Both the position numbers and the translations under genes were made by a program. Below, one piece after another: positions 1 through 64,000 of a DNA stretch of 64,000 nt (positions within the stretch are counted from its first letter, which is position 1; the number at the start of each line of letters is the position of its first letter). The notes beneath the pieces were generated by a model. It was not told where the DNA came from. It worked only from the letters and a program-made list of their open reading frames with translations, and did not search any database. The stretch is from Branchiostoma floridae (taxonomy: Eukaryota > Chordata > Leptocardii > Amphioxiformes > Branchiostomatidae): positions 9,277,805 to 9,341,804 of the forward strand of contig NC_049984.1 of the NCBI RefSeq assembly GCF_000003815.2, read 5' to 3'.

Positions 1-2456
1 TCCTCATCTACCTCTTGGAATGAACTGAAGTATAAATACATGATGCCTGCATTCAAGGCAACAAACCTGAAAGAGTCCATACAACCATTAGGGGTTACAT
101 GAATCAGACTGTTCTCTGAAATACCAAGAACTAGCTAAAAAAAAAAGATAAATGAAAGAGTTTAAGAATCATCTACCTAAGTTGAATAATGACAGCAGAG
201 GTCTGATGCGGTTCTCCAAACTGGTACTCAATGAAATTAGACAGAGGCTACATGACACTGTCAATGATCTAGGGCCAAATTTCAAGATTGCCAGATAATC
301 AAACAAATTTTTCTCTGAAAATGTAAACCGAAAGTCTTAATAAGGTTACTCAAATCCAACAGTATACTACTAGTACTAGCATGACAATGCATAGTCTCTA
401 CTACTAGTAGGCTACATAGCTTGCTGGAAAAATAGTACAAATTGGCCAAATCATCATCATCATCATCAATTGGCCAAATATTCTTTAATAACACGTCAGA
501 GGAGTTTGCCTGACATAGGAATTCATTTTGCAACATTGGTATTATTTAATCTATTTGACCAATCTCTCCTACTTTTCCAGCAATTTATAGAGTTTGGTAA
601 AGTTGAAACAATACTGGTACTTACAAAGCTAATCCTATAAAGCCTTTCAGCGGTATCAGTCCCCATATACAGCCTGCTATGAGTGCAATGACTTGCCTGT
701 ACCAATAGATCACATCCAAGAACTCATCCTGTAGAAAAACAAAGGAAATCAAAATAATATGTACATGTAACAGTAATATGAGCGATCGCCGTTGTTGTTT
801 ATATCAGGGGCATTCGACGGCTGGTGCTTACCAGTATGTCCGTAGATCGGATTAAAAATTGATATTCAAATTAGGAGATCAAATTACTGGTTAACATGCA
901 AATCAATCACCTGCATTATGCCTACCACTGCGTCACCGTGACACAGGCTTTTAGCTAGGCATGCGTCAACGCGTCATTTAGACGCACTGTCCTAACAAAC
1001 ATAAGAAATCGGACGCAATACTTTTAAGCAAGACGCACTACGGACGCCCAAATTTTTCCTCCCAGCCTCAGTCAGGGCAAACATATTATAACAGAAACAA
1101 AAAAATCTTGGCTGAATTCTACAAAATATGCACCTCAAAATGCAGGAAATAGCATTTCAGAGGGTTATGATTTCAAAATTTTCCGGGGGAGGATACCCCC
1201 GGACCCCCTACAATGCTCGCGCCGCAGATCACTCCGATTACTTTGGACGCCCTAAAATTAGTTCCTAGCTAAAAGCCTGCCGTGACATCATCGCGATCGC
1301 TCGTATATCAAATCCTGTAATTTACCAGTCAAAGGTATAATCACAAATAGCTACAGTAGTTACTCTCCAAGCAGAGGTTAGTCTCCGGCTGTTTTTTTAA
1401 CGTCTTTTTTTGTCATTTTTATGGGCTTTCTATTTTTTATTTTATCTTGCTGTGTCAAAACTAAAACCTGTTTGGCTTGCGTACTTCAAGAAAAATGACA
1501 AAATAGAAAGCCCGATAAAAACGACTAAAAAAAACGTTAAAAAAAACAGCCGGAGCCTAACCTCTGCATGGAGAGTATACAGTAGTCTGATCCTGTCAAA
1601 CACCATTTTGAACAAACAGAACTCCCGTACAATTTTTAACACCTTCGTCAAAAACAGCACTAGTGGGGAAAAAATGGCTGCCGCTGTTATGTAGAATAAT
1701 TAAAAAGACTGACTTTGGTTTATCTTGGGGGCCCTTAAAGTTAAACCCTTTCAGCACGGACCGAAGAAAACGCCCTGTAAGAAAGGTAAATCAAAGACAA
1801 TCCGTATACTAGTGATTACAAACTTAGCGGTGGCAGCCATTTTCTTCTAATTTTCTAAACAGGCTATTGACTATCGACAATCTATCAGGCTATCGAAAAA
1901 TACAGCATTGTAGTGTTGTATAATTTGTGTAGAAGTACTGGTTATTCTTATTCTAGTAGTAGTCCTTGGAAAGGTTGGATATTATGTTCATTTTCTTTTA
2001 AATTATGACACTAAACTCTAGTGAACGTTGGAGCAAAACTTCAGCTTCTTATGGTATACTGCTATGACGACTATCCGAATGCATAACATACTAGTAACTA
2101 GTATTTTTAGTATCAGAAAAAGACATGGAGCTCATGTATTATCAATAGGTTACCCAATACAGATAGGATTTGGGAGGAAAACGTTACAAATGGACAACAA
2201 AATGGTCATGGGTTGAACCAAAATTATGACCCCATAGAACAGCGGACAGAGTCGATCATGATTCATCTACACAGAACGACTTGGAACGCCTGACACATGT
2301 GGCGATGAAACATCAGAAAATTTATCTCCCACACATGGGCACCAAACTCACTTTATCAGGCCACTCTGAAGACGCTTTGAAAGCCCTTGTCCACACGCTG
2401 GGTAGTGCTCCATTGGCAGTATCATCTCCATCCTTCTTTCTCCTTCTCGTCGTCAT
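1..2456 (-). CDS. RAB5IF: RAB5IF (C20orf24/RCAF1) orthologue, 3' end outside window
   Basis: Coding segments on the minus strand are 2456-2352, 728-625 and 66-1 (continues off the left edge). Exon 1 encodes 35 residues from an ATG with a basic start (MTTRRRKKDG), then ANGALPSVWTRAF, and ends after an AAA codon at donor GTGAGT. Exon 2 starts DEFLDVIYWYRQ and holds a hydrophobic segment ending LIPLKGFIGLA. Exon 3 contains NAGIMYLYFSSFQEVDEE. Phases agree (0, then 2). The order and the words DEFLDVIYW, NAG and YLYFS match human RAB5IF, a small multi-span membrane protein described as a Rab5 interactor, an ER multipass-translocon partner and a respiratory-chain assembly factor. The last exon or exons lie outside the window. 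Intron 1 (1.6 kb) holds a MITE. The gene is head to head with the SAM/protease gene. Identification is firm; the function is taken from the family. Confidence 0.9.
729..2351 (-). other. RAB5IF intron 1
   Basis: This 1.6-kb intron contains one clear insertion (the 217-bp MITE at 1361-1577). I see no other coding signal. The short open frames in it, such as 1410-1694, are the arms of that MITE read through. Confidence 0.7.
1361..1577. mobile_element. Mutator-like MITE, intact copy with 9-bp TSD
   Basis: Terminal inverted repeats start TACTCTCCAAGCAGAGGTTA and the arms continue inward through CTCCGGCTGTTTTTTTAACG and its complement. The element is flanked by a perfect 9-bp direct repeat, TACAGTAGT, at 1352-1360 and 1578-1586. 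Nine-base duplications are typical of Mutator-like elements. It has no coding capacity. Related ends occur at 7580-7599, 10178-10321 and 40799-40930. Confidence 0.85.
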
Positions 2457-3044
2457 TTTGTATCACAAAATGTATTTTTTTCTTCGAGACACTGGAAAAT
2501 TTTCACCAACGTTCCGAAGCGGCCATTTTGCTAGTGGACGATACTACTTGTAGGTCTACTGGTTTCACAGTAGCATGTGATGAAAACACTACTCAACTGA
2601 TAATCACCTAAATATGTAGCCTTTTTATTAATAGGATAATCTTTAAAAAACTAGAATGAGATTTACTCTATCATCAAAAAATGGGGATAACAAATAACAT
2701 AGTATATAAAATCAACACACCTATTCTACAAATGTGATGCTCCAGCATAGAGCTGAACTTTCACCCTATCTTCTATTGGTCGTGACGTCAAAGTAAATAC
2801 AAACAATTTGCATAGAAAAGACGCGCGAAAGGTGGACAAGTCTGGGCAAGTGAGGTTTGGCCCCCTTTTTCTCGTGACGTCACATCCATTCGACCAATTG
2901 CGTACCTAGTTTACCGGCAAGGGGGCGGGGCTTGTCCGGGGATGTTTTACCAACGCGGGATGCCTGCAGTCACAACTTTCTTTCATTTGACATGCTGGAG
3001 TAGCAACAAGTTCTGTTTTTTTCTGCGTGGCGATTTCTTTCCAA
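2457..3044. promoter_or_regulatory. Divergent promoter region, RAB5IF / SAM-protease gene
   Basis: This interval of 588 bases separates two start codons that point away from each other. It contains two perfect TGACGTCA (CRE/ATF) sites at 2783-2790 and 2875-2882, CCAAT boxes on opposite strands at 2775-2779 (ATTGG) and 2894-2898 (CCAAT), and a GC box GGGGGCGGGG at 2921-2930. I see no TATA box placed for either gene. Paired CRE plus CCAAT elements fit a housekeeping bidirectional promoter; shared control is an inference. Confidence 0.55.
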
Positions 3045-6000
3045 ATGGAAGAAAATAAGCCTATTCTAGATTTCCTGCAGCCGTTGGGACTGGAGACGTA
3101 CGTGGGAGATTTCAGAACAAGGGGTTTTACCGAAGACCCCGATTTTCAGGGTTTAACACAGGACGACCTGGATAGTATGAACATCACAGATGAAGAACAC
3201 AGGGACAGAATAGTAGCAGCAGGTGAGACCTCCATATCCTTTACTAGAAAGTACATTTCTTTCACACCATTAAACGATGTCTTCAATATTGCAACATGTT
3301 GTAATTTGTGATAGCATTCAGTATTAAATACCAGGGGCTTTCTGTCAAAACATACCTGGGAGTAGTAGTTCTGTTGTTTTGGTTTCACTCCAGCTGTTAT
3401 AAGAGTTAGTACAACGCTCATACTCTTGCAGAATGATGTTCAGCAAAATACCTGATAGATGTGAAGTAAAATGGTGCAAACTTGGACCGGTAGTTAAAGA
3501 AAGTTTCCCAATATCTCATGTAAACATTTTCACACCTACGGAGTCAGGCTGCAGGCCTGTCAGGCTCGGAAGCTAATCAAATACGTCATCGCCACAGCCA
3601 CTCTCCTGCTGCACACAGCGTGAGTCATTCGCTGACTAATGCTCCTGCATCTGACAAAGAGCTCCAATAAAACGAATAAACCAGGAATCCCTAGGCGCAC
3701 GACACAGTATGAGAGAAATCCGTAGTAATTGACACATGTACGTCAATGACACAATATTCAATTTTTGTGTGGGTGTGTGCAAAGATTTGATGGGAGTTTT
3801 ATGTACACTTTTTGTGTATTCACTGCAACACCGTTTACCGATTAAACGTGATCGACCATATTTTGATATACACTGGTGATAAACTTAATAACCTTGAATT
3901 GTTTCACCCGGCCCCTCCATTACTTGGCAATTTTTTGCATCCTTAGACTTAACAAGAGAAAGTTTGACCTAGGCTAGATTGTGTGTTTTCCCCACCAGCC
4001 GCTGTTCATGAAGTATCGGAAGAACACCAAGTCCTGCAGTTCTTACGTGAACATGGACTGGAGTATTATTTTACTAATTTCCTGGCCAGTGAGTACACTG
4101 ACTTGGAAGCCATCGAAAGGATGGACACTGGACCAGCAACTTTCGACGACCTGGAGATTACCCTACCATCGCACAAGAACCGGCTCACGAAAGCAGGTAT
4201 GTATCAAAGTTCCATATTCCAACATATCTTCGATATTGTGCTTTCTTCTGATGTTTTATGTTAAGATTGTTATGAAGAAATAGGGAAGTGACCAGAACTG
4301 TTCCGTTGAAACAAAGAGATTCGGGGATTTTTCGTGACGTATGTGTTGCTATTTTAGGCAGAGCGCTACTCGAATGTGTGTTTGGCGCGCTTTTTGGTGC
4401 ATCATGGTATAGCTTCTCGGGCAACGCCCATTGTTTGTCGCGGTGTACGTTTGTGCTACAAGACGTCTGTGTGCCAAGTGCAGGCACGGGCGAAATACTC
4501 TGACTTTCTTGAAATAATAGGTATCTAAATTCAGTTCAAATACTCATCATGCAGCAATCCAGATATCCGTCAGTTTTCTTTCAAAGTCTATTGCGAAAGG
4601 CTGTGAGCCTGAGATATACTAAGGGACACCGATGCACAGAGAAGTTCCTCGCTCCCAGCAGTGTGACTTTCCCCTTCGTAAATGATAGTAAAAAGATTAT
4701 GACAAATACATCTTTTATCAAATAAACATATGAACGCTTACAGAGTCGATCCACTTTCGAGCATTTGTGCCTGCATAAATAACTTCGTTATGTTATCTAA
4801 CAAAGAATCTACACGGCACCTTACAGTCCTGAGACGCCGATGTGTCTACTTTAAGTGAGTACACTTTTGCTTAGCGTCTTTGCCGACAATTATATTTCAT
4901 TAGTGGATTCCTAACACCAGAATCATGGTCGGAATGACTTGTTTCCCTTCCAGATTACCCTGTCAGCTGTTTCCTTCCGTTTTCTCTAAATTTAGGAGAG
5001 CGCACGACTCCCCTAGTCAAGCGGGCCTTTGTCTTGGGAGCACGCCAAAAGCGAATTATTAATCTGGCATTATTTACTCAAGTTCTCGTCGCTTCCTGTC
5101 CCACCATCCTATTTGAGACACAAAAGGAAAACGTTTTGCTTAGGAACCGCCAACACGACACACTATCCCCTGTTCTTGCAGGTGTAGACCACCTATACAG
5201 ATAACACATCACTCCAGCATACGAAATGTTCAAAAACTTTTCAGAGATATTTCAAACTTTTCGGGGACATGACTGTAAGATAAGGTTTCGAAGTGAGCTA
5301 ATGTCTTAGGATACTAGTACATAGTGTGCTCTACATTTGAGAGAAAAATAGATATACTGATGAGTCATGGTATCAGACCATTCTACAACAAAGAAATATC
5401 CAACACAAAGTGGACTTCATTAGTTTGTCCACATCATAGTAATCGAAATATCGACATGGTAGATATGATATCAGCATCACAATTTTTAATATGTAAGCCA
5501 GAGGTGATAAAAGTAAAACGATAAACATAATGTCAATAATAAAGGTATCTACATTGTAACACGTGAGAGTGACTATACTGAAATTCTTGCGTCGGCTATG
5601 GCTATCAATTATGAGAGAGACAGAGTTTGGTATGGGACGCATATTGTTGGGTGGAAAACGGTTATTTTCCTGTGACATCTTATCCTGAACACATGGTATC
5701 CTGTCGGCAAATCAACCGCAATGTCTTGTAAGATAATTAAACGATAACTGGTGGATTTTTACTCCATGACGTGACATAGCTGCATGCTATATGTTGTGGA
5801 ATGGGTGCAGGTGCAGGGCGGCTAATGGGACCACACACTCGCGGGCACCAAGTACGGGGTCCTCGGGGAACAACCGCCTTTAGCCGCACGGGCGAGCTTC
5901 CTGGTGGCGGGCCTTGTCAGGAAAAGGCCAGCGATCAAAAATCCTTCCTATTTACACACAAACTGCGGAATTATGTCTGGGAACCAGCACTGTACAAGAG

Positions 6001-9000
6001 ACATGCTGGAAGATCATTGAAATTGTGTTTAATATTGAAGTAAGATTTCAAACAAAGAAAGTTTCCTCATTATTCGATGTTGCTGTCTGCGATTCAATGA
6101 GAGGTCAAGTGACCGTGCGGCTGTTGTGTTGGGTCAACCTTGAATAAGAAACATTGTTTGTACAAAGTGACAGACATGACAGAGGGCGGCAGAAAAAGAC
6201 GGCAAGATATCTTGAGTGCTGTACAAATCATTTTGCGATAATCATAAGTTACGAGCTACTAGTACATAGCTTTCCGATGCTTTTTTTTCGATTGAAGGTT
6301 TATCACGATGTTCACAACAGAATTGTAGCATAGGGTCCATTCATTGTCTTCAAGGATGATTTAACTGAATATATAGAAAGTGAAGAATAATCGATAATGC
6401 ACAATTGCGTATTGTTTGTAATGTCATGAATTTCCAACAAAAGTTCTACAATATTTTCCTTAATTGGTGACAGTATAGTTCTTAATTCTTCATTCATATT
6501 GCCACCCCAAGTCTATGGCTCTCGGTGCTTAAGTATAAATCAACCCCTCGATACACAATACTAACTATATATTTTCCTTTCCTACTGTTTCAGTTAACAA
6601 ACTAAGAAAACGCCAGCGGGTCAGCTTCGTGGAGACGGAGGCAGAGACGGCTATCGCGTATGGCTACTGGAGCCGGCCCGCGGCGTTAGAGGGCGCCATC
6701 TGCGACTTTCTGTGCGTCAAGGCCACCATCAAGTCACCCGATCCGAACGGACAGAGTGTGGAGAGAGGTAAAGATTAATTAGCTATATTACACAGAACTA
6801 AATATTTCACTAGAACATGTGTAACTCATGGAAGTAATCTTAATTAAAACCGACATCAAACAATCTACATGTATGTTCGTCATTGAGCTCTCCATAAATA
6901 TTATAGCACGCAGGTCTTTGCGAACTTTGTGCTAGGACTATTGAAAGAGCATTGGGCGATGTATCACACTCAACTGCTGACGTTCTGGGCTTTTAATACA
7001 CTTGCTCGGAGTCCCTGGGAGAAGTTACTATAAACTGGTCCCAGGGAGTGTTCTGTGCCCACCTGGCCGGAGCCAAAAAACACCCACTCCCGCCCATCAG
7101 ATCGCCTTACGCTTTCACAAGCGAGAAAAATGCGCTCGTCAGAACTTCACAGCAAAACGCTTGACTTTGATTCATCGCCAAAGTCCCATCGGCAACATCT
7201 GTGAAAGTAAGAAATCAGCGGAGGTCAGCCACTTGGCAGGAAAGGCCAGGTCTCGGAAATGAACCCAGATTGGCTCGAGCTCAGCCTGAAAACATTTTTA
7301 CGGTGTCAATCATTTCTAATTCGGGCATTCTCTACAGTTTCTGTGCAATAGGCTGTATCTTTAGTGCGAACCTGAATAGTTATCGTCTACTATCCCAGCC
7401 AAGTACCGCGATAATCCGAAAACATACAGGATAACCGCGAGTTTGATAACATGCGCTGTCATTGCGGTGCGGTCAAAAATGTAGCAAAGCTTGAGAAAAT
7501 GGGGATATCCCAGCACTGAGACCTACTCTAATAGGAGCGCCGGTGTAATTTTTCCGACTACTACTATATCTACGCGACTCAACCTCTGCTTGGAGGGTAT
7601 ACTTTTTAGCAGCCTCTTTGTGCAGACAAATTTTCAAGGGAAATGCGTGGTGGCAATAGCCATGGTATACAATTCGGATAGTAGTTTGCTCCTATGCAGA
7701 GAAGCGACTGTATATAGTGTATAATAAACGTCGGTGCGAACTACTATCCGGATGGTACTTAGGCTATGGTGGCAACTCTCGGATATCTGCAATTTTTCAC
7801 CACCACGCTAACATGGGAGGGACTAGAGATAGAGCTAATAGGATCTGACAGTTTTCTAGGTGGTCTGACAGGGACTTGTATTCCAAAATGCCGATTGAGG
7901 AACTTCCTTTCGTAAACAACAGCATAGGGTTAGGTCGAAATTAAATCAGTACTGCACACAGAACGTACAATTATCAGAGTGATTCACAGGAAGAGAGTTG
8001 CAGCTGTGATGAAGGATAATGACTCTAATCAGTGTTCTATAGTGAGATGTCCCACCAGACAAACCTACAGGCGCACCATATGTCCACAGAACCACCTGTT
8101 CAATCGTTTGGTACGATGTAGTCGTACATGGCGTGATGTTGGTGTTGTTGGAAAACTTCCCATGATCAATTTATCAAAGTTCAACTCAAAAAAACGAGAT
8201 AATAAAGACACTGACATAACCTATCCGTTCTACTTGACTGGAATCAATTTCAATTAATTGCAGGGGACATCCTAAACCGTTACTAATCCTCTCCCCAGGT
8301 TTGCCAACAAAGAGGCACCTATTATCGCTTTCTGGGTGATTGTCGTTGGTAATTTCCTCGGCTATTCGTCTTCACTCTTCCCTACTAGAGCTATCATCAA
8401 GGCGTTTAACGCATCTGTAAACGATTAGGATCGCTAGACCTGGTAGCCTGGCCCTTGACCTCAAACGGTTGAATCCTATCACCTGTAGGGTATCCTGAAG
8501 TCTTGTCTTAATCAATTATCACCTCACAGAAGTAATGGTCAGTTTTACTTGCAAGCTCAGTCAGCATTAGCAGGAACAATTTTTTTCGGTAAAATACATC
8601 ATATTTTTACTGATCTGAAAACATGTAAAGGCGTAGCACGGTAGACATATGATATTAGCTTTTAAATGTAAGATATGAGATTGAATGGTTCTCACTTGTT
8701 GAGGTGAACTTTGTTGGGGTCCCCGTATTTCAGTCTAACGCGCGTTTTGTATGGTCAGATTCTGAAATTGTTTGTCTGTGTGTAATCTTAAATGTCGTTA
8801 ATTCCTGTACCCGGGTAATAATACGTTTCACTGCCCACTATTTGTACACCTGGTACTGCTACAGTTGTACAGTCCCTATCCGGCGTCCCCCGGAAACAGG
8901 TGCGACCACAATTCGTACAACAGCCACCAGAAGCTTACAAACGCATATTCCGGTTACCGGTGATGTTATCATTAGAATTACCTTCTTTGGTACCGAGTTG

Positions 9001-10921
9001 ACTTTACAATGTTTAGAGATCGGTCACATCTGTCTCGCAACATCCAAGCGTGTCCCTGCTGCATGGCAACTTGCAAAATTCCTTAACGGCGATTGTCCTT
9101 ATCAAGGCAATACGTACGATCAAAGGCGTACGAATGAGATACGAGGAAAGCTTTGAAGTACTAGTTACAACCTCTGAGAAGTGGTTAAAGATTCGGCCGC
9201 CGCTGTGAGCCATTGCTTGTATGTTGGGTTACCACCACTATGGACACAGCCCAGAAGTTCCAGTCAACAACTTAATCCTCTTAATCCACTTAACTTGATG
9301 ATTAAACTGTCGTTATGCTTTACCCTATTTTACATAGAACTTGATAAGGCTACATGGCCCAGCGGGGTTCCTTTACAACTGATAGTTTCACAGTACGGCT
9401 TTTCACAACTTCCAATTATGTGACGATGATGTCATGATGTGTTTTAATTAGATTACATCATACCAGTCAACGCTGCAACTAAAGTCGTAGTTTCTAGGAA
9501 ATTGCCGTGGATGGGATAATGGCAGACAGAAATGAGAAATTGACAATGCCACGCTGTTCTTTTGAAATTGAAGGGCCACATCAAAGTTTTGAAGCTATAT
9601 TCTAAAGCTACAAAAAAGTATAAATACCTTTTGTAACTACTCTGTACTTCTGACACTAGTGTATTCAAATAAAATGTTTAGCAAGTGAAGGCTCTGGAGG
9701 CTAACAGAAATGTCTTTTCACAGAATTCTTGGTGGATTCGGGCAGTGACGTGGTCACGATCAAGTCGGAAATCCTCGACCAGCTGAAGCTGCCCAAGAAG
9801 GGAGACCCTGTCCAGAGCAAAGGTGTCCATGCTACAGTCAAGAAACAGCTCCACAGTGGCATCATGGTCATCGGGTCGGAGGAGATACATGTGGAGGTGA
9901 GGACGTTTGATTGCTACAGAAATATTAGTTGAAGAGAACGAAAGCAACACTGATGATATCATTCCACTCCCAATTAGTCACTTGTTATCCTCGCTAGCTT
10001 ACCATAGCCTGGGGCATTATTCGTCTTTCCCTTTCGCTTCCTCACAACGGATAGAGAGAGCTTGTGGTAATTATGGAGGATGGGAACCAGGCTACAATTG
10101 GGAGGTGTCTAAGGCACGCGTATTTCAAACACCCCACAAACCCTTCGTAAAAGGAGTTATACAACATCATATATAGTTACTCTCCAAGCAGAGGTTAGGC
10201 TCNNNNNNNNNNNNNNNNNNNNNNNNNNNNNNNNNNNNNNNNNNNNNNNNNNNNNNNNNNNNNNNNNNNNNNNNNNNNNNNNNNNNNNNNNNNNNNNNNN
10301 NNAACCTCTGCTTGGAAAGTAATATATAGTAACCTCTAGACAAGGTAAACGACATGTAGTGTAGAGAAGATTTATCCTTGTCATAGTGTCTCCTACAATT
10401 TTCCCCACGACAGCGACCAAGTTATCAATTTAGCGCTATAAGAAATAACATAAGAAAAATACTGAGATTGTTTACTTTACGAACCTTAACTCTAGGTAGG
10501 CAAGATTTTAATCTTTTTACAACGGCACACTTGTGCCACTGTACCTAATGCGTTTGTCATCTATCCCACCTACTAACACCACCCTACAGTCCAACTAGAG
10601 GTATATAGACAAACTCAACCCCGAGGTAAGTGAAATGAAAGGCCGTAAATGAGAAGATCTTGTTCCCAGGTGATGGAAGAAAGCTTCAACTCCATTGGCT
10701 GCCGAGAGCTGAGAAAGTTCAGACACTACATTTCCCCAGAGAGGCACATCTGGATGAAGCGCACGGACTCCGACACGTCCAGCTCCACCATTCGAACGGA
10801 GGAGCCGCCGGTCTGGGAGATCCAGACCCCCGAAGGAACGGAAACTGAGACCGAAGAAGACACTGGGACAGAGAACGGACAGACCACAGAGTCGTCTGAT
10901 TCGGACGAGCACGAGAGCTGA
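3045..10921 (+). CDS. Two-SAM, retropepsin-like aspartic protease-fold protein (isoform A)
   Basis: Coding exons are 3045-3222, 3999-4196, 6594-6767, 9724-9896 and 10670-10921, giving 324 aa. Phases (1,1,1,0) agree at every junction. The ATG at 3045 is the first in-frame methionine. Exons 1 and 2 each encode a SAM domain (about residues 4-59 and 65-125: PILDFLQPLGLETYVGDF; LQFLREHGLEYYFTNFLAS), built of matching words such as DLD/DLE and the closing RI/RL. Exon 3 (126-183) begins basic, KLRKRQR. Exon 4 holds FLVDSGSDVV (D188-S191), the D-[ST]-G-[AS] motif of retropepsin-like proteases, and a flap-like stretch. Exon 5 supplies SIGCREL, equivalent to the second hydrophobic-Gly motif of that fold, then an acidic Ser/Thr/Glu tail. 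SAM domains usually mediate protein association; proteolysis is not shown. I do not recognise a named orthologue. Splicing is supported, function is inferred. Confidence 0.8.
3223..9723 (+). other. Introns 1-3 of the SAM/protease gene
   Basis: The three introns (776, 2397 and 2956 bases) between coding exons hold no recognisable further exon. The only repeat I can name is a solo MITE end near 7580-7599. An open frame of 150 codons at 8704-9156 starts with GTG, matches no family I know, and has no supporting splice context. Confidence 0.5.
7580..7599. repeat. Solo end of the TACTCTCC MITE family
   Basis: The sequence CAACCTCTGCTTGGAGGGTA matches the right end of the MITE at 1361-1577. I found no partner end nearby and no duplication, so this is a fragment. 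Confidence 0.5.
10178..10321. mobile_element. Mutator-like MITE interrupted by an assembly gap
   Basis: The left end TACTCTCCAAGCAGAGGTTA and the right end AACCTCTGCTTGGAAAGTA belong to the same family as 1361-1577. They are flanked by a perfect 9-bp direct repeat ATATATAGT (10169-10177 and 10322-10330). The 100-N gap at 10203-10302 falls inside the element, consistent with failure to assemble a long hairpin. The true element length is unknown. Confidence 0.85.
10203..10302. other. Assembly gap (100 N)
   Basis: A run of 100 N in intron 4 of the SAM/protease gene, wholly inside a MITE. No exon is expected to be lost here, because exon 4 and both last exons join in phase. Confidence 0.99.
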
Positions 10922-12079
10922 GACACGAAAACGGAAATATCTGTTTAAATTTGTGAACTGCGTTCAAGCTCTTGTTTTAGATCTACTCTCAGCAGCTTCC
11001 CTTTCCCTTTGTTCGTGTTGAAGTTCATGCAAGTTTATTGTTGGCTTTATTCAATGATGAGATTTGTAGTACATCAAGCTTTTATAAAGCTTGTTTTAAT
11101 ATTTCTAGAGGGATCAAATGGGCGGAAAGTTCTTGTTACATTCTGAATGTCATTGTATATACGTTGTGTGAATCTTGAAACTTGTGCCAAATCTTAACTC
11201 TCCGCCCATTTCATTCTATTTTTGTACGGGTAACGTCATGTCATGTTTATACGTCTTCCTCTTTTCTGAAACATCCACAAAACTAGGCAACTATGGGAAG
11301 AAACCATCTTCGTAATTACCCTGCTTACATGTACAACTGTTAACCACCAAACGTTATGTCTATATTTATAAACATCTCACTTTATTATTGTCGGTTAAAG
11401 AAACTGTCTGTTTCTCTTAAGACCGATTACTAGACTTTAAACAACCATTTGTGAAAGGAATATCCCCAGTGGAGGGTGACCTGTCGGTGTCCGAATGACC
11501 TCTCTGTCTGCACCTGCACGGTTGTGTGGGAAACAGGGCCGTGCTGATAGGTCAATTCGTCATGGCAGGTTAGCCATGTCAGCACCCCCTCCCTCCAGGG
11601 AAGGCTCACAGATTAACCTGCCCCGGGGAGGGAGATATAAACCCTTTGGACTGACAACTTTGTCAAGAGGGGTCAGTGTGGTAGCTTGTGGACATGTGAG
11701 AAGACTGGTCAAGTGTGTGAACAGACCTGATTCACTCGTCTTTTGCCCGCCAAAAAACTCGACTCCAAACCACGGGACATCGCCACTGAAAACACTACTT
11801 GTGTTTTGGACTTGCAATTTGTGACAACTCGTTCTAATGCAAACATGACGATTAACAGCAAAATTGTTCTAAAGACTAAGGGGGCTTAGGTTGATTTTAC
11901 CACAATCAATTGATCATCAACATATAGACATCTTATCCCCTGACTGTTGCTGTTATCAATCGAAAGGTCACCACAACCCTCAAGTTCAACACGCAGACAC
12001 ACAAGAAAACAGTAGTACCATCAAGTTGTACTACAAGACTAGTTATTGTACTCTGTCACTCTTGCTATTCGTTCCTCAG

Positions 12080-12274
12080 GTTATTTCACATGACGGGATA
12101 GAGTCTATTGGCTGTGTGGTGATGCAAAAGTTTCGTCATTTCATAACGCCAGACCTTCACATCTGGCTGGGGCCCGTACGGCGCAGTGCACAGTCGCCGG
12201 GCAGAGGGGCGACCGCGACCCGAGGATTACGTGAGGAGACTCCGGTGGCGGGCCCTTCTACGAGCTATGGATAA
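12080..12274 (+). CDS. Alternative last exon of the SAM/protease gene (isoform B)
   Basis: After acceptor TTCCTCAG this exon reads VISHDGIESIGC and continues with KFRHFITPDLHIWL before a stop at 12272-12274. It is homologous to the isoform A last exon, which carries SIGC, KFRHYISP and HIWM at the same spacing. Both start with a GT-initial valine codon in phase 0, so either can be joined to exon 4 (ending 9896). Isoform B would be 305 aa and has a shorter tail (Arg/Pro/Ser-rich, not acidic). An AATAAA lies at 13393-13398, about 1.1 kb downstream; I found no AATAAA between the two exons. Mutually exclusive use is an inference from the phases and the two stops. Confidence 0.7.
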   Translation, partial: VISHDGIESIGCVVMQKFRHFITPDLHIWLGPVRRSAQSPGRGATATRGLREETPVAGPSTSYG

Positions 12275-14375
12275 GGGAACAAACTGGAAACATTCCATTT
12301 TTACACTATAGCATAAAATGTACTTTTTACAGCTATTTTAGATATCCGAAGTCTTTTGATATCTTCGAAACCAATGTACTACTTCAGATAAGGTCTTACT
12401 AGCGACCAGTAGCAGCAAACCTTTTGTGGAAAATCACGTTCCAGGGACCACTATCTCGAACGCTAGATCGCTAAGATAACCATGTAATGTTATAATTGTA
12501 CGTCTACTGTATGATTTGTGCTGTGTGGGTGTCAATCAATGATCCAAACATCCGGAAAACAGGATATAGCTTACCACCTGCAAATGTAATGTTTGCTCCA
12601 GATAAAGCATCAATTTGAGCAAGTGATTGAAAACCTACTCCCAATTCAATATTTCTTCCGGAGGGACATCTTGATAAAACACGAACATTTGTGTGGTATG
12701 GAAACAGTTAAACAAAAGGGCCTCAGTATTTCTGCACGATGCTATGAAGTGGCCGGAGAAGCTATGTCCGGTTTTCTTCGGTAGGTTGTGTTTGTATGTA
12801 ACAAGTTGTGAAGTAAACGTAATTGAGTCTTGTGTCAGTGTAGTGTATGATGACACTGTGCGTCTTTTACGGTTATTACGAAGAAAATACAAACTGAAGT
12901 TAACAGCAAAATGCCAAGCTTGTGCTCACCGTATCACGTATATCGAATGATCGGTAACATTTTCAATCCAAATATTTGCAGATTTTATAAGTAAGCGCCC
13001 AGAATGATCGAAGGTGTCTGACCAATGACCACTATATGTCGATAAGTATGCTTGTATGTATGGCATGTGATTTTGCATAGTTTACAAAACTAGTTGTAGT
13101 AAGCCAGTATTTTAATGTATTTTGACACTGCTGCAGGCGGCAGAACGTTGTAGAAGCAGAAGTTTGTTGAAGGTTACCATGTAGTCCAGACGCCTCGAAA
13201 TCTTGTTCTATTGTTCACTAGAACTTTTATCAATTGTTAGTAGTGTTAGTACTTTAGTGTGTATTTTTGTGCTAAGAAAAGCGTGTGTTTTGATCCGATT
13301 TGGTCTTGATTTTCTCGTGCATGTCTGTTTGTAAGTTTTATTGCAAGAAAACGTTATGTAGGTCAACTCATGTTAAGATTATTTGATTGGAAAATAAAAT
13401 TGTGTTACGAAAAGTTAGCCAACAGCCTGTGCAACTGTGTTTATTTCAACAAACCTTCTAAATAATCCAAATAACGGTTCTGGTATTTTACAACTAATAA
13501 AACACAAAATTTGCAAGGTTAGAACACGCCGAATCTCACGTTTCCCGCCTAATGAGAATTGTCATGCAGAAATTTAATTTTTGTCTGCGTAGAAAAAATG
13601 GCAAAGACTGGGCTAGAAATATATGATATTACATCTATACTAACCAACGTTTGGATGTAACGTTACCTTTCAGTTCACTTTATTGTCGATATTATGACTT
13701 AGGTCTCCACCTGCCTAGAACTTTCACCTGTTCAAAAACGCACATCAATTGAGATACGTTCACCAGACTGATGGAATATGATGTGTTTTACACCGAACGA
13801 AGGATTAACTGAAGTTTTCAACTTTCAACTAGTACAAATGCGGGAGGCCCATATGATACAATAGCTTCCAAAATTACAGGTTTTCGTGAATAGAGCAGAG
13901 TAGAGTAGACTATTAGTGCAGAGTAGATCCGGCAGTGCGGACCTCTCACCATGAACACATGTAACATGATTTATTGCAGATGATTTACGGCAGTGCGAAG
14001 TGGTATTTAGATTCAGCTGACGGCCGCTTGCAGCACACACCCGCCAGACTGTACGTGCCATGTCAAATGGATAGAAAGATAGGCATCTCTGGAACTATAG
14101 CCAGGCATTTAGTATGCTTTGTATGGGCGTATGCACCTGTCATCTGCACCTCGATAGCATCCAAACAATAGCCCCTAAATCATTAAATCTGTCCCATTTT
14201 GATAGTATGTCAACGTATCAAGTACAACAATATTGAGGGATGACAACACAGTCGTTTATATGAGTGTTAATTGGCCAAAATGCGTTAGGAAAAGCACGTG
14301 GTGATTCCATATGTTTTGTTGCCATCACTTCCGGGTTCCTGAAAAGGTCGGAGGTCGACTTGCACATGTCCGAAA
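12275..14375. other. 3' flank of the SAM/protease gene and IPO4 upstream region
   Basis: This holds the probable isoform B 3' UTR up to the AATAAA at 13393-13398, then unassigned sequence. Just upstream of the IPO4 start lie an E-box CACGTG at 14295-14300 and an ETS-type site CACTTCCGGG at 14327-14336, a common arrangement close to the transcription start of TATA-less genes. I see no gene here. Confidence 0.5.
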
Positions 14376-17300
14376 ATGGCGCAATCTCTGGAGACGATCT
14401 TGGAGAACTTGCTGGTCCCAGACAACGCTGTCATACAGCAGGTAGGTGTGTTAGGTGTGCACAACTCGTCATCGTGCAGTACCTCACACTGTGTGTTAAC
14501 GATAAAGTCAGATCTATGGGACTTCCCTCCGAAAGTTGCTTGAGTTGTGTGGGGATGGGGAGGGGCGGAGTGAAGGAATGTCGCCGTGTTGGAACATTTT
14601 CCCGCCCCAGGCAGCTATGAACTTGACCCATGGCCTGGCTGGCGTGATCGAGACTTATTGATCTTCAATACATACATGTCTCAATTTTCAACATCTCAAT
14701 GTTGTCCACAAAAGTATAAGATGTTCACCAATTCGAATTGGTGAAAAAATCTGGGGCCCGGATAACAACATTCCCTTGGGCATTTGAGTACTTTAGCTCT
14801 AGATCTAAGTAAAAAAAAAAGCCTAACTTCCTCCACAGTTGTCATGCCTATTGTACCTTAGAACAAGGAGGTTATATAACCTCCTTGCTTAGAACTAGAG
14901 CAATGACTTCCCAATGTAAAGTTAACGTTACTCATCTGTAATACAGATACACATCTGCACTTCTTGAATGAATTACATCCTCAGATTCCCTAGTGAGTTG
15001 ATTGTCTTTGATATCACTATGTGGGCGTGTCTATGGTCCTATGGACTGATGACTCAATGACACACATTGCATGGTAAATTAACCCCCTGCCTCTCTAGAC
15101 ATATTTATAAACACAAATTTGTAACCTTAGTCATCTTGAATTATGTACTGGGGTAGTAATTATTATGTAAGTTATATGAGGTATGATGATTCACAGCTAC
15201 ATCATATAGAAATGATAATCTAGAATTATGTTGTACCTGGGACACCATAACATTTGATGCAGGTGTTTGATGCAGGTGATACCCTGCCACATCACATCAG
15301 TTCTACTTCTATCACACAAGTTTCCTTAGAATAAAAAACGTACTCCATACGCTTGAGTGCGGTGTAGTCGGAAATTTGCATATTGGATTTTGACTTCGAA
15401 ATTGCTGTAGTTTGAAGACAACAAATTTTCTGAGGCATTTCGCATTGAAACGTGTGTTTTCTCGGGAGGGTATGACACAATTTCACAAATGGATAACGAC
15501 ATGTTCAGCCTTCGACCGTCAGGCGATCCTATCGGCAGTCTGACTGTTGCCTTGGGTGATACGGAATACACTGTGTTGTATTCTATTTTGTATGTACACT
15601 GATCCAATGTGTGACACAGTCCTCAGATCCAACAGATCATACATACCCACTGTGCCATGTTGTAACTCCCAGGCCACCACCCAGCTGCAGGAAGCCTACA
15701 AGGACCCTGCCATCGTCCCCGCCCTGTGTGGGGTACTCGGGGCCTCACAGAACCCACAGGTAAACACAGAGCTGAGATGAACTGGACAAACAATTGTCTT
15801 TTGGTTTTTATGTTATGTTTTGGGGGTATAGTTTTGTATCTGCCATGCCTTTTCTTTGTTGATGTCTTTTATTTTTGGCCATGGATAAAGAAAGATTGCA
15901 AAAAAGTAAAGAAATTGGTTACCTGTGCAACGACACAATACAATTGTATTTTTTTTGTACATAAAAGAATATGGCCCCAATATTGTAAATGTGTTTTACC
16001 GTCGTAGTGAGAGAGAAAGGGACGTTTTTGTGATGTTTGAAGTTCACGACTGAAGGCATTCTGTAATACAGTAGAAGTACAAAACACAAATTACACTATG
16101 TTGTGATCTCATGATAAAAGGCCTCAAAATATCTACTTCTGATTCAGATGATTTCACTGATCAGCTACATTCTATTTAAAATCTGATCAGTGAGAAAATT
16201 ACCAGAAAAGGTATCCTGGACTAAACTTGGGAGATTTGATTTTGTTTACCTCAGGTTCGTCAGTATGCAGCTGTGCTACTGAGGAGGAAGATTGCCAAGC
16301 AATGGAAGAAGTTTGATCAGGAAACTCAGGCCAGGTAAACATGTCTCCTCAAAATAACCAAGTAGTATGTAGTACTACATTTTGTTACTGCATGTGTGGA
16401 GTAATTCAATATAGAGACGATTTGATTTACTGTCATGTTTAGTGTTAGAAAGGAAGATTTGTTGTATTTCATTCCTTGTTTTATTTCCTTTAAAGGTCTT
16501 TAATATATTAATGTTGGTGTATCACCATTATATCTGCTGATCTGGGAATATTTCTTGTTAATGTATAGCCTAATGTACTTTTGATGAGTCAGAGATGTAG
16601 ACTTAATCGAAATAGTGTCACTTTGTATCATGACTCAGGATGATTTTAAGCCATTTATTATTTCTTCGCAGCCTGAAAGCTACACTTCTGCAGGTTTTGG
16701 TACAGGAGCCAGAGTGAGTCATTATTTGTTATCTATCCTGTTTCCTTCTCATTGTCACAAATGTACCTTTCAAATGACAGTAAATGTATTGAAAATGCGT
16801 TTAAGTTCGTGTGGATTTAAATTCACGGTAGCGGGAAAATGGAGTGTTCGCTGTGTAGCACCATCCCGTGAATTTATTGTATTGTCTTGGAACACCAGGC
16901 GCCTCTACGAACCGCCAGTCCGAAACCGCTTACTGTCACTACAGTGGTTGTTCACCCTTTGCTTGAAGGTTTGATGGTACAGTCCATAAATGTAACTAAT
17001 TCCAGCTCCCTGTTCATGAGAACTGATATCATTACCCCTGTTCTGTAGGCGGACAGTGCGACATGCGGCAGCTCAGATAGTTGGAGCCGTGGCCAGGCAT
17101 GAACTGCAGGAAGGCAAGTGGCCAGAACTGCTGCAGTTTATACAGGACCTCATCAGGGATAATGAGCCTAGCAAGAGAGAGGTGAGGATGATTCATAAAA
17201 CCAGCCTAGATAAATTGCTGTTGGCTTCCCGCATTGGAATTGTAACACTATTAATAGTAAGTATATACCATACCACAGGTAGTGTTTGGATTTGAAATGA

Positions 17301-20300
17301 ACCTTGTGAAATTGTATTGCAAGATATAATACATAGACACTACAGTGCTGGTATACCTAAAAATTATATCAGTAAAACGAAAGTGTACACTAGATGAAGA
17401 AGAACTATAATGGGAGTCATTTTATTTGTACCATAGTAACAATATCTTAATTTTCTTGGAGACAATTGCTGTGCCTATCACTGCTCTGTTTTACAGTTCC
17501 ACAGAATGTACAGGATTGTTCTACTACATTTTCAGATGGGGATGTTTGTCCTGAGCACAGTTTGTGACACATCAGCACAAGGACTGCAGCCCCACTTTGC
17601 CTCCCTGTTTGCTCTGTTTAACACAACATTGGAAGATGTGGACAACCGTGCAGTACCGTTTTACACCATACAAGCCATGACATCCCTGGTGGAGTACTGT
17701 GGTACTGAGGAGGCTGTGAGTATACACATGAAGTGGTAGTAGATTGCCTGTGCAACAATGCCCTCTAGAATGGCAGAAGCAGTGTGTATATGTAATATTA
17801 ATACATTTTGTGTTAGACTATAATGCTATGGTTATTCTATTCTGAGAAAACTGATATACAAATCAACATGTTACACCAGATACTATGAGTTTGCATTCTG
17901 TTTTTAGATATGTTCTCAGAACAACCTTTTGCTTTGCAGGGAACATTCCAGAAGCTGATTCCCAAGGTGTTGGCAGTGATACGACACCTCCTCCTGCAGG
18001 ATGAGGTATCATGTCTTACTTCTTACCGCAGTTCCTTCTGTAAACTCTGTATTTCTGAAATGAACTGAAGTATCTTAAATTGTGTCCATGGCTTTAGCAT
18101 AAGTTGTCTCCATGTCTTGAGCAAGATTCTATCCATTGCAAAAATTTTTGGTTATGAATTTTTGATCTTAATGGGATGTACATCTTGACTGGCAGGTAAA
18201 CTTCAATGAGGAATCAGCAGTCCACAGGTAATGATAACAATACCTTTGTTTTGTTTCTGGCAGGACCAAGCATGCGAAGCCCTGGAAATATTTGATGAAC
18301 TGGTAGAATGTGAGGTTACGATTGTGGTGCCACATCTGAAGGATATCATGCAGTTTTGTCTTGAGGTACATGAATATAACAGTTATGATGAAGTATTAGA
18401 GCCTAGAATATGTAATAAATGACTTTCTTATGAATTATCATTTTATGACTGCATTTTAAAACATTTTTTTAGATATTTAGCAATATGTAAGTTTTAGAAG
18501 TATAGTAGATGCAAAGGATTGAAATGGAATATGACTCATTATAGATAATCCCGTTTGCAGGTGTCAAGTAATGCTGAGCTGGGTGACAACATCAGGGTGA
18601 AGGCACTGTCCTTCGTCAGCTGGCTCACGAGGCTCAAGAAAAAGGTACCAAACTGGTCTCCATAGTAACAGTTTTAGAATCAGGACAAAACTCACAATAA
18701 TAACTGAAAGCCAACAGTTCTACACTATACTGCTAAGCTGTTCACAGACATTCTGTGCTGTCAGCTCTAGAACTAACTAGAAAAAGGAAAAGCTGTACAA
18801 ATGCTAGAAAGGCAACATTTTCTCGCAAATGCAGAATGCTTTTTCCGTTTTAGTATTGTGTGTGAATAAAAAAAATACATCTGCTTGATGTTTTTACCAG
18901 GTCCTTAACATACTTATACTATACTATTAGGCTCACCTACAGTATTATGTGCAAGTAAACAAAAATGCTCATATTTCCAATAACAGCTAATATCTAATCT
19001 AAGCTCTGATTGGATACAGGCAGAAGAAGAAGAAAGAAAGTAACAAAACGCACCAGCAAAAAACAGTATATTTTGCCCTACTAATAATTGTCTCCTGCAT
19101 CCAGCTTGTCCTTTCCTTTGTTACATTCTTCATAGTTATGGATAGTGGGATCACAGTGTTTTTCTCCCCTCTATGACCAGTCCATCCTGAAGCACAAGCT
19201 GGTGGAACCGGTGCTGAGTGTGGTGTTCCCCATCATGTGCACACCTGCTGCAGAGGGGGAGGACGACCCAGACGACACCTTCATCGACGAGTTAGAGGCC
19301 AGCACACCATCGTCATTTGCATCACAGGTGATGTCACAGATAATTCACCAGCTCTTCTTTGTACATTCTATACACAGTAGCTTTATTATGTAATGCCTCT
19401 CTATACTGTTGATTATAGTTGCCCTTAACCCTAGTCCTGCTGAGAATTTTTTTTTGCCAATTTAACTCACTTAAGCTGGTTTATTGATCAGATCATTAAA
19501 ACTTGACCTATTCTGTGCTGCTGCTGCAGATTTACCTCCCCAATCGATGCGGTTTCCTGAGGTATGCCAAACCCATAAAGATACTGGACCCACATAAAGG
19601 CATTATATACAAAATGTACGTGCAACCTGTACACATAGAGGCTCAGCAGGACAAGGCTGTTCAGGGCTCGAAATACTGGGTGCATGTGCACCCAGGTGCA
19701 CCCAAAATTGGAGCTGTGCACCCAATTATTTTCTGTGGGTGCACAGGGTGCACCCAAATATTTTCTTACGTCTATGTATGTAAAGATATCAAAGTATACT
19801 AAGTAATACTATACATCATATTCTTGACATCTAAGTGTTAGAAAGGTAAAAAAAGTCTGTCATGGTACTTGTTTAAGAATTTGATAGCTTGTAACAAAGT
19901 TTTATTATTAGGTTATTAGTTAAATATAAGTGGTGCACCCAAAAATTTTTTGGTGCACCCAAATTTTTAAGCTGGGTGCACCAGTGCACCTAATACCCAA
20001 AATGAATTTCGAGCCCTGCTGTTTAATCAAGTTGTGATGAATAGACTTGTTACTTGTTTGGCATGAAGTCAAACCACTCTCATGTAAGATGTACACATAC
20101 ATGTATATAGTTGTTCTGCATAGCCTAGTGTTGGTGTGTTAAAGGCAACCTAAGCAATATCACATTGTTAAAAGTGGAAATATTCTGAATAAGGCAGTCT
20201 GTATAATATTGACATCTGATGCACTATTTTAGCACATTTACATCATTATTTCATAAATTGATCCGTTAAAAACAGCGCGGGAATGAGTTGCACAAGGATT

Positions 20301-23300
20301 CCAGATCAAGTCCTTATTTTTGGGGGGTACAATAATAAGGAATATCCTCGTGCAACTTGTCTCTGGGTTGTTTTTAACCGCTCAGAGTATCAAATTATGA
20401 TGTAAATGTAAGAATACAGTGCAGTAGATGTCAATATCATGCAGATTGCCTTATTCAGAATATTTCCACTTTGACGCTGTAATATTGCTTAGGTTGCCTT
20501 TAACTGTTATCTATTCTGCAGGTCATCGATGTCATGGCACTCAATCTTCCTCCTGAGAAGCTCATCACTCCACTGGTACCCTTTCATTTCCCTCCTATAG
20601 ATAAATTCAATTACATTCTAGGAGAAGATGTATCTTATTGTATACGCTAGATAGGTAAATGCATCAAAGACTGCTTAGACCTTAGAACAGTATTGTAAAT
20701 GATAGGTTAAATTCAACATGCTGATTTATTCATATATTGCTACTGGTACTCAGGGTTATTGACCTGTATCCACTTGCTTGTATGTATACTAGTAGAAGAC
20801 CTTATGAAAGTCCCTGTACTTTTGATGTCTCAATAAAGATTGCTGTTGTATTAGGACATTAGATTGTTAATAAAAAGTCTACATGGAATCATGAAATATT
20901 GAAAAAAGGTCTAAATGATTTGAGAGACTTTCCAGACATGCATTTCATTGTAAAAGTAATAAGACAGGCTGTATTTTCTTTTCCCAGATGCAGCTGGTGG
21001 GCCCAGCCCTGGAGAGTGAGAACCCGTACCAGAGGAAGGCTGGACTCATCTCTATGGCAGTTATAGCAGAGGGCTGCTCAGATCACATCCAGAAGAAGTA
21101 AGAATTTAGATACAGGGCAAATCTCAAATGACTGAAGCAAAGAAATTTTCATTTAACAGGGCTCGAAATACCACCTGCATATGCAGGTTAGTGCAGGTAA
21201 AAATGGAGCTGTGCAGGTATTTCTGGTGTCTACCTGCACTTAACCTGCACTGGTCCATGTACTGGGTTGTATACATAAATGTCCCAGGTGCATGTGGACT
21301 GTTCTTAACTGCATTGACTGTTACCACCTATAAAGTATAAAAGAAAAAAATAGCAATGGTTCTTGAACAATAGTATGATCCATACTTCCAAAATTCAGAG
21401 TGGTGCAGGTAAAATGGTGCAGGTAATTTTCAATGTTACCTGCACCAGTGCAGGTATGCAGAAAAAAGTATTTCAATGCCCTGATTTATTAACATGATAA
21501 TGATATGAGCTTGAAGATTTATACATATATTTGCATTCCATTGTATTTGTTTCAGGTGTCTAGAACCCTTTCTTCAAGTCACCTGCAAAAGTAAGTGTGT
21601 GCTTTTGTGGTTGAAGACATGCAAAACTCTTGATGTTTTCAATAGTCTACAGTTGTTTTGAGGTTATCTACATGTTACTCAATAGAAATCTGTTGGTGAT
21701 CCAGTGCTTGACTTCTGTGCTGTTACAGATATCTCTGATCCAAACCCCATCATCAGGAACGCTGCCCTGTTCACCATGGGCCAGTTCTCAGAACACCTAC
21801 AGGTACATTTGTATGTTGGGGCTTATTCTTTTGTTACCTGTAAAGCAGTCATAGAAGCTTGCAATATAGATGAAACTACACCTTGGAAGGTGCTGATAGG
21901 TTGTTACTGGCAGGAGACAAACATTAGGTATAAATTTCAATATATTTAGTTTGTATAGTGTAACATCACTGGTAGTGTGAAGGAGTAACCTGGGGTTGAT
22001 TAATCAAAGACTTGAAATGGGAGAGATGTTTTGTGAAAATTTATTTGAAAAAGACCAGAAGAATGCCATGTGAGTTTCTGTCATGCTGAATGTATTATTT
22101 GAAAAGTAGCATCAGTATCATAATTCCATTGGGTATCCTAAAACCAGCACATAAATATAAAATGTCATTATCAAGGCCTTCTCAAGAATGTCCTTAACAC
22201 CTCCATGTCTGAAGTGTGCATACCTGAAGGATTCATCAGTAGATCTCTTTGACTTTCCCTTTCTTTCATGTGGCAGTCCAAGAGTACCTGGCAAAATTAT
22301 CAGACTTACTGGTAGTGTTACAATGTATGTTGTTAAGTGAACACTGAGGTTGTGGAGAAGAAAGCAAGAAATCTGTTGGATTTTTTACAGCCTGGAATCA
22401 CAAAGTACCATGGAGACATTGTTCCTCTCCTGATCAACCACCTGATGCAGGGAGAACACAGCAGTAAGGAAGGCATCACAAAAACGTACTACGCACTGGA
22501 GGAGTTTGTGGAAAATCTAGGTGGGTGCTCTTCTTTTCACCATCAAGCGGCCGCCTGAAAGTTCTGTTGGTAATTTGCTCAGGATTTTACATTACTTAAT
22601 TCTGTTCACTGACTGAGGAATTACAGAAAATATAGAAAAAATGAAGATATGGAAAAAAATCTAGGAAGTAGCATCTTACTCTTGATCTTCTGTCTTCTGC
22701 CATGCTTCCTCCAACTACAAAATAATGTACTTGCAGAAGCATAATGCTTCATATCAATCAAGGATGAAAAAAGGAAAAAAACTATTTTCCAATGTTTGTG
22801 TCTTTACTTAACATTTTATTTTGACATGTCATGATATTTCCTGATGACATGTACATGTAGATGACCCAAGTTAAAGGAATACTTCATCCCAATGACAGTA
22901 CCACCCTGTATGTTGTCCATGTAGGTAAGGATATCCTGCCATACCTGCCTGCACTCATGGAGAGTCTTCTGTCAGCTCTGACCACCAGCCAGGCTGTGCA
23001 CATCAAGGAGCTGGCCATCAGTGCTATTGGGGCCATAGGTAGGAGTCAAACTGAGTAAAACTCCCCATAGAAATACTTCTGTAAAACAGTTAGATGTATT
23101 TTCAGCAGAGGTTGGGGTCTAGCTCAATCATTCAGCCTTGGCCAGACTTCTGTCACAGACTTCTGTCACAGAGCAGTTGTAGACAGACATGATAGATAGT
23201 GAATTGTCACACCAAGACAAGGTAGTATTGACTTGGCTTGACATGGAATGAAAAATACTGATTTTTGGCGATGCCTCAGAGGCTAGGTGGTATTGACTTG

Positions 23301-26300
23301 GTTCGACAAAAATAGTCTTAGACTAATGATTTTTACATCTGTGTACATATTTTCATTCTACAATCTATAGTGTATTGTTACTACTAGTACTCAGTCTGTT
23401 GAAATTTGAGAAACGGGAACTGTAATTTTCTGTTTGTTTTGCACACTTCTAGCCAATGCAGCAGGTGAGGCCATGGTGCCGTACTTCCAGCAGGTGATGG
23501 AGCAGCTGAAGCCGTACATCGTCCAGGTGCTGCCTGAGAGCCACCAGGTGCTGCAGGTGCAGGCACTGGGTCAGTCATCTGAACTCTGCTCTATATCTTA
23601 ATCTTGTTCCTATTCATAAGACAAAGTGGAATTCACTCAATAAATGTTAAACATTAGGTGCAATGAAACGATGTTAAACATTAGGACGCGGTAAGTGATA
23701 TAGGCACAACAATTGTAGGGGCGTCCTGGGGCATCCACCTTCAATGGTACAGAGGTTTAAAGAATTTTAAGTTAAAAAGGTGCATTCTACTCTCATGTCC
23801 CTAATAAACATACCTTCCGGAATAAACATACCCCCCGGACAAATCGTCAATATCTAATAAACGTACCCTCCGGAATAAACATACCCCCCGGAAAATTACC
23901 AAATTGACATGTATTAACTGTGAACATGCTACTTCTGTCCAAAGAAAAGGAGATGATAAGCAGGTAGGTCTTTTTATTCATTTATGCCTAAGAACCACAT
24001 CAGTTAGTTCTATAAATGATGAGCTGAAGAACTATAGATATCTTGTTCGAATCATGATGTTTTCTCAATTTTTTTAATAAAAGGTAAGTTGAAATTCGCA
24101 GTGAAACCTGCCTTAGGGTCACCTGAGTATAGGGGCCACGTAACTGGCCATGCGGTCAGTTTTCGTTGGTCCCTTGGATTTTTCCCGTTGACCTAAGCAT
24201 TAAGAAATTAGTCTATAGTGGTCATCTGTCGAATGCGGTCGCGGCCAGACGATTTTCAGTCCGGCCGCTATGCCAACACTGCCGTCACGGACGCGTGGCC
24301 GGCCGCGGTACGCTGCGCTAAATATAATAATCCACGAGGGGATCACGTTTTTTTTTTTTTTTCTGTACTACATCAGCAAGATGTCGGTTCAACTTGGACT
24401 CTTTATGAAGGAGACATTGAATAAAGAAAACATTATACAAAATTATGTGATTTTATGCGAAGTGTTGTTGAATTCACGTGGCGTTTTTTTCTCATCTCAG
24501 ACTCTTTGCACTTCTACCCTTCTCTACATCGTCATTTCTGTGCAGACTGGAAGGCTATATGGGCAGATTTTACAAATAGACCGTCCGTTCATGTATCTGA
24601 TGTTTTAGGTTCTTGAAATGCATGTAAAGCTGTACCAATTTTCGTATTCCGCGGGCCAAAAATGGAAATCTCCGTCTTTCGGTTTTTCTCCAACATGGCG
24701 TCGCTGCAGCTGTAAACAAGGTCACTAGGGGTCAGTGGACGACTCCACTTTTACCAAGGTAAAATATCGCAACAAGATTTCTGATGTATAGCATAAAATA
24801 CAGTGATTACGGTATAAAACGATGAAAATCTATTAACTAAAAGTTAGATATGTGAAAAGTAGACTAAGGTTGATTTTTGTCAAAGAAATAAGCCTACGTT
24901 AAGAAAGTTTTATTTCGACGTGACCATCTCGGCATAATGGCACATGCATCTACAAAGGAAAGTTGTGGCGGTTTGATGCTTAGAAATGATTATGAACTTG
25001 CTGTTTTTACCGACGATTTCCTGTCGTTTGGGAGAATTTGCGGCGTCAAAACTCATATCACAAGGGAAACGAAGTTATAGTTGTTATTTTTACGTCCAGT
25101 ATTTATTATGTGAACGAATCACTCTTCCGCCGAAAGCGCATGGAACCACAAGACCGGCGGGAAATTCCTCGTGCAAGGTGCTGGTTTACGATGTAAACAG
25201 AGACTGTAAACTACTACTAAATTAAAACTAAAAGTTATTTATGTAAAAATTGTATTTCAAAACGTCAGTGTGGTGTTTTATTTTCCCCCAAGAACAACAT
25301 AATACTTCGTAGCGTCATAGCGAGATCGACCGAAATCACCGAAAGAGTACCGCGTACGCGTACACGCTCATGGAAATCCGCGCCGTTTCGCCCGAAAAAT
25401 AGAGAATTTTGAGCAAAAATACCGCGGAAATATGGGCAGAAAACTCCAAAAATTCAATTCTTTGAGGGTCCTGGCTAAGCAAAGCCCCAATTTTCAGAAA
25501 AAAAATAAACGTACCGTCCAAAATAAGAACGTACCGGGTGGATTGTGAGGCTGAAAAAAATAAACGTCCCGGTACGTTTATTAGGGACATGAGAGTAAGG
25601 TATCCCGAGGGCTAAAATTACTACTGTCAGAGACCTAGTGGCATCCCTGGTCAGTCAGAATTTCATGCTTGTCAGAGGGTCTGCTCCTCAATGTAAGGGC
25701 GTCTAGTGTGTCCAATTTCTTGTTATTTAAAAAGAAAGTATGTCCAGATGATGCATGCCTGGCTGGCTAAAAGCCTGTTTCAGTACAAAGACGGTTACAC
25801 TTAGCACACTGATAATCACCTAATGATATATGTGCTGTTTTTTCCCCGCAGACACATTGGGCATGTTTGCCAGGACTATTGGTGAGCAGCACTTCCTGCC
25901 CATGGCGGAGGAGTGTATACAGCTGGGCCTCAAGTTGGTGGAGGAGGTTGATGACCCTGACCTCAGAAGATGCAGGTGATGATGATAGAGTTGAAACTGT
26001 TACATTTGAGTTGGGGAAAGAAAGGAAAATACCAACACTATTCCTTTTGAAAGAGCACCAAAGTCTTCTTTCAAAGATGAAATGTCTGTTTGTCAGCGAT
26101 AGCTTTTGGAATGTTTTAACTTTCAGCCTGTTTAGGTAGCCAATTTGCAATAAATTTGTATTGGTTATGGGGCAAGGCAGCAGGGAGAAGGTAAAATTGT
26201 TTGAGCTAAACTTGCATTGTGTTGTTAGTAACTAGTAACCTTAACCAACAGAATAAAACAGGAACAATTTAAAGGAAACCAAAAGTAAAGTAAACTTTTA

Positions 26301-29300
26301 TATAGCCATCAAAGAGGAGGCCGAACTACTATACAAAAGTATATCATTGCTGTTTAAGTATGGTAAGGTTGGTCACCTGTTTACTGATGATACCAGAGAA
26401 TTGATAATGTTATATTATGTGTGTAACAATAAGGATATTTCTCTTTAATAGCTATGGACTGTTTGCATCTGTATCCACTGTCCTGAAGGCCAACATGGCC
26501 CCCTACCTCCCCAACATCACCAAACACATGCTGGGCTCACTCAGGTCTACAGAGGGGATCATTGTGAGTATTAAACATAGCTTGAAACAAAACTATAGAT
26601 ATATTTTGTATATTGGAAAATGTGTAACATGTAATAGATGTTTCAAAGTGGTCAAAAGCAGATGCACAACACATTCTTATGTCATTACAAAATCATTCTT
26701 GGTATTATTATTTCTGGCGGAAATTTAAAGTTGACCTTTTAAGTAGTTGCCATGTTGAAAGGAAATGCAGATACTCAACGCATTCACACAAGCAGGAGAA
26801 ATGACGAGCAAAGTTAAAGCATATTTTTTCTATTCATCTTATCCTGTACTTTCCACAGATCCACCACAGCGATGAGACCAACGGTGTGCTGAACTTTGTG
26901 GAGGAGGATCTGACAGAGGAGAGTGAAGACGAAGACGATGATGATGTGGAGGGGTGAGTAGTCAATTTTACCGCTGCTTAACAAGGTTTTTCCTAGACTT
27001 TGTCAGCCCCATTGGTGAGGTTTGTAATTGGCTTCAGATCGGCAGTGCAAAGCTCAAAAGGATGGTCAATTCACTGTCCGGTTTATCGGCTATTGTTCCC
27101 GTCAAGCGAGGGTTAGATGGTCTCGAGCTTGCACGTTAATGTAGAGGCTTGATGGCAGCTTGCTAGCTGCCTCTGTTTTTAAGGGTTGGCCCTGTGTAGT
27201 TTGAGTGGATAAAGATCCCCCCTTGTATAGCTAAATATGGAAAACCCCGCTCATCCTGTCTGTTTGTGACCCGAGCAGGTACAGTGTGGAGAACTCCTAC
27301 CTGGAGGAGAAGGAGGACACCTGCAACTCGTTTGGGGAAATCGCTGCAAACTCTGGGTACGACAGTCCAACTGTTACCTTTTACAGCTTTTTGTATAGCA
27401 GTCCTTTCATTATTTATTTATTTATCAAGATTTTCCAAAGTGCAATGGAAGGTATGGTGGAACAGGTGTCAGAAGATTTCTTTATCTGTAATAATTTTTT
27501 AATTTTCAACAAAAGGGTGTTGTAAAAGAAAATAGACACGAGATAAATTTCAGCAACCTTTTTTCGTACCAGGCCTTTCTGACAAATATTTCAATATTAA
27601 GCTTTGCTAAGTAAAAATGATATCCATATATCCCTCTGAGGGCATTGGCAACCTTATAGTTTCATACCAAAATACAGGAAGCTTGGCAGTTGTTATTCAG
27701 TAAGAGTTCAGACATTGGCTTGCTATTTGAACAAAACTGTCCTCTTCAGGTCAGCATTCCTGCCTTACCTGGAGGAGTGCTTCAATGAAATCTTCAAATT
27801 GATAGAGGTAAGTAGGAACTCACTTGCTGGTATAAGTTATAACTGCTATATTTTACACATTCTATTATAATATAGGTAAAAAAATTGGGAGTTCAAGATA
27901 TGGCTTAAAAAGATAAATTAGATTTGAGTGCTGTTGATTTTTCAACACATAAGGGTGTTTGGATGTATTTACCTGATTGCTTACAGATGTACATATATTT
28001 TCCATCTCGTGCTAGATAAGGTTAATGTCTGGTTGTGAAACATCCTGAAGCTATTTTCCATTAATGTGACAGAGAAACAAGACTTTACCATAGATGATAA
28101 AGTATAAATGTTTTGCTTCCTCAGTACCCAGCAGCCACCATCAGGAAGGCAGCAGTGACAGCGGTGGGACAGATGTGTGTGGCCCTCCACAAGCACTTCC
28201 AGCAGTCCAACACTGAAGACAGTACAGGGGGTAGGCAGATATGCATGTGTCTTTGTCCCCCTTTGTCTAATTGGTCACCTTCTTTGGCATGGTAGCTTGA
28301 CACACACTGTCTTGAAAGTGTCTTATGATAAGTTTTTGCACTTTTACAGAAGTTTTCATCATGACATAGCTTATGTGACATGTATGTTGTAGTGCTTTTC
28401 AATTTATGGTCTCACTGAATAGTATAATATGCCTTGAAACCTTTGATGATAGCTATCCATAAATGCTATCAGAAGTGTACAGAGTATTGAAAGGTACATT
28501 GTTCTCTAAATACTGAAAATTCACTCACCAGCATCTGTTGTTCCCTGTCTTGCAAGGGTTGGATGAAGCGATCTCCAGCCACTTCTGTCAAGGGGGTTGG
28601 CTTTTTGCTTGTTCATTTTGGGAGTATCTTCCTTGAATGTTTTGTATAACATTCTTCACATGAAAATTGCTGAAATATTTCCTTCCCTAGCGCTAGCCAA
28701 GCTGCTGTCCATGTCAGTACCACTGATGTGTCAGCTGGTCAGGGAGGACACGGACAGGACCGTTGCCATGACAACACTGGAGGTTCTGTCGGAGATGTTG
28801 AAGGAGATCAAAACTCCAGTGGTGGCAGGAGAGGGGCATCTGGACGGGATTGTCACAGCTGTCAGAGATGTGCTGCAGACAAAGGTTGGACAGATTTTAT
28901 ATTCTCAACACTCGGAGAACACCTACATCGAAACACCTATGTCATCTATTTATCATGCACCTACATACACTGTAAATGCAGAAACGTTCACGGTGGTTTC
29001 ATGTTCATGCTTTTTGCGGTGGCCTCTTCACTGCGAACTTAAAACCACCGCAAACATCTTTCCACTTTAGTATGTGACTACAGTCTATGGCGCTACTGCG
29101 AACTTAAAACCACAGCGAACACTCTATTTTCCTGCTACCGCGAAAATAAATCCCCTCAAACGTAAATGCATTTAAGCATCCTACTTCACAGCTATTAAAA
29201 GCAGACTCTGCAACATGTACACAACCAGCATTTTTAGATCAAATTAGATGAGTTTCAGTGACTGTGCCTGGCATCTTGCATGTTCTAACTTTCTCTCCCA

Positions 29301-32300
29301 GCAAACCTTCCCGGTCTGTTTCTTCACACAGTTGTTTTATTTCTTACAGACAGCCTGTCAGGATGATGATGATGCGGAGGATGATCAACAGGTCAGACTA
29401 CATCTTTTGAAATAGGCATAGCAGTAGTAGAAGGATTATCAATATTTTGTATATATGTATATCTATAGCATATTCAATACACTTCTTCTGTACTACTGTA
29501 TAGCATATTCTAGTGTTTCCAACATGGCTTTATCATTGTTTGTACTGTCATGTGTATTTTGCTTACAGCTGATTGTATGTCATCTTTATTTCTCCAACAG
29601 GCAGAGTATGACACCATGTTGATCGAGTACTCTGGAGAAGTCATCCCTTCTTTGGCTGTTGCAATCCCAGGAGAGCAGTTTGCACCGTACTTTGCAGGAT
29701 TCCTGCCTCTTCTGGCTGGACGATTTGTAAGGAGTTGAAAATTCATAGCTGTAACTTCTTTTGTTTTAAAAATGACTTTTATGTAGATCATTGTACAAAC
29801 AATCATTTATGCCAAAAAGCAGTCACTCAAGCAACTTGATATTATGTTGGATTTTCCAAAATCATACCCAGTTGCTTGGGTAACTGCTTTTGGCATATCT
29901 TATATACCTGGATGTCTAATCTTCAACGACTTAATCAAATTCATGATTGGATTGATTATCAGCACCAAGGACAGCATCTATCAAATCAGGGGTAAGGGTT
30001 CCCAATGTCCAATCAGCACCAAGGGTCAGATTGGTATTGTCAAATCAGCACCAAGGATAGGTTAGGTAGATATCCAGTCAGAAGTCAGGAAACATAAAGC
30101 TGATGTCCAATCAGCACCAAGGGTAGATTTTGTAATGTGTAATAAGTATCAAAAACATGTACTCAAGTGTATGTTACACATTGCAAGTAACAAAATGGAT
30201 GTAGAGTACTCTGCTTTTTGCCCTCCACTAAAAGACCTCAAATTTTCCCATTACAGAAGAGGACCAGTACTGATGCAGAGAGGTCGTTTGCTGTGGGAAC
30301 TATCTCGGAAGCCATAGCCAGCATGAAGGCTGCCGTGGTGCCTTTTGTTCCACATCTCTACCCGATCATGCTCCAGGCAGTGAAGGATGAAAACGACGAG
30401 GTGCGGAGTAACGGAGTGTATGGACTAGGTGTGCTAGCCGAGCACAGTGGAGAGGCTCTCTATCAGTATCCTTTCTGTGTAGTTCAGTCTCAAGAAACAG
30501 TTACCCCTTTTCAGGGCTACAGTACGTACAAGTATGTTATAGACCAGCGTTAATTTCATCGATGCAGATAAGATGAGGCTAGATGACAGAGACTGCAGAG
30601 CTTACATGGCTTTATTCCTTCCCTTAGGTTTCCAACACATAGAATGCCAGCATGGCATTTTCTGAGAATTAAGCTCTCCCCTGGACTACATGTACACTTT
30701 TATGTAGGGGGGTTCTAATACTTAATTATAGTCTTGGTTGTTTCTTAGTGGGTTCATACCCATGTACAGCACTTGTAAAATAGAGCTATTGTGGATTTAC
30801 TTGGACTGGCCACGAGACTCTATTATCTGGAGTACTTCCTTGACTGGTTTTCCCAAGACATTACCCAGTGATGTTGCAGACTCTGTCTGAGGTGTCCACC
30901 ATAGCAGGTCAGCAGAGACGAGTGGTGGACAATGTGTGTGGGGCAGTAGCACGACTCATCATGGCCAACATCAGTGCTGTTCCAATGGATTCAGTATGTA
31001 ATCTGTTATTTACTGACACATACCAGTCACATGTAAGATAAGATATAGCATATTTATGCTGCATTTTTTCTTTCATTGCTATCTTCTGAAAGATTGTGAG
31101 TTTTACAAATAAGTTCTCCTTGTGAAGTAGATTACACCCTTAAGGTATGTATGTTTTTTGATTGTGAACTTATATGTTTGTCATGCAATAGAGTTAAACA
31201 TATGCTATCCCCTATTACAGACCACATACTTCATCACATTATATAAGTAAAAGGTGTGTTTTGAAGACCTACAATAGCAGTGTTATATTGTACAGGTGTT
31301 CCCAGTGCTGGTGGGTTACCTGCCTCTTCAGGAGGACTTTGAAGAAAACACCACAGTGTACAGGTGTGTGGTTCACCTGTACCAGGCAGGGCATCCTCAG
31401 GTAAGGACCTCAACAACTTCATTTTCATGACTGTGTCATGAAAGCTATACCAGTGTAGTAGTCTATTTTATCGGAATACATGTACAATGTTTAAAGCATA
31501 CATCAGTACTATATTGCACCATATTTTTCAGCTACCAGGAAAGAATGAGAATATTTATAACATAGATGTTGTGGTAACATGTATGCTTTCTAGCAGACTG
31601 ATAATTCTTAAGCTGATTTGGACCTCTGTAAAAAACAACTTTCCAGCATTTTTTGTCTTCTGTTTTCAGATCCAGCAGCTCTTGCCCCAGTTGCTGACAG
31701 CATTTGCCCAAGTCTTAGGAACTACACAAATAAATGAAGGTACTTTCTTGTGGTTCAATTGAATTTGCTGTACTTTAACATTGTTGAAAATTTGAAATTT
31801 TCTTCATTGGAGTGTTCAGCCTGACAAGTTTAAAATTGTACCTCTAAAATGTACTAGTACTGTAAATGCAGAAACTTTCGTGGTGGTTTAATGCTCGCGG
31901 TTTTCGTGGTGGCCGCTTCACCGAGAATTAAGAACCACCGCGAACATTTTTTTTCCATGGCAGTTAGAGACTACAGTGGATGGTGCTACCACGAACTTAA
32001 AACCACCGCGAAAAGTCGTTTTTGCCGCTACCGCGAAATTAAATCCCTGCGAACTTAATGTATTTACAGTATCTGAAACTTGTTCGAACACATCAATGAA
32101 AGATGACTCAGAAATAAGGATCAGGGTCTATGTAGTAAGAAGGCATTGGGTTAGATTGAAGCTATAAATGTTGAGATGGTTTCCTAAGTCATGACATTAT
32201 TTCATTGACGTGTAGAAATGCAGAGCGCCCTGACTGCCATGGTGAAAGACGTACACCAAAAGTTTCCCCAGGACTTTACAGGCGTGGTGTCCTCCCTGCC

Positions 32301-32343
32301 ACCTGAACAGGCTGAAAAACTCCAGGTGACAGCTGCCTCCTAG
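14376..32343 (+). CDS. IPO4: Importin-4 (nuclear transport receptor, HEAT repeats)
   Basis: Thirty-one coding exons, 1067 aa (human about 1081): 14376-14441, 15673-15759, 16255-16334, 16672-16713, 17049-17181, 17536-17715, 17940-18005, 18264-18365, 18561-18644, 19181-19327, 20522-20575, 20988-21097, 21556-21590, 21729-21802, 22391-22520, 22925-23038, 23453-23569, 25852-25975, 26452-26563, 26859-26953, 27279-27356, 27750-27807, 28125-28230, 28691-28884, 29350-29391, 29601-29726, 30257-30465, 30858-30993, 31296-31400, 31670-31739, 32216-32343. All phases agree. The N-terminus runs MAQSLETILENLLVPDN; helical HEAT pairs follow, with conserved words RNAALFTMGQFSEHLQ, YALEEFVENLG, GYSVENSYLEEKEDTC and RSNGVYGLGVLAEH. 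Acidic insertions lie near residues 636-650 and 798-808. IPO4 is an importin-beta family carrier that imports histones H3/H4 and other cargo and releases it to RanGTP. Two very short exons (42 and 35 bases) are needed for the frame. Introns hold at least eight repeat insertions. Identification is firm. Confidence 0.96.
14864..14887. repeat. Perfect 24-base palindrome
   Basis: CAAGGAGGTTATATAACCTC followed by CTTG is its own reverse complement, with no spacer. It lies in IPO4 intron 1. It may be the core of a short inverted-repeat element; I see no longer arms. Confidence 0.7.
19662..20018. mobile_element. hAT-like MITE H1 with GTGCACCCA words
   Basis: Thirteen-base perfect terminal repeats CAGGGCTCGAAAT / ATTTCGAGCCCTG enclose 357 bases. 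A direct CTGTT flanks both ends (19657-19661 and 20019-20023), shorter than the 8 bases expected of hAT, so the class is tentative and rests on the CAGGG start. The interior is built from many copies, in both orientations, of a word close to TGCACCCA. It lies in IPO4 intron 10. A relative sits at 21157-21483. Confidence 0.8.
20143..20499. mobile_element. TTAA-flanked fold-back MITE
   Basis: Long inverted arms start AGGCAACCTAAGCAATAT and continue through GTGGAAATATTCTGAATAAG and their complements at the right end. TTAA stands on both sides (20139-20142 and 20500-20503). TTAA targets point to piggyBac- or Kolobok-type mobilisation. It has no coding capacity. It sits directly upstream of the IPO4 exon at 20522-20575, ending about 22 bases before that exon, so it must overlap or adjoin the polypyrimidine/branch region of intron 10. 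Confidence 0.85.
21157..21483. mobile_element. hAT-like MITE H2 with TGCAGGT words
   Basis: The left end is CAGGGCTCGAAAT as in 19662-20018; the right end is a degraded ATTTCAATGCCCTG. Flanks are ATTTAA and ATTTAT (5 of 6 identical). The scaffold matches H1 (both contain a segment close to AAATGGAGCTGTGCA), but the repeated internal word is TGCAGGT rather than TGCACCCA. It lies in IPO4 intron 12. Confidence 0.75.
23790..25595. mobile_element. TA-flanked 1.8-kb DNA element
   Basis: Terminal repeats CTCTCATGTCCCTAATAAAC / GTTTATTAGGGACATGAGAG are flanked by TA at 23788-23789 and 25596-25597. Sub-terminal repeats close to AATAAACRTACCNYCCGG occur several times at each end, possible transposase-binding sites. 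The interior has no open frame that looks like a transposase, so it is probably non-autonomous. TA targets fit Tc1/mariner-type insertion but other classes cannot be excluded. It fills most of the 2.3-kb IPO4 intron 17. Confidence 0.8.
28970..29176. mobile_element. TA-type MITE family C, copy 1 (degraded)
   Basis: Left end CTGTAAATGCAGAAAC; the right end is altered (AAATGCATTTAAG). The interior repeats words close to AACCACCGCGAAC in both orientations. Same family as 31860-32069 and 62837-63026. It lies in IPO4 intron 24. Confidence 0.75.
29808..29897. repeat. Short hairpin element
   Basis: Arms TATGCCAAAAAGCAGT... and ...ACTGCTTTTGGCATA, with AAGCAACT/AGTTGCTT inside, form a 90-base imperfect hairpin in IPO4 intron 26. 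It resembles a very short MITE; no target duplication is clear. Confidence 0.6.
29960..30125. repeat. Degenerate minisatellite, CAGCACCAAGG units
   Basis: Four irregular copies of a word close to CAATCAGCACCAAGG are spaced 30-65 bases apart in IPO4 intron 26. Spacing is too uneven for a simple tandem array. Confidence 0.5.
31860..32069. mobile_element. TA-type MITE family C, copy 2 (best preserved)
   Basis: Ends CTGTAAATGCAGAAAC and ATGTATTTACAG are flanked by TA (31858-31859 and 32070-32071). The interior carries CCACCGCGAA and TTCGTGGTGG words repeatedly. It lies in the last IPO4 intron. The TA target and short terminal repeats suggest Tc1/mariner mobilisation. Confidence 0.8.
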
Positions 32344-33792
32344 GGACTGCGAACTGTGGACTACTGTAGCCATTTGCCTGTGGCATTCCTCATAGTTGTT
32401 CAGCTGTTTGTCAATTTATGGATAAGTGCAGTTTGTTGTTGGCAAAGACTTTGTTGCTTTTGCAAATTGGCAAGGTTGTGTTGCAATTATACTTTGTGTG
32501 CAAGTCAGGCCAAAATATATTCTCATGAACTAGCAACAATTTCATGGCAGTTGGCTGTTATAATGTATTTTTGTATAAAAGCATAAAATGTTTGAAACAA
32601 GTGAATTGAAATTGAAATTGTATCAGGGTAAACCGGACAGGTTACAAAATCCTTGTTTTATTTAACAAAACTAGTTTTTTTAAGTTAGTTTTATGTTAGC
32701 TTAAACAATGAAGAAAGAAAGACAAACTGTGCTTCAAAATTTTGGGTGCTTGTCCCAAATATCAAAGGGAATCATACATGTATATGCCACCTCTTTTGTG
32801 GAAAATGTGCCAAACGCTGTTGTTTTTTTGGAAAAAAAGAATCTTTTGCAGTCTTCACTGCCATTTTGTCTTCAAGATTACTTGTTTAGTTGAAGCATCC
32901 AGGACAAACTATTGTACTAATACTAAGTACTGATAAAGCTTTAATGAACTACTAAAGATAGCCATCATCTATTTGACATTATTTCATAAGGCAATTGCTT
33001 AAAACAATTTCCAAGTAGTATTAAATATTTTCAAGCTATAAGTGTGAGATCCATTGTCACTCTCTTGTTCTTAGCTGAAATAGGAGACAGGTGCAAACAT
33101 AGTGTTTTATGTTGTATGGATTTATCAGAGCCAAATTCCACTAAGTGCCTAGCTAGGTTAAAGACTAGATACTGTGTTGTAGTGTTGAGTAAAATCATGA
33201 CTGCTGTTCCCACAGCAATACAATGAGTTGATGTTCAACACGAATGTATAGACATTGATGAATACTGTAGAAAACAGTTGTCTAGGCCCTTATGGCTGAT
33301 ATAATTCACATAGCAAAATGCTCTCGCTCAAAATTGCAACAACAGGTATTTGCAAACACTTATTGAAATGTGGCTGTTACAACAAATTACTTTGTATGTA
33401 ATGCCAACAGTATCTGAGTTAAAACCATTGCAAATATGTGAGCTTAACAAGTAAACTACTCAATAACTGAGTAATATAACATGGCTCTTAATGTTATTGC
33501 AGCCCGACAGAGTAAAAAATCATGGTTGTTTCCTAACATAACTTCTGTTTAGATATGGCATCCCGACAATATTTGACTTGAAAATTGTGTCTGTCATGTC
33601 AGCCTAGCAGTATCTAACTTACCACAAATATGGTCCAATGCTAATTAAAATTCTCTTCTTAGAAAATGCTACACCGCTTTGGCCTGTTCATTGAAAGCAC
33701 AATGGCAAATGTGGAAAGGTGCAGGTTCAGATCATTAGCACCATCATAATACAGCAACATCCTTGAACGTTGTAACATTTCCCTGAAAAAGG
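32344..33792. other. Tail-to-tail 3' regions of IPO4 and the sialyltransferase
   Basis: This AT-rich interval of 1.45 kb between two convergent stop codons must contain both 3' UTRs. I see no further gene and no named repeat. Confidence 0.5.
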
Positions 33793-35615
33793 CTAATTCC
33801 TTGAAGGTAGTTGAAGTCCTCTGTTGAGAGAAGTAAGTGCAGGTGCATGTGACGTAGCTTTACAGTCATTAGCACGATATCCACTTAGAGTCACTTTTCC
33901 CTTTTTGGTGATGTCGTCCTTGGTACCCTGGTTCATGCGGAGGATGAAGTATTTCTCTGCGCGAAGGTCGTGCCACCAGCCCAGGGTACAGGCTGGGTTC
34001 AGCTTCCACTTCTCGTAGTAGTGACATTTCATGGAGATCCGCTCCGATGGGACAAACTCGTACACGTCCAACTGGTCGCACAGGGACAGCATAACCGCAA
34101 TACCTGGTAGGAGCATAGGAAGTTTTTACACAATACATTTTTACAGCCTTTATTGACAAGCTTGTATATATATAGTGACATTTAATATTTGCATTAGATC
34201 ATCCTATGGAAATTGGATAATTGTTGTACACACAGTATCCCCAACCAGATGCCTTTAAAAAATGTGCAGTGTGACTAGATGGTTGAAGTACATGTATTTC
34301 CAATGTGCTGTCAATGCCATGTGAAAGCAGATAGGAAGTTGTTTTTGCATATCTGTACCTTGGAAGCCTGAGGAGGGTGGGTTGGGATGGATCATGGCCT
34401 CAGTGTTCTCCTGTAGGACGTCCCACAGCTCCCAGTAGAAGCGAGGATCTGTAATATACAGGTTCTCCCTGGGGAACATCCTCCTCCGCTGCTCATATGA
34501 GCTGAAGAAGTTGGCATCAGGATTCTGGTACCACTTGTTGAGGAAAGATACAAAAAAAAGCAGGCTCAATTCACCCCAAACTACCATTACTGGAAATAGT
34601 TTTGTAGGCAAGCTATGGGGTAGGGAATTACTCCCAAGCAGCAGCCTTTGTTACCCCTGGTTCCCCATTTGTGTCAGTTCTCACTCCCAATGAATCCTCG
34701 AATGCCTCGAGCATTGATGTTTTAAACTTAGGGTAGAGAGATGATGTTTTAGTCCTGTTCATGTAACCCATAACCTTAAGGTGGCTTTTGGCCTTTTTAC
34801 ATGGCAGCGTCTGAGTAAGGAAAAACATAACTCCTTCAAATAGACCTTACCTCTTCCATGTCCCCAGTGTAAGCTGCAGGGTCCCACACAATCATGGTGA
34901 TGTTCCTGTAGATAGGATCTGTGAAGAAGTTAAAACTCGGGTCGGCGAGGAGCTGTGAGTTCATCAGGCGCAGGGTGGTTTTCACACCAATATCCGCCCT
35001 GTATTCCTCCGACAGTGGTGCGTTGTTGAACCTCATCACTGCATCATGAGAATCTAAAATGGAGAGGTCAAAATTGATGCCAGAATTTCACAGGTTGTTA
35101 ACATTCTCTCCCAAATGGCATGGTCGCAAAAATGCTTCTTTGAATACATTCATGATTGATTAATTTGATACAAGGTATATCTAAGTAAGTATCATGTCTA
35201 CTACCAAATCATGACCTCTTCTCTGAGTTTGCTCACCTATTTCCTCTCCTAGATTTGATCCTAGAATAGCTGCAGAGTTCATCACTGCAGCACATGTCTT
35301 GAAGCCGTCATGGTGCAACTGGTACAAGGTGTTCTTTGGTTCCAATAGGGAGTAGTTCAGGGCCTTAAATGGGCCTTCTGTACTTGGGAGTGTCTTAAAC
35401 CACACCCTGTTCTTAAGTTCACAGAGAAGGTCATGTTTAGACAAGGGCATGTACTTGGCACGAGTCACAGCAATAGCAACTTTCTTGTGACGGAAGGTGA
35501 CTTGGAAGCGATTTCCATTGAACAGAAAGTGGACGAAGATGAAGGTCAAGACTAGTATGACGCAGAGGTAGAAGAAGACCAATCTTGCTCTCTTACTCCA
35601 CATAGGTGTAAACAT
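33793..35615 (-). CDS. ST6GAL1/2-like: Beta-galactoside alpha-2,6-sialyltransferase (ST6Gal family)
   Basis: Coding exons on the minus strand are 35615-35237, 35053-34851, 34533-34359 and 34103-33793, giving 355 aa with consistent phases (1,0,1). The protein is a type II Golgi enzyme: a short basic N-terminus, a membrane anchor at about 11-31, a short stem, then sialylmotif L (from C108; SHDAVMRFNNAPLS, GVKTTLRLMNSQ), motif S (NPPSSGFQGIAVMLSLCDQ), motif III (HYYEKW, 279-284) and motif VS (H296, E301). Words such as WYQNPD and WDPAAY match ST6GAL1 and ST6GAL2, which add sialic acid from CMP-sialate to terminal galactose. The stem is about 75 residues shorter than in human ST6GAL1. After the usual C-terminal Cys there are 22 extra residues. 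The first coding exon starts at acceptor 35630, so a 5' untranslated exon lies upstream. A TTG codon three codons upstream is in frame but the ATG at 35615 is the likely start. Confidence 0.95.
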
Positions 35616-37323
35616 CCCAGGCAAATGAACTGCAGGAAAAACAATAGAAAGAAAACAATATTTTACTGCTTAATGCTCTGGTAATAGAACATGGTATGGT
35701 ATTTACTGGTATTGTCACTGACATTCTGTTAATAGTGCAATAATGTCTTATTGACAGGGAAAGGCCAGGCAGTTCAGAAAGGAATTTGTTTGGATTAATA
35801 TACACCCATTAAATAGTTAATCATTCGCAATGTTGTTGAAAGGTCACAATATACAACAGGTGCATTCTGCTCAACAACAAAACGCCGATCTAGATTTAAC
35901 CTTCAAAATTGTTCTTTTTGTAATCTCTTTTGTCAATGTGCGCTCCTTAACTGTGTCACGGAGTCCATAAATTTTCCAAGAGGAGGGCCATTCCTTTGGA
36001 AACGCAACGATTGAACTTCGACACCAAAATTGCATCAGTTGCACGGTGTCATTTTGAAGTATCCTCAACAATTCAAAATGACGGTAGGGGACAGAAAGGA
36101 TAACGTTTCATTGTCAAGTCCGATACACGTACTTACAAAGTTAAAGATCACGAGATGAGATGTCCGTAGACGCCGATATCGCAGGTTTAGGAGAAGTTGT
36201 GCGACAAAGTCGGTATTTCTTGAAAAATACATATCACGATGAACCTTTGTCCTTGCCCACACAGCAAGGGGATCCTCCTATAGAACAGTGAACTTCGCGG
36301 TGTCGGGTTTAGGTATCGGACCGGAGTTTCTTTTACGCCCGGGGGTGGGCCGACCGTGACCCTCAGGCCGAAGGGCTACAGTTCCACCAAAAAACGTAGG
36401 ACGCAAAATTTAATCAATACGTGGAAAGCCGAAATTTCCTGCTTCTTTCCGAAAAACTTATAAGCATCTGTTGCCTTTTTATTTGGTACAATGTATATAC
36501 AATATGCCGAGAAATTTTAATTTTGTACCCGAAAAGTATCATTTTAACACGTTTTGATCGAAGTTGCCTATAGAACAAAAATAATATTTCCAGGATAATA
36601 GTCTACATGGTAGAGAAGTGAAGTTCTTCATGTTTGTGACAAATGACCAAAGAAATCCATCTGATATCTTTTTTGCAATCTCCGAAGACGCAAATTCATT
36701 GAAATCGCGTGAAAAACGCTGCTATTTGGTTCATCAGGCGAAACAAAACACACTTCTCATAGTTGCCGCGGACTAATAATATGGTTTCGCTGGCCGACTA
36801 ACTGCTTCACGCACAAAAATAACACAACCTGCAAGCTTTTCAGGAAATTCAACAAAACCATGTCTGTTATAACGAATTAAGTTCAATCACCAAGCAATAG
36901 GAGCAGGGGTTTAGGGAGACAACCGTGCACTTCCGGAATTCCGGCAACTCCGACCCGGATCATCACACACGGTGAGCAAATAAACTGGTCTCTGTTGCTG
37001 TGTACACTTCGACCTTTCCGCGGCAATAAGTAGCCATATTTCAAAATGCACGTTATTATGTTTAAGTTGCACAATGTTTGGGCAGTCAACTTTATGAAGA
37101 GGAGCAAAGGTCCAGTCCCTGGCCTAGGTACTGGTGGGCACCTGTATGCAAGCACGGTCATTTTGTGATGAAACTTGACTTAACGTTATCGATTTAACTG
37201 TCTTTTTTTTTTTTGCAAAACTTTTCACTAAGATTTTAGCTCTACGCGGCCCGCTTTTCAGCCAGCAATTCGGTAGGCTCTATGCATGTTGGACGAAGAC
37301 AATGCACTGAAGCCTGGACCCGG

Positions 37324-37427
37324 TTCTACTATCTGCACTTCCGTACATTTCCGCAATGGCCGTGCTGCCTGTACCCTGTTCTGCTATCTGCACTTCCGTA
37401 CATTTCCGCAATGGCGTTGCTGCATGA
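37324..37427. repeat. 55-bp tandem duplication in the WRNIP1 promoter
   Basis: Two copies of a unit starting TTCTRCTATCTGCACTTCCG lie at 37324-37378 and from 37379; identity is high through AATGGC. Each copy carries an ETS-type CACTTCCG, so the duplication doubles that site. Confidence 0.8.
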
Positions 37428-37446
37428 CGTCATTTTCGCGGGAAAA
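37425..37446 (+). promoter_or_regulatory. CRE plus E2F-like sites upstream of WRNIP1
   Basis: TGACGTCA (37425-37432) directly abuts TTTTCGCGGGAAAA (37433-37446), a symmetrical E2F-type site, 39 bases before the WRNIP1 ATG. E2F control would fit a replication-stress gene. Binding is an inference. Confidence 0.6.
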
Positions 37447-37484
37447 GTGGGCGGATTCAAGTCTTCAGTTTAAAACTTGTCAAG

Positions 37485-40400
37485 ATGGCGGCGGGCAGCC
37501 GGACGGACTTGCTTCCTTGTCCCATTTGCGGGAAAACCTACAGCATGGTTACAATCAATTCACACGTTGATCGCTGTCTCAACGAGGGTGGGGAGAGTCA
37601 AGAACCCGCAGAGATAGGCGTGAAACGTCCAGGCGATGAGAGCGATCCGCCAGCCAAGCGATCAAAACAGGAATCAGTCAGCGGCGGGGCCCCGCAGACG
37701 TCAGCTGGCACATTTGGAAGTCCTACCGCCAAAGCCTCCGCCAAAGGAAAAGTTTTCTCATCCCCACAGTCAAGTAAGACGCCCATGTTCTTCCAGAAAA
37801 AGGGAACAACAACGTCAGCAGGGAACCATGTACAGAATGGCCCCATGGTAGGCAACACTAGGTCCAAGCCGCCCAAAGAAGACTTCCGCCCCTTGGCCGA
37901 GCGTGTTCGCCCCACCTGCCTGGACCTGTATGTCGGGCAGACCAAGGCGCTCGGTGCTGGCTCTATGCTACGTCTGCTGGTGGAGGCACATGACATCCCC
38001 TCCATGGTGCTGTGGGGGCCTCCAGGATGTGGCAAGGTATTAAACACAACGGGACTGGATACTGCTTTCCAAATGTATTTGTTTATATCGGCACATGCAA
38101 CATATCCATTCAGTTTATGTGTTTGAAATCTCTGTCATGCTAGTATGATCGAGAGAGGACGGAAATGAAAAATCAACATCAATTCTGAAGCATTCTGAAG
38201 CAAGTTAGTTGCTGCTACCACTCTCTGTGTTTACTGGCTGTAACAATACACCTATTCTATTACTATTCCTTTTCTTATTTGAGTCTTTGATACTCTGATC
38301 TGATTGAGGACAGTAAGCAAGGACAAGAAACTTATCTGTTATGTATCCTTGGTGTAAACAATAATCATGATCACAAAATTCATGTTGTCAATATTCAGAC
38401 AACGATGGCCCAAATCATTGCAAAGAATGCCAAGCAGCATCAGAACAGCAGATTCGTAGCGCTATCGGCAACCATGTCAGGAGTAGACGAGGTCCGAGAT
38501 GTCATCAAGGTGGCGAAGAACGAGCAGACGATGTTCAGGAGAAAAACCATCCTGTTTATCGATGAGATACACAGGTTTAACAAGAAACAACAGGTGTGTT
38601 CTCAACCAAATCATTTTGAAGTTGTCAGTAGTCTCTCAATATTGTCATTAAGTTCACTCAAGACTAGTAGTTCATCAAAACTTATAGGGACTTGTTGCAT
38701 TTTTGTGTAACTGTGTAACTGTGTTGTGTACCTGTTCCTTCAGGACACATTTCTGCCACATGTGGAGAGTGGAACCATCGTTTTAATCGGGGCCACCACA
38801 GAAAACCCCTCCTTCTCCCTGAACTCTGCCCTACTGAGCCGCTGCAGGGTCATTGTCCTGGAAAAGCTGGGGGTAGAGGATGTGGAGCTGATTCTGAGGA
38901 GGGCTGCCCACGCCATAGGTGACATGACACTTCTGTTTCTTTGTAATGTATTTACTGCCTCTAAGTAGACTACAGTATGCCATGAAGTTTAGCCCTTTGA
39001 AAGATAAGATATTATAGAGGAAGATGATATACATGTATTATAGAAGAAACTATAAAGTTCCACACATTGCCTGACTTCCCCTTATATGTTCTTTGTCAGA
39101 ATCCTAAAGTGTTGACTGAGCCTAACTCTGAAGTTTTATCCCATTCTTGTTTTTTTTCCTCATGTTTAGGTGTGTGTGTATTGGGGGAAGGATCTGAACA
39201 AGAAGATGCTGACAAGGAAGCAGGGGGACCAGGGACAAAGTATGATGGAGAGAATTATGGATGGATGAAGTGTTTAAAGAGAGTAACGTTACATGTTTAA
39301 AGTTAAATGAACTGTACGACTGTGAAAGGTAAAATTGGTGGCATCAAATTGATTAATGGAATAGAAAAACCCACGTCAACATGTAGGGATATTTATTCAC
39401 AATTTCAATACGTAAGTGTATAAGGTGCTGTGATTATTGTCTTTTTTAACTGCAGTTCTGTTACTACTCTAAGAACAGATTAACACATTTTTTTTACCTT
39501 TTGTTTTCTCCACAGACCTGTCACTATCCAAAAGGAGGCCATCACCACTCTAGCCCACCTGTGTGACGGAGATGCCAGAACTGCACTGAATGGGCTGCAG
39601 ACAGCCGTCAGGTCCCAGATGGCCATCCACAGTAACCATGGTGACAAGCAGGACACCCAGCCGGTGGTGGTAACGGTGGAGCACGTGAAGGAGGGACTTC
39701 AGAGGTCACATGTCCTGTATGATAGAGCAGGTGAAGTTTGTCTTCTTGTTGGGAAGTTTTTCTTTGTTATTAAAGTTGTCTTCTTGTTGATATTTAAAGA
39801 TTTTGCTCAAAATTTGTGCTTCCTTTGCTATACTACATATTACATCTACTACATGTACTTGCATACTTATTTTCACCATCAAATGAGATCTAACAACCTC
39901 TCTTTGCTGTTTGAAACTAGGAGAGGAGCATTATAACATCATTTCTGCCATGCACAAGTCCATCCGTGGGTCTGATGCCAATGCTGCGCTGTACTGGTTG
40001 GCCCGTATGCTGGCTGGAGGGGAGGACCCACTCTATGTGGCCAGAAGGCTCATCAGGTGTGCCAGTGAGGATGTTGGTAAGGCTTGAAAACAATCTCAAC
40101 TTCTCCTCATTTTCTTTGATGCCAAAAAGTTCATTACGCTAAATAACTTGTCACACCTTAGTCCTGATTCCAAGTCCAATGAGGAATTATTTTCCTTGCA
40201 TGATATAGGTTTGTTCCACAGTAAAAAACTTCTGGGGAAGAATAACTTTGGTAGACCATATGACAGTTTATTGAGTTCTATACCTGGTTTCAGGGCTAGC
40301 AGACCCTTCTGCACTGGTACAGGCAGTGGCCACCTACCAAGCCTGCCATTCTATTGGCATGCCAGAGTGTGAGGTAAGGCTTTCTTCTGTATTTCTGAAA

Positions 40401-41162
40401 CTGTCACTCATTCTAGATTCTGAGGTCAGTCTGGGTCTTGGTACATCACAATACAATAGAATGTGGCATTTTTCTTTCTATTCATTTTCGTCTATTAATG
40501 TTATATTTTAAAGGTTATTCTAGCCCAGTGTGTGGTGTACCTCGCCAGGGCTCCCAAGTCTGTAGAAGTTTACACTGCTTACACCAATGCCAAACAGCAT
40601 GTGGAAAGACATCAAGGACCTTTACCAGGTATAGTTTACAATATGGTTCTGGGAGTCACATACAAAATGGTACATGTAGCATACGTGTCATGTCATTCGA
40701 TCTTATTGATTTTAACTAGATTCTTGTCTTGCAGTACTAGTGTCCCATTTTTGAATGTGAAGAACAGCAAACTTTATGCATTTAGAAGAAAACTGTTCTA
40801 CTCTCCAAGGAGAGGATTGGGTCCAGCTGTTGGCTTGTGGACATAAAGAAACGGGGCATAATAGAAAGGCAGACAAAATGCCTGAAAACACATCAAAAAT
40901 ACTCAGACCCAAACCTATGCTTGGAGAGTATTGTTCTAACACTTTCTTTAATTATCCTTTTACATTTCTTTTATGATGACTGTCAGGTGTCCCCCTGCAC
41001 CTGCGGAATGCTCCCACCTGCCTGATGAAGGACCTGGGTTATGGGAAGGGGTACAAGTACAACCCAGCATACTCTGAACCAGTGGAGCAGGACTACCTGC
41101 CCAGGGAGCTCCTGGGGACTGACTTCTTCACACACCAGAAGACAGATACAAGCTACATGTAA
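37485..41162 (+). CDS. WRNIP1: WRNIP1 (Werner helicase-interacting AAA+ ATPase)
   Basis: Nine coding exons, 577 aa: 37485-38036, 38399-38593, 38744-38918, 39170-39239, 39516-39730, 39921-40076, 40294-40373, 40514-40628, 40987-41162; phases agree throughout. A UBZ4 ubiquitin-binding zinc finger uses C12, C15, H27 and C31 ([10 protein letters not shown]...HVDRC). After a low-complexity linker comes the AAA+ core: Walker A GPPGCGKTT split by intron 1, Walker [11 protein letters not shown], sensor 1 [19 protein letters not shown] and the C-terminal region with [30 protein letters not shown] and [15 protein letters not shown]1/Mgs1 binds ubiquitinated PCNA and protects stalled replication forks. 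The linker is shorter than in human (665 aa). Exon 4 (70 bases) is poorly conserved but required by phase. The stop codon sits inside the first unit of a 20-bp minisatellite, so the last residues TSYM come from the repeat. Confidence 0.97.
40799..40930. mobile_element. TACTCTCC-family MITE, diverged short copy
   Basis: Ends TACTCTCCAAGGAGAGGATTGGGTCCA and ...GACCCAAACCTATGCTTGGAGAGTA match the family at 1361-1577, with a different interior. Flanks CTGTTCTA and TTGTTCTA suggest a decayed duplication offset by two bases. It lies in the last WRNIP1 intron, ending 56 bases before the final exon. Confidence 0.65.
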
Positions 41163-41409
41163 AACCTGCAAGCTACATTCAAAATCTACAAACAACATGT
41201 ATAACCTAGAAGTTACATGCAGAATATACAAGTTACACGTAAAACCTAAAAGTTACGTTGAAAATCTACAAGTTATATGTAAAAGATATAAGCTGAATGT
41301 AAAATCTGCAAGCTACATTCAAAATCTACAAACTACATGTATAACCTAAAAGTTACATGTAGAACATACAAGTTTCATGTAAAACCTAAAAGTTACATGT
41401 AGAACATGT
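41150..41409 (+). repeat. Minisatellite, 20-bp unit, about 13 copies
   Basis: Units are close to AAGTTACATGTAAAACCTAC. Variants alternate (CATGTAAAACCT and CATTCAAAATCT types), suggesting a higher-order pattern of two or more units. It starts 13 bases upstream of the end of the WRNIP1 stop codon and occupies the start of its 3' UTR. Each unit can supply an in-frame TAA. Confidence 0.85.
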
Positions 41410-41821
41410 ACAGTTACAGGTTAGATATGCAAAGGAACTTTCATGTTACATTAGTTGTGCCATATGTGAGGTTTACATTGAACGTAATCTGTAATGTATG
41501 ACTGTATCCTCCACTCTTTTCTTCTGTCCTTTTCAGAAGATGTCTAATAGTAAGATAAAAGGCAATATACATGTAACAATTGGTACATTGAAACCTATGC
41601 TAAGAATCTACTGGTACATGTTGTATTGAAATGCAAATATATTTAATCAAGAAAGATTTCAAAGCTAATGACTAATTGATGCAATACAACCTTTGTTCCC
41701 AACGCATTAAACAAAACTATACCATCCATCACTTGAACGTTTGTGCCAGTACTGTGAAACCTGTGTTCCCTTATGTGTAACATTGGGGTTCAATCAACAC
41801 CAACTAACCAGTCTAACCTCT

Positions 41822-41896
41822 CCGGACCTTTTGGTCTAGTGATTAAGGCTTTGTGTTGGTAAAGTTGGTGGACCCAGGTTCGAATCCCGGGAGCCA
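41822..41896 (+). repeat. tRNA-like sequence, probable SINE head
   Basis: A box-like TGGTCTAGTGATTAAGG is followed 29 bases later by a perfect B box, GGTTCGAATCC (41877-41887), in a T-arm with one mismatch. The acceptor ends do not pair and the anticodon loop is irregular, so a working tRNA is unlikely. It is best read as a tRNA-derived SINE fragment carrying an internal Pol III promoter. Confidence 0.45.
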
Positions 41897-42562
41897 GGAG
41901 AGTATACTACTTGCCTCTAGTGTTTATCTGAGGTAATGAAGAATTATGAAAGAACAAAGAATGGAAAACATTAGCAGTGATAACATGCAATACCATTTTT
42001 ACCATTGTCTTCAGCTTTGACGACCTGATTATGTACTGTCAACGGGATTCAAAGAAGCAGAACCACCCCATTGAATGGAGTCTGCACAGGGTCTTCCTAA
42101 CGTATTAAATAAAACTACCAGTGCATTGTATACCACCCATCAGTTGAACGTTTGTGCCAAAGTTTTTGATTTTTAGAAGTTTGGACATGACAAACGCACC
42201 TTAATTCAGTTCTTGATCATCACATTTAGACTTGAACTCATATGGGAATCCATGTGTGAGTTTACACGAGTACTTGTCTAACCTGTTTTTTTTTCTATTG
42301 AGGCACTATTGAAGTTTCTGAACTATGACCTTGTAGAAGGCCACATTTCAGCCCGTTAAGCACCACAGCTTACCCATGGATGAAGCCGCCAGCACTGGTG
42401 TCATGTGATTTTTGATGGTCCAAAATCCCACTTTCGAGTAGTATTTAGAAAAAGTAACGTGACGTTATATAGGGAACTTTGCTGTCAGACACGTTGAAAT
42501 TCGTCTAACGACTTATTTGAATGAAAGACTGTCTCGTTGCACTAAGTCATAGCTCTCCCAAT

Positions 42563-42640
42563 GTAACCTGTCGTACGTCCCTGACTGCGTAACCTGTCGT
42601 ACGTTTCCAACAACGTAACCTACCGTACGTTTCTGACAGC
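42563..42640. repeat. 26-bp tandem repeat, three copies
   Basis: Three consecutive units close to GTAACCTGTCGTACGTTTCY(N)8, differing at a few positions, then a partial fourth (ATAACCTGGC). Each holds the palindrome CGTACG. Confidence 0.75.
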
Positions 42641-43713
42641 ATGATAACCTGGCACGCGCGTGGTCTTTCAAAATACACTTAATCTATATCAATCGCTCTG
42701 AATTACTTCTCTTTAATTTTGTGCCTCCACAGCATCAGAAACAGGTAAGTTTATGTCGATAATGTAAATGAAACAATAGATGCAAGGACTAATTGATAAT
42801 CTGTCCACGCCCACCTCTTTAACGCATCTTATTAACCGACACGGGCGCATTTTTCCAACCGAACAAGCATACTTTCTGAACAAAATTTCGCGTCGAACGT
42901 CACTTTGCTACCCACTAAGATCATTTATCCCCTTTCTTCCTTTCCCCTCGTAGTCCCTTATCTACATTCAAATTCCGTTTAAAATTATATTTCCAATATG
43001 ACACCGATTTAAGTAGATACTAGTATTACATTGTTTTGTGTACCCACGCGGTGAAAGGGGATAGCGGCTCCACATTGTACCTGTGCTGTGGGCCTTCTTA
43101 TGTACTGCACTGTACGGAATCTACAGATACATGTTTTTCCACCCACCCGCGCGGGAAACTGTCCTTGGACTAGTCTTATCGGAATTAGCGGCAACAACAG
43201 TACATGTTTTAAAATGAAAAAAAAAGATGGCCGATCTAGTGTGGTAAACCCACATTTTAATACAGATGTAGAATGTGCACAGTGCCTGTATTCCCACCTG
43301 CGAGGCACGAATCGGACGGCAATGAGAGCTTTTCCGTGCTGCATGATGTTGAGTCTGTTCAAGCTAATAACGAGTCGATCTGTTGAAAAGTTGTGACCTC
43401 TGACATGGGTGTGCCGGCAATACTTATGAGTGAAGCACACAATGTGATGTGATTTTCGCTGATGCCATTTTCTATTTTTGTGCACTGGGGCAACTTAAAA
43501 AAAACTACATAGAGCGGTTGTCGTCAAATCGAGTTCTACTTATAGGTGCGATGCCTATTCAATTGCCATAAGGCCACACAGCAAATAAACTTTATGGATG
43601 ACATCCTCTGCACACTGCAAATCTGATACGATCGTGTGAAAAAAAGTGAGGAAAGAAAACAAGATATCAACATCTCCAAATGTAGAGAACATAAAGCTTG
43701 TAACTGGAATTGG

Positions 43714-43772
43714 AGCAATAAAATAATGTCTGTATCGCAACCCGGTTGCGATACAGACATTATTTTATTGCT
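43714..43772. repeat. Perfect inverted repeat, 29-bp arms, 1-base loop
   Basis: The left arm runs AGCAATAAAATAATGTCTGT then ATCGCAACC; the right arm is its exact complement, with a single C between. Perfection over 59 bases implies either very recent origin or an artefact of cloning or assembly. Confidence 0.9.
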
Positions 43773-45072
43773 GAACAAGATCCCGTCTCCAGTGATTCAG
43801 TACCGGTGTATGATACAGTAATGTGACAATGGTGTCAACATTAGAATCATTCAACAGAGTAAGATTAGCATGTCTTTGTAAAGAAAACTAATATCGCCAG
43901 AGCACAGTTTGTAAATAGCGTGGCACCCATGCTCTTCTAGCTCAGAATTGCTCATCTGTTTGCTTCTGTCTAATACGAATATAGAAGTTGGTCGATACCA
44001 TGGTTGCGCTAGTGGAAGAGGAAGGGAGGGCAACATCAAATCTTTCGAACCTAATGATAGCCGTGTTGACTGTTGAAGATTTTTATTGCTTACGGTCGCC
44101 ACGGCAAGGTTTGATTCCAGCATCCATCCATTGCCTACATAAGGGAAACACACCTGTCCTTGGTGCTGAACACCTTCCATTCACATGTAAACAAACTTGT
44201 TCCTAGTGCTAAATACAATACACCCATAAGACATAACACGTTACACCCAAAGGTGAACACACCTGTCCCTCAGTGCACAGTGCATACACAGGCCAGGGAG
44301 CACCCCCCCCCCCAACAAGATAACGTTACACGTTACACAGCATGTACCATACCAATCCCTGAGAGAAAGTCATGATTTTTCAGTGTGTCTGTACACTTTT
44401 CAGTTTTGTTGCGATGTTTGCCATGATTGCAGTTTGATTATGGGTAAGTACATGTACAAAAAAAAAACCAGCATAATTTTTGCAGCCCCCTTCTGGTTGT
44501 ATAAAGGTAAATAACTGAATCTAGGGCATTGTACATAGCGTTCTTTCCTGAGTTAGTAACCAGCTTAGGCCACAGTTAGTAAATTTTATGGATAATACCC
44601 TTTATAGAAAAAAACAAAACAATGTGGCGTGCAAAAAAAGGGGGAAAAAGACGCAGGCAGAGTTTCTCTTCATATGTTATCAGTTTAACAACCTCCAAAG
44701 AACACTTCACAGCTCCCGCCAAAACTAGTGGGGGTGAAAGGTTACATTGGTCGATATCATTATGTAACATAGGAGATAAAGCTGTATAATATACATTTTT
44801 TAAGATATCATCGTTGCAAATGTAACATTAATTCTTCGTTTCTACTAGTATAAATCATACTTAAATGGATTGAAAAGCCTAGTCTTATTTTATTTTAATT
44901 CTCGATCAGTACATTTCTGGTAGTGGATGCCGAAACCCCCCTAGCAAATATTGCGCCCTTCCACAAATCAGCTGGTGAGTTTTCAAAGGACGATGCGGGC
45001 ACTTAGAAGAGCTGTATTTCTTTCCCCCATTTTTGCTGGATTGCAGTAACATTATATGCTACTGCTACAAAC

Positions 45073-47453
45073 ATGGCTCAAGGAGTTATGAAGGATATCT
45101 TGCGGAACCTTGTAGGCAAGTCGTGTTCCATTCAAACTCTGAAACAAACATCTCAAGACTTGAAGGTAACGTTAACACATACATGCTCCATATCAAATGT
45201 CCATATATTTCCAAATAGCGAAATGAGTTTGCATCTATGGAAAAAAAATTGTGGTGTCTATCTAAAGGCTCTTCGATTCGTTCTCTTTCAAACTGCCCAC
45301 CTTAATTTGATTCCATTTTGCATCATATGTTGAAATGAGAATGATATTATGAAAATTATCATGACATGAGAGTGATGATTTTTCATACCAGCCTCAGGTG
45401 GTAGTCCTCACGTGNNNNNNNNNNNNNNNNNNNNNNNNNNNNNNNNNNNNNNNNNNNNNNNNNNNNNNNNNNNNNNNNNNNNNNNNNNNNNNNNNNNNNN
45501 NNNNNNNNNNNNNNCAGCATGATGCTGTAGTTCTCTGTAGTCCAGGTATGGCTAAAGTGTGATTTACATTTTATAGGGAGTAAGTTTTAGGTGCAACTGT
45601 CTGATATCAGAAAATAGTGGCTCCATATCAACTTAACGAGAGATGATCCAGTTCGACATGGTAAGCCTTGAGTCCAGCTAACTTTTCTTTCAAAAAGCTT
45701 AGGCTTGTTTGTGGAACTCTGGGTAACATGGGCATCATCACAACACAACATGTTGTGATGAATTTGTTTCCCCGAGTTCTCTGTATGCAAAGGGAACCGT
45801 GAACTGGTCTATTTTGTAACCAGACATCAAGAAGTATCATTGTTGTAATGATTGTTGTTGTTACTGCAACTACCAAAGATAACATTTTGACTGTGGTGTT
45901 CTAGGGAACCTGATTCCCCATTCTAAGCTGTATGGGAAGGAGGTCCTTGGGTCAGAGGTTGCCTCCATGGAGTGGGCATGCAGCCAAGGGAGCCTGGAAC
46001 ATGTGATCGTTTGTGGCCACTCCAACTGTCAGGTAAAGTCAGTTAACTCATCTAACTTATAAATGGCTATGTGTTTGTGCAAGCTGTACAACAAGTGTAA
46101 AGAATCACCATTACAAATGAAGTCCAACGCTGACGCTGTATTAGTGTATAGATGGTCCCTCTTCTGCCACATCCTCTTTATGCTACTGAACTCACCACCC
46201 CAATAGGTCCTCAAAATTTCATTTAGCAAAAAACTCAAACTAAGGAAGGAAGGCCTGTGATGGTCTCCTCAGCAACCTAATAGATGACTGCAGTATATCT
46301 ATACCAGAACATTAGAATAGAGACTTACATGCTAAAATATCGTACAGCAACAGCAGTAGATAAACAATGGTTCAGGCTGTATAAAGATGATTTGGTTGTC
46401 AATAGCAATGTATTTTTCTCTGTTCATCTATAACTAAGAGCAGTCAATCCTATTTAATATCATTATTATTATGTGTGTGCGTGCACGCTCTTGATTTTCA
46501 TTGACACCTATTTTCTTCTGATGCTCTTATTCCCAACATTGTTACTAGAACATTTCCATTTTATTGGGTGGGAACATAAAAAGTCCCATCCACTCAGGCT
46601 CAGGGTTTGCAAATATTAGATCGCAGCTAGTGATGGTATATCATAGAAACTTCATTTAACGTTACAACATTTCAACTCTGATTTTACAGATCTTGGATGT
46701 GTTGGGCAAGTCACAGATTCAGTCAGCACCAAATTGCAGGTCCTCCCCCTTCCTGTCCTGGCTGACTCAGCATGGTAACAGCACTCTCACACGGTTTGAG
46801 AGGTACGAGATGGACAGACTTCAACCTATCACATTTCAGGGAATCTCGCCAAAGGAATTATGGGATGCATATGTTGACCCTCAGTGCCACTGGACTGACC
46901 AGGACCAGTTTTCCCAGGTGTGTCTTGTCCTAACATTACTAAGTATTACACTTTCATTCCCTTGTGAAAAGATTATGCCAATAATTTTTGTGTAATGTAC
47001 ATTTGTTAAAATGCAAAATTAGCCCCCGGTAGTGGCAAGATATTGGACATTGCCAAACAAGGGGCATTTTCAAACCTAACAGAAAACTTTACAAAACTAC
47101 AGGATATCAATTTAAATAGCTCATTTTGTTTTCATGATAAACTATCTACAGTTCGGTACAAATAAAACCTGCACCAGGGGTTCATAATTTCATTTCATAT
47201 ATTAACCCCCCAAATTCCTCTATATAATATTTGGTGAATGAAATACAATTTCGATGTTGTGTTGCAGGTGAATGTTTTACAACAGCTGCAGAATGTGTCT
47301 TCACACGGCTTCCTGAAGCCCAGGTTGAAGTCAGGTGCCTTACAGCTACACGGCATGTGGCTGGACAGCAGACAACAGTTGCCTTACTTGTTTAGCAAAG
47401 AACAGCAAAGATTTGTGCAAATAACAGATAACAATATAGACTCTCTATTATAG
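45073..47453 (+). CDS. Beta-class carbonic anhydrase, active-site segment partly in gap
   Basis: Coding segments are 45073-45165, 45392-45414 (runs into the gap), 45515-45545 (emerges from it), 45905-46032, 46690-46917 and 47268-47453. Exon 1 gives MAQGVMKDILRNLVGKS; exon 2 ends PQVVVLT plus TG, the start of the catalytic Cys codon of the CxDSR motif, which lies in the 100-N gap. After the gap come VVLCSPGNLIPHSK, then CGHSNCQ (the HxxC zinc ligands), SWLTQHGNSTLTRFER, VNVLQQLQNVSSHGFLKPRL and a C-terminal LHGMWLDSR. Order and words match invertebrate beta-carbonic anhydrases such as the Drosophila enzyme. These are zinc enzymes that hydrate CO2, often mitochondrial; the class is missing from vertebrates. 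The usual RNAGN segment reads CSPGN here, which is odd (see findings). Exon 1 is the least certain part. Confidence 0.88.
45415..45514. other. Assembly gap (100 N) inside a coding exon
   Basis: The gap removes the segment between PQVVVLT and the first residues before VVLCSPGN. By comparison with relatives about 15 codons are missing if there is no intron, so the 100-N size is nominal. Confidence 0.95.
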
Positions 47454-47543
47454 TAATAATTGGATTGTACTCAGAAAGCAAAATGTTCATCTTTCATTTT
47501 AGAGCTCCACAGTCATATCAAAATGTAAATAGAGTCCCTAATA
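47454..47543. other. 90-bp tail-to-tail spacer, carbonic anhydrase / ORC6
   Basis: Only 90 bases separate the two stop codons, and no clear AATAAA is seen on either strand inside. The 3' UTRs of the two genes therefore almost certainly overlap. Confidence 0.6.
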
Positions 47544-50411
47544 CTAATCCTTCTCCCCAAGAGCTCTTGCAGCATTCTCCAGAATTCTTCTCTTCCACTC
47601 CTCATAGTCTTCCTCTTCATCATCTGAGTCACACAGACGGGCAACCTTTGTAGATGAGCTGTCCCTGCCATCTAGTAAAACACAAATGTAATGGTAACTA
47701 TAAGGCAAATGCAAGCTGTTCATTGAAGTTTACATACAACTCATAATAAGCACAGTTGTCTTTGTACATGAAAGTACACAATACAGTTTATGTGACTGAA
47801 CACATTTAGAAAAGGTGACTAATTGTTTTCTAGGTCTATGTGTACTTGCAACTGTCATCCTGGTAACTACAATAATGGACAATTGACCATACTCCAGATT
47901 TATGAAAAGCAAGTCGGTGACACCAAAGTGATGTTTCTTACAAATTCATTTGATACTATAGAGTATAGATATATCATAGACATTGCACTTTGGAGCAACC
48001 AAGTTGTCTTAGCATGTCACCTGAAATAACTTACCTTCGAATGATTCTTCAAGTTCTTCAATAAATGTTTTTGTCCTCTTTGATTTAGTCCCTGGAGTCT
48101 TCTTTGCTTCTGAATTAAGGTTGAGACAAGAAGCCAGTAAGAACCAGTCACAACCAGTCATTATCTTTTAACTTTATTTGACACGTATATTGGGACTAAC
48201 ATGACTTGTTCTAAATCTGCACCTTTAATGTTTGATACACTTGCATCTTAATTGCATGCCCAGATTTTTTTTGATGGATTTGGTAAAATTTTTGGTGTGT
48301 GGGCAGTTATTGGGGTTCTGAATAAACATGGTGATATTTTCAGGTACTTAAGTATTACAGGCCAACACCCCATCTTGACAGTAGAGTAGTTAACTACCAG
48401 GCAAATGACCCCTTATGGAGGGAGATAGGTTAGATTAATTAAGGGAAGATGGAAAGGAGAGAATCACCTAGTAGACATCTGTGATGGGTAGGGCTAAGGC
48501 ATTGAGAAATTCACAAAAACTCTCAGATTTCTGATTTCATACTGATTTACACTATGACAAATGTTGAGCATCTGTCTACTATACAATGTTCTTACCTGCT
48601 ATTTTTTCTGCATGTTTGGTCATCTCAATGCACAACTTGTCAAAGACAGTTTTCCTTGTGGCAGCAATGGATGTTAGCTTGGCTTTATCCACCTTTATCT
48701 TCAACTGCCTAAAAATGGTACAAAACAAATACACACAAGAGTTATGAAGGTTATAAATCTTAGGACATTACATAGTTACTACTGAACTCTTTGATGGAGA
48801 AACGACTCTGAAGTTTGTGCTCAAGCTTTGCAATGTTTAAGGAAATGTGTTTTTCAAAATCATTTCAAATCAACAGAAAGAAGGACACACAAAGTATGTT
48901 CTATTGTTAAGACAAGGCAGTGGACTTACTTGGCACTTCCATACACCGCTGCAGCTGGAAACATTGGTTGTGAGATATCAGCATCGGAAACTTTGGTCTG
49001 AAGCTCATCCTGATACCTTTGGGGAAGAAGATGGAATTGAGATCACCCGAACACTTGTTATTTTGACATAACATCACAGCAAAGTGCATATTTTAGTCCA
49101 TCTTAATCAATAAGCAAATAATCGAGTGAATAATCAACTTTAATATGGGAATTAGGAATTGTGACATTTGTCAGTAGAAAATACATGCCATGTTTATGTG
49201 AAATACCTGTGCAAAATGTCCTTTGCCAAGTCCGCAGCCCCAACACATCCAAACTGAACACAGAGGTCCTTCACACTGGCCCTGGGCTGCATGTCCAGCA
49301 GCCGCCCCAGGGTCTGCAGGGCATTGCTGTAAACTTTCTTGGACACACCTGACAGCCGCACTGCAATGTCCTACCATAGACACACACAGAAAATCATTTC
49401 ATAAATTTCAATCAATCATATTCACACACATACATATCACAGAGGGTGAAGGAAAGGGTTAACAAGGAGGAGAAACCTAGATCCTGCATTATGTCTTGTA
49501 CTTGAGGCTTATGTTTAGAAAGTAACAGGTGATAAATCAAGGACAATGCCAAGGATTGTGGTATGTTACACGTAAAGGTAGTTTACCACTTCATGCAATA
49601 AGCCCTTTCACAGAGATCAGAATGCATGTGCGGCAACAGGAATTCTAGGTAATATGTCAAAGGTTAAGGCCCCGAAACAAAAATAGTCCATGTCTCGACC
49701 ATCGTTATCATTTGCATTACAATGTCCAGACCGGTTTTGGTTTCTTTTTAACGGCCTTTACCTTTGACATATTACCTAGAATTACTGTCACCACACATGC
49801 GTTCTGATCTCTGTGAGAGCAAGGACTTGGTAGAACCTCCTTGGTGAGAAGGCTTATACAAAGTACCACTATTTAAAAGATCAACAATTTCGCAGGAGAA
49901 CATGGAGCAAACGACAAATGCATGTAATCACTAAACAACAAGAGCAACATCTCTGTACCAACCTTATTGACAGGCTGATCCTGACAGCTAGCCGCCAGCT
50001 CCAGACAGAGCACGGCCTTACATGACCCCTGCACCCCCAGGGAGGACAGGTTAGTACACCTGGCGTCACACATCCTCATCAACTCAAGAGCTTTCCTAAG
50101 GAACAAGTAGAGGAGACACTGGCACTGCTGTTTCTACCAATACACTAAAGCTTTGTTAGTTAAAATGATATGTCTCGTTTCTTGTCTAGCCAAGTTATGT
50201 TGGCAATGATGAAGTTGAACACAATCAAATATTGAATGTAAGTTCATCTGTGACGGTAGTACGGATATAAAGTCTTAAAAAAATTTATCATTACAATCAA
50301 ATATTATAAAGCTCAAGGAAATAGCACAACATATCGTGAGTCGTACTTAATTGTGTTTGGCACAGAAATTCCAAGCTTTGGGGCAATCTTCTTCACCACT
50401 TCTCCCTCCAT
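47544..50411 (-). CDS. ORC6: Origin recognition complex subunit 6
   Basis: Seven coding exons on the minus strand: 50411-50347, 50095-49963, 49370-49207, 49016-48930, 48708-48596, 48109-48035, 47671-47544; phases 2,0,2,2,1,1 agree and the product is 254 aa (human 252). The N-terminus MEGEVVKKIAPKLGISVPN, the TFIIB-like helical repeats (CKAVLCLELAASCQDQPVNK; VSKKVYSNALQTLGRLLDMQ; VKDLCVQFGCV), a linker, a Lys-rich stretch (KKTPGTKSKRTK) and a C-terminal DYEEWKRRILENAARALG match ORC6. ORC6 is the small, divergent ORC subunit needed for MCM loading; the C-terminal helix in relatives contacts ORC3. The frame stays open upstream of the chosen ATG, but homology starts here. Neighbours: tail to tail with carbonic anhydrase, head to head with VPS35, as in human. 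Confidence 0.95.
49605..49819. mobile_element. Fold-back MITE in ORC6 intron
   Basis: Inverted arms of about 65 bases: the left contains TTTCACAGAGATCAGAATGC and ATTCTAGGTAATATGTCAAA; the right is their complement with scattered changes. No convincing target duplication, so class unknown. Confidence 0.75.
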
Positions 50412-50833
50412 CTTGCCGATCACTTCAAGATAAAGGCAACTGCGTAAGAGCTCGGGGAACGATTTTTTCGGCAACAGAACAAGCAGATCAACCACGACGT
50501 CGACTTGCAGGATATTGCAAGTCTCCGGAATCAGCTGATCTCGAGTTTCGCGGCAAAATGTAATACTGCATTGTGGGTAAAAGTGGGATTAAGTTTTTAG
50601 ATTTGCCGTAAATATTATTGCATACTACATATTCATTACTATGTGCACAAAATATTGGGTATAGATATTTTCTAGTAGTAAATGAGTTCAATCGGAAGAT
50701 TTAGAGACCGAAATCAAGGTGAGTTTGACCCTACTTTATTTGCATATTTGAAAGCTTAGGTTTGACTACAAACAGCCAATGAGCTAACTCGTTACTTTTC
50801 TTGCTGTGATGGCAGTCACGTGAGGAATCCAAG
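50412..50833. promoter_or_regulatory. ORC6 / VPS35 bidirectional promoter
   Basis: Only 422 bases separate the divergent start codons. On the ORC6 side lies an E2F-like TTTCGCGGCAAAA at 50546-50558. On the VPS35 side are a CCAAT box (50776-50780) and GTCACGTGA (50815-50823), close to the CLEAR/E-box bound by TFEB and USF factors, 10 bases before the VPS35 ATG. The head-to-head pair is shared with human. Confidence 0.7.
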
Positions 50834-53800
50834 ATGGTGAGTACACTTTGTGTATTTCCGGTTTTCGTGGCCTAAATTAGTGCTTAGAATCGCGAATAGA
50901 ATGAAATTACATTACTTCAATTCTCATGAAGAAACTCAGTCGTTATTGATAACTATGGTGCGACATATAGATGATTGCTAACAGAGACAGAACAGTCTTT
51001 ACGGAGCTTCCGACTAGCCATGCCTCCTAAAATCAAACATGGCCGGGTCCCATGATCGGATGATGGGATGCAGTCATACTCAACTGACTGTGTACATTGC
51101 CCTTTTCTGTCCCACACGTTCCCGTTCGTACCTATTAGGTAGTGATCCTAGAAATATTTTCCAAATACTGATTGAGGAGGGAAGGATCACATCGTCTGTA
51201 TGTCTGTGTGAAAGTTTTTTACGATTTGCAAGCAGAGGTGATGATGGGAGGGCAAAGGCCAACACCCCACCCCACCCCCTACATAGGAGTAGAATTTTCA
51301 CAACAACGAGTTATCAGGGAAATCAGTAGATATACTCGAAAATTTCTTTCAGTTGCACGATTGGGTTTCTAGCCAGCCACTCTCTGCTTACACTTGGGAA
51401 ACATTTTCATTTCAACGTTTCATGATAACAGTTTTTCTCAGTTTAGATAATGACAGGTGCTTCTACAACTGTTTAAACATTGATTGTGTTAACGTTTTAT
51501 ATGTGATGGTATATTCATACTATTAATTGCTATAGCAGTATTTTATAACATGATACATGTATGTACGTGTAATCCACCAATGTAAATCCACCTGGATATA
51601 GCGATTAGGGAAAAAGCCATCATATCAAGAAATAATTGTGGTCAATTGTGGTCAAACTCAAAGCTGGACTGTCTCCAGGACCTGTCCCTCTGTTGGGACA
51701 TATATCCCAAAAATCTGAACTTTGTGCAATATATTGGATGAAAAGGCATTTTCGTAAACTTAAGATTTTACAACGAAAATTAATACTATGGACGCCCAAA
51801 CAATGAGTGGCACGGAAATGAATTTAAGGCTGGAGACATCCCTGAATCTAAGTGAAGTTTTATGATGACTGTCACGTTCAGAACAGAGTGAGGTATATAT
51901 TAATACACACTGTACTATATTTCATCATTTCTAGTTTCATTTTAGTTATATTTTGGACAATGAGGAAAATTGGGAAAGTGGACAACTATTGTCTACCTCT
52001 CTGTCCTTCAACCAAGTTACGTTTTACAAGTAATGTCACCAGATTTCAATTCAAGGGCAGATAGAGCATAAGCTTGGACCTACATTACGGACTACTGCTT
52101 TTTTTTACCTTTGACTTGGTCTATGGTTTTGACAATTGTCATAAATGTGAATGTGATGTGTCATAAATGAGATGGCCATGATCACTGGAAGAAGGGAACA
52201 GGTTACAGTTACATGAACATCTGAAGTCAGTCTGACTTGTAAAGACACCTTTGAATTCTTTACATGAAGTAATGTTATAACTATCATAATAATGAAGCAA
52301 GTTGCTGCAATACCAAGATATCTATCTATTCCTCATCAATCATTGCAACTCACATTGAGCACAATTGCACATATATGCATGTATTTTCAATAGTCTTACA
52401 TACGTTTGTTAATGATACAAGTCACTTTAGAAAAAAATTGAGTATCTTGAGTTTACTGCCTTCTAAATACATGTATATTTGCACAAAGAAAGTTTTCAAT
52501 CTTTAGTTTAGGTGCCACAGACCTTATGATAGACATACCTGCTTCTACAGTATTGTTTTTTGCTTTCAACATAGAAACTGATTGTTTACACGGTCACCAG
52601 GAGTGAGATTTAGTGTTGCTGACTTTGTTTCTTAGCATGTTGTTTCTAACGCGTACTTAATCATTCTGTTTTTACAATCAGTCAAGTGAGGACTCTGTGA
52701 AGCAGGTATGTCAGAATTTTAGTATCTAACTGTGTTTGTACATTGCCTATCATATAATCCATGCAAGTTTTTGGCTATATACTGTGTCCATTGGAATAGT
52801 TTCAGTTTGCATTGTAAATCATAGTCATACATTGTTTCCCAGTGTAAGTGTGACTTTGGTTTCAGTTTGCATCATATATCATACATTGTTTTTCAGTGTA
52901 AGTGTGAATATAGTGATCATGTTAGATTTTAGTTAATATACTATTGTTGACATGATAGCATCGCAGGCTGCTAGAAATGTATATTTTCTCAGATACAAAC
53001 TGAATGTATTTATTCAACAACATTTGCTTGAAGTTGAAGCAATATTGTGCAGGGTAGAAAGCAAAGGCAAGAGATACATGTATATTGGAAAAGACAAAAA
53101 GTCCACATAAATGCAATCTTTTTTTCCCTTGTGCAAGACATAAGACAGTGACATTCATAAACTATTGAAAGCCAAATCTTTTATATGCCTTGCATGGTAA
53201 ATTCCAAGTTCATCTCAGTTGCCAAGATGTAAAACTAAGCTGGGAATCCATCATCATGCTCACTCTTGCTGTTTTCCTCTTTGAAACCTTTGATGAAAGG
53301 GAATATTTCAGTCTTTCATGGTGCAGGTTTTTGGTAATGGTACCAAATGGTCCAGCAAGAACACCCTGCTGAATACAGAACTGACCCCAGCCTTATGTCT
53401 TTAATAGAGCCTTGATGTTAACTTACCAAGGAGACATGTTTGCTACAAATCAAGATCAATGTTGGATGGAGACATTGCATGATGAATTCAATTTTTGGCT
53501 GGGAACTTTTCCAAATACTGTACATTCAGTTTGGGATGCTTGGCAGTTGTTGATAAGGTAATAATATGCTTGACCTAGTGACATGTGAACCAGTTCAGAA
53601 CATCATCTCCTTTGGGAAGTTGAAATTTCAGATTAGCTTTCTGTAAAAGACTGTCACGAGCATCAATAACAGCAAGGAACAGACTGACAATTTCTTAGCA
53701 ATAAAATCTATGAAGCAATTCTTTTAGGTATCGTGACAATGAGACAATGTCAAACGCTTAGTTTTACTGCATCACTGAAACAAATCTTCTAAATTCTTTT

Positions 53801-56800
53801 TGGAACATTTAGGAAACGACTAAGTGATACCAAGCGGGTTTGTGATACTTAGACAAAACGGGAATTTGAAATTAGCATCATATGTTGCAATGATTTCAAC
53901 AAGAAAGCTTAAGCAAGTTCTGGGAAATTACCATACTGTAGGTTAGTATGGATGGCTGCCAAAGTTGCCCCTTTGTATGCAAAAGTGCTATGGCCAGATG
54001 TGTTTGTGTAATTGGGTTTGTAATATATCAAACCCTTTGCAAGGATTTTCAGTAGATTTATCCTATCCCTAATTATCTTATTCCTATTTATCCTATACCT
54101 AATGTACTAGTACTATTTGCCCATTCTTACAACTGTGTATTTTGTACACTTATCTTAGTCTTTTCATATGATGTAAATCCTAGACTCCTTCCTGAGTTAC
54201 TGTTAGGGCCATGGAAAGACCTTGCGTTGTGTATTTTCCTTCTCATGATACGAGTCACAGGTTGTTGTTTTTGGATATGTACAAAATATATCTACCGTTG
54301 TCAACCCATCGAAAAATGACAACTCCAGCACATACATTACATGAAAGCCAAATGCAAATCACAGTAAAGTATTCAGGTCAATCTAAAATGCTAATGTAAC
54401 ATCTTGTAGCTCAAAGTCCTTTTGTTGTATTTTTCATTATACTACTGGCAGTAGATGGATAAAGTAATTGTTCAATTGTGTGTTTCATTTATGCTATGGT
54501 ACCAGAGTGGGAGCAGATGCCAGAAGGCAAATTTAATTTCTGCGTGCTTTTAGCCTGTCCAGGTGATGGTATATAAGTCTACTGTTGCCAGAAATATGAT
54601 TAGTCTAATGCAGCAGGGCTGCTGACGTACAGTGGTGGGGACCGATTTTTTTTACATTGTCAAGAGATCAGGAAAACTGCGTGTTAATGAAAAATTTATG
54701 ATAAGGACAGTAACATTGATGCACACTCTGCCGGTGTCCTCAGGGTAAAGGGGAATTCAAAGGTGAAGTGAGTCTCACAAACAGGTCAAACAAGGGATGG
54801 CCCTAGGGCTTAACTATCATGGGTTTGGATGGAAGATAAATAGCAGGATGAGTTTGATTTTGAAGTAAGATGAAAACACAATGTTGTACCTTTGCCAAAT
54901 GATACAGTTTTAACCTTTTCAAGTGTCTTGTTATGAATATTTTCCATTCATTATGGAAGTAAGGGCCTTATTACTAATATTAGCTTAAATTGTCGCAGTT
55001 CATAACCTTGTCTACCCAAATAGCACAAGTTGCTCAAAGTATGAAAGTCTTATCCAGCGAAAAAGGCATTTCCTCATGAATTATGCAGATGAGAATGTGA
55101 AAACATAACGAAAACATGGCGAAGACAAATATGGGTGTTACTATTGTTTCGCTGGACTACAAATAATCGTAAAGGGTTTCTGGGCAAGTAAAATTGAATC
55201 TATGTACATGGCCAGGTCCGCACCATGCATAAACTTGTCAGCTCTTTTTCCAATGAGAAGTGTTGAATGTACATGTTTTTCAAGTCTTGCATCTGCCTTC
55301 ACTGTTAGTGTTTTAGTAGTAACTTTGTGTCAGTCTGTCAGGTGTTGTACAATCACTGACTGATCTTCAAGGCCTAACATGTATAGCCTAATACGTAAAG
55401 TATAGACTTACAGAATAAACTAGGTAATACATTACATCCTTTACACAAATATATGAGTTGGTTTTGCCATGTATAGATCTGAAGCAAATCCTCATATCTC
55501 CTTGAGCATGGGTGGTAATGCCTACTTTTGTATTCAGGAGGGGTTGCAGGATCAGGATATATTGAATATGGTATTGATACCTTGTCTTGCAAAGCTGGCT
55601 GTTAATACTGATTCATGGAGCAAGCATTCTGAACAGTTTTTTGACGTGCATTTACCCATGTACAAGCTGTGAAAGTTTGATTTTAGAGGATTTGCATTTT
55701 CGAGGTGGTGTTCTGAATATGCAGGAAGAGTGTTTCAACAAAATCATAACAGTACCATTTTAAGTTAGCCCATCACAAAGTGTATTACCTTTAATACGTG
55801 TAATAGGAAAGAAATTTAGGGAGTTGGTATCAGAACTATTTTTTTGGGCAGTCACCCTGGACGCATGTCAATGCTTAGGATTCCCTTCTACGCTTAAGAA
55901 GTAAATACTGTGAAAGGAATGTTAGTCCTAAGTCTTAGCAACTGAACCTTTTCTTCCTCTTGATGGTTTCAAATCGGCAAGCTTTTTGTAGAAGGGAAGT
56001 TGCCTAAAAGAAATACCAAAAAAGGTACACATGTAGGTACGAGGAATAAAAAGGCCCTGGGAGGATGCACTAACAGTTCTTGTGTACCTGTTCTTGTCTG
56101 ATATCTCTGCATGTTATGTGTTCCAGCCGCAGACACAGCTGTCTCCCCAGGAGGAGCAGGAGAAACTCCTGGATGAGGCCCTCCAGGTGGTCAAGGTGCA
56201 GTCCTTCCAGATGAAAAGATGTCTGGTAAGTTGACTTGTCTTTATAAACTGAAGTAGAATGATGCTTTGACACACATGTTGTCTTACTCCGGTGAAAGTT
56301 TTGTCAGAAGTTATTGATGAGTAGAAACTTACAAAAACAAGTATTGGTGTTATATCCATCATCCAAAACCTGTTTATCACTTACCCATACATGTCTGTTG
56401 TATGTTGTATGTAAACATGTGAGCATCCTGGAATATCCGCTTCAATGCTTGTGTTATTCCCTTTTATCAGCAGGTATTATTGCTAACTATTCAGACAAGA
56501 CTATTTATGTATGTGAAATGTAGCAATAACTATTTTTTCACCGACTTTTGCTAATACTCACATGAAAATGTCTGTCCATAGTAATGTATAGACATACGAG
56601 ATAGAATATATGTGCTCCTCTGAAAAGGTCCTAAGACAGGATCAAGCAATTGAGCTAATGTAAGAGAACGCTGTCCCCTCCATGTCTGTACAGGACAAGA
56701 CCAAGTTGATGGATGGGCTGAAGCATGCCTCCAACATGCTGAGTGAGCTCAGGACGTCCATGCTGACTCCCAAGAGTTACTATGAGCTGTGTATCCTTCC

Positions 56801-59800
56801 AGCGTGTCATTGTTAGCTCATTTGTCACTAATGCAGGAAGTGTGTTACCGGGTACTAGTAGTTTCTTGAAGTTACAGTACACTGTTCTCTTGTTGAGAGT
56901 TCTCCTGTTTTTACAAAATGAAATCAATTGATGAAGTTTGTGCTGAAGGTTGATGAATGCTACTCAAGACTACACACTATTTATCTGCCACTGTCAAATG
57001 GCTTTTCCGTAGTTTTGCAAACATTGGAGTACCGTACCCTTTAAAGGGCTTGTATGCCGTTTTATTGCCCAGGTAGTATGGATAGGCATTATTAAAGAGA
57101 AAAGCAGCTCCTTGACTTGTTGCTCAACAGACATGGCGATCTCGGACGAGCTGCGCCACCTAGAGATCTACCTGTGCGATGAGTTCCAGAAGGGTCGGAA
57201 GGTCGCAGACCTGTACGAGCTGGTGCAGTACGCGGGAAACATCATCCCCAGATTGTGAGTGGATGGAGGGGAGTTTGTATTCCCTCTCCTTCATAGAATT
57301 GCTTGTAATGATATGTAAAAAGAAAGATTTCAATCATCAACAGGACCTGAATGTAGATTAATGTTTTTATTTTGAGATTGTGTCCTTCAAATAGATCTTA
57401 GACCCAACTGCACTTGACATTTAATGTTTTTTTGTGTGTAATATCTGGCTTTTTAAACAACTCTGGTCATGAAATAGATTCATGCATTGTCCTGCAGGTA
57501 ACCTTGTGGATGTCACAATCTTGTTATGTTAGATTCCATTGATGTGATTATAAACTTGAGAATGAAGTTACTGACATATCACAAACCAAAGCTTCAAGTC
57601 TAGTAGTAGACAGTGCCTTGCTGAATTCAGGTCTATAGTAAGGATGTCCCATGATAATGTTATGATAGATATTGAATGCAGGGCGGTCGCCAGGGCCTGT
57701 CCTCCTTCACAGATGGAAATTTGCTTCTTTAGAATGGACAAAAATTTTACACCACCAGTTACAAAAATCTTAATTTCATGATATGAAATTGATTAAAAGT
57801 TATTTTTGATTTGATTGTAAGCTTCATAGATTTAATGATGAAGATTAACAACATGGGATCCCAAACAATGAGTTGGACAGGAAAACATTGCTGGTTGCAT
57901 ATATACAAGTAAATGGTTTGCTTTTTCAGAAGCCTTTTTACATTGTACCTGTTGCTACAAGCTGTGTATGGATTGATGGATGGAAAAAATCCCATTAAAT
58001 CTCAGATAGCCCACTGTGATTTCATGTTACCTGCTAATTAGTCAGTTTCCTGAAATAGTCAGACCATTTGTCCCTGGCCAGCCTGCTGTGAGTGGTAGGT
58101 CATCCTTGGCTGATTGGGCAGTCCAGAGGGGTGTGAGACGGTCTCATAACATTGTGTAATACCTCACTCATTTGCACATTGGAAAACATCCTAATGCTCG
58201 CAGTCAAACGTGCTTCTCATGTTGATGGTAGTTGCTGTGAAGATAAAAGCTTCAGAAACTTACTTTGGTAACCTCACCCCGACCAATCGAATGGGGACAT
58301 CCCTCGCGAATGTGCACACTCCTCTAGAAAAGAGGACACTCCTCGACTTTCAAGGGGACGCTCCTCTGGGCAAGGGGATGTTCCTCCCTCAATTAGGGGA
58401 CGCTCCTCCGGAAATGGTATGGTCATCGGGCATAGGGGACGTCCCTCCAACACCCCCGCCGGCCCGTGGAATCGGCCGAAAACCCGACAAATCCCTTTCT
58501 TGTTCATCTAAATCACAACATCCAAAACTTTAACCCCGTCAGTGCTCTCGACAAACATGACACCTCGCCAGGTAATGATAGTTTTTGATTAAAAATTGAG
58601 GCATGTTGGAAATAAAGCTGACCGCCGGCAGAACATCACTTCTCTTCAGTGTTTTGAAATGGCGGCGTATTGCACGCCCGGCAAGCACAACATCGAGTTT
58701 TAGCCTAAATATCCGCGTGCTTGTCGAGTTTTAAGGCCTCCCTCCCTAACACACGTACATGGGAGAAGTTTCTGAAACGATGTCAGACGTAGTTATCTGT
58801 TATGGCCTGTAAAAAGGCCGCGGTGTACTGGAAACGCTCGATAACTACGGTTTACCGTGACAGAGAACCGGGCGCCCGTACGTGTGCTGGGGAGGGGGGC
58901 CTGTCTCGACAAGCACACGGATCGGTATCGGGCCATGTAGCCGCGTTGTACAAAAAATCCCGAATAACTACGTCTGATATAACGTCCTTGGTCTGACATC
59001 GTGTTAGAAACTTCTCCCATGTACGTGTGTTAGGGAGGGAGGCCTTAAAACTCGACAAGCACGCGGATATTTAGGCTAAAACTCGATGTTGTGCTTGTCG
59101 GGCGTGCGATACGCCGCCATTAAAACACTGAAGAGAAGTGATGTTCTGCCGGCGGTCAGCTTTATTTCCAACATGCCTCAATTTTTAATCAAAAACTATC
59201 ATTACCTGGCGAGGTGTCATGTTTGTCGAGAGCACTGGCGGGGTTAAAGTTTTGGATGTTGTGATTTAGATGAACTAGAAAGGGATTTGTCGGGTTTTCG
59301 GCCGATTCCACGGGCCGGCGGGGGTGTTGGAGGGACGTCCCCTATGCCCGATGACCATACCATTTCCGGAGGAGCGTCCCCTAATTGAGGGAGGAACATC
59401 CCCTTGCCCAGAGGAGCGTCCCCTTGAAAGTCGAGGAGTGTCCTATTTTCTAGAGGAGTGTGCACATTCGCGAGGGATGTCCCCATTCGATTGGTCGGGG
59501 TGTAACCTGTAATACATTCAGATGAGCGGGAATGGATCAACTGTTTTTTTGTCAAGGATTGGTTTGAGACCATTAGTGATACCGTTTAATTCACTGAACA
59601 TTGGAATAGCCTTGGACGCGTGAGGAAAAATGTTCATTTAACAAGAGAAATAAGTAACCTGTATGCAACTGCAAAATTTATGTCTTCATTCTGTCCAATA
59701 CAAATGTACATATGGGGACAAATATGCTTTATATTTCATAGCCTCTGTAAGTTCTATGTCAAGGTTCGAAATCAGTAATGCAAATTTTCATCAATCCCTT

Positions 59801-62800
59801 ATCTAGTATAAAAGTGGAATATTGAAATATTTTTGTTCTGGATAAATGTATCAAACTGTAGCTATAGGCATGACAAATTACAAATCAACATTTGCAAAAT
59901 GTGATGTGATAAAAGGTGCTAAGAGAGAAGGTCACTAAAAGCATGTTGTTTCTGACCTCTGTGTCTGTTAGAGGTGGAAATTACTGCCTGAGATACTGCA
60001 TCACCACCCACGCAGCTGTGCCATGTAGACTGATTTAGGGCACTGTTATTCTCTGGACTCTGCATGAGAGATGGTTTTAATCTTATGACTTTTATACTAG
60101 CTGTGACTCTGATCTTACACAACTGCAATCTTTCATAGCCAGGTCTTTATCATGCTGTTGTTTGTTCGAACAGCACTGTCTTTAGATCCCTCATTTTATT
60201 CAATGTTGCTTTTAGCCTGCATATGTTTCTTACATTAGGGAAGAGTTTTTCTGTTAGTAGAAAGGCTTCTCCTAAGCCATGTCCTTCTAGAAGAATCTTT
60301 TACTTGCCCCATTCCTCTATGGATGTCAGCTACGTAGGAAGATTATCTTGTTTATCCCGGGCATCCTTTTTTGTCGTACAAAACTGCACAGAGTGGATAT
60401 AGTCTACATTTGAGAATGATGGCACAATAAGAAATGTTAGTGATTCTACATATGTCTCACTTAGAAGAAAGGAATTTTGTAGGAGGCAATTATTTTGGTC
60501 CAGCCTGTGAGGAGACTTTTCCAAAGCTTATTCCAGTCACATCTTTCCTTCATCCTGAGCCATGTGATTTACACTACAGGATGTCCCGTACTATTATGTA
60601 TGGCAGACAGCCTCACACTTAATTACCTATCGCCACGCACCTAATTATCTATCTCCAAATGTGTCCTCTAATTCTGGCCTGTGTGTGGGCTAAAGAACAG
60701 TAATTATATTTCTTAGACTAGATGCGCATTCATTATGCTATGGTTATTGGTAGCTATGACTCTTTGATGGTCTAACAAAGTCATAGTTTACCCTTTTATG
60801 TTGGATGAACATGTTTGTGGTACTGTGATGCTTTCAGTTTGTCCTGTAATGTACATGTAGTCTTGAAGGAATAAAGAAGGGCTGTTGTATTTGAAATGGG
60901 TGAGGCAGGAAAATATTCTTACCTCCTTTTCCCTTGATTTCACAGTGACAAGTGTTGTCTTTAATTTTTTCATGCTTACCTCTATTTTTTGCATCCCATT
61001 TTTAGGAAAAGTTTAGACCACATAAATGAGCCAAATTCATGGAAAATTATATTTGATACAATTTTTTTACAAAAATGCCTCCTTGTTTGTCAGATATCTC
61101 CTTATTATGGTGGGTGGCAGGAGAATATTCTTACCTCCTTCTCTCTACTGTGACCAGTTTTCTCTCTTGTCTTGAATTTTTTCATGCTTGCCTCTATTTT
61201 TTGCGACCCATTTTTAAGAAAATTTCAGACCATTTAAATCAGCCAAATTTGTTGGAACAGATATTTGATACAAATTTTTTCACAAAAATGCCTCTTTGTT
61301 TGTCAAATATCTCCTTATTATGGTGGGTGGTAGGAGAATATTCTTACCTCCTTCTCTCTACTGTGACCAGTTTTCTCTCTTGTTGTCTTGAATTTTTGCC
61401 CCTAATTTGCTGCCTCCATTTTTATCAAGGAACACCCAGATCAGCCAAATTCATTAGAAATGAGATTTGATATGATTTTTTAAAAGAATGCCTCTTTCTT
61501 TGTCAGATATCTCCTGATCACGGTGGGTGTGGTGTACATCAAGTCTAACGAGAGCTGCAGGAAGGACATCCTGAAGGACCTGGTGGAGATGTGCCGTGGG
61601 GTGCAGCACCCCCTGCGTGGCCTGTTCCTCAGGAACTACCTGCTGCAGATGACCAGAAACAGCCTCCCGGACTGTCCACCTAATGAGAACCCGTGAGTGT
61701 TTGTTTATTTGTTTATTTATTGGTTTGGCTGTGAGGGTTTTGTCATTTCAGCCATTTCATCCTACTTCCTTGTACATGTATCTATGACGTCATTTTAGTG
61801 GGGTCTGCCATTGAATGATCATTTATTGGCTCGAGTTGAGGAGAAATCATGGAAATATTTCAGGGAAAGAACTCCCACCATTCAAAAATCATTACTATGA
61901 CATGATATTTAACTCGGAAGTTCCACTGCTGGATCATAGAAAGCCACTAGGAGGCCCATTGTTAATCCTACCCTTCATCACCCACCTAGATGAACATACT
62001 TTCACAGCTTCTCGTGTTATGCTTTTTAGATACATTCACAGCTTCTCGAGTTATGCTTTCTAGATATAGATACATATACATCCACAGCCAGCATAATAAT
62101 AGGACTGCAAAGATCATCATTTGTAAAATATTGAAAGAAAGAAGCAGAGAGCTTCCTAACCATATTCATATAAGAAAGTGATAGATCAGCTACTCTTTTC
62201 TGTCCACTGCTGACATTTGTTGTTTACCAGGGAGCCTGTAAAGGAAGGGGAGGTGGAAATCAGAAGTGGAGACATCAAGGACTCCATCGACTTCATCCTG
62301 CTGAACTTTGCGGAGATGAACAAGCTGTGGGTCCGCATGCAGCACCAGGGGCACACGCGCGACCGAGAGAAGCGGGAGAAGGAACGACAGGAGCTGCGCA
62401 TTCTGGTGGGGACCAACCTGGTCCGCCTGTCTCAGCTGGAGGAGGTCAACATACTGAGATACCAGAAGGTACGCACATGGTTTATTACTATTATTAGAAA
62501 AGGTGGGATCTTTCGTCTACCACTGTCTTAAAAAAAGGAGTCGAACCCAATAACCCAGGATCTAGAGTTAGCTTTTACTAGTTTTAGACTAGAGTAGACA
62601 CTTGTGATATTGTATTTTACACTGTTTGAATCTTTTATATTACCTGCAATTAGCCCACGGGCAAGAATTTGCAATAAAACTTGTAACTATTATTACTGAG
62701 ATACCAGAAGGTACCAAATGGTTTACTTTGACACAACCTACCGTTGGTGTTATACGTAGGAGTTTTCATACTGAGATACCAGAAGGTACCCCGCATGCTT

Positions 62801-63805
62801 TACTACTGAGATACCAGAAGGTACCCACGTGGTTTACTGTAATGCAGAAATGTTTGCGTTGGTGTTATGTTGGTGGTTTTTGCTGTGACCACATCACCGC
62901 GAACATTTTTCCACTATAGTATGAGACTGCATAATATGGCGCTACCGCTAGCTTAAAACCACTGCGAACACTCCATTTTCCCGCTACCGCAAAAGTGAAT
63001 CCCTGAAAACTTAAATGCATTTACAGTACTTTGACACAACCTACCGTTGATGTAGTGCCTACTAGTAGGAGTTTTCAGCCTTGTCATTCAACAGTTAACG
63101 TCTCTTTGCAATTGTTGAGTACAACAGAAAACTTAAGTTAGTACGAAGTTAGTGTAGGTGATGCCATGCTAGATGCATGCAGAGATAGGAAGAATTTCAA
63201 ATTGTAAGGCAGTTTGTTGTATGACATATGGTAATGTTTATTGAGGTACATGTAAATACAACATGGACTACAAGTACCTTCTTAATCTAATGTTATTAAT
63301 AAAGACGATCCGAGAAAAAGGACATACAGCACCTATGCAAGAAGACAGAATTGTTAATTCTGCAGATGTTTATCGGTACATGAATGATGTGTGTTATTTT
63401 AACTTTGAGTGTGTTCCTGCCTCTGCAGCTGGTCCTGCCAGGTATCCTGGAGCAGGTGGTCAGCTGTAAGGATGCCATTGCACAGGAGTACCTCATGGAG
63501 TGTATTATACAGGTCAGTACATGCAACTTGTTGTCCACTGTATATTGTAAGAATGCAGTTTTCAGTGAAACTGGTAGGTTACACACAGTAATCTTTGGTT
63601 CTGATATTCTGCCATGCATACGTGCAAAGAAAATTGTTTTTGGAATATGAAGCAGTCTGACCAGTCCCTGTATGTGACATGACTTTGCCCCCCAGGTATT
63701 CCCCGATGAGTTCCACCTGCAGACCCTCAACCCTTTCCTGCGCTCCTGTGCCGAGCTGCATGCCAGTGTCAACGTCAAGAACATCATCATAGCTCTCGTG
63801 GACAG
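50834..63805 (+). CDS. VPS35: VPS35, retromer scaffold subunit (N-terminal 321 aa; 3' end outside window)
   Basis: Coding exons: 50834-50836, 52682-52705, 56127-56225, 56694-56790, 57131-57254, 61507-61692, 62231-62468, 63429-63512, 63696-63805 (continues, phase 2). Exon 1 codes only the initiator ATG before donor GTGAGT; exon 2 is a 24-base microexon (SSEDSVKQ). Exon 3 begins [20 protein letters not shown], then [39 protein letters not shown] and [17 protein letters not shown]. The PRLYL motif (residues 114-118), required in relatives for binding VPS26, spans the exon 5/6 junction. [12 protein letters not shown], the charged [15 protein letters not shown] helix and [17 protein letters not shown] follow. 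VPS35 is the alpha-solenoid of retromer, which recycles cargo from endosomes to Golgi and plasma membrane. Introns flanking exons 6 and 7 contain copies of the adjacent splice sites. Confidence 0.97.
50837..56126 (+). other. VPS35 introns 1 and 2
   Basis: Apart from the microexon at 52682-52705, these 5.3 kb carry no recognisable exon or named transposon. A two-copy imperfect tandem repeat containing TTTCAGTTTGCAT and CAGTGTAAGTGTGA occupies about 52798-52912. Confidence 0.5.
58275..59502. mobile_element. Fold-back DNA element, ~530-bp arms, 6-bp TSD
   Basis: Terminal repeats CACCCCGACCAATCGAATGG / complement are flanked by a perfect TAACCT on both sides (58269-58274 and 59503-59508). The arms, 58275 to about 58800 and about 58975 to 59502, are almost identical in inverted orientation, with a loop of roughly 175 bases. 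The outer 200 bases of each arm contain at least five copies of a word near GGGGACGCTCCTC, probable protein-binding repeats. No transposase frame. A TIR-only element with a 6-base duplication; I do not assign a superfamily. It lies in VPS35 intron 5. Confidence 0.9.
60890..61520 (+). repeat. 200-213-bp tandem repeat including the 3' splice site of VPS35 exon 6
   Basis: Three diverged units lie head to tail. Each ends with a copy of the exon 6 acceptor and its first bases: 61091-61093 CAG then ATATCTCCTTATTATGG; 61304-61306 CAA then the same; and the true 61504-61506 CAG then ATATCTCCTGATCACGG. Shared internal words include GAATATTCTTACCTCCTT and TCATGCTTRCCTCTATTTTT. The first decoy acceptor is intact; the second has lost its AG. 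Confidence 0.85.
62454..62841 (+). repeat. Four copies of the VPS35 exon 7 donor junction
   Basis: The true junction, ACTGAGATACCAGAAG followed by GTACGCACATGGTTTA, at about 62454-62486, recurs three times in the downstream intron, at about 62695, 62780 and 62806, each as ACTGAGATACCAGAAGGTAC followed by CATGG-, CATG- or CGTGGTTTAC-like sequence. Each keeps a GT at the equivalent position. Confidence 0.85.
62837..63026. mobile_element. TA-type MITE family C, copy 3
   Basis: Ends CTGTAATGCAGAAATG and AAATGCATTTACAG flanked by TA (62835-62836 and 63027-63028). The interior shares ACCGCGAACATTTTTCCACT and CCCGCTACCGC words with the copies at 28970 and 31860. It lies in VPS35 intron 7, abutting the last decoy donor copy. 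Confidence 0.8.
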
Positions 63806-64000
63806 GTGAGGAAGTCATGCCAAACCCAGCATAGTACATGAGTATGGGTACAGGATGTGCCAACTTTCATGCTTGCTGTATTCTCATAACCCTCTCTGTA
63901 ACTGTAACTTTTTGTTTGTCAAGCTATGTTTGAGACATGTCAGTTTTATTTTTGAAGTGTTGGACTAACAGTAAAGTTCTACATGTACATCTGACTGCAA

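Follow-up and report, generated by a model that had tools for sequence, protein, structure and literature searches.

A Branchiostoma floridae gene joining two SAM domains to a likely retropepsin-type domain, with a duplicated last exon

Introduction

Three families of single-domain clan AA host proteases in eukaryotes, SASPase, DDI, and NIX-1, are described in the available text of a 2009 survey (PMC2642776), in which the terms "sterile alpha" and "Branchiostoma" occur zero times. According to the accessible parts of the reports, DDI1 and DDI2 are multidomain proteins in which the retropepsin domain is partnered by ubiquitin-like (UBL) and, in yeast, UBA domains (PMC5028754) and in which the dimer is held by C-terminal strands, with contacts in such relatives formed by these strands and a C-terminal helix (PMC7072860). 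ASPRV1 is a host retropepsin with a C-terminal protease domain, a DSGA version of the DSG motif, and a dimer platform of six non-alternating strands; the last-strand mutations R311C and R311P alter self- or trans-cleavage, and SAM domains are not described for ASPRV1 in the portion of the source at hand (PMC11402058). PEG10 and the proteases of LTR retroelements likewise have a DSG active site, and PEG10 cleaves itself, as stated in the part of PMC7212762 consulted. SAM domains joined to a retropepsin are not described in the titles and visible abstracts retrieved by our literature search, which reached few subscription journals; in the visible portions of PMC11599104 and PMC6411480, "SAM domain" occurs together with "retroviral protease" or "aspartyl protease."

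Here, we analyze a gene located in a window of 64,000 nucleotides, the whole stretch of B. floridae DNA under study (contig NC_049984.1, positions 9,277,805 to 9,341,804, forward strand). We read it, with a rough probability of 0.55, as a host retropepsin-type aspartic protease gene with two N-terminal SAM domains and two interchangeable last exons that encode the dimer interface. To our knowledge, the control that keeps dimeric host retropepsins inactive until they are needed is a largely open matter, and a two-SAM retropepsin with interchangeable interface exons would make it testable through SAM association, a splice-chosen dimer, and a single catalytic Asp.

Gene architecture and tandem SAM domains

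Five exons with GT-AG borders on the forward strand join into one uninterrupted open frame of 324 residues, which bears out the five-exon coding gene proposed in an earlier note on this DNA. The features are as follows (positions within the window).

3045..3222, + strand: exon 1, with the start codon followed by SAM domain 1 (residues about 7–59); phase-1 donor
3999..4196, + strand: exon 2, SAM domain 2 (residues about 69–124); symmetrical, phase 1-1
6594..6767, + strand: exon 3, basic linker, then the predicted opening strand(s) of the protease domain; phase 1 on both sides; the TIGR03698 match starts at residue 170
9724..9896, + strand: exon 4, active-site loop FLVDSGSDVV (with D188) and a flap-like region; phase 1 in, phase 0 out; PF13650 match at residues 177–225
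10670..10921, + strand: exon 5a, SIGC followed by a putative C-terminal helix and a putative final strand, with an acidic tail (pI about 4) before the stop; the TIGR03698 match reaches residue 263
12080..12274, + strand: exon 5b, a second, alternative last exon from a tandem duplication (SIGC...KFRH...HIW), with a basic tail (pI about 11) before the stop
13393..13398, + strand: candidate polyA signal, a consensus match only, downstream of both last exons

The earlier note had closed its span at 12274, which is the end of exon 5b, an exon left undescribed there; the fifth exon, 5a, ends at 10921. Introns 1 to 3 are in phase 1 and intron 4 is in phase 0, and introns 1 and 2 lie at domain borders, whereas introns 3 and 4 fall inside the protease domain. 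The proposal of phase-1 introns between domains thus stands for the phase of the first three introns and the placement of the first two, and fails for intron 4, which is in phase 0, and for introns 3 and 4, which lie within a domain. An exon-shuffled origin fits the second SAM domain, a single exon between two phase-1 introns. It does not suit the protease domain, whose coding sequence is interrupted by one intron of phase 1 and one of phase 0. The gene, its SAM domains, and the exon duplication are well supported.

Both SAM domains are recognized by PF00536 on the full protein (1.9e-15; 57.4 bits versus a cut-off of 23), and each exon passes the SAM cut-off by itself (exon 1, 6.2e-7 with PF00536 and 4.6e-8 with PF07647; exon 2, 2.9e-7 with PF00536), far past chance and in agreement with the two SAM domains read earlier from the letters. 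In a phmmer search of PDB sequences, the tandem SAM domains of Caskin-1 (3sen) are the second-best match (5.3e-4), with both domains aligned over residues 6–138. The two adjacent SAM domains are common to both proteins, and the matched Caskin-1 chain differs in having no protease domain. The Pfam matches listed for the two full-length isoforms all belong to SAM-type or protease families.

A likely retropepsin-type domain

Clan AA aspartic-protease profiles from two libraries match the region downstream of the SAM domains weakly but consistently. The protease domain ending in exon 5a matches Asp_protease_2 (PF13650) at 5.8e-5 with 24.2 bits, and the domain ending in exon 5b scores 24.4, on either side of the cut-off of 24.3; the full proteins score 23.1 (5a) and 23.3 (5b). 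PF13975 matches at 2.2e-4 with 5a (22.2 bits with 5a and 22.4 with 5b; cut-off 28.2), and clan_AA_DTGF (TIGR03698) matches at 3.2e-4 with 5a (21.0 bits with 5a and 24.6 with 5b), scores that lie far below the curated cut-off of 57.35. With 5a, the TIGR03698 match runs over residues 170–263 and profile positions 5–102 of 107, and therefore includes the flap and the SIGC region. The exact reverse of the domain gives no match in either profile library, though it keeps the letters VDSGSDV by chance. The spliced frame holds D188, within FLVDSGSDVV, and SIGC at residue 249, and the D-S/T-G motif (D188-S189-G190) is intact within the matched profile stretch. FLVDSGSDVV, a flap-like region, and SIGC in retropepsin order, as first noted from the letters, are thereby upheld, with D188 and SIGC in one frame, clan AA profile matches of 5.8e-5 to 3.2e-4, and a clean reverse. 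A retropepsin-type (acid-protease) fold is likely.

Some results speak against the assignment. Exon 4 alone ranks 98th of the 99 PF13975 matches listed genome-wide (E 0.36) and is absent from the 35 genome-wide PF13650 matches at E <= 0.01. The protease domain finds no match among PDB sequences, a two-row profile of the domain finds there only Cgi121 (E 0.73–0.77, chance level), and the viral contigs searched give no match. Structure prediction of exon 4 by itself is uninformative (pLDDT 58.3).

We infer that the domain dimerises and is catalytic. It may instead be a non-catalytic scaffold, in which a retropepsin-type domain is kept to dimerise or to bind peptides, in addition to SAM association, without cutting, a possible reading but one clearly less probable than a protease. 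Weak profile scores would suit a scaffold, as would the departure of DSGS from the usual DSGA and of SIGC, in both last exons, from the hydrophobic-hydrophobic-Gly of the clan, with one hydrophobic residue before the Gly. Against it, the D-S/T-G motif is intact, with its catalytic Asp, Ser, and Gly, and the DSG proteases ASPRV1 (PMC11402058) and PEG10 (PMC7212762) self-cleave, as far as the accessible text of these reports describes.

A duplicated last exon and a possible splice-chosen dimer interface

Exon 5b has the same phase and orientation as exon 5a, a good acceptor, and an open frame. In a 22-codon core, 13 of 22 residues are identical between the two exons, whereas a frame-blind model with equal nucleotide divergence gives an expectation of 8.4 (P 0.00375–0.00415), and the BLOSUM score of the core has P <= 5e-5; these P values are optimistic, since the best-matching 22 codons were taken and the preceding codons and tails are unlike. 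Codon-position counts between the two exons are 7, 5, and 10, without a clear excess at third positions, and say little taken alone. The comparison points to selection on the core at the protein level, and it is silent on when that selection acted. Each exon is also found from the other in the genome search: isoform A lists exon 5b at E 0.019, and isoform B lists exon 5a at E 0.0075. An unrelated place on contig C17, interrupted by a stop, outscores 5b (E 0.0055), and genome-wide E values alone thus fail to distinguish 5b.

The acceptor pyrimidine tract is weak for 5a (0.50) compared with 5b (0.81), and the sole AATAAA or ATTAAA between 10901 and 13500 is the candidate at 13393..13398, past 5b. 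Because of this weak tract and the position of the only AATAAA, exon 5a might be a minor or unused form. More generally, one of the two exons may be a relic, with a single protein that ends in 5a and a 5b that is unused, or with only 5b in use. The weaker acceptor of 5a and the lack of AATAAA or ATTAAA ahead of 5b speak for such a relic, which we consider a minority reading; a relic would drift, however, whereas 5a and 5b are both open, in the same phase, and keep core residues beyond the frame-blind expectation. The reading preferred here is that both last exons are used by splicing, as their shared phase and core suggest.

In the mechanism that we propose, protein chains would be gathered through SAM–SAM association, and the gathered protease halves, each with one DSG and one catalytic Asp, would come together as an active dimer. 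The pre-mRNA would end in either exon 5a or exon 5b, and this choice would set the strength or the partner of the dimer (5a-5a, 5b-5b, or mixed), since exon 5 holds SIGC, the putative C-terminal helix, and the final strands, from which proteases of the DDI and ASPRV1 types build their dimer platform; it would also add an acidic (5a) or a basic (5b) tail. Caskin SAM pairs polymerise. The SAM-driven self-activation raised in the earlier note is an inference. The further step, in which alternative splicing selects the interface such that only matching, or only mixed, SAM-gathered chains become active protease, is speculative and on balance rather unlikely. If true, it would describe a proximity-activated, splice-coded protease, unlike the retropepsins of the literature examined. 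The assemblies of caspases and SARM1 are nearer to it in logic.

Relationship to DDI and ASPRV1

By eye, the amphioxus DDI frames can be aligned with the order of D-S/T-G, K-G-V flap, I/L-G, helix, and final strand, as would be expected if the gene were a paralogue that diverged from DDI1/2 (or from NRIP or ASPRV1) and acquired SAM domains. Such descent appears improbable. The DDI profile PF09668, which matches amphioxus DDI at 3e-48 as a positive control, has no match listed for either isoform of the two-SAM gene (most matches weaker than about 0.1 are removed by HMMER's filters), and the gene is absent from the matches of a PF09668 genome search at E <= 1; on this difference, we reject membership in the DDI family. 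Intron positions also differ, as judged by eye, with the DDI intron directly after VDSG and those of the two-SAM gene before FLVDSG and after HVEV. The pairwise score against amphioxus DDI is not significant (reached by 61 of 500 shuffles with 5a and by 191 of 500 with 5b), and no ubiquitin-like or UBA partner domain is listed by Pfam for either full-length isoform, SAM domains being found where DDI has such partners. The likeness to ASPRV1 is drawn from its published description, and the motif is DSGS here rather than DSGA.

Copy number and retroelement proteases

The domain is in the same clan as the proteases of retroelements, and 91 of the 99 PF13975 matches listed in this genome sit in open frames of at least 300 residues. 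That the domain was recently captured from one of the LTR retroelements of this genome is nevertheless very improbable. Rather than the long frames and gag-pol context of such elements, the gene has five short exons, four introns, and SAM domains, and the exon 4 match lies in a 75-residue frame between introns. Searches of the 513-Mb genome with both isoforms list no second copy of the gene at E <= 10 and, among the best candidates scored, no retroelement frame that matches the domain at that threshold. In pairwise alignments of the 5a isoform with retroelement protease pieces, the score was reached by 26 of 500 shuffles for L008, and by 218 and 232 of 500 for L009 and L010, pieces that are identical in the alignment. 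A further piece (L011; score beaten by 12 of 500 shuffles) was left out, as its frame is no protease and is probably read from the wrong strand. Membership in the LTR retroelements is rejected on the single copy listed and the short exons. The earlier note's view of a multi-exon host gene, and not a recent retroelement, thus holds, given the SAM and clan AA matches, the short intron-flanked frame, and the want of a second copy among the matches listed.

When the 58 listed SAM matches are set against the 99 listed PF13975 matches, this gene supplies both of the SAM/protease pairs that lie within 7 kb. Further pairs lie 8.9 kb apart (contig C16, with the protease in a 1065-residue frame) and 51 kb apart, and we read both as chance. 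The short-frame protease matches, viewed as possible host genes, comprise one that reads as DDI (L012) and two that read as retroelement pieces (L013 and L014).

Gene structure and SAM domains

The SAM-protease gene comprises four plus-strand exons followed by two candidate alternative last exons, and is very likely a real host gene with an unusual architecture. Joining exons 1 to 5a yields 324 uninterrupted codons up to the TGA.

Exons of the gene (window positions)
3045-3222, plus strand: exon 1, GT-AG border
3999-4196, plus strand: exon 2, GT-AG borders, symmetrical phase 1-1
6594-6767, plus strand: exon 3, GT-AG borders
9724-9896, plus strand: exon 4, GT-AG borders
10670-10921, plus strand: exon 5a, GT-AG border, ends in TGA
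12080-12274, plus strand: exon 5b, phase 0, good acceptor pyrimidine tract (0.81)

Stops are fewer in the used frame than in the other two frames for five of the six exons (5b counted), the exception being exon 2, where a second frame is also open; the used frame of exons 5a and 5b contains the terminal stop only. The G+C content is 0.529 in the exons versus 0.414 in the introns. Phase-1 introns, as read in the earlier note, are found at introns 1 to 3 but not at intron 4, which is phase 0.

The two SAM domains recognized in that note are confirmed by a Pfam-A hmmscan of the spliced protein, with SAM_1 (PF00536) matching over two stretches at 1.9e-15 and SAM_2 at 1.3e-14. Because exons 1 and 2 each pass the SAM cut-offs singly, each domain corresponds to one exon. 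The top two PDB sequence matches of the spliced protein are the SASH1 SAM domain (3.4e-4) and the Caskin-1 tandem SAM (5.3e-4), the latter aligning across both SAM domains of the gene (residues 6-138).

The protease domain and its comparison with DDI

Residues 127-277 with exon 5a match Asp_protease_2 (PF13650) at 5.8e-5 (24.2 bits versus a cut-off of 24.3) and gag-asp_proteas (PF13975) at 2.2e-4 (22.2 bits versus 28.2); with exon 5b, these matches are 4.9e-5 (24.4 bits, just above the cut-off) and 1.8e-4, respectively. The two full-length isoforms score 23.1 and 23.3 bits with PF13650, both slightly below the cut-off. In a second profile library, the sole match of the domain is clan_AA_DTGF (TIGR03698), at 3.2e-4 over profile positions 5-102 of 107 with 5a and at 2.4e-5 over positions 5-88 with 5b, both far below the curated cut-off of 57.35. 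Exon 4 alone ranks 98th of the 99 PF13975 matches listed genome-wide, and a structure model of this exon alone is uninformative (mean pLDDT 58.3).

The retropepsin identity proposed earlier is favored by the clan profile matches, by an intact D188-S189-G190 and by a reversed-sequence control: read exactly backwards, the domain retains VDSGSDV by chance yet gave zero matches in both libraries. Against it count the low rank of exon 4, a PDB sequence search with the protease domain that returned no match, and the pairwise score with DDI given below; the motif neighbors DSGS and SIG deviate from the DSGA and hydrophobic-hydrophobic-Gly that are usual in such proteases. Assignment of the domain to the clan AA proteases is likely on these sequence features, though not proven.

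The host DDI gene lies on contig C14, and its hand-joined domain matches the DDI-type profile PF09668 at 3e-48; the SAM-protease gene has no PF09668 match. By eye, amphioxus DDI has an intron directly after VDSG, whereas the SAM-protease gene has introns just before FLVDSG and after HVEV. The pairwise score with amphioxus DDI was reached by 61 of 500 shuffles for 5a and by 191 of 500 for 5b. Separately, the DDI locus (L012:3838-4148) carries a tandem repeat (107-118 bases, up to 2.8 copies) whose unit comprises the end of one exon (MLLGLDMLRRHQ) and the start of the next intron, such that this exon end is repeated.

A duplicated last exon

The earlier note placed the gene end at 12274, which is the end of a second last exon, 5b. 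Exon 5b encodes VISHDGIESIGCVVMQKFRHFITPDLHIWL followed by a tail and exon 5a encodes VMEESFNSIGCRELRKFRHYISPERHIWM, both in phase 0; BLASTP aligns 29 residues, 13 of them identical. A six-frame search of the assembly (513,431,437 bases, 431 contigs; the window is C6:9277805-9341804) with isoform A, which ends in 5a, listed seven places. Five are the exons of this isoform, one is exon 5b (E 0.019), and the last is a stop-containing place on contig C17 in the SAM part (E 0.0055). Isoform B, which ends in 5b, listed five: the three of its own exons that the query contained, exon 5a at E 0.0075 and, on contig C9, a match by chance (E 4.5). No second gene copy is among the places listed in either search. 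Since the C17 place outscores 5b, the genome-wide E-value alone does not single out 5b; its location 1.2 kb downstream of 5a, strand, acceptor and matching phase do.

Over the aligned core of 22 codons, 22 of 66 bases differ. We simulated frame-blind divergence 20,000 times starting from each exon, keeping the numbers of changes and of transitions as observed. The simulated cores retain a mean of 8.4 residues; the fraction of runs that retain at least 13 is 0.00375 starting from 5a and 0.00415 starting from 5b, and the observed BLOSUM score is attained in 5e-5 and 0, respectively. These fractions are optimistic because the core was chosen as the best-matching stretch. The codons preceding the core and the tails are dissimilar, with tail pI values of 4.05 (5a) versus 11.42 (5b). 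From the simulations, we conclude that both last exons have probably spent at least some of the period after their duplication under protein-level selection. The sole AATAAA/ATTAAA in 10901-13500 is at 13393, downstream of both last exons, with weaker variants upstream.

Retropepsins supply one Asp per chain and require a dimer for activity. PMC7072860 lists as dimer contacts the active-site "fireman's grip," flap, C-terminal helix and strand platform, and describes DDI as building its platform from C-terminal strands only, with flaps that take no part in the dimer. ASPRV1 (PMC11402058) has a DSGA motif and a platform of six non-alternating strands, and substitutions of last-strand R311 increase self-cleavage (R311C) or decrease trans-cleavage (R311P); PEG10 (DSG; PMC7212762) is self-cleaving but left the substrate tested in trans uncut. 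If the domain were built like these relatives, exon 5 would encode the SIGC motif, helix and platform strands, and a 5a/5b swap would therefore change the dimer interface while leaving the catalytic loop and flap unchanged. The two N-terminal SAM domains would raise local concentration and favor pairing. We infer fold, pairing, exon use and activation as a chain from homology, and relatives are expected in other invertebrates. Duplicated, probably selected and putatively interface-coding last exons, overlooked in the earlier note, may matter more than its idea of a SAM-driven protease.

Genomic context

Among the 58 SAM and 99 PF13975 matches listed genome-wide (lower bounds, from an exon-by-exon search), only two pairs lie <7 kb apart, both belonging to the SAM-protease gene, and the next-closest pair listed is 8.9 kb apart. 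Retroelements should show long open frames around protease matches, and frames of at least 300 residues hold 91 of the 99 listed PF13975 matches. That 8.9-kb pair, on contig C16 (14913480 and 14922388), combines a weak SAM match (E 0.041) with a same-strand PF13975 match in a 1065-aa frame; it probably reflects a SAM exon with a retroelement nearby.

To the left, a minus-strand EMC6-family exon (624-803; PF07019, 1.2e-7), which we take to be RAB5IF-like, points left, away from the gene. To the right lies a plus-strand importin-like gene (exons in about 14370-29070; PF25780 on 17056-17181), and a WRNIP1-like gene is presumably among the plus-strand exons in about 14370-29070 and 37428-38126; a Pfam search of frames 28567-29067 and 37428-38123 gave no match. 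An inverted 20-base motif, ACTCTCCAAGCAGAGGTTAG, forms three pairs in the window with at most three mismatches, each spanning 130-215 bases.

Copies of the inverted motif (window positions)
1362-1381/1557-1576: pair 1
10179-10198/10301-10320: pair 2, in intron 4 of the SAM-protease gene
40800-40819/40910-40929: pair 3
7579-7598: unpaired copy

Shuffled sequences contained no such pairs. The motif copies look like a small terminal-inverted-repeat (MITE-like) family.
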